Positions 1 to 64,000 of a stretch of 64,000 nucleotides of DNA are shown here, one piece after another. The stretch lies in the NCBI GenBank assembly GCA_033182465.1, contig CP137322.1:2604001-2668000 (forward strand). The letters run 5' to 3'. The stretch's first letter is position 1, and each line of letters opens with the position of its first letter. The translations under genes were made by a program, and so were the position numbers. The notes under the pieces are model-generated. The model did no database searches. It had not been told where the DNA came from and saw nothing but the letters and a program-made list of their open reading frames with translations. Source of the DNA: Sanghuangporus weigelae. Taxonomy: Eukaryota > Basidiomycota > Agaricomycetes > Hymenochaetales > Hymenochaetaceae.

Positions 1-348
1 TTCAGCATATCAGTAAGTACAGTCCTATTGACATGATAATAAATGTCACCGTCGAGGATATGCAAATCGATAGTTATATTTTGAATATAAACCAAGTTTC
101 TAGCCCTGTGGATATTCTTTATATCCTAAATGAAGATATGCATACTGATATTTTGCTTGTCGAATTTCATTTTCTGATCATATATCATCATTAGTTATAT
201 ATCTACTTATTTGCCAACGTTGCCAGTGTGTGTGCATGATTGTACAACGCGGTGTGATCAGTGCACGTGCAGTGTGACTAGTCACGTACTCGAAACAGCT
301 CAGCTCAAGAGCTTTTGCAGAATTGCATATAAGTACTATACTATCCGA

Positions 349-1120
349 ATGGCAGACAAAACCAGGTTTCATGCTTCTTATCAGTACCCGGACGGTGATA
401 TCGTGCTTCGCGCTTCAGATGACTTGTATTTCCGCATGCATTCGATCATAGTCAGACTTGCGGCATTGCCTCGGGTTTCTTCCGCCAAATGCTCGATAGT
501 CCACGAATACCTTCAGAGTCACCGACAGATGCAATTCCGCTCTCAGAGTCAAGCGCCATTATAGCTTGTTTAATCGACCTCATCTACCCGAGGGCTAATG
601 GAGAAGAGTCGGACCGTGCGGCACGCCTTCCAGATATCACTACATATGCCTTTGCATGGTCTATCAAGCGCTGCAGACAAGTACGAGATACGATGCATTG
701 GCTGCGGTTCGTGCGATCGCCATGATCTCTGAACCTCTATACGCTCAGCCACTCGGTTTATACGCGCTCGCGAGTCGGTGGAAATGGACCGAAGAGGTAC
801 GTATCGCATCGACAGCCACGCTTTCGCTACCCTTGCCGCGTACGTAAAAAAATATTTTCCTGCAATCCATGGATGCGGAAACCTTTGCAAGCTGCTCGAC
901 TTTCACGTATTGCGAAAAAAAGCGACCTCCAGGTTCTTCATATCGCGAAAGCGAAAGCGAAATCTCTATCGTTTATCAATGGAAGTACGGATGCTCGACA
1001 GACCTGGATAGGACAAAGACCGAGGCAGCTATGCGACTGTGGGACTCGATGTTACGCCATGTTGTGGCCTCCCTCGAAGCGTCCCCTCCTGTACAGGAGT
1101 TGCGAAAACACACCTTTTAA
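349..1120 (+). pseudogene. BTB/POZ-domain protein, apparently decayed
   Basis: The reading from the ATG at 349 gives the hallmark opening of fungal BTB/POZ proteins: DGDIVLRASDDLYFRMHS, about 18 residues after the start. The rest of the domain (SGFFRQMLDSPRIP, then PLSESSAIIACLIDLIYPR) continues in another frame from about 480. A third frame carries the region after the BTB domain (RYDALAAVRAIAMISEPLYA and PLGLYALASRWKWTEE, about 690-800). No GT..AG intron explains the frame changes near 460 and 660, so I read this as a decayed gene or one with sequence errors. Such proteins usually act as dimerising or ubiquitin-ligase adaptor modules; the partner is unknown here. The part after about 850 is too degraded to place, so the end is approximate. 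Confidence 0.6.
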
Positions 1121-1328
1121 TCCAAGGAGGAGCTCAAACTATGAAATCTTACTTGCCATAACTGTGGCCAGGATCATCCCTAACAAGATTTACTTTGTCA
1201 AACGGATCGGCGAGGTCCTTCAGTCTGCGAATCTTCTTCCTTTGTATAATTGGAGGGTATATGTCGGCTGATTTGTTGAACTATTATTTCATACTAATGT
1301 AAAATACAATGAATAAACAATATACGCA

Positions 1329-2453
<1,125 letters not shown>

Positions 2454-2528
2454 TCAATCACGTGCGATTCTATTCAACATAGCAGAGCGATATAAAACAC
2501 AGGAGAAATTGAATAAAAGATCTTTTGG

Positions 2529-3590
2529 TCACATTTCGACATCCATATCCATATCCATTGGCTCTCCTGCCATCTCATCTTCCTGATCCATGCTCACACG
2601 CCCAACCGTAAAGTCTCCAGAGGGCGTGAACGCACGAGCCTCCCTCTCATCAATCTCCTCTACCCGAACTTCATCGTCCCCACCTTCCCTTTGTCCGGTT
2701 TCATCTGATGACGAAGGAGAGCTGAAGACCGGAAGAGGTGGAGGCCTAAAGAGTACGAGCGCACCACCATTTTCTTCCTCGCCAGTCCTCGACACATATG
2801 GGAAATTCGCCTGTCGCTTGATGTGGTCAAGTAAAACAGACGAAATGCTGTAGTCCGCATTGGAGTCCGCGTGCTCCGATGCATCTGGGTGAGGCTCAGC
2901 CTCGGATTTGTATTCCTCTTCTTCAACTTCTTGAATTGCCTCGTCTAGATCTGTAATAACTATCCCTGTGCAGACTTCAGAAAAGCGAGACATTTCATCC
3001 ATGCTAGTCGACTCACTGTCTTTCTGGCGTTCGTACCAAGCTGGCTCAGCACTCTTCATACGCACTTCCGTGATCATCGGCTCGTGAAGAAGTTCTGAGG
3101 ATGTCGATAATTCTAGTTGCACGTCACTCCGGAATTCAGGTGATGCAGGTTCTTCTACCGCGTATTGAGGGAGAAGAGCGCTCTGTGCCATGGGACTGGT
3201 ACTCCCAGCAGTATACACGTACGACGCATCGGATACAGCAGAGAGCGTGGTAGACAAGGGCGGGGCAACCCAAGGTTTGTTCTGCGGATAACCAGCGTTC
3301 ACCTGGCTTGGATCCGTGTTCGTGTTCCTCCCATCAATATACATGCGCGCCATTCGCCGCTCAATGGTGTCACATCTCCTGCGCTTCCTCTCGACATATT
3401 CCCCGTCGCTGTCAACGTAGCCGGCACCCTCAGGCGGAGGAGTTGGGTAGAAGGTTAGAGGGTTCTCCTGATCGCTGTCGGAATTGCGACCGTTCTCTTC
3501 GTCGGATGAATCTGAGTGCTTCCGTTTGAGAGACGAATGGGAGAACCAGGGGTGTCGGATAGGATCAGACACCGCCCAGGCAGACATCAT
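2529..3590 (-). CDS. Uncharacterised acidic nuclear-type protein, 353 aa
   Basis: A single open frame with no intron. I do not recognise a named family. The N-terminus has DPIRHPWFSHSSLKRKHSDS, followed by an acidic serine stretch (SDEENGRNSDSDQE). Near residue 88 is a basic run, ERKRRRCDTIERRMARMYID, that could be a nuclear localisation signal. The middle and C-terminal parts are low complexity, rich in Ser, Glu and Asp, and end in a Met/Asp-rich tail (DMDMDVEM). There are no membrane segments or signal peptide. The sequence looks mostly disordered. The ATG is the first of two adjacent Met codons, and the gene is convergent with nothing nearby: DPM1 lies downstream on the same strand. Confidence 0.75.
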   Translation of the reverse strand: MMSAWAVSDPIRHPWFSHSSLKRKHSDSSDEENGRNSDSDQENPLTFYPTPPPEGAGYVDSDGEYVERKRRRCDTIERRMARMYIDGRNTNTDPSQVNAGYPQNKPWVAPPLSTTLSAVSDASYVYTAGSTSPMAQSALLPQYAVEEPASPEFRSDVQLELSTSSELLHEPMITEVRMKSAEPAWYERQKDSESTSMDEMSRFSEVCTGIVITDLDEAIQEVEEEEYKSEAEPHPDASEHADSNADYSISSVLLDHIKRQANFPYVSRTGEEENGGALVLFRPPPLPVFSSPSSSDETGQREGGDDEVRVEEIDEREARAFTPSGDFTVGRVSMDQEDEMAGEPMDMDMDVEM

Positions 3591-3834
3591 GAGCGGGCTT
3601 GCAGTTAAGAGCGCCAGTGTGGACTAGCAATAGTGATAGAGGTCGTTGATGCAATGCAGAGCTGGTAAGTTGTTATATGGTATGGTATAAAGAGGACGAC
3701 TCACGTGGAACTCTCAGGAAAGTTCCATCCATATCTGGTAATAATATGTCACGTGGTCTCTCTGTCATAACTTCGAGCTGCCAATAGAAAAGCACGAACA
3801 ATGGCTCACTCTCCATCACCCTTACCACATAGAC
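3591..3834. other. Intergenic
   Basis: Promoter-side space between the 353-aa gene (minus) and the first DUF6593-like copy (plus). No gene, RNA or repeat is visible. Confidence 0.5.
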
Positions 3835-4405
3835 ATGGATCACTGGGAGAAACTTGAGCTCGCGTCCTTAGATCCCATCGAATGACCATAATCAACCCCA
3901 AGGATTCAGAACGTCCCGTCCATACCCCATTCACGCTCAAGACCTATTACGATCTTCTCGGATGTTTCTGACAATTCTTTGGCCAAACTTGAATGGCACA
4001 GCTACTTGGGTGATAAACTTTAAGTCCGAGGTGGCGAAACGCAGAGCCTAAGTCAGTGGCTGAAAAACAAAAACTGAGGCGATGGAAAGTGAGTATCTTT
4101 CTTTTTCCATTGATCTTCGGATGTCCAAGGCGGCAATGCTTGCACTTGGATCTGCATTGCAGGAAATCCAGCTCTTCAGGTAAGCAACGTCCTCCAGTCG
4201 TTATACTTTGCTTGCTGAACACTTCTACATAGCTTTTCGGATACACCGATAGCTCAATGCCCATAGCCTTGTACAACCCACTTACGCGCCGCAAGAAATC
4301 CGAGTTGGCCGAGTCTAAGCCGGCTGGTATCTCCTCTCAGATCAGGCTATTCATAGTAGAGATGAAATCGTATTATCCGTTCTACTGCTTGGGAAGACTA
4401 AGCTG
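3835..4405 (+). pseudogene. DUF6593-like gene, tandem copy 1 (decayed)
   Basis: Opens MDHWEKLELASLDPIE and then hits TGA at 3883, but the next frame continues TIINPKDSERPVHT, which matches the downstream copy (RPIYT). Further matching pieces are LEWHSYLGDKL and RGGETQSLSQWLKNKN (about 3985-4074), GNACTWICIAGNPALQ in a short exon between GT..AG sites, and MPIALYNPLTRRKKSE (about 4257-4305). The order of pieces equals the second copy, so this is a tandem duplicate. At least two frame changes make it unlikely to be functional. The family resembles the small agaricomycete DUF6593 beta-rich proteins (W-H, DK, GGE, WL pattern), whose function is unknown. Confidence 0.6.
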
Positions 4406-4688
4406 ACCAAAAAGCTCTTTTCTGATCGTTTCGACACCGCCAACGGGTTTTTGAACGCTGTAAATAGTATACTCGCGTTCATCCTATAGTTCAACCAGAG
4501 GTTCTTTACCGGAATATATAAGGATACACATCATGATAATGTGTGTATCATCGATACATTCTAGCGCCGAGTTGATATTGCTACTTATATTGCCGAATCA
4601 TGATGAACACTGAGCGCAGTTGATGAATATCTGTCCTTCGCACATAACATTAATACCGTAAGTCTATCGGCCCCATCTCCAATCAAAT
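4406..4688. other. Spacer between the two tandem DUF6593-like copies
   Basis: AT-rich spacer with no open frame of note; it carries the promoter region of copy 2. Nothing else recognised. Confidence 0.4.
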
Positions 4689-5307
4689 ATGGATCACTGG
4701 GAGGGCCCTCATCTGACTACTTTGGACGCCTGCCGCACCACCATTGTGAGCTCCAAGAAACCAGAACGTCCCATCTATACTATTACCACGGACGAGACAG
4801 GCTTGAAGCTGGTCACGACCTTTACTGACGCCGCGGGAAACGCCTTCGCTGGTCTGGAATGGCACCTTCATTTCAGCGACAAGCTCGCCGTTCGAGGTGG
4901 TGAAAAGTTTAATGTGAGCAAATGGTTGAAAAGCAAAAAGCTCAGTAAATAGGAGTAAGTAATGCCTGTTATTTGATGTCTCATCTCGTCGTACAAGGGG
5001 AGCCTCGTTCACTGATGCTGAAGGACATACATGTACATGAATCCACGTCCACGGAAGCTCTGTCCTTCAAGAAAGCCGGTACCATATGCTGGCAATGTAT
5101 CGCTAACTGATAGTGTTACGTCCAGCTTTACGTGGACGACGATAAATCTACACCCATCGCACAATACAACCCTCTCAGCTATAGCAGGAAATCTGAAGGC
5201 ACCGATTCGAAGACAGCGAGCATTCTTCTTTCCGAACATGCCAAGCAGAGTCGCGATGACATCGCGTTGTCCGTTCTTTCGCTTGAGAAAGCTAGCAGTG
5301 AGCGGTA
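4689..5307 (+). pseudogene. DUF6593-like gene, tandem copy 2
   Basis: Exon 1 from the ATG at 4689 reads MDHWEGPHLTTLDACR, then PERPIYTITTDETG, LEWHLHFSDKLAVRGGEK and SKWLKSKK, followed by a GTAAAT donor. A middle exon near 5010-5060 aligns with copy 1 (GHTCT versus GNACT), but a TGA at 5038-5040 stands where copy 1 has TGG (Trp). The last exon, after ...TCCAG, reads LYVDDDKSTPIAQYNPLSYS and runs to the TAA at 5305-5307. The pattern fits DUF6593-like proteins of mushroom fungi, which are small, soluble and of unknown role. Exon 1 is clean, so the damage may be recent, or the middle exon may be skipped or differently spliced. Confidence 0.6.
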
Positions 5308-5635
5308 AGGGAGCCTCTGATGGAATGTGGACGTCATGGAGTCCGGTAAACCCAGCAGGTAATCTGTTTGCCGGACTTGCATAATATGGTTACGCGGCGG
5401 ATGCTTCAAACTTCGTAATAAATTCAGTAAAAGACCCCACATCGAACATCTGTCGAGATTGTACATCTCATGTGCAAGTGAGAATGATGAATTTGCATCG
5501 GGACGATACCGTGAATTACTGCACATGAATTTAGAAGAATCGTCATACAGAAAAAGAGGTGTCGTCAGCAACATGCGATCGGGCGCCCACACTTGCGCAC
5601 AGTGGTTTTGATGTAATGAATCGTGGTGACCGAAT
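5308..5635. other. Intergenic, 3' flank of RPS0
   Basis: No gene-like signal seen; it contains the 3' untranslated side of the ribosomal protein gene on the minus strand. Confidence 0.4.
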
Positions 5636-6572
5636 TTAATCCCACCCGCTCGTTGCCGGCGCCGCGTCGGCGCCCCATGCGTCTGTAGCCGCCGGCTCTG
5701 CAGCCCAATCACCCCCACCCGTAGCGGGCTCCGCGGCCCAGTCAAGCCCACCTTTAACGCAAATAAGGACAAAGATGACAGATAGGCTACTGCTTGTACT
5801 TACCAGACTCGAGTACGGCCGGATTGATGGCACCAGCTGCTGGAGCAGCCGCGTTACCCCACTCTGGAGCCGCAGTCTCTTGTTGCTCGACCGCAGCGGC
5901 CTTTGCTTGTGCCTCCTCTGCTTGTTGTTTCTCCACCTCCTCAGGGTCGCGATAAAAGAACATGTCAACCATTACGTCCCAACCATCCTTCGTTCGGGGA
6001 ATGGTGCCTCGAAGACGAAGAACCTCACGACACAGCAACCACCAGATCAGACCGACAGCGTGACGAGCCTTGTTGTTTGTCGGAATCGCGACATCGACAA
6101 ACTGTAGAGGCGCATCGGTGTCGCAGAGCGCAATGACGGGAATGTTAACGTATGCTGCCTCCCGGATAGCCTGGGCATCAACACGGGGGTCCGTTACGAC
6201 GAGCAGCCGAGGCTCTTTGAACGATCTAGTAATGTAATTCGTGAAGTTGCCAGGGGTGAATCGACCAGCAATTGCCTGAGCACCAGTATTCGCAGCGAAT
6301 TTGAGGACAGCACGTTGACCATATGGACGAGCAGATACAACGCATACGTCGTGTGGGTTTTCAACAGCGGCGATGATACGGGCAGCGAAGACAACCTTCT
6401 CCCAGGTCTTTCCGATGTTGATGATATGAATGCCATCCGGTCGTCGTTTCCAGACGTAGGGCTCCATGTGCTTATCGCAGTTTTTTGAACCTATGTGACA
6501 CTGAGCCGCCAGCAGAAGCCGAATATCGTCCTCTGTCGCGCTGAGCGCCGAAGGGAGTTTTGTGGACGCCAT
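5636..6572 (-). CDS. RPS0: 40S ribosomal protein S0 (SA, uS2)
   Basis: Component of the small ribosomal subunit, needed for 18S rRNA 3' maturation and 40S assembly. The first coding exon reads [20 protein letters not shown], then [48 protein letters not shown], the usual RPSA/uS2 blocks. The acidic tail is in a second coding exon after a GTAAGT..AAAG intron (about 5760-5810). It carries repeated DWAAEP boxes and ends in ATSGWD, as in other fungal S0 proteins. The total length, about 295 aa, is normal. The start codon sits directly after an acceptor-like TTTTACTAG, suggesting an intron in the 5' untranslated region. Confidence 0.96.
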
Positions 6573-6815
6573 CTAGTAAAATATAGTCAGCGGCTGTACA
6601 TAACATGGGAGACGATATCGGCGCAAGCGACTGCTATCTTCATATATGCTCCCTGCGTACAACTTTCGCGCATTATCCAACCGTTACAATACAATGTCCA
6701 TCCCAGAGCTATTCTTCAGTCTGCTAACCATCCATACCCTGTCCGACAAATCCATCCGTCCAGATCTCAAACACGCAAGCCAAACCCCAACTGGTCCATA
6801 AGATGCGACACTCAC
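6573..6815 (-). other. Probable 5'-UTR intron of RPS0
   Basis: On the minus strand a GTGAGT donor at 6815 and a pyrimidine-containing TTTTACTAG acceptor directly before the ATG at 6572 bound a 243-nt stretch without coding. Introns just before the start codon are common in fungal ribosomal protein genes. This is inferred from the splice motifs only. Confidence 0.45.
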
Positions 6816-7183
6816 TTTGTCAAACAGACTCTAGCGTCAGTGAGGACGATGAGGGCGAGTGTTCTGTCGTTGTAGACGGCGCAGAAGAACTACCAAGGAA
6901 TTCGTCGTACAGCTGGGGCTGTGCAGTAAGTCGCGTCTTCGATTCGCGCTAAGGCCTTGTCTCCATTCCAGTATTACACATCAACAATGAATCCAATATT
7001 AAATCACAAGAAATAACCAAAGCAAGTATCAGCGCGTATTGGTATATATAATAAGGATGGCGTAGTTAGGTTGGCAATCACTGCGGACCGTGGAATTAGA
7101 TACCGGAGCAGATAGATAGTTATCGTCAAGGATGAACTTTACAAAGGGAAGCGAGTGGAAAAAAATCTGCGAGACAGCAAAGT
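6816..7183. other. Intergenic, RPS0 promoter and kinase 3' flank
   Basis: No coding signal. It should hold the RPS0 promoter (minus strand) and the 3' end of the kinase transcript. Confidence 0.4.
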
Positions 7184-9357
7184 TTAAGTCGCAACATCAG
7201 CCGAGATTGCGCGTGTTCGCTTTGTCGGCGCCTCGTCGTGCATACTGGCGTCCTCGGATTCTCGAGAACCGGGTGCGCTCCTCTTTCGGACGTTAGAAGT
7301 GGATGCTTGCCCGTTCTCGTTCTCGATGTCCGTTCCGGGTGTCGACGACGGGACAGGTTCGGCATTGCCTACACCTTCAGCCGTCCCATTCTCACCCTTA
7401 CGCGTAGTACTGCCCGTTTCAGCTTTCTGTTCCGTCGGAGAAACAGGATCACCTTCACTCTGAGCATCGCCGCCAGTGCCGTTACCGTTATCCTTCACGC
7501 CACCAACAAGTAGTGGGTTCGGATCAGCCGAACTTGCAGCGAAAGGATGAAACGGTGTCAACTCTCCACTTGCGTCGAATTCCGCAATCTGCATTGGCAG
7601 TCTCTCAAGCCTCCGTCTTGGACTGCGACCCGCTGAAGGATCGCCTTGACTTGCTTGTGAACAGGGCTGGACCTCCGATATAGCCTCGGTTTCAGGGACA
7701 GGCGGAGCCTTGTCCATCTGGATCTGCTCGAAATTCCCGGTGATGCCGGTACTTCGAAGCTCTTGAGACGCAGGAGTCACATTCGCAAGCGGTTCATGCG
7801 GAGGAGGTCGTGGAGTGCTCATCATCTCAGTGAAGGACCCAGCATTAGCCATGACAGACAAGATGCTATCGTTTCCGGGATCGTCTAATGCTTCAGGTTC
7901 GTTAGCGGATAGCGGGGCTAGCCACGGATGCCTCAAGGCGTCTGTACAGGATAACCGTTCCGCGGGGTTCTCTTCCAAGAGAACATCAAGGAAATTTCGA
8001 CAATCGGGTGAAATGTTGTGGCTTTCAACGAGAGGCCAGTCAATATACCGACGGCGAAAGCGAATTGCTATCACTGATGCATCGTCATCGAGGAAGGGCT
8101 GCGAGTTGGCGATCCTTGAAGTATACAGATCAATCCCTGCATCCTAAAGCGAAAAGGAAAAGGGCTAACATTGCGAAAACGATGACACCAACACTCCAGC
8201 TATCAACCTTATGGTTGTAAGACTCCCTCGAATCCCGAAGTATGACCTCAGGAGCAAGATAGACCGGGGTTCCACACATTGTCTATCGAAACTCATCAGA
8301 TGAATCTAGCACAGACTATGCAAATGCGCACCCTAAATTGCGTCACGCTATCGACCGCTTTCGCCAGGCCAAAGTCAGCGAGTTTCAAGTTCGGCGGGTC
8401 ATCTTTCGTCATCAATATGTTTTCCGGCTTTAGATCACGGTGGGCTATGGACCTTGCGTGAATGTACTTCAAGGCTTTGCACAACTGGAATGTGAGGCGA
8501 CGTGCTTCGCCTTCCGAAAGCCCTCCACGACTGATAATGTAGTCCAATAGATCACCTCCGCCAACGTATTCAAGAACAAGAACGATGTTATCTTTTTCTT
8601 GGAAAGTAGCTTTGAGCTGGCAGATATTAGGATGACGCAGCGGTTCAAGAATCGCTATCTCTTTCAGGAATACGTTTGACGCTGGTTCGGAACTTGTGTG
8701 CAGCCTGTTACGACTGATCATTTTGATAGCATACAGCTGCCCGTCTTCGCGACCCACGGCTCGATAAACCGTAGCAAAAGATCCGCGTCCGATTTCGGTA
8801 CCTATGTCGTAGTACCGATTGACTCCGCCCTGCGGTAGCCCGTCAGCCAAGTAACGGAAAATGTATCTGTGATTATCGGGGGTAATGGCCTGCGAATAAG
8901 GACCAAAGATGATTTCATTTCCTTCTTGTAGCATGGCCGTCATACCGCGTCCGATTCTATTTCCATTGATCTGCAGTCGTAATTTCAACAGCCAAACTCG
9001 GTCAACAGACTGTAGCAGACGTACCCAGGTCCCATTGCTTGAAGTATCGCGTACCAGAACATTCCTTGTTCCGTCCCAGGCGAGGACACAGTGTCTGTTG
9101 CTGATTTTAAGAGATTTTAGCACCACGTCGTTTTCGTGACCGCGACCAATGCTGACGCTTGTCTTTTCTTTTTTAAAAGAGAGACGCGAAAGCGAGTGAT
9201 GGAAAGGCGTAAGGATGCCCCAAAGAGTGTCATCCCAGGCTTCCGGAACAACCTGGGATTGCGATGCTTGCTGGGTCTGCTGGGTTTGTTGCTCGAACTG
9301 ACTGAAAGCATATGGGTCGACCCCTGCATCGTCAGGGGGGGACTGATCATACATCAT
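7184..9357 (-). CDS. DNA-damage checkpoint kinase, Cds1/Chk2/Rad53 type
   Basis: Serine/threonine kinase of the replication and DNA-damage checkpoint. Domain order is classic. An SQ/TQ cluster has five sites in residues 19-36 and is a target of ATM/ATR kinases. An FHA domain follows (SIGRG at about 69, SNRH at 86, SSNGTW), then the kinase domain with glycine loop [48 protein letters not shown] and a last-lobe HPWLAP. A 54-nt intron (8971-9024) splits the FHA domain and keeps the frame open, so it is easily missed; removing it gives [15 protein letters not shown]. Other introns lie near 8280-8333 and 8110-8180. The C-terminal tail of about 230 aa is low complexity with basic KKR-like pieces (VRKRSAP, PTKRTR). 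It has only the one FHA domain, as in Chk2, not two as in Rad53. Confidence 0.92.
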
Positions 9358-9942
9358 ATTACGGTCGGCTGGGGTACTGTCAGTGGCTTGAACGCGTTGA
9401 GCAAGTGACGCGACTCACGGGAGCTGGACAATGAAGATGGGTTGCAGAATCAAAAGAGAGGACGCGCCCAAGAGTCCTTAGGAGTCCGTTGATATACTAG
9501 GGCCTACCTTGTGCCCAAAAAAGGCAAGAAGTGCCAGATTCGTTGTGAGGCTGTTATATGGGAAGGACGGGGACCTGAAAGCTAGTATCTCGTAATGATG
9601 AGAAGAAAGCAGCACAGCATGTACAGGAGCAACGCCGTAAACTGAGGAGATAGACGCTCGCCGTTGTCTTTTTCGCTGATATGGTGATGAGAGGAGGGAA
9701 GCAAGAGGGACAACGATCCCGACTGGACAAGGTTAAAGCTGAAAGAAAGACTTTGTTTGAAGCTATGGCCATGGTGGCTTATTTCAACACGTGACCTCGA
9801 CGCGTCTTGTTCTCGCTTCTTTTCTTTTTGATTTGATCATCATCTCTACCAGCAGGTAAGTGTCCATGTCCATCACGGATTCCCGCGCTCTGCACATAAC
9901 GCTCAAATAACAGTCTATCACCCCTATCTGATTTTGTGATTC
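9358..9942. other. Intergenic between divergent kinase and methyltransferase genes
   Basis: Shared promoter region. A GTGAGT motif at about 9418 on the minus strand suggests a non-coding first exon for the kinase. Nothing else seen. Confidence 0.35.
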
Positions 9943-11258
9943 ATGTCGTCCAAGTCATCTCCTCCTCGCCTCGTCCTTCTCGATGGCGGCTTGGTCAGTT
10001 ATTTTCTTCTCCATAATTCCGATCCACTTCAGATGCCTGACATCCAATTAGGGCACAACTCTCGAAGATGTCTTTAAAAAAAATATTTCTAGTCCTTTGT
10101 GGTCAGCGTCAATCGTGGACAAGGATCCTGACACAATTGTGCAGGCCCACTCCGCTTTCTTGGATGCAGGCTCAGATGTCATCCTCACAGCAACGTGGGT
10201 TCCCCAAACGAGACGTTCAAATCAGTTCTTAGAATAACTTCTTTAGATATCAATGCGCATTTGAGACATTTGAGCGCGCCGGTTATTCCAAGGTGGACGC
10301 CATACTTCTAATGCGCAAAGCCGTTCGTCTAGCAGCGCGTGCTAAAACCCAGGTCTCACGAGACAACAGGCCAGTTTCTATCGCTCTGTCGCTTGGACCA
10401 TACGGATCTACCCTGTCTCCACCTCAAGAATATGGTGGTTTCTATCCTCCACCTTACGGTCCGCGTGCATACACGGAGGATGGTGAAAATTTCAACGCTT
10501 TCACGGATATGAATGATGAAAGAGCCGCTACCTTGGCTCTTGCTGACTTTCATTACGAACGGCTCAAAGTGTTTGCCGACGATGGAGAAGATAGCGTATG
10601 GCCGCTCATTGATCTGATCGCCTTTGAGACTGTTCCTATCCAAAGGGAGATTTATGCAATACGCATAGCAATGGATCGACTAAAGTCTCATCTCAGTTCC
10701 AGAGGTTTGGCATACAAGCCGTGGTGGATCAGCACCGTCTGGCCCATGGATGCCAGTTACCACCCAGCGTATCCGGGTGGTGGTATCATCGCTTATAAGT
10801 GCATAGCACATGCTCTGCTATTCGGCCATGGACCTATTGAACATAAAGGTTCTATTATCGGAATGGCCGTCCCTGAAGGCATCGGTATCAATTGTACGCA
10901 TATCGCACAGCTTAATGACGTTCTCCCCAAAGTGCGGGGCTCCGTAGCTGGAATGAGGATTCAAAAGATGCCCTTCCTTGTTTTGTACCCGAACGGAGGC
11001 AATATTTATGATATCATGAGTCGTCGATGGATTCCCGAGGAGGAGCTGAATAAGGGAAAGGACAAGACATCTCCCGAGATGTGGGCTTCGTGCGTTGCGA
11101 CTATTGCCTCTGCAGAGCGAGATTCAGGTGTTTGGCAACAGGTGATAGTTGGAGGCTGTTGCAAGACAACACCAAAGCATATAGAAACGCTCAGTCGCAC
11201 TTGGAATTCTTCTGATTCGATGGAGAGGGATGCGGACGCGAACCTGAACGGGTCATAA
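9943..11258 (+). CDS. Homocysteine S-methyltransferase
   Basis: Transfers a methyl group from S-methylmethionine (or S-adenosylmethionine) to homocysteine to make methionine, like yeast Mht1/Sam4. Exons by eye are 9943-9993, 10052-10194 and 10247-11258, all with GT..AG introns. The protein opens MSSKSSPPRLVLLDGGLGTT and reads AGSDVILTATYQCAFETFE and LSLGPYGSTLSPPQEYGGFY. Zinc ligands are visible in the usual places: GINCTH, and VGGCCKTTPKHI near the C-terminus. The length fits the family. Upstream is the divergent checkpoint kinase. The next gene downstream is on the same strand but only about 80-180 bp away, so the two may be transcribed close together; they are not obviously co-regulated. 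Confidence 0.93.
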
Positions 11259-11335
11259 ATAAATGGTGTACGTTGCAACAATGTTACAGTAATGTTTGCA
11301 AATTGTACATACAACAATAGATCTTATAACACGTG

Positions 11336-12281
11336 ATGCGTTGGCTTAAGTCAGGACATGACATTGTAAAGCACCGACATTCACCACAAAAGCTCGCTCC
11401 GTTACAAGGCAGGAGGATCTTGTGCTTGTGCTCTCATGGAGAATACTCAGGAACAGGTACGTGCCCTCTCTACGCTTTCGCAGTCGTGGGACTGATACAA
11501 AGAAAGAAACGGATAAGCAGCCTTCTCTTGTCTGCGTCTGCGACAGATATATCCAAGTACAACTCTGCTACGCAGCATCCATTTCTTGAAGCCGCGCGAG
11601 CAGGGTCGCTTGACGGAAGACTGCTATCTCTTTGGCTCTCGCAAGACCGCATATATGCAGCTCATGCTTATCCCCGTTTCATTGGTTCACTCATTGCGAA
11701 GATTCCATTCGCTTCTCACCACACCATCGATAGCGAAACGGAAGCATGGAATCAACGTATCCTATCTGTTCTGTCATACTCTCTTCAGAACGTTGTTCGG
11801 GAGGCACGTTTCTTCCTAGATACCGCCCAGAAGTACGGCCTTGATTTGGGATGCTGGAAGGAGCGTGCAGCGACGAAGGCATATTGTGCCGAGATGGCAC
11901 ATGTAGCCAGTTGGGCGAGTCTTGAGGAAGGTCTCGTCTTTCTCTGGGCTATGGAGAAGGTACGTCTCGTATTTCGTTCAAGCCATGTCGATATGTTGAA
12001 TTATCGCGCAGCTTTATCTAGATTCATGGGCTTTCGTCTCTGGTGGTTTATCAAAGCAAGGAGACTCTCGAGACATCGCGTCACACGCGGTCAGGGAGTT
12101 CGCCAGTAATTGGACAAACGAGGAATTCGTAAATTTCGTAGATGATCTACGTAGCATCGTGGATTGTCTCAATATTGAGGTAGGATCGGAACTCTGGAAG
12201 CGTGTGCAGAGCGTATGGGACAGGGTGATAGAGCTTGAGATAGATTTTTGGCCCGAATCAGGAGAAGAGAACCAGGTGTGA
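11336..12281 (+). CDS. TenA/THI-4 family protein (heme-oxygenase-like fold)
   Basis: The core reads ISKYNSATQHPFLEAAR, LLSLWLSQDRIYAAHAYPRF and IGSLIAKIPF, typical of TenA/Thi-4 proteins that salvage thiamine pyrimidine (aminopyrimidine aminohydrolase or thiaminase II). After an intron (GTACGT near 11960 to GCAG near 12010) the frame continues LYLDSWAFVSGGLSKQGDSR and ends at the TGA at 12279-12281 (GEENQV). Many fungal members lack the catalytic cysteine and have no proven activity, so the exact substrate is uncertain. The start is also uncertain. The long open frame from 11336 has an odd N-terminus, and the ATG at about 11436 with a splice into the core is an alternative. Confidence 0.8.
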
Positions 12282-12627
12282 TCATGCTACGCTCATGGAG
12301 CGAGCCCAGATTCGAAATCATGAAAAGTACTGTTGGCTACTGTCGTTGTTAAAAAATGATATTTATGTGAGTAATATGTGATTCTGTTGCTCTTGCATCC
12401 TGAGTTGTGCGTGCGAAAGCACGTATCGAAGGTAAATATATTGCGGCACTTTAATTTGAAGCGGAGGTTGAAAGAGGACGCGTGTTGAACCCGTGACGAG
12501 CTGATTTGCTTCTGCACGCGGCGCGCGTCTCTTCTCTCGAAACCATCCTCAGCTCTTCTACTACCAACATCTGGTCTTTAGAGCTGACTTTGTCTTGCGG
12601 TAATATCTTTTGTGACTCGCCTGCGTG
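12282..12627. other. Intergenic
   Basis: Promoter region of the following transporter-like gene. No other signal. Confidence 0.35.
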
Positions 12628-15600
12628 ATGGCGTCGTGGTCTCCCAGTGGCGACCGACCAGGTCGCTCCGACTCTTCGCTCACAGTCAATGACGACAATC
12701 GTAACCCATCCTCGTCCCAGCTCCCACACACACCTCACTCGTCACAAGGGCCGCAGCTTGGTCGCAGAGCGCTTACAGAGCTGGACTTGGCTGCATTTAA
12801 TCCTCGTCGGAACAGAGTCGCACGAGGCGGTGAGCGCGAGTGGACAGTGTTCGGCCAGCTCATGCAGGACAGCGGTCAACTCAGGACTCCAGACAGTTCT
12901 CACAGCATCAAGAAACGTCACTCGCAACGCAGCGTCCGAGCTAGCGCTCCTTCCACGACCATGCCGAGCCGACCTGACTCCGTATTGCAGGAAGGCACTT
13001 CGGTCGTCCAATCCCCGGTTCAAGGAACGTTTCCAGAACTAGAGGGGACCAACGCAGTGCACGCCGACTATGATCTAGATTCGGACTCTGACTCTGGCAC
13101 TGAAAGCTCCGCCTCAGTGCTACCTCCTCCTTCGGCGCCTCGCCGATGGCGTATACCAGAAATCCCTATTCTCTACCGTAACATCCTCAAGTGTGCCGTG
13201 GCGTACTTTCTCGGCTCCCTTTGGACATACGTGACTCCATTATCCCTCATGATTGGCAGCATAACTTCTGGTGGAGATAGAGTGCCTTTCCCTTCTGGCC
13301 ACATGGTTGCGACAGTGTAAGTGGCGTTACCTCGCCATGTGACCCTCAGCCCCTGACTATTTCGAAGAACGGTATATTTCAATCCGGCAAAGAGTGTGGG
13401 CGCAATGCTCGAGGCTGACCTCTTCTGTCTTTATGGTCTTGCGTGGGCATCACTCATTAGTTTAGGGAGCATGGCTATGTTCTGGTGGATTGATGTGAAA
13501 CCCGGGTGGGAATGGCTTGCAGACGTAACAGTGATTACCTGGATCGGGCTCGGGATGACAGCTGTCGCGTTCATGAAAGTATGGATGGCCAAACCGACAT
13601 TCAACACTGGTACGACGTCCTTCTTGTTATTATATTCCGACGCGTCATGCTAAGACTTATGGTAGCCTGTAGTATGACGTCGATTATTCTATTTGTTGTG
13701 TAAGCTAGCTCAACAAGAGTTCCATTTTCAAGATAGTGCTAACGCAATCCATCAGTGTCGTCAAGGAAGGCGGACTTGAAACGTTGTTGCAGGTCGCAAA
13801 AGTGGTTTTCGTCGGTTCGGCCATAACGAATCTTGTGTGTTATTCCTTATGGCCACAGACTGCATATTCTGGGCTACAGAAGAACATTACTCGCACTCTG
13901 GATTCCTTTGCAACTCTGCTTGACCTGCTAACTCGAACTTTCCTCATCTCGGACTCAGAAACAACCGTTTCTCAGAGTCATCTCCAACGTGCAGTAAACG
14001 ACCATCAAGCTAGTTTTACTGGCTTGAAGAAAAACCTGACGGAAGCACGGGGAGAATGGCTGCTTGGAGGTGCGGAAGCAGCGCAAGCTTATGAGGATGC
14101 TGTTGGTTGCATGAACCGTCTCGCCCAACATTTGAATGGGCTGAGAAGCGGAACGCGTTTGCAGACCGAGCTGGCACAGGCAGCTCGCGAAGGTCGGATT
14201 GTACTTGAGAGAAATCCATCTAGTTCTCCGAGAAAGAACGGGCCAGCAGAAACCACACAGAAGGATGGACGCATTGATGATTCGGTGACATTGCAGATTG
14301 CAGCACATATCTTTGAGGAGCTGATTGATGACTTGGGGCCGCCTCTCAAGGCTCTATCAGTAGGCCTTTCTAGTGTAAATTAAAAGATCTGTACTCACTC
14401 TTTACGCCAGAATTCCTGCACGAATACTCTCCGTCAGCTTCGCAAATCCTTTGCCGAGCGTCAAGATTCCAGACCAAGTGATATCCAGCGCTTCATCGAG
14501 TTGACGGATGGCATACAACGGGCACTCTTCACTTTTGAGAGCACATCGAATCAAGCGGTTATGCGCGTGTATCGACGCAGCAATCTTCTGGCGTCGGAAA
14601 CTTTCTCCTCGGCAGCTGAGTCAATTGCTGCCATGAATAGCAGGAATAAGGACCTGTTCAGGGAAGATGAAAATCAACTTCTTATGCGTTCTGGTGCAGA
14701 CGAGACGGTTTTCTTAGTTTACTTGTAGGTGTTTTCTCTTGCCTTTACCTGAGGAGCCTTGTAATGAAAATGTCCAGCTTTATTTTCACCCTGCAAGAAT
14801 TTGCGAAGGAATTAACGGCTCTTACGGAAACAATGTGCCGTATCTATGCGATCGAACATACCGTAAACGAACGACGGTGGAGGAAACTTATCCGATTTTT
14901 CTCTTTCTCGAGCTGTAAGGAAAGAACAATGGGACTTCCGGCAAGTGCTAGCATGAAGCAGTCTAGACCAACACTTTCAAAGCGCTTTAGTATGTATTGC
15001 TACGCATGCATTAGATGACGGCAGCTGACATGTTCTATAGGTACGTTCATCTTGCCGAACGTGAGGCAACGTCACCCAATCTTTCCGAAAGTGCGCCCCC
15101 ACGCGCCAAACACGCTTTTAACCCCAGGGCGCGAGCAACTCAGCTTTGCTCAGCGTGTTGGCCAATCGATATGGAGACTGAACGAGACACTCAAGCAGAA
15201 CACTGTGAAATATGCCTTTAAAGCCGGTATGGCTACAGCGCTTCTTGCGTCACCAGCCTTCTTTGATAGAACGCGTCCGATCTTCACTGATTACCGTGGA
15301 GAATGGGCACTGATTTCGGTAACCGATAATAACTGACCGTTGAATACTCTTTTTACATTACTTCTGTAGTTCTTTGTTGTCATTTCCCCTACTATTGGAG
15401 CGGTAAATGCCTTGGCACTGTGCTGCCCTGTTATTCGCGCTGATGAAATTCCTTTATTCCGAAGACGAACTTCCTTAGCCTTCATCGGGTTCTCGGAACT
15501 TTGTGAGATTTTCGCTCACTACTGCTTGCCGTATCGCTGACAGAGATTTTCTCTTTGGGCCTCAGGTTTGGTGCCGTGGTGGCTGTCGCCGCTTTCACTC

Positions 15601-17014
15601 TGTTTCCAGAGAACCCGGTTGCATTGTCCATTTTCGGTTTTTTCTATTCCATTCCATGCTTTTACTACATCATCGCAAAGCCTCAATACGCGACAAGCGG
15701 TCGCTTTGTCCTTCTGACGTATAACTTGACATGCTTATACTGGTACGTCTATAGCGCATTAGATGTTCTGACGCTTGATAATCTCACCGATAATTCAGTT
15801 ACAATGTCCGTCAGGACGATGTTCCAGTAATGGATATCGCATTCCGACGAACCGTCGCAGTAGCCACCGGTGTAATTTACGCCGGGGTGATATCTCGGTT
15901 GTGGTGGCCCTCGGAAGCTCGCAGAGAGCTCTCGAGCGCATTGAGCTCGTGAGTTTTGTTTACTGCTCTTGATACACCTCGCCTAACCATCCTGGTAACA
16001 GGCTTTGCCTTAACATTGGTTGGCTTTACACTCATTTGGTCGCTGCCAACTCCGGCATTCTCGTCTGCGCGTCTCCTTCACGAAGAGATTTGTATCGTGG
16101 AGCACAGGAGGCAGTGAATGGCATTGAACAGGATCTGGTACAGTACACTGGCACGAGTAGTAGTATGGAGACAGCCCGGTTGTTACCATCCTTAGTCAGC
16201 GAGAAGCTAAACGGGTCAATACAGACATTTATGGCAATGTATGTACGAGTATTCATCCACGCATTTGTTACTGATGGAACATATTTTTAGGGAGTTACAT
16301 TTACAGATAAAAGTAATTGAATTACAAGAACTATTGAAACAGACCGCACACGAGCCCCGTCTAAAGGGACCGTTTCCGATAGCGATGTATCGCTCCATCT
16401 TGACGAGTCTCCAGACAATACTGGACAGGTTACATAGCATGCGTTGTGTTACTACGAGGGAGGAATGGTGAGTCCTTGGCTCATGGTCGAGCTATATCCG
16501 AAACTAATGAACCGCTTGGCAGGCATACTGTGAGCGATTGGTCTTTAACTAAAAGTACATTCGTTTACTTAGAACGAATGGGCAGTCTGTTCGTCAGGAT
16601 TTCGTTCTTCCGGTCAACAGGGAGCGACGTGAAATGGTTGGAAATGTGATCCTGTATCTCTCCGTCCTTTCGGCGGCTTTTAAACTCAAGACCCCTCTTC
16701 CTCCGTATCTTCCGCCTGCGGAGAAATCTCGTCAACGATTGGTTTGTGATGCTTTTCCCTTGGATGTACGCGTTGTGACGATTTATCACTTTCAGGTTGA
16801 GGCAATTAGAGAACTGGACATCGTCAAGAATCGCGATGTTCGGGGTTCGCAGCAACTGCTATTCTTCGCATATGCGCTGACTATGAAAGGTGTGGTCCAG
16901 GAGCTAGACTTCCTTGGAAGAACGCTACAGGATGCCTTTGGTGTTATTGGACAATCGAGAGAGGAGTTTGAGGCCATGTTCAGATCTAACGGGCAAATTG
17001 ATAAGTTAGTATGA
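12628..17014 (+). CDS. Putative ER transporter-like membrane protein (6TM N-terminal, DUF2421/Bre4 group)
   Basis: Large multi-exon gene of at least nine exons. After a Ser-rich cytosolic N-terminus of about 185 aa come hydrophobic blocks typical of this family: ILKCAVAYFLGSLWTY, LYGLAWASLISLG, VTVITWIGLGMTAVAFM, VVFVGSAITNLVCYSLWP. A cytosolic middle part follows (SLINITRTLDSF-like, SGLQKNITRTLDSFATLLD). A second membrane block appears near 15,230-15,900 (FKAGMATALLASPAFFD, GAVVAVAAFTLFPENP, SIFGFFYSIPCFYYIIA), then a DUF2421-like C-terminal domain. It ends at 17014 (NGQIDKLV). Members resemble brefeldin A-sensitivity protein 4 and aromatic-acid exporters; the transported substrate is unknown. 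Exon edges after 14,400 are approximate. Confidence 0.85.
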
Positions 17015-17480
17015 TAGCACACTTGTATATGTGTAGCATGGGTTAGTTTCATTTGACGAACATGGATACGCTAATTCGCTGCATTTTCTTATCACTGTCT
17101 TGAATCTTCTACGGACGGAATAAATTTTTACTGCGAAGACCTTATAGAGTCCATATACGGTATCTACTTATATTACACGACGCACGGACCACGGACGCGA
17201 GAGGTATATAAAGCTTGCAGAATGCGATTTCGAAACCCTCAGACTATACTCAGCTAGGATCTATTGTATAGGTGCTAACTCGAGTCTCGCATGTTTACAC
17301 ATGCCACACCCTTCAAATCCAGTAGATGACATCCGCGCTGCCTCGTCACACTGAGAACTATGCCTGTCTGCTTTCCAGCATCGGGCTCGAGGACGTTTGG
17401 TTTGTCTTGCTATTACATTACTCCGTGGGTGTTGGGTGAGCGAACCAGCGAGAGCAGTGTTTGTCTGATGGATTTCTTTT
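17015..17480. other. Intergenic, left flank of transposon T1
   Basis: Nothing recognised before the TTA at 17481-17483, which is the left target duplication of T1. Confidence 0.5.
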
Positions 17481-17483
17481 TAG

Positions 17484-17497
17484 AGCCTGTTCGGGTG
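17484..17497 (+). repeat. T1 left terminal inverted repeat
   Basis: GAGCCTGTTCGGGT, preceded by TTA. Identical, inverted, to 28227-28240. Confidence 0.85.
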
Positions 17498-17600
17498 CAG
17501 TAACTCATGCAATCTCTATCTTGCTCTATCTCTATCTGGCACTTTACAAGATAAAGATAGAGGGAGAGGATCATGTGTACCAAACGTCTCTGCCTATTTC

Positions 17601-17639
17601 TGATGTGACACACTGATGTGACACACTGATGTGACATGA
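17601..17639 (+). repeat. Three tandem 13-bp units near the T1 left end
   Basis: TGATGTGACACAC repeated three times, the last one imperfect. It sits in the left subterminal part of T1, in a stretch that the right end lacks. Confidence 0.8.
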
Positions 17640-18512
17640 TTGTTCCTGCCGAGACTTGTGTATTAAAATCTCTTCACTGCAAAATGCCCTCTCCCTCGAC
17701 GTCGGCTGAAGAAGAACAATCCAGTCCCACCGATGCCTCAACGACCAGCTCAAAAGCAGTATTCTTCAATCTGGACTCTGACTGCAGACCGGCTTTCCTT
17801 GCCTTCTTGAGCATGTTAAGGAGGATGGTCTCTTGGTGGCTGTTTCATAAACAAGGAGTAGATATCATGTAGTTGCCGATCATCAAGCAAGTCACCTCGG
17901 AGTCATCATTGGTCGTGGATCAGTCAATTGACAACAGCCATTAATGGAGGGAGAGGGAGAGAGAAAGTATGGAGAGGGGAAAGGCATTTATTGCAGAGGC
18001 CATGCCAAGAGATTGAGATTACACAAATGAGATACAGGTCAGACCTGTATCTCGTCCATGACAAATTTTGGCAGGGAGATAGAGGAGGACCCCTGTCAAT
18101 GCCAATAGATGCCTGCGCCCATTCCGGATAGAAATTTTCGAAATTTGGGCATATGTCTGAGGTTTTCTGGATATTTTCGGCCAAAAGTAGGGCTCAGGCC
18201 TGAGATAAATTCCAGATGAAATTCCGACCAAAATCAGGAGGCCTCATCCATTCCGGATAGTCAATCAACAAATCAACAGGGTCGGAATGGACACATGACC
18301 GGGTCAAGTTGTGTTCTGTGAGACTTATTTACTTTATAAAGCATCTGTAATGCGGTATTAGACTATAAGTTATAATGAAATGAATGTATTGCACAAGAAT
18401 GATAAGACAAAATATTGGAGTTGATCCAAGGGACCAAAACCAACCAAACACACCCAACCAACAATACAGCCAACCAGCCCAGCAAGTCCAGACAAACAGC
18501 AAACATCACACC
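17640..18512 (+). other. T1 left subterminal region
   Basis: Mostly non-coding. A short open frame at about 17684-17872 (MPSPSTSAEEEQSSPTDAST...) is unrecognised. A hairpin (GAGATACAGG/CCTGTATCTC, about 18029-18053) and the inner inverted block at 18086-18115 match the right end in position and type. Confidence 0.5.
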
Positions 18513-21093
18513 ATGCCAAGTGGATGGAATGAAGAGGACTGGATAGGACGAGGCCTAAAGTATGAAATTTGTGCCGAATTTCCTGCAGTGAAGGCACAGC
18601 GAGACATTCTTCTTCATATACCCAACACCTTCAATCAGGCTAGGCCGCTTCCCAGTTTGTCTGTGAAGACCTTACTTTGCCAAATGGAATGCGTTACGCA
18701 GGGCGAGGCCTACTGCCCAACAGCTGCAGAGGAGCTGTTCAGTAAGGAGGGCCCAAACACAGACCTGGGGCAGCTACTCAGTGCACCTATTCTGCCACCA
18801 ATAAATACCCTAGAGGAAATGTGGAAGTCTTTTGGTCAGTTATGGCTTGAAGGAGGGAAATCGATCATGGATTTTTCTCACCTGGAAACTCGATACCTAT
18901 TCAATGTACTTATCATTTTTTGCAAGCTTGCACTGGTGGCTGTATTTTGCAAAGACTGGTATTGTGCAGAGGAATGGATGGCGCACGGGAAACGCACCCC
19001 CGGTGTAGTGCGCCGCACTTGCCTGTACCGGTACGTCGGTACAGGCCCCTCAGTACTCTGTACAGTATACCATCGTGCGGCGACCGCTACACCTCCGCCG
19101 CTCCTTAAGACCCTCCAAACCGCCGCTCCTTGATTCGCGGCTCAACCAATATGTCCGCCGCCTCCCGTCCTTCGAAGACTTCCCAAACCGAGTATGCTTG
19201 GCCAGCCGCACTTTCTGATACGCGGGCGCCTGGAACGTTGCAGCGGATGTATCGGCTACGGCGGCGGAAGGATATTGAACCGTATAGCCGATGGAATATT
19301 TGTCGGCTCCTGTTGATTGGCTTATCCGACGTCGGGTAGCGGTTTTACAAGGTCCCAGGTACCACGTTTCATGTTCATACTATGCTGCTTCGTGCGCCGA
19401 GTCCGATTGTCAGACACGGCGGCCACTCGCGTATTCCCCTTTTAGTATTATTGCCTCCCCTGACGTTTCATATCCGTGTGGTGCGACCACTTAGCGATCC
19501 AAGCGCGCCCAATGATGATGCGCCGCACCAATCACTGCCAGCCCGATCAGCGCGCGCCCGTGTCTTGGCAGCTTCGCGGCGCGCCCCGATCTTCGGGTCC
19601 GCACCGATTGCGCGCCTGTGACGTGCCGTCACTGTCGCCGCCTCTGTGACGCTCTTCCCCAGCATTCCCCAGTATATATAGACCTCATGTATGTAGTGTT
19701 CAGAAGCAGTAGTTCGGAATAGATCTCAGTGCACTCCTCTCGTCTCTGTTAGCCCCTTTTTGCTCTCTATCGCCTTCACCGAAGACCGTGTGCCAACACA
19801 AGACACCGCCCCCATTTAAGGGAATAACAGGGGCACGTGCTCACTCACCACTGCGCAAGTGATTGGCAGAGCTATCCCCCGTCCTGGGAATCGGCAGCCC
19901 CATCGCCCTCTTGACAATCGGCGACACCGTCGCTCTCCTGGTAATCGGCGGCACCGTCGCTCTACTAGTAATCGCCGCCGCTCGCAGGACTCGACAGCGC
20001 CGTCGCTCTACTACTTATTCGCGACACCGACATCTTGACTCGTCGGCGGCTCTGTCTCGCACATTATCGGCGGCGCCCCCTCTATACGCGGATCATACCA
20101 TAGCCCTTACGATTGAGCTCTCCCCACGACTGAGCGCGCATCCCGATCGGCAGCAGTGCTTCCGGGTCAAATTGTCCGCCACGGCACCGAGCTGTCCAGG
20201 AGGTTTAGCCACGAGTTGGATCCCTTCTTACCTCTCCGATCTTTGACACCACCGACGCCTCCCTGTGGTCGAACGCCGTCGCCTTTGCCGCTGCTTAAGA
20301 GGGTCTGATAGTCTACACCGGTATTACAGAGGCTGAGGCTCTCGCGCATCGACTTATGTTCGCGACTCGGTAGGATGCCGACATTCGGGCAGTTTATACA
20401 ACTGTCCCATTATGAGAACTGATTGGAATTCTGGGAGATGGAAGGCAAAGCTGGCTGAGTGATGGCCATGTTGATATTCTAATGCAAGTACTCACCGATC
20501 GGTCTGAACGTGAACTCAAGGAGAACGATGTCATTATTGCTCCGTGCGTCTTCTAGCAATACCTCCTAGAGGCATATCGGTATCGGAATAACGAGAATCA
20601 TTGCAATGTATCTTTGTTGAATCAATATAAGCAGGAAATTTTGAGTGGAGGGAAGTGGTGTTTGTTTTTTACAGGTCATATAAATGGCAACCATTGGGTC
20701 TCATGGATGTTCATCTGTTCAGAGGAGCTGGTTTTGAGACATGGTACGTTGCCTACGAGAATGTCTCGTTAGCTCTAATTAATGAGAAAAAAGACAACTC
20801 TCTTTATCTTGAAGAGAGTCTCGTGGCCCCGCTGAAATCTGCCCTGCTTTGGTGGATTAATGGGCTTTTGCCTGATGAGACGAACTGTACATACATGGGA
20901 AATATACTGGCTCATGGCAGCCAGTCTGGGGACTTGGATTCCTGTAGTCTCATTTCATATAATACTATTGCGTATGATTTGTTCGGAGATGAACTTTGGT
21001 CGTTTCAAAACTGCAAGCGCTTCCGAATTGAAGCCTTCAACACTGTGATTATTCGACACAACGCATGGGTAAGTAGTACATTTGTGGGTAATT
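18513..21093 (+). pseudogene. T1 Ulp1-like cysteine protease gene, interrupted by an R1 repeat
   Basis: From the ATG at 18513 (MPSGWNEEDWIGRGLKYEIC) an open frame of about 160 codons continues with TAAEELFSKEGPNTDLGQLL and MWKSFGQLWLEGGKSIMDF. It is cut by R1 copy 1 and resumes at about 20410. The protease part shows FTGHINGNHWVSWMF (the His-Trp region of C48 peptidases), an Asp-bearing loop, and GDLDSCSLISYNTIAYDLFG around the expected catalytic Cys. Stops are present, for instance in the 20,550 region. Ulp1-type proteases are regular passengers of large fungal DNA transposons; whether they process SUMO or a transposon protein is not known. Confidence 0.6.
19002..20409 (+). repeat. R1 repeat, copy 1 (possibly an LTR-type unit), inside T1
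   Basis: Starts GGTGTAGTGCGCC. It shares order and motifs with copies at 25.8 kb and 55.1 kb: a TATA motif (about 19671), and a following section of short GC-rich subrepeats (GACACCGTCGCTCT and variants, 19,880-20,040). No open coding. It still has many CpG sites. It splits the T1 protease gene. I could not find a clean target duplication, so the right edge is approximate. The class is uncertain: a long solo LTR or a non-autonomous element. Confidence 0.5.
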
Positions 21094-24000
21094 GATGCGA
21101 GAACTTACTAGAATTCAGCAGCAATCCAGACCTGAAGCCATGAAGACAGTAACACCACCTGGTTTAGAACACATATCGCATAGACCATCTTGCATGCTTG
21201 AAAATGGACTGCAAGGAGTACACAGCACATTCATAGGACGTATTGATCAACCACAAGGACAAGGACTCCAAATTCCACTTGATTCTTATAGAATCGTGAA
21301 CCCATCATCTTGCTCACTGTTTGCAGAAATGGAGATCAGTGTTGATACGGACAGTGACATACCTGATTTCAACACCAATCCTGCTGATACCCCCGCAACA
21401 TTCTCCAGTTCTACAGAAGGCGATGGCGATGATGCATGTCCATCTTTGCAGGAGATGCATTCACAAGACAATGCAAATGACATACCCACAAAGAAGTTGG
21501 GTGATGGCACAACTTATGTGCCACCCGCTCATTTTAAAAGGCCGAGGGAGCTGATGGACATGGAATCACAAGATATCAGCGTGGAAGGGCACAATAAGAA
21601 GAAAACTTACGTTACAAGAGGAACGTTGGACATGTTTTTTGGCCGCACAGACCGTTCTGGACAGGACGAGGATGCAGGGAAGTGCATAGCAGTCAAAGTT
21701 TGGGACATGGAGGCAAAATATACCAGTCACGAGTTAGTTATGGGAGTCTCAAAGTCCGCGGTGTATTCGAAGAAACTGCGCAAACGGTGCATGTCAGGCA
21801 CCTTTGTCCCAAACAACTCGCATTTACACAAGTTCAAGCAGAACATACGTACAATTGATCCAAATGCACAGTTCAAACCAATGGAATGGCATGTACAGCA
21901 CTCAAAATGCTAGGGTTGGGTAAAAATAAAATCTGCATATAGTGTCATATACTTCAAAAACCACATACAGGTTTGCACTGCTGGCCCCACACTCGATGAC
22001 TTCGCATTCACTCAGGGGCCTGCTGAACCATCTGAGAGATTGCTCAACAAGCTTCCTTCCTGCCAGATGGCTCCTTGTTCTGGACTGACTGCTGACCATG
22101 ATCCTCAAATTGCATCATATCTCCTCAGGCCAGTAGCTCTTGGCGGAGGTGGTCATTCCAAGATCGCTATCGCAAGGGAGAGGTACGGGAAGACTTATGG
22201 GAAACTGAGCAAGCAAAGAAAACGAGAAGTAGACAAGCTGTAGGAGAATATGTGGATTTGGGTCGTCAATCATCAATTCGGCACGGTATTTTCTACTTCT
22301 TGCAAAAAAAACAATTTTTACTCGAGTTTCTGACATTACAGAGCAAACAAACAAGGACCAAATCTGCGGTCCTTGTACTTCTCTGTTGTGCAATAAGCAT
22401 TTTTGTACTGCTATCAGTGTTCCCAAGCCCAGCACATTGAACCTCAAGTTTGCGAACAGAGTGTACCAACAGGAGGCATTGGGCATACGCTTTGCGAAAT
22501 GTAAAGGTGTCTCCAAGCTCATGGATCCAAAGGTTTCTTCATTTTTCTTCATTTGTTCATGTACATTGAATTTCAAACTACAACTTTTACAGGACAGGCA
22601 GATTCAGGTCGCTATACGCTATGCAGTTGGTGTTGCAAATGGCAAGTTCAAAGAGCACGATGTGTTCACTGGGCTTGTCAACACTGTGCTTCAAAGGCTC
22701 AAGAGAGAGGAATGCGGCAAGCAAATGATGAATTTCAGATACCCGCCAGCATTTGACAAATTCATACAGATGGTCTTCCTTACTTGCCCACGAGCTTATA
22801 AGCTTATTGCTGCCCACTTCCCAGTACGGTCCGAAAGAAGCATAAGGTGAGCATTATTAATATTGCTGGAAGCGGTTCGACTGGCTGAAATGGCTTCCGT
22901 ATAACAGAAGAGCCAATGCGAAATAGCCCCAGTTCAGTCCTGGAATCTCATCACGCTGTTTTGATCTTGTGGATAGGTTCATGTCAGCACTGAATGTGCC
23001 AAAACGACATGTTGCTTTAAGTGCAGATGACACGAAGCTATTCGCAAATTTCAGCCCCTTCTTTGATCGAGAAACTAGCGAATGGTACATTGTCGGCGGG
23101 ACTGGAGATCCTCTCCTAGTCGTGGACCTGGAGCACCTGCATGAAGACCTGGAGAACGTGAAACTGCAGGGGGCAACAAAGGTAAGGGTTGTGAGTCCAA
23201 ATAGGCTTTATCTTGTTAAGCTCCTGATACTCACTCGTTTTCTGTTTTCTAGGTTCGCATCTGGTGCATCATAGTTCCGATGCCGAAGGTCCCTCCGATT
23301 GTTTTGGCAGCAGTGGCTCTCACAGACCATGTCAAGGCTGAAAAACTTACAGAGTATGCCCAGGAAATCATCGACGGACTAAACAAATAGGACATATGGA
23401 TGGTTTCATATGCATGCGACGGGACCAATAAGGAGCGCGTAACCCAGCGCAACCTTCGAGCTGACGTGCACGCTATGGACACACGAACAATACGTGCCCC
23501 TTCATGACTTGTTCCCGAAATCAAAATAAACATCCCTCTTTATCATAATCGGCCTATTGCACTTGTTCAAGATTCGCTTCATGCCAAGAAAACTTGTTGA
23601 AACAATCTTGAAAGTGGAATGAAGACTCTGGTGATAGGCAACCATGTAGCGGAGTTTAACCATCTGACAGAGATGGCCCACCACGAGAAGTCCCCATTGT
23701 ATCTTCATGATGTTGAGAGGCCTGACAAACAAGACGATTGTGCTGCGACATGAGTCTTTTCTTCTTATACTATAGGCTGGTTCATCGAGTATCGCCCCGA
23801 GAATTTGGGAAGTGTTATATATAATTTTGTTTTTGGGGAATTGGTGGATGGGTATCAGAGCCAGACTGCTTCTATCAGGGAGCGTGTTCGCATAGTCCTA
23901 CGCACTAAATATTTCTAGATTATCTGGGAAGATTTCTTACAGGATGCTAGGTACTCTCTTATGAAGTATTACTTATCTCAGCAGGCCCGGGACATCATTT

Positions 24001-25106
24001 CACAACTAGCCAATGGTTTTTTGGAGCTCATAGTCATATATCGAGACTATTTGAACAGAACATCGCCTTTGGTGCCTTGGCTACATTCGAGCAAAACATG
24101 CGAGCATATTTTTGGCGAGCTTTGAAAGGAAGTGAAGGATTTCAATTTTGCGGCATTCTTACACCTCATGCCAAAAACACACAGCATGGTACAGTACAGT
24201 ATGCAGCTCGGGGCTGCTTCTATCAAAGACCCAAAAGCACGGGCAAGCGGATATGCCCACAGATGGCTGGATTTGGAAGGACTAACCCTTGGAAACCTTC
24301 GTGATTTCCCCACAGATGATTAAATCAATGAGATCGCTTGCAAAGCTTATAAGGACGCGGTGGACTTGTGGGAACAACTTGGAGTTCATCCTGGAGATAT
24401 ACGCTTAAGCAAACGGTGTTTGTATTCTTGTTTATTTTTACTGTTTTACACTGATCCATCAATTCAGATTCAAAGAACACAAACGATGTGTGAGTGGATG
24501 GGAGCGATAGCGAAGACACTTTCGATGAAGACTCAGAGAACTCAGAGGATGAAGGGTTGACTCTTCTGTCGGTACAAGACTGGTACCAAGATCCTGAAGT
24601 TCTGCTTTGTTTCACTGAAACTTCTGATGGGGACGTTGGCTCTGCATCTACTGAGATCAATGAAACAGCTCGAGCCGTATTGGAGAAACTGGTTGCACAC
24701 AAAGAAGAGGTCTACAGAAACGGACCAAGTTGCCTTGATTCTGTAGAGAACGCTTCATTGAACATATCATGCGCAAAGGTGCTGCTGGACTTTGACACTT
24801 CACTTTGTATGTAAGTGAATCTCCTTGATGTCATTCTCGCTTTGAATCTCCTTAATGTCATTCTAGAAATTCACTGACATTACATTGCTTTCTTAGCCAT
24901 GAGATGGTAACACCATCAAACAAGCAAATGGACGAGTTCTGTGCAGAGTACGCCCGTCAAGTTGGCAAATGTCTTGCTGATTCACTTCCGCCTATTGCTC
25001 CTGAGACTTATCCATCTGCGAATGAGGATGAGCTCCGACTGCCTTCAAAAACGATGCTCGTCCTCCGCTGTGAGCATGAAACGCAATTTACAAAGAAGGC
25101 TGTACG

Positions 25107-25149
25107 CACAGCAGCAACAACAGCAACAGCAATAGCAACAGCAACAGCT
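25107..25149 (+). repeat. Imperfect CAG/CAA triplet run
   Basis: About 14 triplets of CAG or CAA inside the T1 transposase gene. In the coding frame they give an Ala/Thr run, in another frame poly-Gln. Probably a length-variable site. Confidence 0.8.
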
Positions 25150-25825
25150 GTTGTGCGCAAACCAGAAAAGCAAGATTTGGATGCTCGCCGATCACTTATC
25201 AAGAAGATTTACAAAGTCTTGAAGCTGCAGCAAGGTCAGGGAACCGGTAGCAGTCTAGAGTGAAAATTCAGGTGGACAGAAGGAGGAAAAAAGACAGGTA
25301 ATGCTGCAAATGCTGAAGCAGCAGCGACAGCAAAGAGTTCACAGGTAAGTTTGCTGGTATGAATCTCTTTCCGAAAAGATACTAATATTCTATGTGCTTC
25401 TTTATAGGCCAGTTTACGCTGCACCAGGGTATACAGAGAACTCAAGTTTTCTCAGATGGTCTTGTGTCACCTTGGAGGGGCAGATATCAGTAAAGATAAA
25501 CCTCTTCATCGGGGAAGGTTTGGGGTGGTATTTCTCAATGGTCAGTTGCTTGTAGGCAAAGGTACGGTTTCGTTCCGGCTACCATAAACTTTCTTACTTA
25601 TTCTTTCCCTTTAGTTTTGTCTATACTCACAAAATCGGGCGGTCAAAATGGCAAACATGTGGAATTGCAAGACGCAACAACTATTGGTCAGACCTTATAC
25701 ATCTCACTTCAAACGTTCGAACATACCTTGAATCATATGTTCTGTAAGGTTCATTTGTCTCGGTCTCACCTTCATGTTGATTCCTTTGCGCACTGTTATC
25801 CATATGAGCTTTTATTTGCACTACC

Positions 25826-27631
25826 GGTGTAGCGCACTGGCCTCTCCTGTGCCAGTACACTCATACTATGACTCCCTCCCACTGCAGATACCATATCCCA
25901 GTGCCGCCTACACCTCAGAGTGTGAGAGCATACTCCTACTGCACTCAAGACACCATTTGAGCACGTTTCCACCGATTCCAGCACATGTACTGTACTGCAG
26001 TGCCCTCCTAAGGCCCAGATTAATCCGCCGATGGCTCTCTGACACTCAGACAGGTTTGCCAACAACTCCTACCCAGCACCAGGCACTATAGGACACATCC
26101 CTCAGTGACTACAGGCTGCCGATCTTACAATTTACCGTATATACAGCCTTGCAGCAACTCTGGACGCCTCCGAGTCGGCCCCCCATGGTGCCGATTGATG
26201 CGGCGGACACTCAGACATCCTCAGGTACCTTCGCCGATGCCTCCTACAGCTTACCAAGCAGTCCCCCATTGCCTAGGGAGCTATACATTGTCATATGTGC
26301 TTACATACCTCATTATGACGTATCTGCCACCAGTCCAGCAGTCCCTTGCAGCACTGCCACTCCAGCCACTCATATTAGTCACTAGGGATTGCCCACACTC
26401 TGTATTGAGTGCCGCCGATGCATCGGACACCTTAGGAACACTGACTGATGCGCCCCTTGTCTCATATATGCAATATTAGCCTCCGATCATCGGCTCCGAC
26501 GTTTCCCAACTTCCCCCCAATGTAGTGGCCCCCATTAGACCATGTATAGAAGGTAGGCATGTGGTATATTGGCGTGCCAAGCCGCCGACTTGTGCCGCCA
26601 AGCCCAACTCCACTGGTGCCTGTATTATTGCAGATACTCGATATTCCATGCCATTGGACGCCTCCCTCACGTTGCCGCTTGCAGATTTCACCTGGGCACT
26701 CCGGCAGCAGCCCTTGGTGACCCAGATGACTCAGGAGATGTTGTCAGACAGTAGGACATGTCGGCAACAGCAGCAGAATATATATAGAGCTTATATTAGG
26801 TTGGTAGACAGGAGATCATCTTAGAGGAAGTGAGCATGTACCAGTCCAAGTGCCGGAGTTTGAGATATCCCTCACTCTGAGTCCCCCCTCTTGTACTGAG
26901 CTCCCCCCTTGACTATATACTATCTTTGACATCTGCTCTTGCTTGACTCACCATTCTACTTGCCTTTGCCGCCTCTGATATGCCTCGGCCACTCTGACAT
27001 TCAGTGAGTGAGTAGGGCTTGGGATTTAACCCTGAGCCTCCTCCTCGCACTTTGTACCTCATCGGTGCCCCTCTATCTGACGTTGGCGGCCCTTCAGCAA
27101 CACAGACCTTCTATCAGACCCTTCTGCGGCACCCTTTCCAGCCTTTCACCCCAGCTTAGTCTATATACTCATCTTATACAGTCCTTTCCTTTCATCTATC
27201 ACATTTACGCTACTTCGGCAGATTTGTGCAGCCTTCCCCTCCTTCCTGTACCCCTCTATTTGACATCGGCGGCTATCCAGCAACACAGGGATAGAACCAG
27301 ATGACCCAGTGGCGCCTTCTCCACCCACTCACTCCATTTTATCCCTTATATTCATCTCATATGCTCCTGCCGACCCTGTGTCCGAGTTTCCACCATGTCA
27401 GCAGCCTCCTGTGATCCCCCCTTTTGAGCGGTGGCCCTATTAGCTTATTCCTTTCATACTTCGGCATCCCTACACTCCTCCATCACGTCTCTGACGGTCC
27501 CTGGCACCTGCTGGGTAGTGGGGATTTAGAGTCTGATAGCGTCGGCATCTCGTTTTTGGAGGTTTCTTCATACATTCAGCACCCTTAGTAGGACGGACAT
27601 TGGTAGTGCCTTCAGAGACACACACCACCCA
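25826..27631 (+). repeat. R1 repeat, copy 2, inside T1
   Basis: Starts GGTGTAGCGCACTGGCC and ends near CACCACCCA. The flanks are CTACC on the left and CTACA on the right, a possible 5-bp target duplication with one mismatch. It has a TATA motif at about 26,780, followed by two units of about 175 bp (ACCTCATCGGTGCCCCTC / CTGTACCCCTCTATTTGAC, 27,050-27,300). It cuts the T1 transposase gene. It is CpG-rich compared with the copies near 54-56 kb. Confidence 0.6.
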
Positions 27632-27771
27632 CTACACCAGATGTTCCGAAGGATAAGAACAATGGTGTGTCAATCGAGCTTTCGGAAACTTCGTTCAGGC
27701 TCTGGTGGAGTGTTCAGGGCTACTTGGGTGTATTTCCACTTGCTATGAAAGGCTTCAGAAAGAAAAAGTAA

Positions 27772-28226
27772 CCTTGTTTTCTTATGTTGCTCCTATATTA
27801 TTCCTGATAGCCACCTTGTAATTCTGTCTGGGAGAAAAATGCATTGCATTTTTCATTTTTTATACATGAGCTACTTGACACAAAATCTAATCAAAAGCTA
27901 CTTGATTTGAGGGACCTCTGCGAAAATCTGGACAATTTGGAGCCTATATGAAGGCCTCCGCCAGAATCTGGATAATTTGAAGCCTCAAAAAGGGTATGCC
28001 TGAGGTTTTCCGGATAAAACGGGCGCAAAGCGCCCGAAAAATTCCAGCTATCATTTTTAGGATCCGGATCAGGCATCTATTGGCATTGACAGGGGTCCTG
28101 ATAGAGGTTACAGATAGAGATAGCGAGACGAGATAGGAGCAGCCGAACCACAACTCGTGAGATAGAGATTATCAATCTCTATCTCACGAGATCGTGATCT
28201 CTTTTTTTGGCGCGCGCTATCGAGTT
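27772..28226. other. T1 right subterminal region
   Basis: Non-coding. It carries the inner inverted block (28071-28102), inverted relative to 18086-18115, and a perfect hairpin of CTCACGAG..GAGATAGAGAT type at about 28,150-28,192. Confidence 0.6.
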
Positions 28227-28240
28227 ACCCGAACAGGCTC
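28227..28240 (-). repeat. T1 right terminal inverted repeat
   Basis: ACCCGAACAGGCTC followed by TTA at 28241-28243. Confidence 0.85.
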
Positions 28241-28516
28241 TTATTTATTATTTCTGTTACTGTAATTGTTGTGCTGTTGGAATATATCGATTTTCGTTAC
28301 ATTCTTATTGGGCGGTATAGTGAATCTGAAGAATAATCACGTAAGGTCTAGATATATATAGGCCATTGGCACCAAGTAGAGTAGAAAACTATTGATAAAC
28401 TAGAAGTTTCAAGCGACTACGAGCACAGTATAACCTGAAGTGATATCTTACGCGGGTCCGTAGGGAGCGGAATCGGTGTGAGGTGCTACTAAATAATACA
28501 GATCTAGATATTGGAC

Positions 28517-30294
28517 TCAGAGATGTCGTGAAGAAATAGAAATGCTGTGACCGCCTGAGTTGTTCCGTCGACTGCGGCGACCAGATGTCGTGAGGCCGAC
28601 ATCATCAGCATAAGGGTCCCCATGGCCATGTGAGCTTACACCGTCGTTTCTATTGTCGTCTATTGGGCTGAAGCCGTCAACACCACGCATCCCTGCGACA
28701 GGCTCTTCGACCTGCACAGTGCGTGCGAGGGGATAATGGGCCGTCATTGGTCCAAGTGGGACACCGTGCCCTGTCTGTGCATCCCGTTCTTGCCGGTATT
28801 GGCGCGGGAGAAGAGCGAGTCCGGCAGCGTACAGTATCGGAAGAACCTGTAGTTACTATTAATTAAGAGCGAGCTTTCGCGTCTGACCACTTACCACTAT
28901 CCAAGCAATCCAAGCCTCGTTTACTCCTTTCGGGGCGGGTCCCCGTCCCATCGATTCCCATTCCCACTTGTAGCCCGTTCGGACCTGATAGAACGATAAG
29001 CCAATGACGAGTAGTCCAATGACAGCATGGGCGTAGTTCTGCGGAGGATGTATGCGTGTGCCGTTTTTTCTAGGAGCAGGCTTCACGAAATGGATGATGC
29101 CACCGAGCGCACATTGGACGAAATAAAGCACGAATATTGCTATTCCCCAGCGCTTATGGTCGTCGTTCAAGTGTCGCGCCCCAGCATCGCTTACGGCTGC
29201 GATACCAAGAGCGACCCCGACCACGATAAGAACACCCGCAAGATAAAATTGGATGATCCAATGCCCTTTGAACCAGTGCAACGAGAAGGTACGTAGCCAA
29301 CGGGCCAGCAACGCTCCGGCTGGAAGCAATATGAGAAATGCGACGCCGAGAAGCACAGCGTGAGCGATAACGAGTTTCTGGAAACCCAGTAGAGGTGCCG
29401 TAGATGAGCCTGAGCTACTTGCCGGATCTGTTGGGGACGATCCCGAACTTAGGGTCTTCGTTAGATCAAGAGAAAGCATGCCGAAGGAGTCATGTTCCTG
29501 TAAACTCGCGGAAGTCGAAAAGTCCCCGGGATTTGTGCTTGAAAAAGCCCATATAACTGACTGAGTAGTGTCCGAGTTTGCCTGATAGCAGGCTGGGTAA
29601 GAAATCAATTATGAATGCAGCGGGTTCGAGAGTGCTTACTGGAATACTATAAGCGAGTTCGGACGTCGCACCAGACGTGCTTGTGATGTTTGACAGCAGA
29701 GTCGCAACACGAGGCGGGGAAGAATCAACAGAAGGCTCTGCATGACCGGATGCAATTCGCTGCGAGAGCGTGACCGACCCGTCGGAGTTGGTCCACATTA
29801 TTACCATCGGTGAGTTGACCATTTGTGACCCAAATCCCCTTCACCAGTCACCGAAATAAGCAAGCGATTCTATCTGACATCCATCAAAACACCTACATCG
29901 CCATCCATCCAAGAGTACTAGAGCCCGTACTCTGCAGGACGTATGAGACGGTTCCGTCGTCGACTACTGCGGACACACACATAACCTAGAGAAGTGGAAG
30001 GCGGAATCCAAACTCGGAATGAACTCAATGTTTATGATAAGTCGAGAAGGGCGAACGTACATCGCTGCATTGATTATCACCCGTTTGTCCCGTCAAGTCG
30101 CTCGAAACCGCACTTGAACTGGAGCTACTCGAAGCGGTCGTCGTCGTGAACGGAATTGCACTGCTTGAGCCATCGTCGTCGTCATTTCCGCTATGCCCGT
30201 TGCCATTGAAATCGTCGTCTTCACCAGGAGGACGTGCCACCGCGGACAGTATGATTGGCAGTAAGGCGTAAGTAACAATGGTTGGGAGGCGCAT
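28517..30294 (-). CDS. Secreted/membrane DOMON-cytochrome b561 protein
   Basis: The first exon, from 30294, has a signal peptide (MRLPTIVTYALLPIILSAVA) and an acidic Ser/Thr-rich linker. A DOMON domain follows in exons at about 29,995-29,490: SYVLQSTGSSTLGWMAM, GFGSQMVNSPMVIMW. The cytochrome b561 part shows KLVIAHAVLLGVAFLILLPA, RTFSLHWFKGHWIIQFYLAG, DDHKRWGIAIFVLYFVQCAL and PPQNYAHAVIGLLVIGLSFY, with the His residues that bind two b-type hemes. The tail is cytosolic, Ser/Gly/Arg-rich, and ends SSRHL at 28517. Such proteins move electrons across a membrane and may support extracellular iron reduction or oxidative enzymes; the partner is unknown. At least four introns. Confidence 0.9.
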
Positions 30295-30983
30295 CTCTTC
30301 TAGATGCCAAGGGGCCGAACGCAGGCGAGAGATGGGGAAAAGGAAGTCTTCTGGTGCGTCGTCGCAGGGAAGTTGGGGCGTCGCCTCTTCGCGTCGCGAA
30401 GACAGATTTAACTAACCGGAAATGAAGGTATCATATATGGGCCAACAACCGTCATATTTGTTTACGCTTCTGAAAATTATCATTGGTCTCGGAGAACACT
30501 GCTCTTCTGGGCATCTTTCGTGTTAGATAACGGGTTACGGAATTAATAGAACAGAACATATTGGACACACACGGGGCTTGTATTCGCTTGGCAGCACATT
30601 AGGGCTTGTCAAATTGATCAGACATGAGTGGTAACTTCTCCCACACACTCCGATCCTCTGGGTCTCATGCGAAGAACGTGTCCGCAGCAACGCCGTCCGC
30701 AGCCAGGGCGAAGATCAAGCGCAAACATTCATGCTCGAGGTTCAACGTGTTTGTTCAGACATCAGCATATCATGGGAAGGACTGAACAGGCTTGTATTCC
30801 CTCCTACCTCGAGACTACTTACAGTCAATCCTAAACAAGCAAGAACGAGGATGTTGCTCGGCATCCGTCGACACCGAGACCCCAAGCGTCATTCTACAAC
30901 AATAGAAAAAGCACTACGTCAAACTCGGAACCCTCGATGAAGCAATCTAATTCAAATGGGATAAGTTTATGGCTCACTGGAGA
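30295..30983. other. Intergenic
   Basis: Promoter of the DOMON-b561 gene and the 3' flank of API5. No gene recognised. Confidence 0.4.
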
Positions 30984-33771
30984 TTAGCTCTTGGCCCGTT
31001 TCCTTTTCCGGCCATCAGAGTGATCGGCCAGAGCACTGCCCCCAGCAGTATCCAACCTCGCCAATAGGCTGAGACCGCCACCGTTGAGCGCCCTAGCCTC
31101 ATTATCGCTTCCTTTCCGACGCTCCGCAGCACCTCGAATCTTGATCTCGCCCTCCGCTTGACTTGAAGCACCCAAGATACTAACACCCATTGGTTCATTT
31201 AGGGAACTTCGACGCGCCCTGTGTCTTAACTTCTCTTTTTCACCCAAAGTTGTCTGGGCTTCCCCATATGTCGAGAGATGTGATATGTCCTTCCTCAGCG
31301 GGCCATGGGGTCCCACGACGGCGGAGGCCGGTGGCTTCTGTCCGCGGGAATTTGTATTGATGATGAAACGCGGCGAGCCTTTTAGCCAAGTAAGTAGTGC
31401 TACAAAAAAGCATATTCTTTCTTTAGTTTCGCATACCTTTTCCTATCGACAATGCCGCAGAGTCTGTGATACGCGAAAGCAAGTCGCCACTGCTGTTGGC
31501 ATGTATGTATGCCTCACTGTTATCCGCGATGGAGTCGGAGATGCTTGACCACAGCGAATCAGATTTTACGGGCACTGACGCTTCTGCCCCTAACCGGCTC
31601 AAAAGCGAGGACGATCCTCCACTGTCTCCCGAGAAGCTGGTCCTATTCTCGCTTTTAAGCTTCTTCTTTGGCTGGGACGACGCGTCGACGTAAACATCCT
31701 CGCCCGTCTCCTTGCCTGCTACCATAGCTTGTGCATTGGGCAAGCTTGAAGTAGCAAGTCCAAAACGTGTACGAGACGGCACCCGCGAACCGGGCAAGGT
31801 GGATGCCAGAATCCGGCTTGCGAAATTCGAAGATTCGAGTCCATGAGGTGGCCCCTGCTGTCCATTCGACGTCTGTGTCTGACGATCCGGATCTCGAACT
31901 CGATGACCTCGGTTTCCAACCGCCTTCAATAAACTCTGTGAAGCAAAAAATTTAAAAGGAGAGAATGTTGGAATCCTGTCACCCCATAACAAAAAAGATA
32001 GAAACAACGGGAGACGTAAACAAAAACGTAGTTAAGAAACACAAATAGCTGCGATAATGGAGTTTGTGACAAAAGAGGGACAGCGCGAACCCTTGATAAT
32101 TCCATTGCTTGCCTGGCATCATCGGGAAGTTGATGAGCGCGCGCTTCCATAGATTTAACAGTCTTTGCGTCCGCAGTCTGTGTTATCTTCGTATCTGTGT
32201 CAGATGTCATGGAATCAATTTCGTGCATGAGCGCATTGAGAGCGGCCGCTAAAGAAGGTGGAGGTAAAAAGTCCTCCTTGGTAACATTGATTTGCTGGAA
32301 GAACGTCAGCAGGCTTAGTAACACAGGAGCGGAATGATCACACCTCCTCAATTGCACGCAACACTGCGTGGCATGAACGAGAAGTCACCCCAATTCTCTG
32401 CGTCGGCAGACATCTTCGCAACATCTGAACAGAAGCAATTAGAAGGCAATAAGCAATATCTTTGTAACGCTTACAGTCAGCAATCCCGAAGCAAGATCAA
32501 GAAATTGAATGGAAACAGAATTCTTATTCTCGGGAGTCGATGTTGAATCACATGCAGCACAAAGGTATTCAGCGACCTTCAAAGCGGCTCCGCATGGAAC
32601 ACGATCTAGTAATGAATAGTCTGCGAAGAATTTCAACATCTGGAACCCATCCGCTGCCGGCATGGAATGCAGAGGTTGAGTACGCAACGGCGGAAGGCCG
32701 GAGGACGTAGAGCGTGCAGAAGGCGATAATGGTGTAACTACTCGAACAGCCTCCTCAAGCAAATGACAGAGTTTATTAACGTCAGTTTGTTCCGCCTCCA
32801 ATATCAACTTTACGGCATCAAGTAGAGTTTGGAGGACGGCACTTCCACTCTGCGATGGTCCGCGAGAAAGGGAAGGAAGATTCAACAGTATGTCGGTAAC
32901 AATCATGTGCACTTCCGAGGGGGACGCTTGAGGGATTGCCTGGAGATCAGATAAGCAGGATGAAAACGTCCAGGAGCTGATGATGTACCTCTAGCATTCC
33001 CTTCAAAAGAATTGATTCAACTTCCTGATTCTTGACCGCCCTGATAATGCACACGCGATACTTGTCGGCCAGAAACTGAAGCACCAAATTGCGTAACCGT
33101 GAGCGTAATAGCCTTTCCTCGTTATCCCCGAGATCTGCAGGATTAAGCACACATTGTTCACACAAAACTTGCAATGTGCCCCGAGGATCCAAGTCAACGT
33201 GTTGTTGAAGAGCCCGCTTGACGACCGTCACCTCTCTTGGGTCGTCTGCGGATACATGAATTAATCTGGTTTGGACAGGAATACGAGCATCACACGCACC
33301 GCTCTGAAGCAGCTGGACGAGCACATCTGCGTTGCGCATAAGCCAGCTCTTATCTACTTTCGACACTGATGTGATGGCCCCATATCCGGCAATGCGAACC
33401 TACAAAGCCAACAGACTCAGAGATAGCTTTCTTATGCGACGAAAGAAAGCAATTGATACCTCTTGATCCTGATCTTCGCACATGTCATACACGATATTGA
33501 TCGCTTCATCTTGAAATTCTGGGAAGTCAATGAAGAAGTCCTTTACTCTCTCAGCGACGAGTTTCTTGCAGAATGAATCGAGGTCTGGCTCTTTTGCGAG
33601 CTCTAACATGCGCATAAAAGCGCCCCGTCGCTGAAAGGATCGGATGAGAGTTCTGACTGAAAAGAAGAGATGAAGAGAACTTACAAATTGGCTCTGTCTG
33701 TTGTAATCATTTGCAGCACGTCTGAAGTGATCCTTAAGCTCGAGTCGCTGGGCATCTGTCCTCGTCGGCAT
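30984..33771 (-). CDS. API5-like protein (apoptosis inhibitor 5 family)
   Basis: HEAT-repeat helical protein of the API5/AAC-11 family, nuclear and linked to mRNA export and survival in animals; its role in fungi is unclear. The start MPTRTDAQRLELKDHFRRAA is at 33771. Family blocks are DFFIDFPEFQDEAINIVYDM with CEDQDQE, SWLMRNADVLVQLLQSG, DLDPRGTLQVLCEQC, ESILLKGMLE, LLEEAVRVVTPLSPSA, FQMLKFFADYSLL and AEYLCAACDS. The C-terminus has a Ser-rich linker and ends in a basic nuclear-signal-like RKRKRAKS before the TAA at 30984. It has about eight short introns. An ATG further upstream (in frame, about 33807) is less likely because family members begin near MPTRT. Confidence 0.85.
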
Positions 33772-33916
33772 CGAAGAGGTGAACACAGGAGTTGTAGCTA
33801 GCAACATAGGGGAAGTGACTAGAGTGTATGATTACATAATCACACAGCTTACTTTAGCATGTAATACTTGGACTTGGCGCCAACCACACCTCTTCGTCCA
33901 ACTCGACTCGACGACC
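33772..33916. promoter_or_regulatory. Shared promoter of API5 and the acyltransferase gene
   Basis: Only 145 bp separate the two divergent start codons, so the space must serve both genes. No clear TATA box seen. Confidence 0.5.
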
Positions 33917-36291
33917 ATGGCAGAGAACAAGATCCTTCACCGTGTGATTCGTAGGCTCGCAGGCTGGGCGGTCTGGTCTTTCTTCTCTGAAGTACATATC
34001 ATCGGCGAAGAAAACGTGCCAACAGATGGACCATTGATTGTGTATGTCCCGTCTAGAATATTGTTCGATATACAACCTAGGAAATGACGAGCGCATTCTA
34101 GTGTTGCAACGCATCATAATATGATGCTTGATCCGGCCGTTTTATGTGAGCAAAGATACTCTCAAGTGTTCAAAGAAAACACGCTCTGACACGAAGACAA
34201 GCGTCCTACTTCCCCCACGAACGGATACTCAATTATTGGACAAAGGCTTCTCTCTTTGCTAACTCGGTGCTTAAATGGATCTTACTCAGCTCAGGAAATA
34301 TTCCCGTCGCTCGAAAGAGCAAAGATAATCGTGTCCTGTTCAAAGGCACTTTTGATGTCCTTGCTCGCGGAGAAGCGGTTGCACTCTTTCCCGAGGGAAC
34401 GAGCTATACAGAACCTCGTATCATGCAAGTCAAGGACGGCGCCTCCTGGAGCGCACTCGAGTACATGAAATGGGCAAAGGAAAATCCCGACAAGACCGTC
34501 GACAAGCCGCTTCTGGTTGTCCCAGCGGCGATCGTCTACACGAACAAATCCAAGTACAGAAGCCAGGTGCGCATGATTTGTTCGGATCTGGCGTAAACTC
34601 ACGGCTTTCTTGCTTTTCATACTTAAGGTTATTATTGAGTACGCATCTTAAATCTAGTGCTACGCGAAAATTGATGAAATCCAGGTTTGGCGAACCTATC
34701 TCGATGACGGACTACGAGTCACAGTTCTTGTCCGCTGTCGAAGGTGAACCCCGCGTAGCGGTTAAGAGGTTGACGCAACGTATTGAAGACGAGCTGACTC
34801 GTGCTACCATAAATGCATCCGACTGGTAAGAGCTTACTATTTAATATTCATGCACAATAAGGATAAGTCTTGTTTAGGGATACTCTTTATGCCGCGCGAA
34901 TGGCTCGGAGCATATTGTGGGAAAAGAGCAAATCGATTGACCTGAATGATTTCGTCGCCGTCTCTCAGACGTGAGTGTTTCTTATCCTTGATTCTTCCTG
35001 TCAGACAAATTAGATTTGAATTATTTTAGTCTCGTCGACTTGTTCTCAACTCCAAATGCCACACCCAATTTCGTGCAGGTACGGTGCCGCCTCTTGGAGT
35101 ACTACTCTTTATTGCAGTCATCGAAGTTAAACAATTCTGCCCTGGCTTCTCTTCCGCTGCCGAAGACGCTGGACCCACGACGGGCGGAGCCATTGCCCTC
35201 TCGATTACGAACTCTCTTTGTCTTACTACGCGACACCCTTTCGATTCTTGTCAGGATCCCACTTTTCCTATTCCCGTTAGCTGTGCATCTTCCCGCATAT
35301 CTGGCTTCTCAGGCAGCTGCACGCCTAGTCGAAGATGAAGAAGAGACCCAAGCACAGAACAAAGTTGTCTTCGGACTTATACTCCTTATAATGATCTATC
35401 CGGCCGCGTTCTTTTTCTTATGGGCATTGTTTTGGTACACTCCGGCTGGCGCTCTTGTAGCAGCCGCGATCGTTTGGTTGTTCGCGGTATATCATGTGAA
35501 AATGATCGATGGTGAGGTCATTCATCTAAATCTCGTACGGCGGATATAGACTAATCTATGTTCAGATGTCTATGATCAGTAAGGCTTGACATTCTTCAGA
35601 TGATGCCGATTCTGATCGCTTTGTAAATAGCGCGAAACAGCTTGTTGTGGCATGGCGCGTACTAGTTGGCGTATGGTCTCCGAAGAATACTGAATTGTCG
35701 ATAACCGCGTTACAGCAATATTTGACTCCAAAGACACCTGCAGAAAATCCGTGGATTGACAAGAACAAGTCGAGAAGGCCGGAAACCCAGTCGCCGACGT
35801 CAAGTTCATCTCAGAGAGCGAACCCTGTTGGAATATCTTCTGCTCAGGTACAAGCGAAAACTCGAGGCCGCAAACGCTTGCCACCCACGCGTCGGCTCAT
35901 TCGGCATGTCTTACGGGCTCGGGCTCGTGCTGTACATGCCCTTGCGTCGTTCTTCGCCGAGCTTGAACGAGCTCCAGAAGAAAAGCATGTACATGCGAGC
36001 ACACACCTCGCTCGAAGTTACGGTGGTTTTTCAAACTCTTCTGTTGATGAAGATGGTGTGGTCTCTGGACAACAGGGTTGGCGCAAAGCTCGCGAGGTGC
36101 TAAAATTTTTGCGAGACCGCGGTGCAAATTTTTCGTCTCTTGAATCGCAAATTGCGGATGACTATTGGGCCGAGAGCCGAGCGATCCTTAGCGATCCCGA
36201 GGAAGATGGGGAGACGGAATACAGTAGCGACTTTCCAGAAAGTTCTCCGGGAGACGAAGACCTAAAATGGGTCGCGCCCGCGATACAATGA
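33917..36291 (+). CDS. Glycerol-3-phosphate/DHAP acyltransferase, GPT2/SCT1 type
   Basis: Makes lysophosphatidate (or acyl-DHAP), the first step of glycerolipid synthesis, at the ER. The start MAENKILHRVIRRLAGWAVW is at 33917. The PlsC-type acyltransferase motifs are visible: THHNMMLDP (HX4D-type motif I, in a short exon at 34,102-34,145), GNIPVARKSKDN, LFPEGTSYTEPR (motif III) and LLVVPAAIVY. Two close hydrophobic helices follow near residues 390-450 (ILVRIPLFLFPLAVHLPAYL; VVFGLILLIMIYPAAFFFLW), then LVAAAIVWLFAVYH. The long Ser-rich cytosolic tail ends at 36291 (LKWVAPAIQ). At least six introns. This is the last ordinary gene before the repeat island; its stop is only 12 bp from the TIR element's target duplication. 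Confidence 0.9.
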
Positions 36292-36307
36292 TTATTCCAC
36301 AGCGTCC

Positions 36308-36640
36308 ACAGCGGACAAAGAGTTATTTAAATTCGAAATAAATTTGTAATTACTTGACAAACAAACAAGATTTGAAATTATATACTGCATTTAATTACGT
36401 GAAATATTTTATATTTGTTCCTTGACAGAACTTGAAATAACAATAAGGATTTTGATTCGGATTAGGAAAACAAAGAGATTTCAAATAATGTCATGTGAGA
36501 AACACATAAAGAAATTTGAAGTCTTAGAAAAGTAAAAATGCTTACATTTAGTTTTTGCCGAGATTTCAAATCTTTGATAGGAAGAAATTTAAAGTTCTTT
36601 TTCTTATTTTGGCAAGGAAAAAATAAGTTTGGCTCTCAGT
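36308..36640 (+). repeat. Left long terminal inverted repeat of the Pack-type element
   Basis: AT-rich. It matches the reverse complement of 45598-45926 with only scattered differences and small indels, so the element is probably young. Confidence 0.85.
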
Positions 36641-36748
36641 GGGCACTCAGTGGGTGATCGGCGGGCACTCAGTGGGTGATCGGCGGGTGATCACTGGGCA
36701 ATTAGTGGGCAATTGGCGGGCACTCAGAGGGTGATCGGCAGGCAATAG
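36631..36748 (+). repeat. Left subterminal array of 11-bp units
   Basis: About ten units of GGG(C/T)(A/G)(A/C)T(C/T)(A/G)G(T/C) type, such as GGGCACTCAGT and GGGTGATCGGC. Arrays like this next to the ends often bind transposase. Confidence 0.8.
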
Positions 36749-36759
36749 GAAGGAAGCCA

Positions 36760-37536
36760 CCTTCAGATCTGTAACATTGACATAGTAGCGATGCTCAAAT
36801 TTGCAATCATTGATACCGAACGTTTTAATGCTCTGTCTCTTAGTGAAAGTCTCATCCATGCCATCTTTGCCATAGACGAACTGTATGAGATCACCCAACG
36901 AATTCCAAACAGTCCCGTTATAATGTACCATGGTCTTCTAGAGCCTTGACAAGCCACCATTGGACATAGCCAATCTCTGCTATCTTGACAGCCATGTCAA
37001 TTAATCCCTCGCAATCCGCCATGGTGTGAAAGAAGAACTCTTGCAGTGTTAATCCACGCAAGTAGGAATTCTCGATAAAACCCCATGCCTCTGGACTGAA
37101 ATCATCCTTCATGAAGTGCGGTAGTGTTCAATGTCTAAAGCCGAACAGGATACGCTTCCCTTCCATGGATTGCTGACTGATGCAAACAGACATCTGGGAG
37201 ATGTTGATGAAGGAACCCTTGGAACCAGTGACTACCATCTGCTTGACATCATTGTCCTCTTTGAGGTTCTCCTGAGCATATTGACCAGAGGGATCACGAG
37301 CCAAATTGAGCTCCCGTTTGACTTGACTCTTGAAGAATTTGTGGATAGTCATATCCGGAGCTGCTTTCAGGTGATCCATGGCCGCATCTTCTATGACTTT
37401 GGCAACATTCTGTTTCTGCATCTTAATCTGCTCTGTGATATACGCCATCGTTTTTCTGTCTGCAACCATATCACCGATACCGATACTGAATCCACTGTGG
37501 AACAGTCAATAATTGACGATATTCTGCAGACCCGTA
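36760..37536 (-). pseudogene. RPB1 (RNA polymerase II largest subunit) fragment, downstream part
   Basis: The minus strand reads YITEQIKMQKQNVAKVIED, ELNLARDPSGQYAQENLKED, QMVVTGSKGSFINISQMSVC, then [40 protein letters not shown] and NSLGDLIQFVYGKDGMDETF. These are the conserved blocks around the funnel and bridge-helix region of RPB1. Several Arg codons are changed to Trp, Gln or Cys (for example EARGF to EAWGF, AGREG to ADCEG), the signature of C-to-T decay at CpG. It ends where the 11-bp array begins. It is continuous in sense with the piece at 44612-45510, from which the Gypsy insertion separates it. Confidence 0.85.
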
Positions 37537-37986
37537 TGTTAGGCGGCGAGACTAACAGACGTCGATCTCGAGGCGGCCAACACAACAACAAACAACAGGC
37601 TAAACACGAGTTGTCAAGCTAGACGCAAGCTATGTCGAAGTGAAGGTAAGTAGAATTCAGCAAACTAGTAGTACAAGAGTAGGTACCTATGTCGAAGTGA
37701 AGGTAAGTAGAATAGAAAGACAAGGAAATGAAAGAGTCAAACTAGCTACTTATATACACTTTGGATGTGGGAAGGGCCTACTCTATTAAGGTATCACATG
37801 ATGAACAAGTGGAGTGATTAGTGAGTGTCTTAGTCGGAAGGAACAGATTTAGTCACGGTGAATGAGTAAAGATGAATAAGCCATGAGGGAGCAAACGGGA
37901 TTGGTAGAAATGGATGAATAATGTGAAAGAAGAATAAAATGAATGATGATATAAGAAAAGAAAAGAAAAATGTTTGAGTCCTAACA
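37537..37986 (-). repeat. Gypsy LTR (3' LTR in element orientation)
   Basis: 450 bp. Contains two copies of a short AGTGAAGGTAAGTAGAAT motif. Confidence 0.9.
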
Positions 37987-40288
37987 TCACCCTCCCTTCA
38001 AGGTTGGGCGTCCTAACCAACCACATAAGCCTTCCGACGACATGAACTTGTACATGGAACAAAGATTTTGACAAGGTATTGATAGTCTTCTTGGAGCCCC
38101 TAGATGCTTTCGATAAAATTCTTTGACTGCTTCCTTAGCATTATCTCCAACGTCTGATTCAGGCTGCCATGTTGCTTCATTATATCTAACCCACTTGACG
38201 AGGAATTGAAGCTTTCCTCGATGTAGACGTGAGTTGAGTATTTCTTCGACCTCATATTCTTCTTTGTCTTCGACAATGATGGGTGGTGGCGATGGGGGTT
38301 TCCTTTGAGATTCGAATGATGGTTCAACAGCCGGTTTGAGTAAGACTTCATTGAAGACAGGGTGTACTTGTCTCCATGTGCGAGGCAATTTGAGTCTATA
38401 TGCGCTCGCACCAACCTTTTTGACGACTTCAAAAGGACTGAACCATTTATCATCCATCTTCTTCGTTGGACGTATTGTCTTTATATTTTGTCCATCAAGG
38501 AAAACCTTATTACCAGCCTCATATTTCACCACCTTGCCTGCATGATGATCGTAGAAGCGTTTCATGTTGTCGTTGTCTTTGACCAAGTTTACTTGAGCGA
38601 GTTCGTGTACATCCTTGACATGTTTAGCGAATTCCTCTGCCAACAGATTTGCTGAAGACGTTCCAACATTTGTGAACCCCATCGGGTGGACTCCCATATT
38701 GACAAAAAAAGGAGACAACTTCGTCACTGAATGCTCACGATTGTTATACGCAAATTCCACCAGTGCTAGCCAGTCCGCCCAATCTGTTTGCCAATGGTTG
38801 ACATATAGGCGCAAGAATTGTTCAAGTTCTTTGTTGACACGTTCCATTTGGCCATCGGTTTGGGGATGGTACGCTGTTGATGGGTTTCCTTCAATGTGGA
38901 GGAGTTTATATAGCTCCTTCATCATCTTGGCTTCAAATTGTACGCCTCTGTCGTATATAATCTTTCGAGGTAGTCCATGTAAACGAAAGACGTGATCTCG
39001 ATAGATCTTTGCCATGCCTTCTGCAGCCAGCTTTGTCGTTGTTGGGATTGCATGGATCTGTTTGTTAAAACAATCAACTACCACGCATATGGTGTTAAAC
39101 CCATTTGACTCTGGTAGCTCTCCAATCAGGTTGACCGTGACAATTTGCCATAGTGCCTCCGGCACCTCGTTAGGGTGCAAAACCTTTGCTCTCGTTACTC
39201 TTAGAGCTTTCGTTTGCTGACAACAATCACACCCGCGTATGTAATTCCAGACATCGACATGGATGTTAGGCCACGAGAAGCTTCAGCTTACCATCGCCAC
39301 CGTCTTGTTCGCTCCTGGATGTCCGGCCAATGCCAAATCGTGGCATTCCCTCATCACTGCCTCTCTAACACTAGTTGGTACAAAGACGTTCCAGAACTTC
39401 TTCGTCGTTGTTCCTGACAACTTGGTTGTCACTCCCTTCTTCCATAGACCATCTTTGAACTCCAGGTTTGACGGTCTGTCCTTCTCATCCATCTCCTCCT
39501 GCGCTCTCTTGATCACTACTATGAGCACGTCCCTCGACGTTTCTACCATACCTCTGACCAACCATTCCTCCTTGATGAATGTTATATCTTCATTATCATG
39601 TTCACCCTTGTCGTAGTCTGCGTGACATGACAGAAGATCGGCTTTCCCTAACGTCTTTCTGGGTTTGTGTACTAGCAAAAAGTTGAATTCAGCAAGATCG
39701 AGTCTCCAATGCACTTGTCGACGATTCAGTTTCTGAGGAGACCTGAAATACATCAGGTTTGCATGGTCAGTCCAGACCTCGAACAGTGCATTGGCTCCTT
39801 GAAGGTATTGTTGCCATTCTTTGAGCGCTTGAACGATGGTGAGCATCTCCTTGTCATAGATCTTATAATTTTGTTCAGCGTCCAGAAATGTCGACAATCG
39901 ATACACGATAACCTTCCATTTGCCATCCTGTTTTTGAAGGAGTACGCCACCTGTTGCAAAGTCTGATGTGTCAGCTTCTACATGAAAAGGGTCGTCGTTG
40001 TTTGGAATGGCCAACACCGGAGGACTGCTCAATTGATCCTTCAACTCTTTGAACGCTCGTTATTCCTTCTCTCCTCACTTCTATTCCACCTTGCCTGTTA
40101 GAGATGTTAGCGGTTTGACAACTGAGCTATAGTCCTTGACAAAATGGCGTAGCCAGTTGCCTAGACCAAGGAACTGTTGTAATTTGTGAACGTTCTTTGG
40201 GACTGGCCATTCTTGTACTGCAACCGTCCTTTTTGGGTCCATATGTACCTCGCCATTGCCAATGATATGTCTGAGGTATTTGACTGTA

Positions 40289-40434
40289 CATCAGGAAAAC
40301 AGTCCAAACTACCTACAGCTATTCACAGCTACCAAAGCTACTCACTACTATAGGCTGCTATGTAGTGGCCTATAGTGGTGAGTAGCTGTGATAGCTATGG
40401 ATAGCTGTGGATAGTTTGGACTGTTTTTCTGATG
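40289..40434 (+). mobile_element. 146-bp TA-flanked MITE inside the Gypsy element
   Basis: Inverted ends CATCAGGAAAACAGTCC and GGACTGTTTTTCTGATG with TA on both sides (40287-40288 and 40435-40436). The whole element folds into a hairpin. A half copy lies at about 52,555-52,672. TA duplications fit the Tc1/mariner type. Confidence 0.75.
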
Positions 40435-43400
40435 TACTAACTTCAAACTCACACTTCTGTGGCTTCAGGAAAAGTTTGTTTTGTCGAAGGATTTTGAAGA
40501 CTTGTCTAGTTCGTTCACGATGTTCTTCCAATGTGTCTGAGAAGATGAGTATGTCATCAAGGTAAATGATAATGATGCCTTCATGGATCATCTCTCGAAA
40601 GATGTCGTTCATGAATCCTTGGAACGTTGCTGGTGCATTACATAGTTCGAAGAACATTACCGTTGGTTTGAACAGTCCCAGGTTCGTCCTAAACATGGCT
40701 TTCCACTTGTTGCCTTTGTGAATCCGGATGTTATAATATCCCCAACAGACATCGAGCTTGGTGATATACTTAGCGTCCTTGACCTTGTCAATGAGCTCAT
40801 TGATTAGGGGCAAGGGATACTTGTTTTTGACTGTTCCCTCATTGAGCTTTCGATAGTCTTGGATTGCTCACAAACTCCCGTCTTCCTTCTTGATGAAGAA
40901 GAACGGTGACGCCATTGGAGATTTTGACTGCCTGACACATCCTGACGTGAGGTTTTCTTCAATGAACTCCTTCATTGCCACCTGTTCCTCAGGTGACAAT
41001 GGATATACCTTGCAATCACTTGGCTTGAAATCCGGTTTCAGGTCGATAGCATGGTCCCACGTCCGATGAGCTGGTAACTGCTCGAACGATTCCTCGCTAA
41101 AGACGTCTGTATACTCCTCGAGGTATGAAGCAACGAACTACACCTTCCTCACGTACTCGTCATCTGCTTCCTCTCTCAACAACATAGATGCACATTCGTC
41201 AGGACAGCAGGTGAAGTTAATCGCACCAGCCTTCCAGTCGATCTCTGGATTATGTTTCTGTAACCAATCATGACCAAGGTTGATGTTACTTGATGCTAAT
41301 GATGTTACGGCTAGGTGAATTTCCTCCTCATGTTTTCTGAAGATCATGCATACTACCACATATTCCTTAATCAGTCCGCCTTCGTTGCTTGTACTGTTGG
41401 TGTTGAAGACTGGTCTTGGTCGTATATATTTCTGAGTTGGGAATCTGTAGTGTTTGACAAACCCTTCGTCAATGCAGGAGCCTGTACACCCCGAATCAAT
41501 GAGTGCATGAGCATCAATGAGATTTTCTTCCTCTAAAAGAGGGTTTGAAACGTCAACCTCATCATTATTTGCTACCTTCGGGTGTACGATACTGACAAAA
41601 GCATCGAGTTCCTTTCCACCGCTTCGTCTGACGAACTGTCCCGATGTTACATCCTCTATGCCCTCGCACCATACTTCAGCTGCATGCCTGCCAACAACAT
41701 CCCACACTGCCTCAGTATTGTTCACCTGGGCAACAACGTTCTCACGGTAAGGTTCTTCCATCACAACCTCATTTTTTATAGCAGTTTGAATCTGCTCATC
41801 TGCTCTTAACACGTTTGAGTCGCCTCCTTGCATACTCGCTCTTCTGATGAACAAGTTGTTATAGATGTTGAAGTCATCACTGTCTTCTGACTCTTCTGGG
41901 TTTACGTCGGACAGGACTTTTCAAAGGTTGAAACTGCCTTGTATTGTCGCATCTAGGTAGTGTACATCGGGGCAATTATATTTTAACGAACGTGATGAAA
42001 AAAAGAGTCCTTTAACCGTGTGACCAGTTGTTCCGACATCTATGCCTGGTCGTCCTGAAAACCCTCACCATCAACTATCTCTTCCAGCTCAGCCAGTACT
42101 GCTCGCACGTCAACATTGTCAAAGTCGGATTCCTTTGTGTTGCCGAGCTCTTCGAGTAGTGCCAGTCTGTCTTCTGGTTCAAAAGCAGCAATGATGGACC
42201 TGATCGCCTCACGGCCGCGTGGGCAATCTCTGATGAAGTGACCGGTTTGGCCACACTTGTAGTATGCGTGTTGAGCATACACTTGATTCATGGCGACGTC
42301 CATGGGTTGACCCATTCCTCCATACGTTACTTCTGTTGCATCTCGACAATCCGCTTGATGGAAGGGTTGAGGGTTTGGAATGTAGGGATGTACAAACTGT
42401 TGCTGCATTGGACATCGTGGTTGTGGAGCTGGAATCGTCCTTTGAATTGTCTGAATTAGATTCCGTTGTCTACGCTCGGCGAACAAATCCCTGATCTGTC
42501 ACTTCGTTTGATCAACCTTAATTGCCCTCTTTTTCCAGTCGGCATACTTCATTGGCTCAGGTTCTGTTCGCATGACGCCTTCAATGACCTTTGGGTTCAT
42601 GGCCTTTCTGAGGCGACTGATCAGCCAGCTATCGTGTGCCTCTTGTGTCAGACCTGCATGCATGCGATAGATGTCAAACTCATTGAAGAATCTGTCTGCA
42701 TCATCGTCGCCTTGGTGTAACTCTTTGAGTTTCTGGAAGGCCTTGTGATGACGGCTGGGGTCCATGAATGACTCATCGCGTTGGTCTAAGAACTCCGCCC
42801 ATGTCTTTGTAAAGTTCAAGTTGCCGTTTATTACGGGTGTTGTTTCAACGTAACTCTCAGCCCATGTTGCAGCTTTACCCCCTTTTAGGTACAAGAGAGT
42901 AAATATGATTTTGTCGTTATCTGACTTGAACTTTGATGGATACAACTGAATGAACAGGCGGATTTCCCGCTTGAAGTATTTCCCGCTTGAAGTTGGGATA
43001 ATTGTTTCCTCTCTGGTACTCTTGTGGTTTGGCTGTTCCAATTTTCTCCGATGATTTCGCCATGTTTTCACTTCCTACCCCATTTGTCTAGAGAGCAAGG
43101 GCAATCGCAACACCTAAGTCTTCCATCTGCTTCTGACTGAACGATATTGCTTCGTGTTCATTGGGTTCAGACGTCGTGCTTCAACTACTGATTGGTGGTT
43201 GTGGATCTCTTAGTTCTGTGAACAATGTTGATGGTTGAAGAGGAGGTGCAGGTATAATGACTTTGGGTTTTGGGGCGACTGGCGGAGGTATCCTTAATGT
43301 CGAGGCTTCTGTTGTCATTGAACGTGCAGACTGTTGTTGCACAAATAACTTAGTGTTTGCTCCTGGGTTTGGTGCCCAAGGAAACCAAATGCCCTTTGAG

Positions 43401-44161
43401 TCTTGCGACTTCCAAAACTTTCATGTGTCGTCCCACTCAAGGTCGTAGAGAGTGCCATGTAGTTTCCCTTGGTAACAGTTTCCTGTTGCGCTCCAATGAA
43501 CTTGTGGAAGGGCGAGTCGTTGCTCATCAGTTAGATTCACCTTGATAGCGAGGGGGTGGGACGGGGATCGGCGTGTTTGGACGGGCCCGACCTCAGATGT
43601 TCGGCTCGTCTTGGAAGTTGATAACTAAACGGAAGACTTCCAAGTGGATGACAAATGAGATACTTATTGATGATTGAACTCTTCAAGTTACCCATACCTC
43701 AGCTGATTGCCTCACCAGATGCTAATTCGTAGCACCACGTTGACTAGTCTTCTTCGATCTTAACCTCTGGCTCTAGATAACGTTGACGTTTGAGCGTTCT
43801 TGGCAGCGGTCCTTCAATGTGAGTCAGTACTCGTTTGCCTTGCTTACTTAAGGCAGAGATGATGTCATTTGGGTCAAAGTCAGGGTGGTTGTGTACGTTG
43901 TCAAAGGGAGTGATGAAGTGCTTAGTTCGTGCATGTTGACATTCGCGAGGTTGGTAACGAGTCTGATAACGAGTGGGTGCCAGGGTGATTGGTTGTTTGT
44001 TGAAAATATCAAAACACGTCAGTGTTAAACACCAACAGGCTAGATAGGGGTTGCTTGGATGAGTCCGGGATGGGCGTGATACGGTGATTGTTGATGTGAC
44101 TCCTTGCGTGGAGCAATGATAGCGAGTGTTTCCACAGGCTAGAGGATAGGTCTTTCTATTA

Positions 44162-44611
44162 TGTTAGGCGGCAAGACTAACAGACGTCGATCTCGAGGCG
44201 GCCAACACAACAACAAACAACAGGCTAAACATGAGTTGTCGAGCTAGATGCACACTATGTCAAAGTGAAGGTAAGTAGAATTCAGCAAACTAGTAGTACA
44301 AGAGTAGGTACCTATGTTGAAGTGAAGGTAAGTAGAATAGAAAGACAAGGAAATGAAAGAGTCAAACTAGCTACTTATATACACTTTGGATGTGGGAAGG
44401 GCCTACTCTATTAAGGTATCACATGATGAACAAGTGGAGTGATTAGTGAGCGTCTTAGTCGGAAGGAACGGATTTAGTCACGGTAAATGAGTAAAGATGA
44501 ATAAGCCATGAGGGAGCAAACGGGATTGGTAAAAATGGATGAATAATGTGAAAGAAGAATAAAATGAATGATGATATAAGAAAAGAAAAGAAAAATGTTT
44601 GAGTCCTAACA
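44162..44611 (-). repeat. Gypsy LTR (5' LTR in element orientation)
   Basis: 450 bp, about 97% like the other LTR by eye. Confidence 0.9.
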
Positions 44612-45510
44612 CTGTAAAGAGCGATCATGTAGCTTCAGGACCTTTCTCTCGGAAAACAACGTACAGCAGGCCGCCCTGAGATGCATTAACGGTCTTCTTT
44701 CTCAACAATACCAAAGATGAGCTCACCATTCTCGATCAGTATGCCATCATCGAAGACAGGACTCCATGACTTGTTCTCGGGCAACTGGAAAATGTTGATC
44801 CCACGTGGGATTGTCATGCTAAGAATTTGCTTGCACGTCCATAAAAATTGGGTTTCAAAATGGTTGGTGTTAGGATTGTGCCATCCCAATTCGGTACCCA
44901 AAGCAGTATATCATGTACTTGTTGCCAATCAAGGGAACAACCTTGCAAGGTGAACTTGCGGATACCGCAAAGAGTATCCTACACAATACCAATAACAGGC
45001 TTGTTCACTTGGGGTGAAATGATCTGCCTGGGGACCCATTCTATTTGACTGAGCTCGGCCCGAGTCTCCTCACTCTGGAGAACACTACACAAAGATGAGA
45101 AATGACATCACAAGGAGGCAGTGATACGACATACTGCATGTTCATTTCATCACCATCAAAGTCGGCATTGTACGGAGGAGTAACGGAAAGATTGAGATGA
45201 AAGGCTGCATAAAATTGGTCAGAGTTCAGACATGAACATATAGGTTGAGCACGTACTTGAATAGAGCATTAGTCGGACCCTGTGATGCATCATAGACATT
45301 TTATGGGTGCAATGATGGTTGTCTGTTGAAGAGGACATAACTGCGTTGATAGATAAATGAGACTAGATCAGGCGCTACTGAATGGTAGACTTACTCTCCA
45401 TTCATTAAGTGCCTTTCAAAGATCTATCCATACTGAAGAAATGCATCTGCATGCTTATTTTATTGAAGAGCTATATAGAGGATGCATGGACTGGTTAAAC
45501 ATTGTATGTA
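44612..45510 (-). pseudogene. RPB1 fragment, upstream part with two introns kept
   Basis: The minus strand reads ERHLMNG, then after a GTAAGT..CGCAG intron YVLFNRQPSLH. A GTACGT..TGCAG intron is followed by [20 protein letters not shown], the catalytic magnesium-binding loop of RPB1. Then come [33 protein letters not shown] and QGGLLYVVFREKGPEA. The conserved NADFDGDEM motif makes the identity clear. Introns with proper splice sites show that the copy came from DNA, not from mRNA. There is no N-terminal clamp and no CTD. It is a fragment corresponding roughly to the middle third of the protein, with decay changes, and cannot be a working polymerase subunit. Confidence 0.88.
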
Positions 45511-45524
45511 TAGTGAAATATCAG

Positions 45525-45597
45525 GATTGCCCGCTGAGCGCCCTCTGATCGCCCACCAATTGTCCACCGATCACCCACTGAGCACCCACTGAGAGCC
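45525..45597 (-). repeat. Right subterminal array of 11-bp units
   Basis: Inverted counterpart of 36631-36748; about six units read on the minus strand (GGGTGCTCAGT, GGGTGATCGGT and variants). Confidence 0.75.
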
Positions 45598-45926
45598 AAA
45601 CTTATTTTTTCCTTGCCAAAATAAGAAAAAGAACTTTAAATTTCTTCCTATCAAAGATTTGAAATCTCGGCAAAAACTAAACATAAGCATTTTTGCTTTT
45701 CTAAGACTTCAAATTTCTTTATGTGTTTCTCACATAACATTATTTGAAATCTCTTTATTTTCCTAATCCGAAAAAAAAATCCTTATTGTTATTTCAAGTT
45801 CTGTCAAGGAACAAATATAAAATATTTCATGTAATTACAAAAATGCAGTATATAATTTCAAATCTTGTTTGTCAAGTCAAGTAATTACAAATTTATTTCG
45901 AATTTAAATAACTCTTTGTCCGCTGT
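45598..45926 (-). repeat. Right long terminal inverted repeat of the Pack-type element
   Basis: Inverted copy of 36308-36640. Confidence 0.85.
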
Positions 45927-45930
45927 GTCC

Positions 45931-46137
45931 CGATGGTTTTATTTAGCTTGCAGGTTTTCCTTCTGAATGGTGACTGGCATTCTCAAAGGTCATGGCATGC
46001 CAGGTTTTTTACCAGCGGAGTTTAAAAACCTCCCAGATATAGCAAGTCGTATTGATCTCAGTGTTGCACTCTTTGAAAGCACCAATTCTAATATACAAGC
46101 TGAACATCATTGAAATGCATTTTTTGAGGTCAATACA
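45931..46137 (+). other. Unclassified stretch with a short open reading fragment
   Basis: The frame GILKGHGMPGFLPAEFKN, then PDIASRIDLSVALFE, runs to the TGA at 46111-46113. I do not recognise it; it may be a remnant of an older gene or transposon cut by the neighbouring insertions. Confidence 0.3.
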
Positions 46138-46139
46138 TA

Positions 46140-47223
46140 CAGCTAGTTGCTGTATTGTTGGCAATCACGTGATTTCACCACTTCTCTCGCTATGAGAGCC
46201 TCAAAACACAGATAAAATCATATCTCACCCAAATCTCAACAGTTTCACATCATCTAAGTTACTAAATTCATCTTTTCAAAAGGGCTTTCGTTTAGGAAAA
46301 ACAATTGAGAGAATAGAGCAAAAAAGGACCCCAAAATGATGAAAATATTGTTTTTTGCCTCTTACATGCATGTGCATTTTTTTCTGTGATCCCTGCTGGT
46401 CCAGCACCTCCTCAAAGCTGTCCAGAATGATAATATGACTATAAAATGAATTTACAGACTGAGTTTGAGTTGAATTGTGTACCAGAATGTGCTGCTTTGA
46501 GGCATGCCTGAATCACTCAAAACTCATCATTTCCCCCTAGCCTCCCAGGCTTCAGGAAATTTTCTTACAGGCCAGATTCATGCATGTAAATTTATTTTAT
46601 ATATAATAGACTAGGTTTGTGTACTAGCTAGGGCCTCAGCATCCACTGGTAAGCTGGGCTGAACAAGTGTTTCTAGTTGTATACACTATTCTAGATAGCA
46701 TCTCCCCAGCTTACCAGTGGATGCTGAGGCCCTAGCTAGTACACAAACCTAGTCTATTATATATAAAATAAATTTACATGCATGAATCTGGCCTGTAAGA
46801 ATTTTTCCTGGAGCCTGGGAGGCTAGGGGGAAATAATGAGTTTTGAGTGATTCAGGCATGCCTCAAAGCAGCACATTCTGGTATACAATTCAACTCAAAC
46901 TCAGTTTGTAAATTCATTTTATAATTATATTTTCATTCTGGATAGCTTTGGGGAGGTGCTGGACCAGCAGGGATCACAAAAAAAAATGCACATGCATGTA
47001 AGAGGCAAAAAACGAGATTTTTGCCATTTTGGGGTCATGTTTTGCTCTATCTTCTTGATAGTTTTTTCAAAACGAAAGCCCTTTTGAAAAGATGAATTTA
47101 GCAACTTAGATGATACGAAACCGTTGAGATTTGGGTGAGATATGATTTTATCTGTGTTTTGAGGCTCTCATGGTGAGAAAAGTGGTGAAATCACGTGATT
47201 GCCAACAATTTTGCAACTAGCTG
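46140..47223. mobile_element. Foldback element, 1,084 bp, with arms of about 520 bp
   Basis: Left arm 46140 to about 46,665, right arm about 46,710-47,223, loop of about 45 nt. The arms match over nearly their whole length by eye. The ends are CAGCTAGTTGC and GCAACTAGCTG, with TA at both flanks (46138-46139 and 47224-47225), as in Tc1/mariner-type MITEs. No coding. A transcript through it would fold into one very long hairpin. Confidence 0.85.
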
Positions 47224-47225
47224 TA

Positions 47226-48539
47226 ATGCCTTGTTGTAGAAGTCGGGAGATACTTTTTGTCGTCATGGAGGATGGTGTAGTGAGCCGCTGTAGAGATACC
47301 TATGGATTTGAGCTCAGATCTGCTCTATTTGGACGATCTGACATGCCGATCATCAGAACAATTGACTATGACTATATGTGGAAGGATCTGCAATTCAGCA
47401 GCCTTATGTTCTCCTTCATCCAGCCTTGTCCTCTATTGTCTACCTCTTTCAGGCGACAGGCTGTGTTGCTGATGACTTGGTTGGATGTCCATATTTACAT
47501 TCTATTTGGTTTCTTTCCTTATTTATCTCCCTAAATCATGTTCTGAGCTTTTGTTGTACAGGTAGCTCACTACTGTATATAAGCTTCCTGTGCCGCTCTA
47601 ATGAAAGGGGGAGCCCCAGAACACCCCAGTTTCGATGCCTATCATCTCTAGTCAAGTCTCCTAGTCTCCCAGCTTTGTTCCAGCTTGTTCCGCCCAGTTC
47701 AGTCCAGTTCCGACAGTTGCACCAGTTGTGCATACAGCCCAGTCTAGTAGACCATCGATTTTGCTCTAACTCTATCAGTTCTCCCCCGATCATCTCAGTC
47801 CAGCATTCGTTTGAATTGTCTCATTGTTCCCCATCTTCGATTGTTTTCACCAGAGTGTTCTGCTTCATTCCGCTTTGTTGCGACAAGTTCTGATTTTACA
47901 ATAGTTTTCTGATACCTTGTTCAGTCTGTATCTTCCCCATTTCTTATCCGTTCATTGTGATTCTTGATCTGATAGGATCGTATTGACGAGTATTTTTGAT
48001 TCCTTGTTTTACATCATTGACTCAGTTAGCTAGTTTTCGACCTCAAGTTAGGTGGCTCAGTTTATATTTCTGACACGACACCTTTTTGTATTTCATTTCT
48101 CCCTTCTCTCAGCTATTCCCCTCGACACCTGCACACACTCCTCACATTATAGACACTCCCTCTTACATTGTACACATCTGGTTGACCCCCAGAGGTCAAA
48201 CTCAGACCTTTAGACTGCTAGTTGGTCTTCAGAGCTGGAAAGCACGTTTTACCGCATGAGCAATACCTTGCGTGCTCGCATGAGTATGCAAGTAGAAATC
48301 ATAGTCGCAAACGCTCATCACACTCTGGTCTACATTTGTGAAGCATGAGGTCCTGTCGATCATCGTGATGTGCAGGATGTGCCTACGCGTCGGTGAAGCA
48401 GGGCGGTGCACCTGCACCCCGAAAGATTCGGGCGATGATTATACAGGGCGACCAAGGTGGAACCACACCCTCTCATTCAAAGAACAAGACCTGGGTGAGT
48501 GATACTAGACGCCATCGCCTGCACCAGACAAGAGATGAG
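47226..48539. other. Unclassified repeat-like stretch
   Basis: Contains open fragments, the longest at 47378-47893, pyrimidine-rich and unlike a known protein, and a TATATAAGC motif near 47,575. Probably old transposon sequence. Confidence 0.3.
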
Positions 48540-49915
48540 AGAAAGGGAGAGGCAGAAGCTCAGCGAGAGTGAGAGGTGGACGAGAAGCGAATGCGGGTGT
48601 GAATGGGCACAGTTCATATAACGCTGTGCCCCCGCCAAATGCAATAGAGGATGAAGATGACGGTGCTGCTTCAGTTTCTAAGGCAGGTCCTTTGCATTTG
48701 CCGATGCCCGCTGTTCCTATGTCGAACGGTACTAGAAAGACATAGGAAGAAGTGTGTGCTACGCGTTTCTTCTTTGATTGTGTTGTGCTTGCTGGATTCT
48801 ACTTTCATGAACTTTAGCTTGTCAAGGCGTGGGAAGAAGAACGTGCTTGAGCCATATGTGAAGGCCAAAATGACTCGAGGAAGCTATCACTATAGTTGGA
48901 ACCTGTCAAGACATGTGTCCCGAATTCGAATGCTACCAATGAGAAAGGGTGAACAACCTCGACAAATGGGAATGCGTGCGTCCATGCTAACTCCTGAGTG
49001 ATGTTGACTTTAAGCTGCACTTATGACTTTGCTATTTTGTTTGTGGGCATTAGATTATCCGGATGGGAAACCAACCAAGAAGGTCGATCATACTCGCACT
49101 GTTAAAATCTATGAACGTGGCCAAGGAGACAAGATTATCCCTTCAGATTTGTGACCTCCTCCTATCTTAAAGGTATATACTAATCCAGTCTTCTTTCCCC
49201 ACATCAATTCAAATGTGCCGTAGATACTTTCAACTACCTCTTTCGCGACCTCATTCCAAGAGGTGGCTTCGTGGAGACTCAGGCATTCATCCGGGATCGC
49301 TATCGAGCTGTATGCAACAATTTCACAATTTAGCAAGACAGCAAACCAACGGATATCAAGTGTCACGAACAATGCACATGTTTTCATATCCTTTCACTCC
49401 ATCTCATATATGACGTACCTACGTTTGATCGAGCTTTGGAGATCCAACAGTTTATGAACTGTGAGTCTTCGACCTTGTCATCAAGTTGTTGTCTGGATCT
49501 TTACACCTGCAAAAGCTCTGCTGTCTCTAAAGGAGTTCTATGACGATCAAAGGGACAAGGTTGAATCATCTGACAAATTGGAGATGTGTATATATTATTG
49601 TCTTGACCTCATTTGTGAGCAGCACAAACTCAATGACAGATCTCCATCGTTTATCACTGCCAGCCTTTCAGCTTATATCTTATTTCCACAGTGATGTCTA
49701 GGCTTCCACAGACCAATCACAAGGACTTTGAAGCTCAGAGTCAATGGGACTGCCATGCAAGCTCCAGTGTTTTTGCACAGCAACTCATAAAACTGTATAG
49801 GGGCATTTTAAACTTAGGACTGTCTGTGTCTAGGTTAGAACCAAGTCTGGTATTCCTTACTACAAGCAATGTAAGTCAGCTTCAGCTTGTATTTCTTCAA
49901 TTTGCTGAATGCTAA
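48540..49915 (+). pseudogene. SAC3/GANP family gene fragment (mRNA export factor), decayed
   Basis: Pieces in order are ANAGVNGHSSYNAVPPP, GPLHLPMPAVPMSNGTRKT, then TCQDMCPEFECYQ and NNLDKWE (about 48,900-48,985), VDHTRTVKIYERGQGDK (about 49,084), FNYLFRDLIPRGGFVET with AFIRDRYRAVCNNFTI (about 49,215-49,330), RALEIQQFMNC (about 49,430) and LKEFYDDQRDKVESSDKLEM (about 49,520). These match the SAC3/GANP core, which in its full form links transcription to nuclear export through TREX-2. A TGA stands where family members have Arg (CGA), as expected of CpG decay. The fragment includes intron-like gaps, and the C-terminal two-thirds of SAC3 is absent. Confidence 0.7.
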
Positions 49916-51560
49916 CTTTGGCTGCTTGATCTCGGTGGCCATTACTCGTGTGTGCTGGCCATCTGAGATACCGGTGTATGATCGATAGGGTGGGTGAACG
50001 ATCAGACTAGGTCTGTAGGTGCAATCCTAGCGGCTAGAGCATTCAATCCTATAGGGAGCGAACGAGAATGGATTGGGGTAACCAAACAAGGAAGGGTGAT
50101 CCGGAAGACTTCCCTAAGATTGACCGAGGCTCCGGCCTACTCTGTGGGAACCGTGGTTAGTCGAAATACCTCCGGCCGGAATGGTCAGGGTAAACTATCG
50201 GAGAGATGGATGTGAATAAGCATCTAGGTCTGTACTCGTGTGACCGAGCAATGACAACCTATCTAAAAGGGGAAGAAAAGGGGGGAGCGAATACACGTAG
50301 GCAAGATGTGATACTCAATGGTTGTCTAGGGAGACCAATCCAAACGTGCTGCGGTGAACCGAGTAAATACTTCGGCGACTTGATCACCTTGGAGATGAGT
50401 TAACAGAGAAAGAAGACAAGCTGAGTGTATCTGAGTCACTCCCAGGACGTCTGGACTAGTCTAGACAAGGAAGACGAGGCACCCAAAGTGGGTACTACGA
50501 CTTTCTATGAATGACAGAGTTGGTCGGGACGGTCTGAGGGGCTTCGGAACAGAAGATGTGTGTGCTGAACAGATCTCTGGTATTCGCTATCTGAAAACTA
50601 CGACATCTGGGCAGGTTTTATAGACTATGTAGGTCCAAAACATGTACAAAATGACTGATCTGGGACTGGGTGAGGATTGTGACAAGACGTGAGATGAAAC
50701 GCAATAAAACTGCAACAAGGAGCATGAAACTGACAAGACAGAAGTCTAGTGGACTACAGGAAACTGTGAAACAAGATGAAATCATAGCAAGGAGTGTGAA
50801 ACTGACGGGATAAGGGTCAGATGGACTGCAAGGAACTGTGAAACAACATGAAAACTGTCCAGGAAGGGTCCTCCGAATGGCGCACTCAAGTTGGCAAACA
50901 AACTGGATGGAGTGATCAAGCAGATGTACCAATCGGCGAACTCTGATCGGAAGTCCGAACCTCGGAGGCCACTTCGGCAAAGTCTGAACAACAGAGCGCA
51001 CCTTGTGGAACGTCTAGGTTGAAGGTATGCAACCGTTTGGTACCTCAAAACAGGTCAGAACGGTCTCTGGCGGTGCGAAACGTTGACGAAAAGGCCTAGG
51101 GTCCCTTCAGGAGTCTGGGTCCAGGCCTCGGAGTGCGGATATCCACTCGGGTGAATAGAGTGGAGGTCGGCGAGTGGTAGTGTGACAAAGTATGGACAAC
51201 AAAATATGGCATGGCACCTATGATACAGTATTAGCGGGTCTTCGGGGTCTTGGAATGTGACATATGTGTAAAGGGAGGTGAAATGGCGTGAACCGAAATA
51301 TGTACAAAGTCTCGGGCGCATTAAGGTATGGTGGAGCGCTCAGAAGGATTGGATCAAGTTGTATATACTCTTTGTGACTGTTGGAGTCGCTCGGGCAGCT
51401 AATACACCAGTGTGTTGGACACTGGTGAAGTATGTACAATACTTGACCGCTGACGCCCAGAATAGCGGTGTGCGCTACACCAGCACGGAATATAACATTG
51501 CATCCAGGTAACATATCCGTGCCCTGACTGTACTCTCTCACGCACCTATATCTCGAGTGA
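49916..51560. other. Unclassified repeat block
   Basis: Non-coding, more GC-rich than its surroundings, with many short motifs around ACCGAG and CCTCCGGCC. It contains a two-unit tandem repeat at 50,716-50,855. It ends near a GGTGTGCGCTACACC palindrome (about 51,466). Probably a mobile element of unknown class. Confidence 0.35.
50716..50855 (+). repeat. Two tandem units of about 72 bp
   Basis: Both units begin CAAGGAG and carry GTGAAACAA-GATGAAA-like ends; about 80% alike by eye. Confidence 0.65.
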
Positions 51561-52554
51561 GCTGTCAGACTCTTTTATATTCCCATCCTTCAAAGTCACG
51601 ATGGCAAGGCGTTTCAGCTCAGTGGGCTCACTTCATTACCTTTCCTTTGAATTGCTGTTCTAGCTATTGGGAGGTCTGTGGTTCTTGGGTACTCTGTCCC
51701 TGCCGCAGCTGGCAGCCTAAGTGTAGAGGCAGTATGTTAAGTGCTGCTGAACCTGTGCACTTAGCCAGGGCGACATCTATCATACTGTGGCTATTTGCTA
51801 GCCAACTGGAGGTGTGCTATGCGCTGCTGAACCTGTGCCACTTAGCTGGGGTGGCGCTAGTGCACTCTGACCTTGTGTCAACCAGTTTGGTCCTTGAAGC
51901 CAGTGGAAGTTCCTTTGTCCTGCCAATGGTGTCCAGTATTAATGCCTTTGACCCTTTGTTACTCCCGACAAGTAGCATCAGTCTATATTAGTATAGGTGT
52001 ACATGAGTGTATGCCTAGCTCACATAATAGACTGGTGGTGTAGGATTCATGCACTTTATAGATATTATCTATTTGTAAACATATTACTGATGCCCTACTA
52101 GAGGATTGCATAGTCCTGTAGTACGCTATACAAGTGATTCATTGCATGTGTGCATGAGTCTGTAAGTGGTATACTAAAGATATATTGAAATTTGCTGTAT
52201 TATATTTAAAATTAATAAAAATTTAATGTGTTTTTTGACATTCTGGCAGTCTCTACTAAGTACTATCTTCTATTCATTGTAATACATGACTATCTGCATC
52301 TATAATATGCTATGGCAATATATCATCTAATATGAACTATCAATTATAAGCATCTAGTATCAGCTATAAACTTGTAGTAATCACTATAAGGTATTATACA
52401 CTATGCACTAGTAGTACTATAAACCTGTACCAATTACAATAGGCTGCTATATATTATGCACTATTTATCTCTTTCTAGCATTATGAATAAATATTGACTA
52501 TATAACTATATCATCTATACACTGTTACAGACCTCTCTATAGTAGGGGGGTTCA
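51561..52554. other. Unclassified, AT-rich to the right
   Basis: Two approximate repeats around GCTGCTGAACCTGTGC (about 51,740 and 51,813). From 52,020 the sequence is AT-rich with simple TATA-type runs. No gene seen. Confidence 0.35.
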
Positions 52555-52672
52555 CGATAAATCGCTATGAACTGCTAACCTACTATAGACTGTTATAGTG
52601 GCCTATAGTGGTGAGTAGCTGTGGGTAGCTGTAGGTAGCAGTGAGTAGTTTGGACTGCTTTTCTGATGTGCT
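52555..52672 (+). mobile_element. Half copy of the 146-bp MITE
   Basis: GTGGCCTATAGTGGTGAGTA and TTTGGACTGCTTTTCTGATG match the right half of the MITE at 40289-40434. The left inverted end is missing or too decayed. Confidence 0.65.
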
Positions 52673-53569
52673 CCCTAATGCATTGAAGGCTTAGGTTTGG
52701 ACAATTGTTATAAATAGACATGCTATTTGTGTAGTAGGAGTTCAGTTCAGTTCAGTGAACAATCAAAGTTCCTCTCAACTCTCTCTGTACTCACTTGACT
52801 CTCTCGACTCTCTTAAATATACAATAGTTTTGTGTTATACATCTTGTGTCCTCTGCCCCACAGTTGCACCCAAGTTCTGTATGATTGGTTCAACTTGTAT
52901 TGCCATTAGAGACATTTCTCTCTCATCTCTACACTCATTGTACTCTGTCTCATCTGAGTCTTCAGCATATCACTTTGTTCTACTTTGTACTACCTTGCAT
53001 TACTTCATGTCTCATCGTAACTTGTCATACCGTATCAGATCCTCTTATAAGATCATTATCATATCATCCTACATTTGAGGTATCACTCTCTAAGCTTCAT
53101 CTCATCGTCTCACCATCTCTTCATCCCTAGAGTTCGAATCTGCTGTTGAATTACCTAAAGAAAGTCCCTTTTAGTCTTTGTACTGTCACTGCTGATACCC
53201 CTTGCTTTAACTTCTTCTACTTGTTTCTTTGCTACTTCCCCACTTTAACTCTCTACCCTCACATACATTAGCAGCCTTTAGAATCTCAACTCACCTTCTC
53301 CCTCTGGATCGACTCTGGAACTTATCTCATCACTTTAGAACTTCTCTTACCTCGGTTCAAAGTCACCCTCTTCCAGTCTCCTCATCTTGAATTACAGAAC
53401 AGCCCCAATTCAAACTGTGACACTCCTCTACTAATAGACAGTCTTTAGGAGTTTTACTACGGCATGATATATATCTGCTGCAGCATAACAAGTAGCCACA
53501 CAAGATTTCTACATAGGTTTACAGGAGAGACCAGAGAGGTGGCACTGAGATGCAGTGTAGGAGTTGTGG
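52673..53569. other. Unclassified pyrimidine-rich stretch
   Basis: Contains TTCAG repeats near 52,740 and CTCT-rich runs. No convincing coding region. Confidence 0.35.
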
Positions 53570-55018
53570 GTATCGGTACTACAGATGTCTATCTTACTAA
53601 GAGAGCTGAATGTATAAAGAAACCTCTAATAATGAAAGTCTAAAGCTATCAGACTCTAACTACCTACTATCTGTTGAGTACCAGTAACTATCAGAGATAT
53701 GTGGGAGGGATCTAGAGATGCCGAGGTGTAAAAGGAATGGGCTAATAGAGGCACCAGACTGAAGTGGAGGTTACACGAGTCAGCTAAAGTAGTGCAAACT
53801 CAGTAAATTGAAAAATAGAAGGTGTATATGATGAATACAAGGGCTCAATACATGGAAAGAACACTGGGCCATCTGGTGGGAGGCCTAGGTCGCCTAATAG
53901 GTATCAAGGTCAAATAAGAGGGTGCTGGACAGAGAGTGAGGCCACACAAATCTGCTGTAAGGTAAACTTGGTCAATAGAAGATAGAAAGTGTATATGATG
54001 AATATAAGGGGATAAATAGATGAAAAGGACACTATTAGGTCATCTGATAGGAAGTCTGGGTCACCGGATAGGTGCCAAGATCAAATAGGGGAGTGCCAGA
54101 CAGAGAGGGACTCAGAGGCCATATAAATCTGCCAAAGTAGCATAAACTTAAAAATGGAAGACAGTAACTATATAAGGTGAATATAGAGGATAAAATGGAG
54201 TGAATGGCTAGAGAGGGTGCCATAGGGAAGTATCTGCAATACTATGGGTGCTGGTGGAGTTGAGCTTGGCACGCTGATGTACCATATACCTACCTTCCAT
54301 ATTTGGTCTAAGAGCACCTGCCCAGTTGGAGGAAAGTCTGGAAACATCAGGGCTAGTAATTGAAGGCTAATATTGCATATATGAGACAAAAGGTGCATTA
54401 GCCAATGTCCCTAGCCTGCCCGATATGTTAGCCACACTCAATACAGTGTGTAGGCAATCTCTGGTGACTGATATTAGTGGCTGGTGTGGCAGAATGGTGG
54501 CTGTGGCTGTCACCAGATCGGCGGAGGATACAATAGAAATGAGTCTATCCACCGCAGATGAGTGCAGATAACAATAGATAGCTCCATAGAACCTGGGCTG
54601 CCTGGTAAGCTGTGAGAGGCTTTGGAGAGGGCACCTGAGGATGTCTGAGTGGCCCCTGTATCAATTGGAGACATTCAAAATTGCTGCAGGACCTAACATA
54701 TGATGAATTGCAAGATTGATGGTCCATAGTCACTGGAAGATATATCCTATAGTGTCTGGTGCTAGGTAGGAGTCCTCAGCAGATCTGTCTGGGTGTTAGG
54801 GAGCCAGCGGCGGATCAATCTGGGCTATTAGATACTACTGCGGTGCAGTATATATGCTGGAATCAATGGAAACATGCTTAAATGATGTCTTGAGTGTAAT
54901 AGAAGTATGCCCTTATACTCTGAGGCATAGGCAGTGCTGGGATATGGTATCTGCAGTAGGAGGGAGCTATAATATGAGTGTCCTGGCACAGGCCAGGATA
55001 GGGCACTACAGCAGCACC
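53570..55018 (-). repeat. R1 repeat, inverted copy
   Basis: Read on the minus strand it follows copy 2 in order: start CTGTAGTGCCC, a middle part, then the tandem units of about 175 bp (plus-strand 53,817-54,150). It faces the next R1 copy head to head across about 95 bp. It is CpG-poor compared with copies 1 and 2. Confidence 0.6.
53817..54160 (-). repeat. Tandem units of about 172 bp inside R1
   Basis: GTGTATATGATGAATA recurs at about 53,820 and 53,993, and a weaker third unit near 54,165. They correspond to the two units in R1 copy 2. Confidence 0.65.
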
Positions 55019-55112
55019 AAGGCAACGAGATGAACATAAGGCAGAACTTATGAGAGCAGCAGATCATAAGGCAAAACTAGAAGAGCGTGTTGGAATGGTA
55101 CTGGAAGGCAGC

Positions 55113-56511
55113 GGTGTAGTGCACTGGCCCCTCTTGTGCCAGTACACTTATACTATAGTTCCCTCTCACTGCAGATATCATATCCCAGTGTCGCCTACAC
55201 CTCAGAGTGTGAGGGCATACTCCTACTGCACTCGAGACACCATTTAGCACATTTTCATCTATTCCAGGACATGTACTGTACTGCGGCACTCTCCTAAGGC
55301 CCAGATCGATCCACTGATGACTCTCTAACACTCAGACAGGTCTGCCAACGACTCCTACCCAGCACCAGGCACTATAGGACACATTTCTCAGTGACTATAG
55401 GCTGCCAATCTTACGATTTACTATACATACAGTCTTATGGCAGCTCTAGATAGCTCCAAGTCGGCCCCCCATGATGCCAATCAATACGGTGAACACTCAG
55501 ACATCCTCAGGTACCCTTGCCAATGCCTCCTACAGCTTATAAAGCAGTCCCCCATCGTTCAGGGAGCTATATATTGTTATATGTGCTTACATGCCTCATT
55601 ACGACATATCTTGTTAGAAGTGTGATCCCTGACACTCTTACTATTTTGTAGTTTATTGTTCTGTTTCTATTCTTCCTTATGTCCGCTTTCTTGATCATGT
55701 GATGCTTATGTAATCCCCTGTAAAAGCGGCACAGTCCATTGGTGAGTACTCTACATCAAGTGTACTCACCACTGGACTCAGGTATGTAGTTAGACTGTTA
55801 ATAACATCAAGTGTACTCACCACTGGACTCAGTGGTCCCTTGCTAGATTTGTGTGTTTAACATATCTGCCACTAGTCCAGCAGTCCCCTGCAGCACTGCC
55901 GCTCTGGCCACTCATATTAGCCACTAGGGATCGCCCACGCTCTGTATTGAGTTCCACCAACACATCAGACACCTCAGGGACAATGACTGATGTGCCCCTT
56001 GTCTTATATACGCAATATTAGCCTCCAATCATTGGCTCCAATGTTTCCTGACTTCCCTCTGATGTGGTGGCCCCATTAGACCATGTATGGAAGGTAGGCA
56101 TGTGGTACATTGGTGTGCCAAGCTGCTGACTTGCGCCACCAAGCCCAACTCCACTGGCACCCGGATTATTGCAGATACTCAATATTCTATGCCATTGGAT
56201 GTCTCTCTCACATTGCCGCTTGCAGATTTTGCCTGGGCGCTCCGGCAGCGGCTCTTGGTGACCCAGATGACTTAGGAGATGTTGTCAGACAGTAGGACGT
56301 GTTGGCGACAGCAGCAGAGTATATATAGAGCTTATATTAGCTTATAGCTTAGAGGTATCATAGTGTACACCAGTAGACTGCACCAAGGTTTGAGATATCT
56401 CTCACTCTGAGTCTCCCCTCATGTACTGAGCCTCCCTCTTGACTATATACTATCCTTGACATCTCCTCTTGCTTGACTTACCATTCTACTTGCCTTTGCC
56501 ACCTCTGATAC
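55113..56511 (+). repeat. R1 repeat, copy 3, cut by two Copia insertions
   Basis: Starts GGTGTAGTGCACTGGCC and follows copy 2 to about GCCACCTCTGATAC, where the Copia element A begins. Its TATA motif is at about 56,320. A Copia solo LTR lies inside (55612-55862). The remaining part of this R1 copy should lie beyond the right edge of the window. Confidence 0.65.
55612..55862 (+). repeat. Copia solo LTR in R1, with exact target duplication
   Basis: 251 bp, TGTTAGAAG...TTTAACA, flanked by TATCT on both sides (55607-55611 and 55863-55867). Same LTR family as the elements at 56.5 and 62.1 kb, in the opposite orientation. Confidence 0.85.
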
Positions 56512-56744
56512 TGTTAGATCACACAAGTCCAGCAAGGGACCACTGAGTCCAGTGGTGAGTACACTTGATGTTTATTAACAGTCTAACTACATACCTGAGT
56601 CCAGTGGTGAGTACACTTGATGTAAAGTACTCATCAATGGACTGTGCCGCTTTTACAGAAGATTACATAAGTATCACATGATCAAAAATGCGGACATAAG
56701 GAAGAATATAAATAGTAAGAGTGTCAGGGATCACACTTCTAACA
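56512..56744 (-). repeat. Copia A 3' LTR
   Basis: 233 bp. Contains direct repeats around CCACTGGACTCA seen also in the other LTRs. Confidence 0.85.
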
Positions 56745-57484
56745 CTCCCCTCTGATCTGACACTTCTTCCTTCAACATAATCCCAGCATCCTACACATCT
56801 CTCGCACCTTCACTCTGTTAGTGCTTTGGTCATAATGCCAGCTGGCATGGTCTGAGTAGGCAAGTAATGCACTTTAATATGACCAGCCTCAACAACATCT
56901 CTCAACCAGTAGAAGTGCAGATCCAGGCGCTGCATACGTCCATGATGCTCAGGATTGTTTGCCACAGAGCAGACTGGTTATCAATGTACAGGGAAGAGAG
57001 TGCATCAAACTTGTAGCTAAACTCTGTGAAGAGATTTCTTAGCCACATGATCTCTTGTCCTGCACTGACAGCAGCAATGTATTCTGCTTCAGTGGTGGAC
57101 AGAGTCACAAAGGGCTGTAGCTTGCTAGCCCAGCTGATAGCACCAGTTCCCATCTTGACAACCATCCCACTTGTGGAGCGTCTGTTGTCCTTATTTCCTC
57201 CATGATCAGCATCACAGAAGATAGTAAACAGCTCAGGGGACTTAGGATCAGGTGCATAAGTTAGCCTGAAATCCTTTGTACCCTGCAGATAGTGACATAG
57301 ATGCTTTGCTGCCTTCCAATGAGCTGGACCAGGATTGGAACTAAAGTGTCCCAAGACACCAACTGCATAGGTAATGTCTGGCCTAGTAGCTATAGCCAGA
57401 TACATGAGTGCACCAACCAATTGCTTATAGGGCACTTGCTTCATGTATTCAGTCTCTGCAGGGGTCTTAGGAGCCATGTTCTTG

Positions 57485-57691
57485 TTAGGATTATATAATC
57501 CTCAGCTTACTCAGACTATGAGTTATTCCCTGCCTAAGTTGTAATTTGGACCCTGAACTCATAGGCTGGTAATGCCAACCTAAGTGATTAACCTGGCTAG
57601 ATAGCTTAGTGGTGAAAGCATCTGGTATATACTCAGGAGATCCGAGGTTCAATCCCTAGTCTGGCTGGTCACCTGTTTTCAACTCTTAATA
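57485..57691 (+). mobile_element. 207-bp insertion with tRNA-like core, SINE candidate
   Basis: Bounded by GTTCTTG on both sides (57478-57484 and 57692-57698), a 7-bp target duplication; the closely related Copia B has only one copy at the matching place. The insertion contains a tRNA-like unit with pol III A box (TAGCTTAGTGG) and B box (GGTTCAATCCC). It looks like a tRNA-derived short retroposon, though the tRNA part lies near the right end, which is unusual. Confidence 0.65.
57595..57666 (+). tRNA. tRNA-like cloverleaf, 72 nt, likely not a functional tRNA gene
   Basis: All parts have standard lengths: acceptor stem GGCTAGA with TCTGGCT, D arm GCTT..AAGC, anticodon stem TCTGG..TCAGG, 5-nt variable loop, T arm with TTCAATC loop. 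Position 34-36 would be TAT (Ile), but position 33 is A, not T, and one T-stem pair is a mismatch. It sits in a 207-bp insertion inside a dead retrotransposon, so I take it as a tRNA-derived relic. Confidence 0.6.
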
Positions 57692-59612
57692 GTTCTTGCT
57701 GAGCTTCTGCTCAGAGAGAGGAGTAGTAACAGTGCCACAGTTGTTCATGCTAAAGCACTCTAGCACATCATTAATGTACTGTCTCTGTGACAGAGTGCTT
57801 AGAGTGGTCTCTCTCAATGTGGACTCCTAGCAGGAATGAGGTTGGGCCCAACTCATGCAGTTTGAAGTGTTTGGCCAGCTCATCTCTGACAGACTCATAC
57901 TGCTGCTTAGACTTTGCAGCAATGGTCATGTCATCAATATAGACTGGAATGAATGATAATGCGCACTTTATCCCTGCTGTACACCCAAATGCTGTAATCA
58001 CAGCACACTAACTTGAAGCCCATGCTCTTCATCACTGAATAAAGCTTCTTGTGCCATTGATGGCCAGCCTGCTTAAGGCCATAAATTGACTTGATCAGCT
58101 TGAGAACAAATCCAGGGCCACATTAGTCCTCAAATCCTTCAGGCTGGGTCATGTAGACATCATGCTCTATCTCACCATTGAGGAAAGCAGTAGAGATGTC
58201 AATACTGTACAGCTCAAGGTCCTCAAATGCAGCCAATGGCTCTAAGTGCAGCCCATTTGGCTGTAGGAGCAAACACTTGAGAGAATTCAAGTCCTGGCTG
58301 CTGTGAGAAGCCCTTGGCTACCAGCCTTGCCTTGTACCTGTCTACAGGTCCATCTGCCTTGTGCTTGAGCTTGAACACCCATCTGTAACCAATAGGCTTT
58401 CTGCCAGGAGGCAGTCTGACTGGCTCAAATGTGCCATTCTTAATCAGACTGACAAACTCCTCCATGGCTGCCTTCTCCCAGAGGTCTGCATCAGGGCGTC
58501 CTTTAATGTCCTTCCACTGATAGGGTTCAGGACTGATGTGTTGCACACCTTGTGCAGAGAACACATGCTCAGAGCAATTAGATGTCTGAAATGCATATTC
58601 CAGAGCATCCTCATAAGACAGATAGATGTCCTCCAGTCCTGCATTAGCACCAAAATCCATAAGGCCAGTAAACATCAGTGCTTCAGCTTGCAACTCCTCC
58701 TCTGACATGATTGTCCAGTTCATCAGGTGAATCACTGTCCATCTCAACATCCTGCTCTGGCTGCTCTACAACATCTGGCTGAGCTGCAGAGTCAGATCAG
58801 AAGCAGTGTCAGGTGCAGTTGGCTCTGCAGAGTTGAAGTTAAAGCACTGTTGTGCAACAGGAGAGCCTGGCACATGTCTAGGAAGGCGCTTTCCAACATA
58901 GTCCACATCCCACCAGCCAGTGGTATGACGTCTAACTGGTCTCCACATTGGATCTGGCCACCAGGGAGAAGCAGGCCTTTGTTTCTTTGAGGCCTGCTCA
59001 GATAGCAGTGGTAAAGTAGTGTGATCATGCTTTGGTGGATCAGCAGCTAGTGAAGGAGAGTGATGTGGAGGACTATGTGGAGGAGGACTAGGTGATGGAT
59101 TGGGTGGAGGACTAGGTGTAGGTGTAGGTGTAGGCATAGGAGGATCTGCTGTATGCACAAGAGCAGGTGGAGCTGGCAGAACATCAATGCCATCCTCTAC
59201 TCCCCCCTGTTCTGGCAGGTCTTCTGTCTGTGCAGGCATATTCACCCTCAGGTCAACTGGGTTTCTGGATGTACCAGGGAACACTCTCTCATCAAACTGA
59301 GCAGAGTCACTGATGACTTCCTTCCTGGTAAGAGGATTCCAGAACAGCCAGCCTTTATAATTGGAGGGATAGCCTAGGAACACACATTTCTGTGTGTGGG
59401 ACTGTAGCTGCTTGTGTTGGTCTTTCTTCACAAGCACATAGGAGGTGCACCCAAATACACGCAAGTGAGAGACATCTGGCTTTGACTGATACCTGAGCTC
59501 ATAGGGTGTACTAGCAGACACAGCAGAGGTGGGAGAGCGGTTGTGCACATGCACAAATGCTGCCACTGCATCCCACCAGAAGTTAGAGGGCAGATGTGCT
59601 TCATTAAGCATA

Positions 59613-60267
59613 CAGTAATTCACCATTACTCCAAACACCAATCTGAAATTCCATATCCCTGCCTCCCGCCACAATATACTTCTAAGAATTTTGTATGGTT
59701 GTGAAGCCACATACTTAAAGTACATGTATGATTTTTTTCAGCCCAGAAAACACTTTGGATGAATTTACAGAGAGGAGGGGAAAATGGAGGGTTCCCGAGC
59801 TAAAAACCACTACTCCAAACACCCCTTAGCGTAATCAAATTGTTACCTGGAACTTACCAGTAATCTCTTACATCATCTAATTTTCTTATTTCCCACCACT
59901 TTGTAAACTTTTGTCAAGTGTCAGCCCCATATAAATACGAACTCTTGCCCAACTTCCCTCCTAAAACATGTAATAGATTTCTGAGATGCCATTTTATTCA
60001 CCTGTGTGCCCAAGACTCTCAAAACAGTGTCATTCAGATCAAAGGATAATTTTAAAAGTGTACTAGGGAGAATAGTTATTGAAATTTCCTCAATGTTTGA
60101 ATTTTCATGGCTCTTCTACTGCTCCGATGCTACCAAAATTCATGAGTATATTGAGTTTACATGTGAAAGTTTCCATGAATTTTTTCAACAGTAGGGATGT
60201 AAAAGTGAGGGAGGAAACGGCAGGTGTTTGGAGTAATAGTGGTGTTTGGAGTAGTGGTGAATTACTG
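59613..60267 (+). mobile_element. 655-bp Tc1/mariner-type MITE in Copia A integrase
   Basis: Inverted ends of 27 bp with one difference, starting CAGTAATTCACCA, flanked by TA (59611-59612 and 60268-60269). No transposase gene. A second internal copy of GGTGTTTGGAGTA lies near the right end. Confidence 0.85.
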
Positions 60268-62060
60268 TAGTAGTGATGCCCTCTGCAAGTGTCCTGTTGG
60301 CACATTCTGCAACACCATTCTGATGAGGCTTATCTCTAATAGTGTGCTGCCTGTGAATGCTTGCAGTGATGCAGAACTGGTCCCATTCCTTAGACACATA
60401 CTCTCCACCTTTATCATCATAAGTGGCCTTGATCTTCACTCCTAATTGATTCTCTGCATAGGTCTTAAATTGCTTGAAGGCAGCAAATGCATCACTCTTC
60501 TTCTTCAATGGAAGAACAGCCCAGTAGCGGCTGTAATCATTAATGAAGGTGATCCAGTATTTGAACCCATGTCTAGACTGGACAGACAATGGACCATGAA
60601 CGTCAGAGTGAACTAATTGGAGGAGACCAGAAGTTCTGTGAGATGCAAGTTTGGAGACATTAGACATGTGCTGCTTACCAGCAATGCAAGGTTCACAGAT
60701 AGGATCTGGAGTGCTCTTGGACTTGACAACCATTCTCTTGACCGACTGCTCAGTCATCAACCTGTTCACATCACCATGATTAAGGTGTGCAAAGTGCCTG
60801 TGCTAAAGTGTAGTATCAAGTGGACAGGTACTGGTAAATGCAGTATAAGCAATTGTAGGGACAACATGGCCATCAAGAGTTGCTGCATTATTGGGAGTGA
60901 TGTTTGCAGTGAACAGGACTGATCCATGACGATGGAAAAGCATTTTGTTATGATGAATAGTGACAATATATGATTTGGAGCGAGTCAAATACAGAACTGA
61001 GAGGAGATTGTTTCTAAGTCAGGAACATGCAGTACACGCTTAAATTCAAGCAACTGTCCAGGTTTGCCACCAACTACAGGCTGAAAGTGTACTCTGCCAA
61101 TGCCAACTGAATAAATAACTTGATTGTTGGCTAAACAAATTGGGGTGTGATTTGTTGAGTATTTGGTGAACCAATGACAATGTGGAGTCATGTGGCAAGT
61201 GGCACCTGTGTCAGCAATCCAGTCAGTTCCTGCATCTGGGATAAGAGGTGAATGGGGATTGGTGAAGTCAAGAGCACTTGCATTGCCAGCAAATTCAGCA
61301 GATTCAGCAGATTCATCTTGAGCAATATGGGCCTTCTGGCCCTTCCAGCCTCTCCTCCTCTTCTCTCCCCTGTTTCTCTTAGCCCTGGCATGTGCATCCT
61401 TAGAGGCTGCCTGCTTCATATAGCAGTTCTCCTCAGTGTGCTTAGGAATGCCACAGAATGTGCAAGTGACATTTTGAGAGGAGATAGGCTTAGCAGCACT
61501 ACTGGTGGATGTGAACATGGCCTGGGGCTGAAGCTGGATGCACTCTTGATGGTTCTGCTGCTCTTGAGCAAATGCTTCCTTGAGATTATTCCACTTGAAT
61601 TCCTTCATAAGGAGCACTACAGAGCAAAAGGAGAGTCCTCAGGAAGAGCACATATTAGGCATGCACATGTAAGCTCATTCTCAAACTCCTCAAGCTTGAG
61701 GGTGGTAGAACGAGTGCTTCTGATCTTGTGCAATGCCAGCTCAACCCTGCTCACCAGGTTGGTGAGGGACTCATCTTCCTTCTTGGTGATGTTGAAGAAC
61801 TCATCATAAGCATTAAAGCGCGCAGCTGGGTTGTCCTGCTCATTGATCTTCTGAAGCTCAGTCCACATCTTGACTGGATCATCCATGTAGTCCTGCACCA
61901 TGACCTGCATGCTATGCTCAATTCTCTGATAGATCAGGCCAGCAGCTTGCTCAGCCTTCTCTTCCCAGAGTTGAACAGTATTATCTGGAGCACTAGGCTT
62001 AGCTTCCTGACCAGAGGTCAGGTGCCACAACTTCTTAACTTGAAGTGTAGCATGCATATC

Positions 62061-62312
62061 TGTTAGATCACACAAGTCCAGCAATGGACCACTGAGTCCA
62101 GTGGTGAGTACACTTGATGTATATTAACAGTCTAACTACATACCTGAGTCCAGTGGTGAGTACACTTGCTGTAGGGTACTCACCAATGGACTGTGCCGCT
62201 TTTACAGAAGATTACATAAGCATCACATGATCAAGAAAGCGGACATAACAAACAATATAAACAGAATAAGAAACAACAAAATACTAACAGTGTCAGAATC
62301 ACACTTCTAACA
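62061..62312 (-). repeat. Copia B 3' LTR
   Basis: 252 bp, TGTTAGATCACAC...TTCTAACA. Confidence 0.85.
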
Positions 62313-64000
62313 CTCCCCCCTGATCTGACACTTCTTCCTTCAACATAATCCCAGCATCCTACACATCTCCTGCACCTTCACTCTGCTTAGTGCTTTGGTC
62401 ATGATGTCAGCTGGCATGGTCTGAGTAGGCAAGTAATGCACATTGATATGACCAGCCTCTACAACATCTCTCAACCAGTAGAAGCACAGATCTAGGTGTT
62501 TCATGCGTCCATGATGCTCAGGATTGTTTGCCACAGACAGAGCAGACTGGTTATCAATGTACAGGGAAGAAGGTGCATCAAACTTGTAGCCAAACTCTGT
62601 AAACAGATTTCTAAGCCACATAATCTCTTGTCCTGCACTGACAGCAGCAATGTATTCTGCTTCAGTGGTGGACAGAGTCACAAAGGGCTGTAGCTTGCTA
62701 GCCCAGCTGATAGCACCAGTTCCCATCTTGACAACCATCCCACTTGTGGAGCACCTGTTATCCTCATTTCCTCCATGGTCAGCATCACAGAAGGTAGTGA
62801 ACAGCTCAGAGGACTTAGGATCAGGTGCATAAGTTAGCCTGAAATCCTTGGTGCCCTGCAGATAGCGACATAAATGCTTTGCTGCCTTCCAATGAGTTGG
62901 ACCAGGATTAGAACTAAAGCGTCCTAAGACACCAACTGCATAGGCAATGTCTGGCCTAGTAGCTATAGCCAAGTACATGAGTGCACCAACCAATTGCTTG
63001 TAGGGCACTTGCTTCATGTATTCAATCTCTGCAGGGGTCTTAGGAGCCATGTTCTTGCTGAGCTTCTGCTCAGGGAGAGGAGTAGTAACAGTGCTACAGT
63101 TGCTCATGCTGAAGCGCTCTAGCACATCAATAATGTACTGTCTCTGTGACAGACTGATAGAGTGCTTAGAGCGGTCTCTCTCAATGTGAACTCCTAGTAG
63201 GAATGAGGTTGGGCCCAGTTCATGCAGTTTGAAGTGCTTGGCCAGCTCATCTCTGACAGATTCATACTGCTGCTTGGACTTTGCAGCAATAGTCATGTCA
63301 TCAACATAGACTGGAATAATGATGCGCACTTCATCCCTGCTGTACACCCAAATGCTGTAATCACAGCACACTAACTTGAAGCCCATGCTCTTCATCACTG
63401 AATCAAGCTTCTTGTGCCATTGGTGGCCAGCCTGCTTAAGGCCATAAATTGACTTGATCAGCTTGAGAACAAATCCAGGGCCAAAGTAGTCCTCAAATCC
63501 TTCAGGCTGGTTCATGTAGACATCATGCTCCATCTCACCATTGAGGAAAGCAGTAGAGATGTCAACACTGTACAGCTCAAGGTCCTCAAATGCAGCCAAT
63601 GCCAGGATAGCTCTAAGTGCAGCCCATTTGGCTGTAGGAGCAAACACTTGAGAGAATTCAAGTCCTGGCTGCTGTGAGAATCCCTTGGCTACCAGCCTTG
63701 CCTTGTACCTGTCCACAGATCCATCTGCCTTGCGCTTGAGCTTGAACACCCATCTGCATCCAATGGGCTTTCTGCCAGGAGGCAGTCTGACTGGCTTAAA
63801 TGTGCCATTCTCAATCAGACTGATAAATTCCTCCATGGCTGCCTTCTCCCAGAGGTCTGTATCAGGGCATCCTTTGATGTCCTTCCACTGATAGGGTTCA
63901 GGACTGATGTGTTGCACACCTTGTGCAGAGAACACATGCTCAGCGCAATGAGATGTCTGAAGTGCATATTCCAGAGCATCCTCATAAGACAGATAGATGT
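62061..64000 (-). mobile_element. Copia LTR retrotransposon B, partial at the window edge (fossil)
   Basis: The 3' LTR is 62061-62312, and the RNase H and reverse transcriptase part fills 62,340-63,935. It is very similar to element A over the same part. The rest, including its 5' LTR, lies beyond the window. In the visible part it shows a long open pol region and may be a younger copy than A. Confidence 0.85.

Follow-up and report, generated by a model that had tools for sequence, protein, structure and literature searches.

Has a DNA transposon in a presumed mushroom-type genome captured a piece of RPB1, the gene for the largest subunit of RNA polymerase II? The original prediction for this locus was that long inverted ends enclose a fragment of RPB1 and nothing that looks like a transposase. 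We examined the locus within a 64-kb window (the whole stretch of DNA that was analysed). The label mushroom-type (basidiomycete) comes from the original prediction and from the general look of gene structure and TE content. We conclude that it is probably a non-autonomous terminal inverted repeat (TIR) transposon of about 2.5 kb, with a 4-bp (less likely 2-bp) target site duplication (TSD), that captured part of RPB1, then decayed and was nested into by other elements.

Inverted ends and target site

The boundaries of the element and its ends are as follows:

36308..45926, no strand: whole element between the target duplications, 9,619 bp
36307..36702, + strand: left TIR (self-comparison)
45526..45927, - strand: right TIR (self-comparison)
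36304..36307, no strand: left TSD, GTCC (boundary comparison)
45927..45930, no strand: right TSD, GTCC (boundary comparison)
36636..36742 (approximate limits), + strand: subterminal 11-bp repeat units at the inner edge of the left TIR (repeat comparison)

The inverted ends are real: in the self-comparison, the arms align with 92.5% identity across 402 columns (E = 3e-163), and their outermost 52 bp are 100% identical. The ends had been described as about 330 bp long and nearly identical. They are indeed nearly identical once the inner 11-bp repeats are set aside (331 of 343 ungapped positions agree), but they are about 400 bp long. On the right side, related subterminal units lie at 45525-45592.

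The expected GTCC is present at both flanks, which requires that the termini of the element be ACAGCGG..CCGCTGT; this boundary gives exactly the extent that had been proposed, 36308-45926. A 4-bp match of the flanks at any of three boundary placements arises for 1.27% of random position pairs. With an alternative boundary, TC (at 36305-36306) is duplicated and the termini are CACAG..CTGTG.

No second copy of the ends was found by self-comparison of the 64-kb window; the tip matches one further place there, at 3 mismatches, a level close to chance. The ends are known from a single copy, so the case for mobility comes from one locus. A 20-base pattern from the tip and a 23-base internal pattern had no exact match in collections of viral and prokaryotic DNA, a result of little weight for a fungal element.

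RPB1 cargo

The RPB1 fragment lies on the - strand, in two parts, and retains three introns:

44617..45435, - strand: upstream part, beginning with QYG (3h0g chain residue 433; homology)
36747..37536, - strand: downstream part, to residue ~909 (homology, Pfam)
45341..45394, - strand: retained intron A, GTAAGT..CAG, 54 bp (gap relative to RPB1)
45205..45256, - strand: retained intron B, GTACGT..CAG, 52 bp (gap relative to RPB1)
45085..45134, - strand: retained intron C, GTATGT..TAG, 50 bp (gap relative to RPB1)

Removing the three GT..AG gaps restores the RPB1 reading, and the spliced conceptual fragment corresponds to residues 433-909 of the Rpb1 chain of PDB 3h0g (E = 4e-185, 619.5 bits). Both of the RPB1 motifs that had been named, NADFDGDEM and SKGSFINISQMS, are in the fragment, so that part of the original prediction is borne out. 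A 125-amino-acid open reading frame (ORF) by itself matches the 3h0g chain (E = 1e-37) and the Pfam family RNA_pol_Rpb1_4 (2e-21). As judged by eye, the upstream homology probably extends to about 45475, and the downstream part closes with a short EGGFLP motif. On the left side, about 5 bp at most separate the end of the homology from the subterminal repeats; on the right side, the distance to the TIR is 50-90 bp.

Because the three GT..AG introns are retained, the captured material was genomic DNA rather than a transcript. We assume that the source was the host's own RPB1; the fragment is about 60% identical to three reference Rpb1 chains (279, 283, and 282 of 471), which we take to be those of S. 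pombe (3h0g), Komagataella (5x4z), and S. cerevisiae (7ui9). It is very unlikely that a giant virus or another species donated the fragment. The best matches are to yeast-type Rpb1 chains (619.5 bits for 3h0g), as against about 145 bits for entries like 8q3b (presumably African swine fever virus), and the fragment has intron-like gaps. Pattern searches for relatives on viral contigs gave 1 match for the 125-amino-acid ORF and 19 for a 57-amino-acid query, none of them confirmed. A different fungus could still have been the donor.

Nested retrotransposon and MITE

The two parts of the fragment are separated by a retrotransposon, which itself contains a MITE:

37537..44611, - strand: LTR retrotransposon of the Ty3/gypsy type, interrupting the RPB1 fragment, 7,075 bp (Pfam matches on 5 of 8 ORFs)
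37537..37986, - strand: LTR (self-comparison)
44162..44611, - strand: LTR (self-comparison)
40289..40434, no strand: palindromic MITE in the retrotransposon, termini CATCA..TGATG, TSD TA (self-comparison)

The LTRs are identical at 438 of 450 positions (97.3%), and the retrotransposon is flanked by a 5-bp TSD with one mismatch (CCGTA/CTGTA; the left copy is at 37532-37536). Its Pfam matches are to gag, reverse transcriptase, RNase H, integrase, and chromodomain families. (The integrase zinc domain scores above its cut-off, while the rve core, at 30.9 bits, falls below its cut-off of 32.6.) Judged by its LTRs, TSD, and predicted domains, the nested element is a Ty3/gypsy retrotransposon with a chromodomain. 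Excising it together with one copy of its TSD gives SLFTGLQNIVNY, with a single frame across the insertion site, and leaves an element of 2,539 bp.

We also considered whether the palindrome at 40.3 kb is part of the Ty3/gypsy element and rejected this, as the palindrome has its own TA duplication. Its CATCA..TGATG termini are those given for PlavakaB (PMC12730594).

The absence of anything like a transposase, as originally proposed, holds for DNA transposases: Pfam found none in the 8 ORFs of the retrotransposon region or in the 4 ORFs of at least 80 amino acids elsewhere in the element. The former had LTR-retrotransposon domains only (5 of 8 matched) and the latter had RPB1 only (1 of 4 matched). 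However, most of the stretch between the ends is not the transposon itself: the Ty3/gypsy retrotransposon fills 7,075 of the 9,619 bp.

Origin of the element

Could the RPB1 piece have arrived in some other way? Helitrons are not known to have TIRs or a TSD, and this element has both. Capture by a retrotransposon might be suggested by the LTR element that sits inside, but the three retained introns imply that there was no RNA intermediate, and the LTR element is an insertion in its own right, since it splits the RPB1 fragment and is flanked by a near-perfect TSD of its own. Even though Helitrons in Pleurotus are described as carrying captured genes (excerpt of PMC4289320), we consider capture by a Helitron or a retrotransposon to be extremely unlikely.

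Another explanation is that part of RPB1 was placed here by a segmental duplication and that the inverted repeats are two solo insertions, in opposite orientation, of one MITE family. Our evidence is from one locus, and inverted repeats are not rare in this neighborhood (at a distance of 210 bp there is a palindrome whose arms measure 521 bp). But the RPB1 segment has one arm at each of its edges, the arms do not differ in their outermost 52 bp, and an identical 4-mer stands on both outer sides of the pair. Two solo insertions would also be expected to have a TSD each; our comparison covered the outer edges. Overall, a segmental duplication seems unlikely. The short TSD and RPB1 homology that comes near the inner edges of the TIRs instead support what had been predicted, a transposase-less TIR element that encloses a fragment of a core gene.

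We propose that a TIR element captured RPB1 DNA from the genome, about 1.6 kb with its introns, likely by ectopic gap repair or by aberrant use of ends at the RPB1 locus. From the TIRs and the TSD, we infer that a transposase supplied in trans then moved the element to its position behind a probable acyltransferase gene. The Ty3/gypsy element later inserted into the RPB1 part, and the MITE into the Ty3/gypsy element. An unoccupied allele of the site would be expected to read GATTATTCCACAGCGTCCCGATGG, with a single GTCC. The locus holds a series of ordered events at one site: capture, retrotransposon, and MITE.

Which superfamily?

The original prediction compared the element to Pack-MULEs. MULEs have TSDs of 7-12 bp (excerpt of PMC10741241). 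We found no TSD of 7-12 bp at boundary offsets from -3 to +5 (allowing at most 1 mismatch for 7 bp and at most 2 for 8-12 bp), so we rejected membership in the MULEs, although the TIRs of about 400 bp do match the MULE trait of long TIRs, possibly over 300 bp. We also rejected a canonical hAT, as there is no 8-bp TSD (the hAT5-hAT7 variants have 5-7 bp), and Ginger, which has 5'-TG..CA-3' termini and a TSD of 4-6 bp (excerpt of PMC10741241); the termini here are ACAG..CTGT or CACAG..CTGTG. Sola elements have a 4-bp TSD and TIRs of 11-1124 bp (excerpt of PMC10741241). In these two lengths the element fits Sola (its TSD is GTCC); no transposase was found in it.

A variant of our main explanation is that the element is CACTA/EnSpm-like (CMCT), similar to a Pack-CACTA. 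Here we looked for 5'-CA..TG-3' termini with a TSD of 2-5 bp. The terminal complementarity does take in the outer C/G, which gives CACAG..CTGTG termini with TC duplicated. In contrast, reading the ends as ACAG..CTGT with a 4-bp GTCC accounts for more of the flanking bases, and the boundaries show no exact TSD of 3 or 5 bp. Furthermore, the TIRs of CACTA elements are generally short, unlike the 400-bp TIRs here. A CACTA-like element is a possibility, but a tentative one.

Known gene-capturing systems

In its mode of working, the element would be Pack-TYPE, which is a separate matter from its superfamily. It has paired TIRs with a TSD (a short one, with a chance level of 1.27%), and between the TIRs lies a fragment of a coding gene (RPB1) without a transposase, according to Pfam on the ORFs. 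It shares non-autonomous TIRs, a gene fragment, and the lack of a transposase with the Pack-MULEs and Pack-CACTAs of plants (excerpt of PMC8903248). It differs in that it has a TSD of 4 bp (or 2 bp) instead of the 7-12 bp of MULEs, its cargo is RPB1, and it is presumably fungal and known from a single copy. The comparison to Pack-MULEs was apt for the mode of working and, without a 7-12-bp TSD, failed for membership.

Gene capture of this kind is not, as had been implied, new to fungi: transduplication by DNA transposons was published for Pyrenophora tritici-repentis in 2013 (excerpt of PMC3538342) and for Pseudocercospora fijiensis in 2019 (excerpt of PMC6710886). These excerpts describe hAT elements that carry histone H3, which are likewise fungal DNA transposons with a housekeeping gene inside the TIRs, but they have a hAT transposase or hAT domain, where we found no transposase, and they have tens to hundreds of copies. 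In P. fijiensis, the H3 copies show C>T/G>A decay (RIP), like the cargo here, and in contrast to our element, with its introns and long TIRs, the H3 copy is intronless and the TSD is 8 bp (excerpt of PMC6710886). Among the papers listed for RPB1 or gene capture by DNA transposons in fungi (titles and abstract openings), none described capture of RPB1 by a DNA transposon of a fungus or basidiomycete.

For plants, there are good descriptions of TIR transposons that take up gene fragments at the DNA level; in the excerpts above, the elements of the fungal cases are hAT and Tc1/Mariner, and one copy is intronless. A case from a mushroom-type genome that retains introns would show that fungi, too, capture genomic pieces of genes.

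Decay of the cargo

The RPB1 fragment has five stop codons and five frameshifts. It is dead and is no source of protein today. We scored substitutions at the 315 codons that are invariant in the three fungal Rpb1 chains, as a proxy for the ancestral state. Of the 315 codons, 77 differ, some of which may reflect residues genuinely present in this lineage: 43 are explicable by C>T/G>A changes (22 of them in a CpG context), 9 by T>C/A>G changes, 14 by transversions, and 11 by multiple changes. As a control, we used the 3h0g chain where the other two agree, and found 12 C>T/G>A-type and 16 reverse-type changes among 70. The excess of C>T/G>A in the fragment is significant (43/77 versus 12/70, p = 1.3e-6, Fisher's exact test).

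The observed/expected ratio for CpG is 0.59 in the fragment, versus 1.02-1.21 in three nearby stretches of genes. The TIRs, which are AT-rich and have few CpGs, show weaker depletion than the cargo (0.83-0.89). Because windows at 21,001-28,500 also have ratios of 0.55-0.70, CpG depletion is not peculiar to the element. Together, the bias towards C>T/G>A and the loss of CpG suggest that the fragment was subject to cytosine methylation. In our reading, the cargo decayed without selection, with the bias expected for methylated DNA. The pattern looks like a trace left by cytosine methylation on a piece captured from an essential gene, which raises the question of whether silencing reaches the intact gene.

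The neighboring gene

The element lies just behind another gene:

33917..36291, + strand: probable glycerol-3-phosphate acyltransferase (extent and GPAT name by eye)

The Acyltransferase family (PF01553) matches 34150-34596, and the last two ORFs of this gene (34992-35549 and 35590-36291) had no Pfam match. Its presumed stop codon precedes the left TSD by 12 bp and the left TIR by 15 bp. The RPB1 fragment (- strand) is convergent with this gene (+ strand). Because the element lies convergent behind the gene, read-through of the acyltransferase gene would give antisense RPB1 RNA. The original prediction also had it that partial RPB1 transcripts could matter for silencing; what the mutations suggest is methylation of the fragment itself. 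A bolder proposal is that a family of intron-retaining capture elements with 4-bp TSDs shuffles gene pieces in this genome at the DNA level, in the manner of the Pack-TYPE elements of plants, and that antisense RPB1 RNA feeds the silencing of an essential gene's sequence. We think that this is quite improbable; if true, the antisense RPB1 RNA would feed silencing by small RNAs or methylation.

The palindrome with 521-bp arms that lies 210 bp from the element is unrelated to it.

Inverted ends and target site

Inverted ends (TIRs) had been proposed to enclose 36308-45926, and self-comparison of the 64-kb window confirmed this: the arms (36307-36702 and 45526-45927) are 92.5% identical over 402 columns, and their outermost 52 bp are identical. 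The inner edges of the arms carry 11-bp tandem units (about 36636-36742 on the left, with related units at 45525-45592 on the right). With termini ACAGCGG..CCGCTGT, the GTCC flanks already noted form a 4-bp target duplication at the outer edge of the TIRs; an alternative boundary, with termini CACAGCGG..CCGCTGTG and a 2-bp duplication (TC), also fits. When 200,000 pairs of positions were drawn at random, 1.27% agreed over 4 bp in one of the three placements. No 7-bp target site duplication (TSD; up to 1 mismatch) and no 8-12-bp TSD (up to 2 mismatches) was found at the element boundaries. The left flank (36298-36316) has CACAGCGTC immediately 5' of the TIR tip CACAGCGGAC, and this resemblance of target to tip may reflect chance or target preference.

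An RPB1 fragment captured from genomic DNA

Between the arms, on the minus strand, lies the predicted fragment of RPB1. A 125-amino-acid ORF shows similarity to the Rpb1 chain of PDB entry 3h0g (presumably from S. pombe; E = 1e-37) and the Pfam family RNA_pol_Rpb1_4. A spliced conceptual reading of the fragment, with X placed at stops, aligns to residues 433-909 of 3h0g (619.5 bits), and also to 5x4z (428-909) and 7ui9 (427-904). The same reading scores about 145 bits against the RPB1 homologues in entries like 8q3b, which we take to be African swine fever virus. On the left, homology extends to 36747, about 5 bp from the subterminal repeats; the last motif there, EGGFLP, was assigned to RPB1 by eye. 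On the right, homology is beyond doubt as far as 45435; inspection by eye (NKHADAFLQYG) carries it on to about 45475, and the TIR edge is at 45526.

The RPB1 reading must be spliced across three intron-like gaps:
54 bp, GTAAGT..CAG
52 bp, GTACGT..CAG
50 bp, GTATGT..TAG
Because these gaps lie at the required splice points, the source of the capture was genomic DNA.

As predicted, no transposase was found in the element by Pfam scans of ORFs within it. With TIR ends but no transposase found, the element would depend on an autonomous relative for its movement. At present, the element is a relic. The cargo may have entered by either of two routes modelled for Pack-TYPE elements: repair of an excision gap, during excision or afterwards, by strand invasion into RPB1, or the joint use of two nearby ends.

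A nested retrotransposon

The fragment is interrupted by a retrotransposon, which itself contains a MITE:
37537-44611, minus strand, Ty3/gypsy element with broken frames (5 of the 8 ORFs searched carry Pfam domains)
40289-40434, inside the retrotransposon, 146-bp palindrome (MITE) with CATCA..TGATG ends and TA duplications

The retrotransposon's Pfam domains are Retrotrans_gag, zinc knuckle, RVT_1, RNase H, integrase, SH3_Tf2-1, and Chromo, with the rve core of the integrase slightly below the Pfam cut-off. Its LTRs are identical at 438 of 450 positions. The 12 mismatches include 11 transitions, of which nine fall in CpG context. The 5-bp flanks (CCGTA and CTGTA) are one transition apart. Removing the retrotransposon and one copy of the flank restores SLFTGLQNIVNY in a single frame, which indicates that it inserted into RPB1 sequence that was uninterrupted at that point. 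The sequence fits equally well with this insertion preceding or following the final transposition of the TIR element.

The ends of the MITE match the termini given for PlavakaB transposons (PMC12730594). A second, partial copy is also present (40286-40437 versus 52580-52669, 86% over 92 columns).

Decay of the RPB1 fragment

The RPB1 reading contains 5 stop codons and needs a change of frame at 5 places; by eye, the stretch upstream of 45435 has one further stop. Taking the ancestral state from the three reference chains, and excluding the EGGFLP residues and two codons that span introns, the fragment differs at 77 of the 315 codons where these chains agree: 43 differences can be explained by a single C>T/G>A change (22 of them in CpG context), 9 by T>C/A>G, 14 are transversions, and 11 require multiple changes. 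All four stops among the 77 are C>T/G>A. As controls, we classed each reference chain where the other two agree, at the amino acid level (on which the fragment has 44/77). C>T/G>A and reverse changes numbered 12 and 16 for 3h0g (n = 70), 5 and 6 for 7ui9 (n = 30), and 0 and 5 for 5x4z (n = 13). The excess in the fragment (43/77 versus 12/70 for 3h0g) is significant (P = 1.3e-6, Fisher test), with codons scored as C>T/G>A whenever possible in fragment and control alike.

The CpG observed/expected ratio is 0.59 in the fragment versus 1.02-1.21 in three gene stretches, 0.75-0.79 in the retrotransposon, and 0.83-0.89 in the TIRs. The retrotransposon has lost less CpG, which suggests that it arrived after the RPB1 piece had been freed from constraint. 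Across 1-21,000 the ratio is 0.81-1.23 (14 windows of 1,500 bp). CpG depletion is not peculiar to the element: ratios are also low elsewhere, at 0.55-0.70 for 21,001-28,500 and 0.05-0.27 for 52,501-63,000 (seven 1,500-bp windows), compared with values near 1 over the first 20 kb. This pattern would be expected for methyl-cytosine decay of silenced DNA. A 2025 survey describes RIP-like signatures as enriched in ascomycetes only (PMC12543289), so plain CpG decay would be the likelier explanation in a basidiomycete host.

CpG declines gradually between 36 and 52 kb, and 52,501-63,000 looks like old, methylated-looking, TE-rich DNA.

Comparison with known gene-capturing transposons

Pack-TYPE elements are described as plant non-autonomous DNA transposons with captured coding DNA (PMC8903248). 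The original prediction was of Pack-MULE-type capture. We file the element as Pack-TYPE-like by function; membership in the MULEs or canonical hATs was rejected because no 7-bp or 8-12-bp TSD was found, and the element may belong to Sola or a CACTA-like group. That a fungus carries a comparable element is supported by the RPB1 sequence in this TIR element, but transduplication in fungi is already published. It was first described for P. tritici-repentis, where hAT elements carry histone H3 and a Tc1/Mariner element provides a second case (PMC3538342); hAT elements of P. fijiensis contain an intronless H3 copy and have 8-bp TSDs (PMC6710886). The RPB1 cargo differs from the P. fijiensis copy in retaining introns, and the element differs from the fungal hAT cases in its long TIRs, its short TSD, and in that no transposase was found. 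Among the literature matches listed, there was no report of RPB1 or comparable capture in basidiomycetes.

Neighboring gene and surroundings

The left TIR begins 15 bp past an ORF whose stop codon ends at 36291. An acyltransferase domain (PF01553, 34150-34596) is encoded farther upstream, also on that strand. Neither of the two ORFs closest to the element has a Pfam match; reading by eye, we place them in the same GPAT-like gene as the acyltransferase domain. The RPB1 fragment is in the opposite orientation to this gene, so read-through would yield antisense RPB1 RNA.

A large palindrome (46138-47225; arms of 521 bp, 93% complementary; spacer of 46 bp; CpG observed/expected 0.20) begins 210 bp past the right TIR. 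It resembles a foldback or long-hairpin element and could give dsRNA if transcribed.

Farther away, a repeat of about 2 kb (56508-58629 versus 62056-64000, 92-94% identity) is adjoined by Copia-type fragments (SH3_retrovirus, Pol_BBD). An insert of about 200 bp (57485-57691) is tRNA-like (Ile, anticodon TAT by ARAGORN; Rfam tRNA match) and is bordered on both sides by GTTCTTG. The paralogous repeat copy (63040-63075) has a single GTTCTTG and so shows the empty site; the insert is probably a small tRNA-bearing mobile element. Related repeats at 25825-27610 and 53575-56510, in both orientations (74-86% identity), appear to be an older repeat family.
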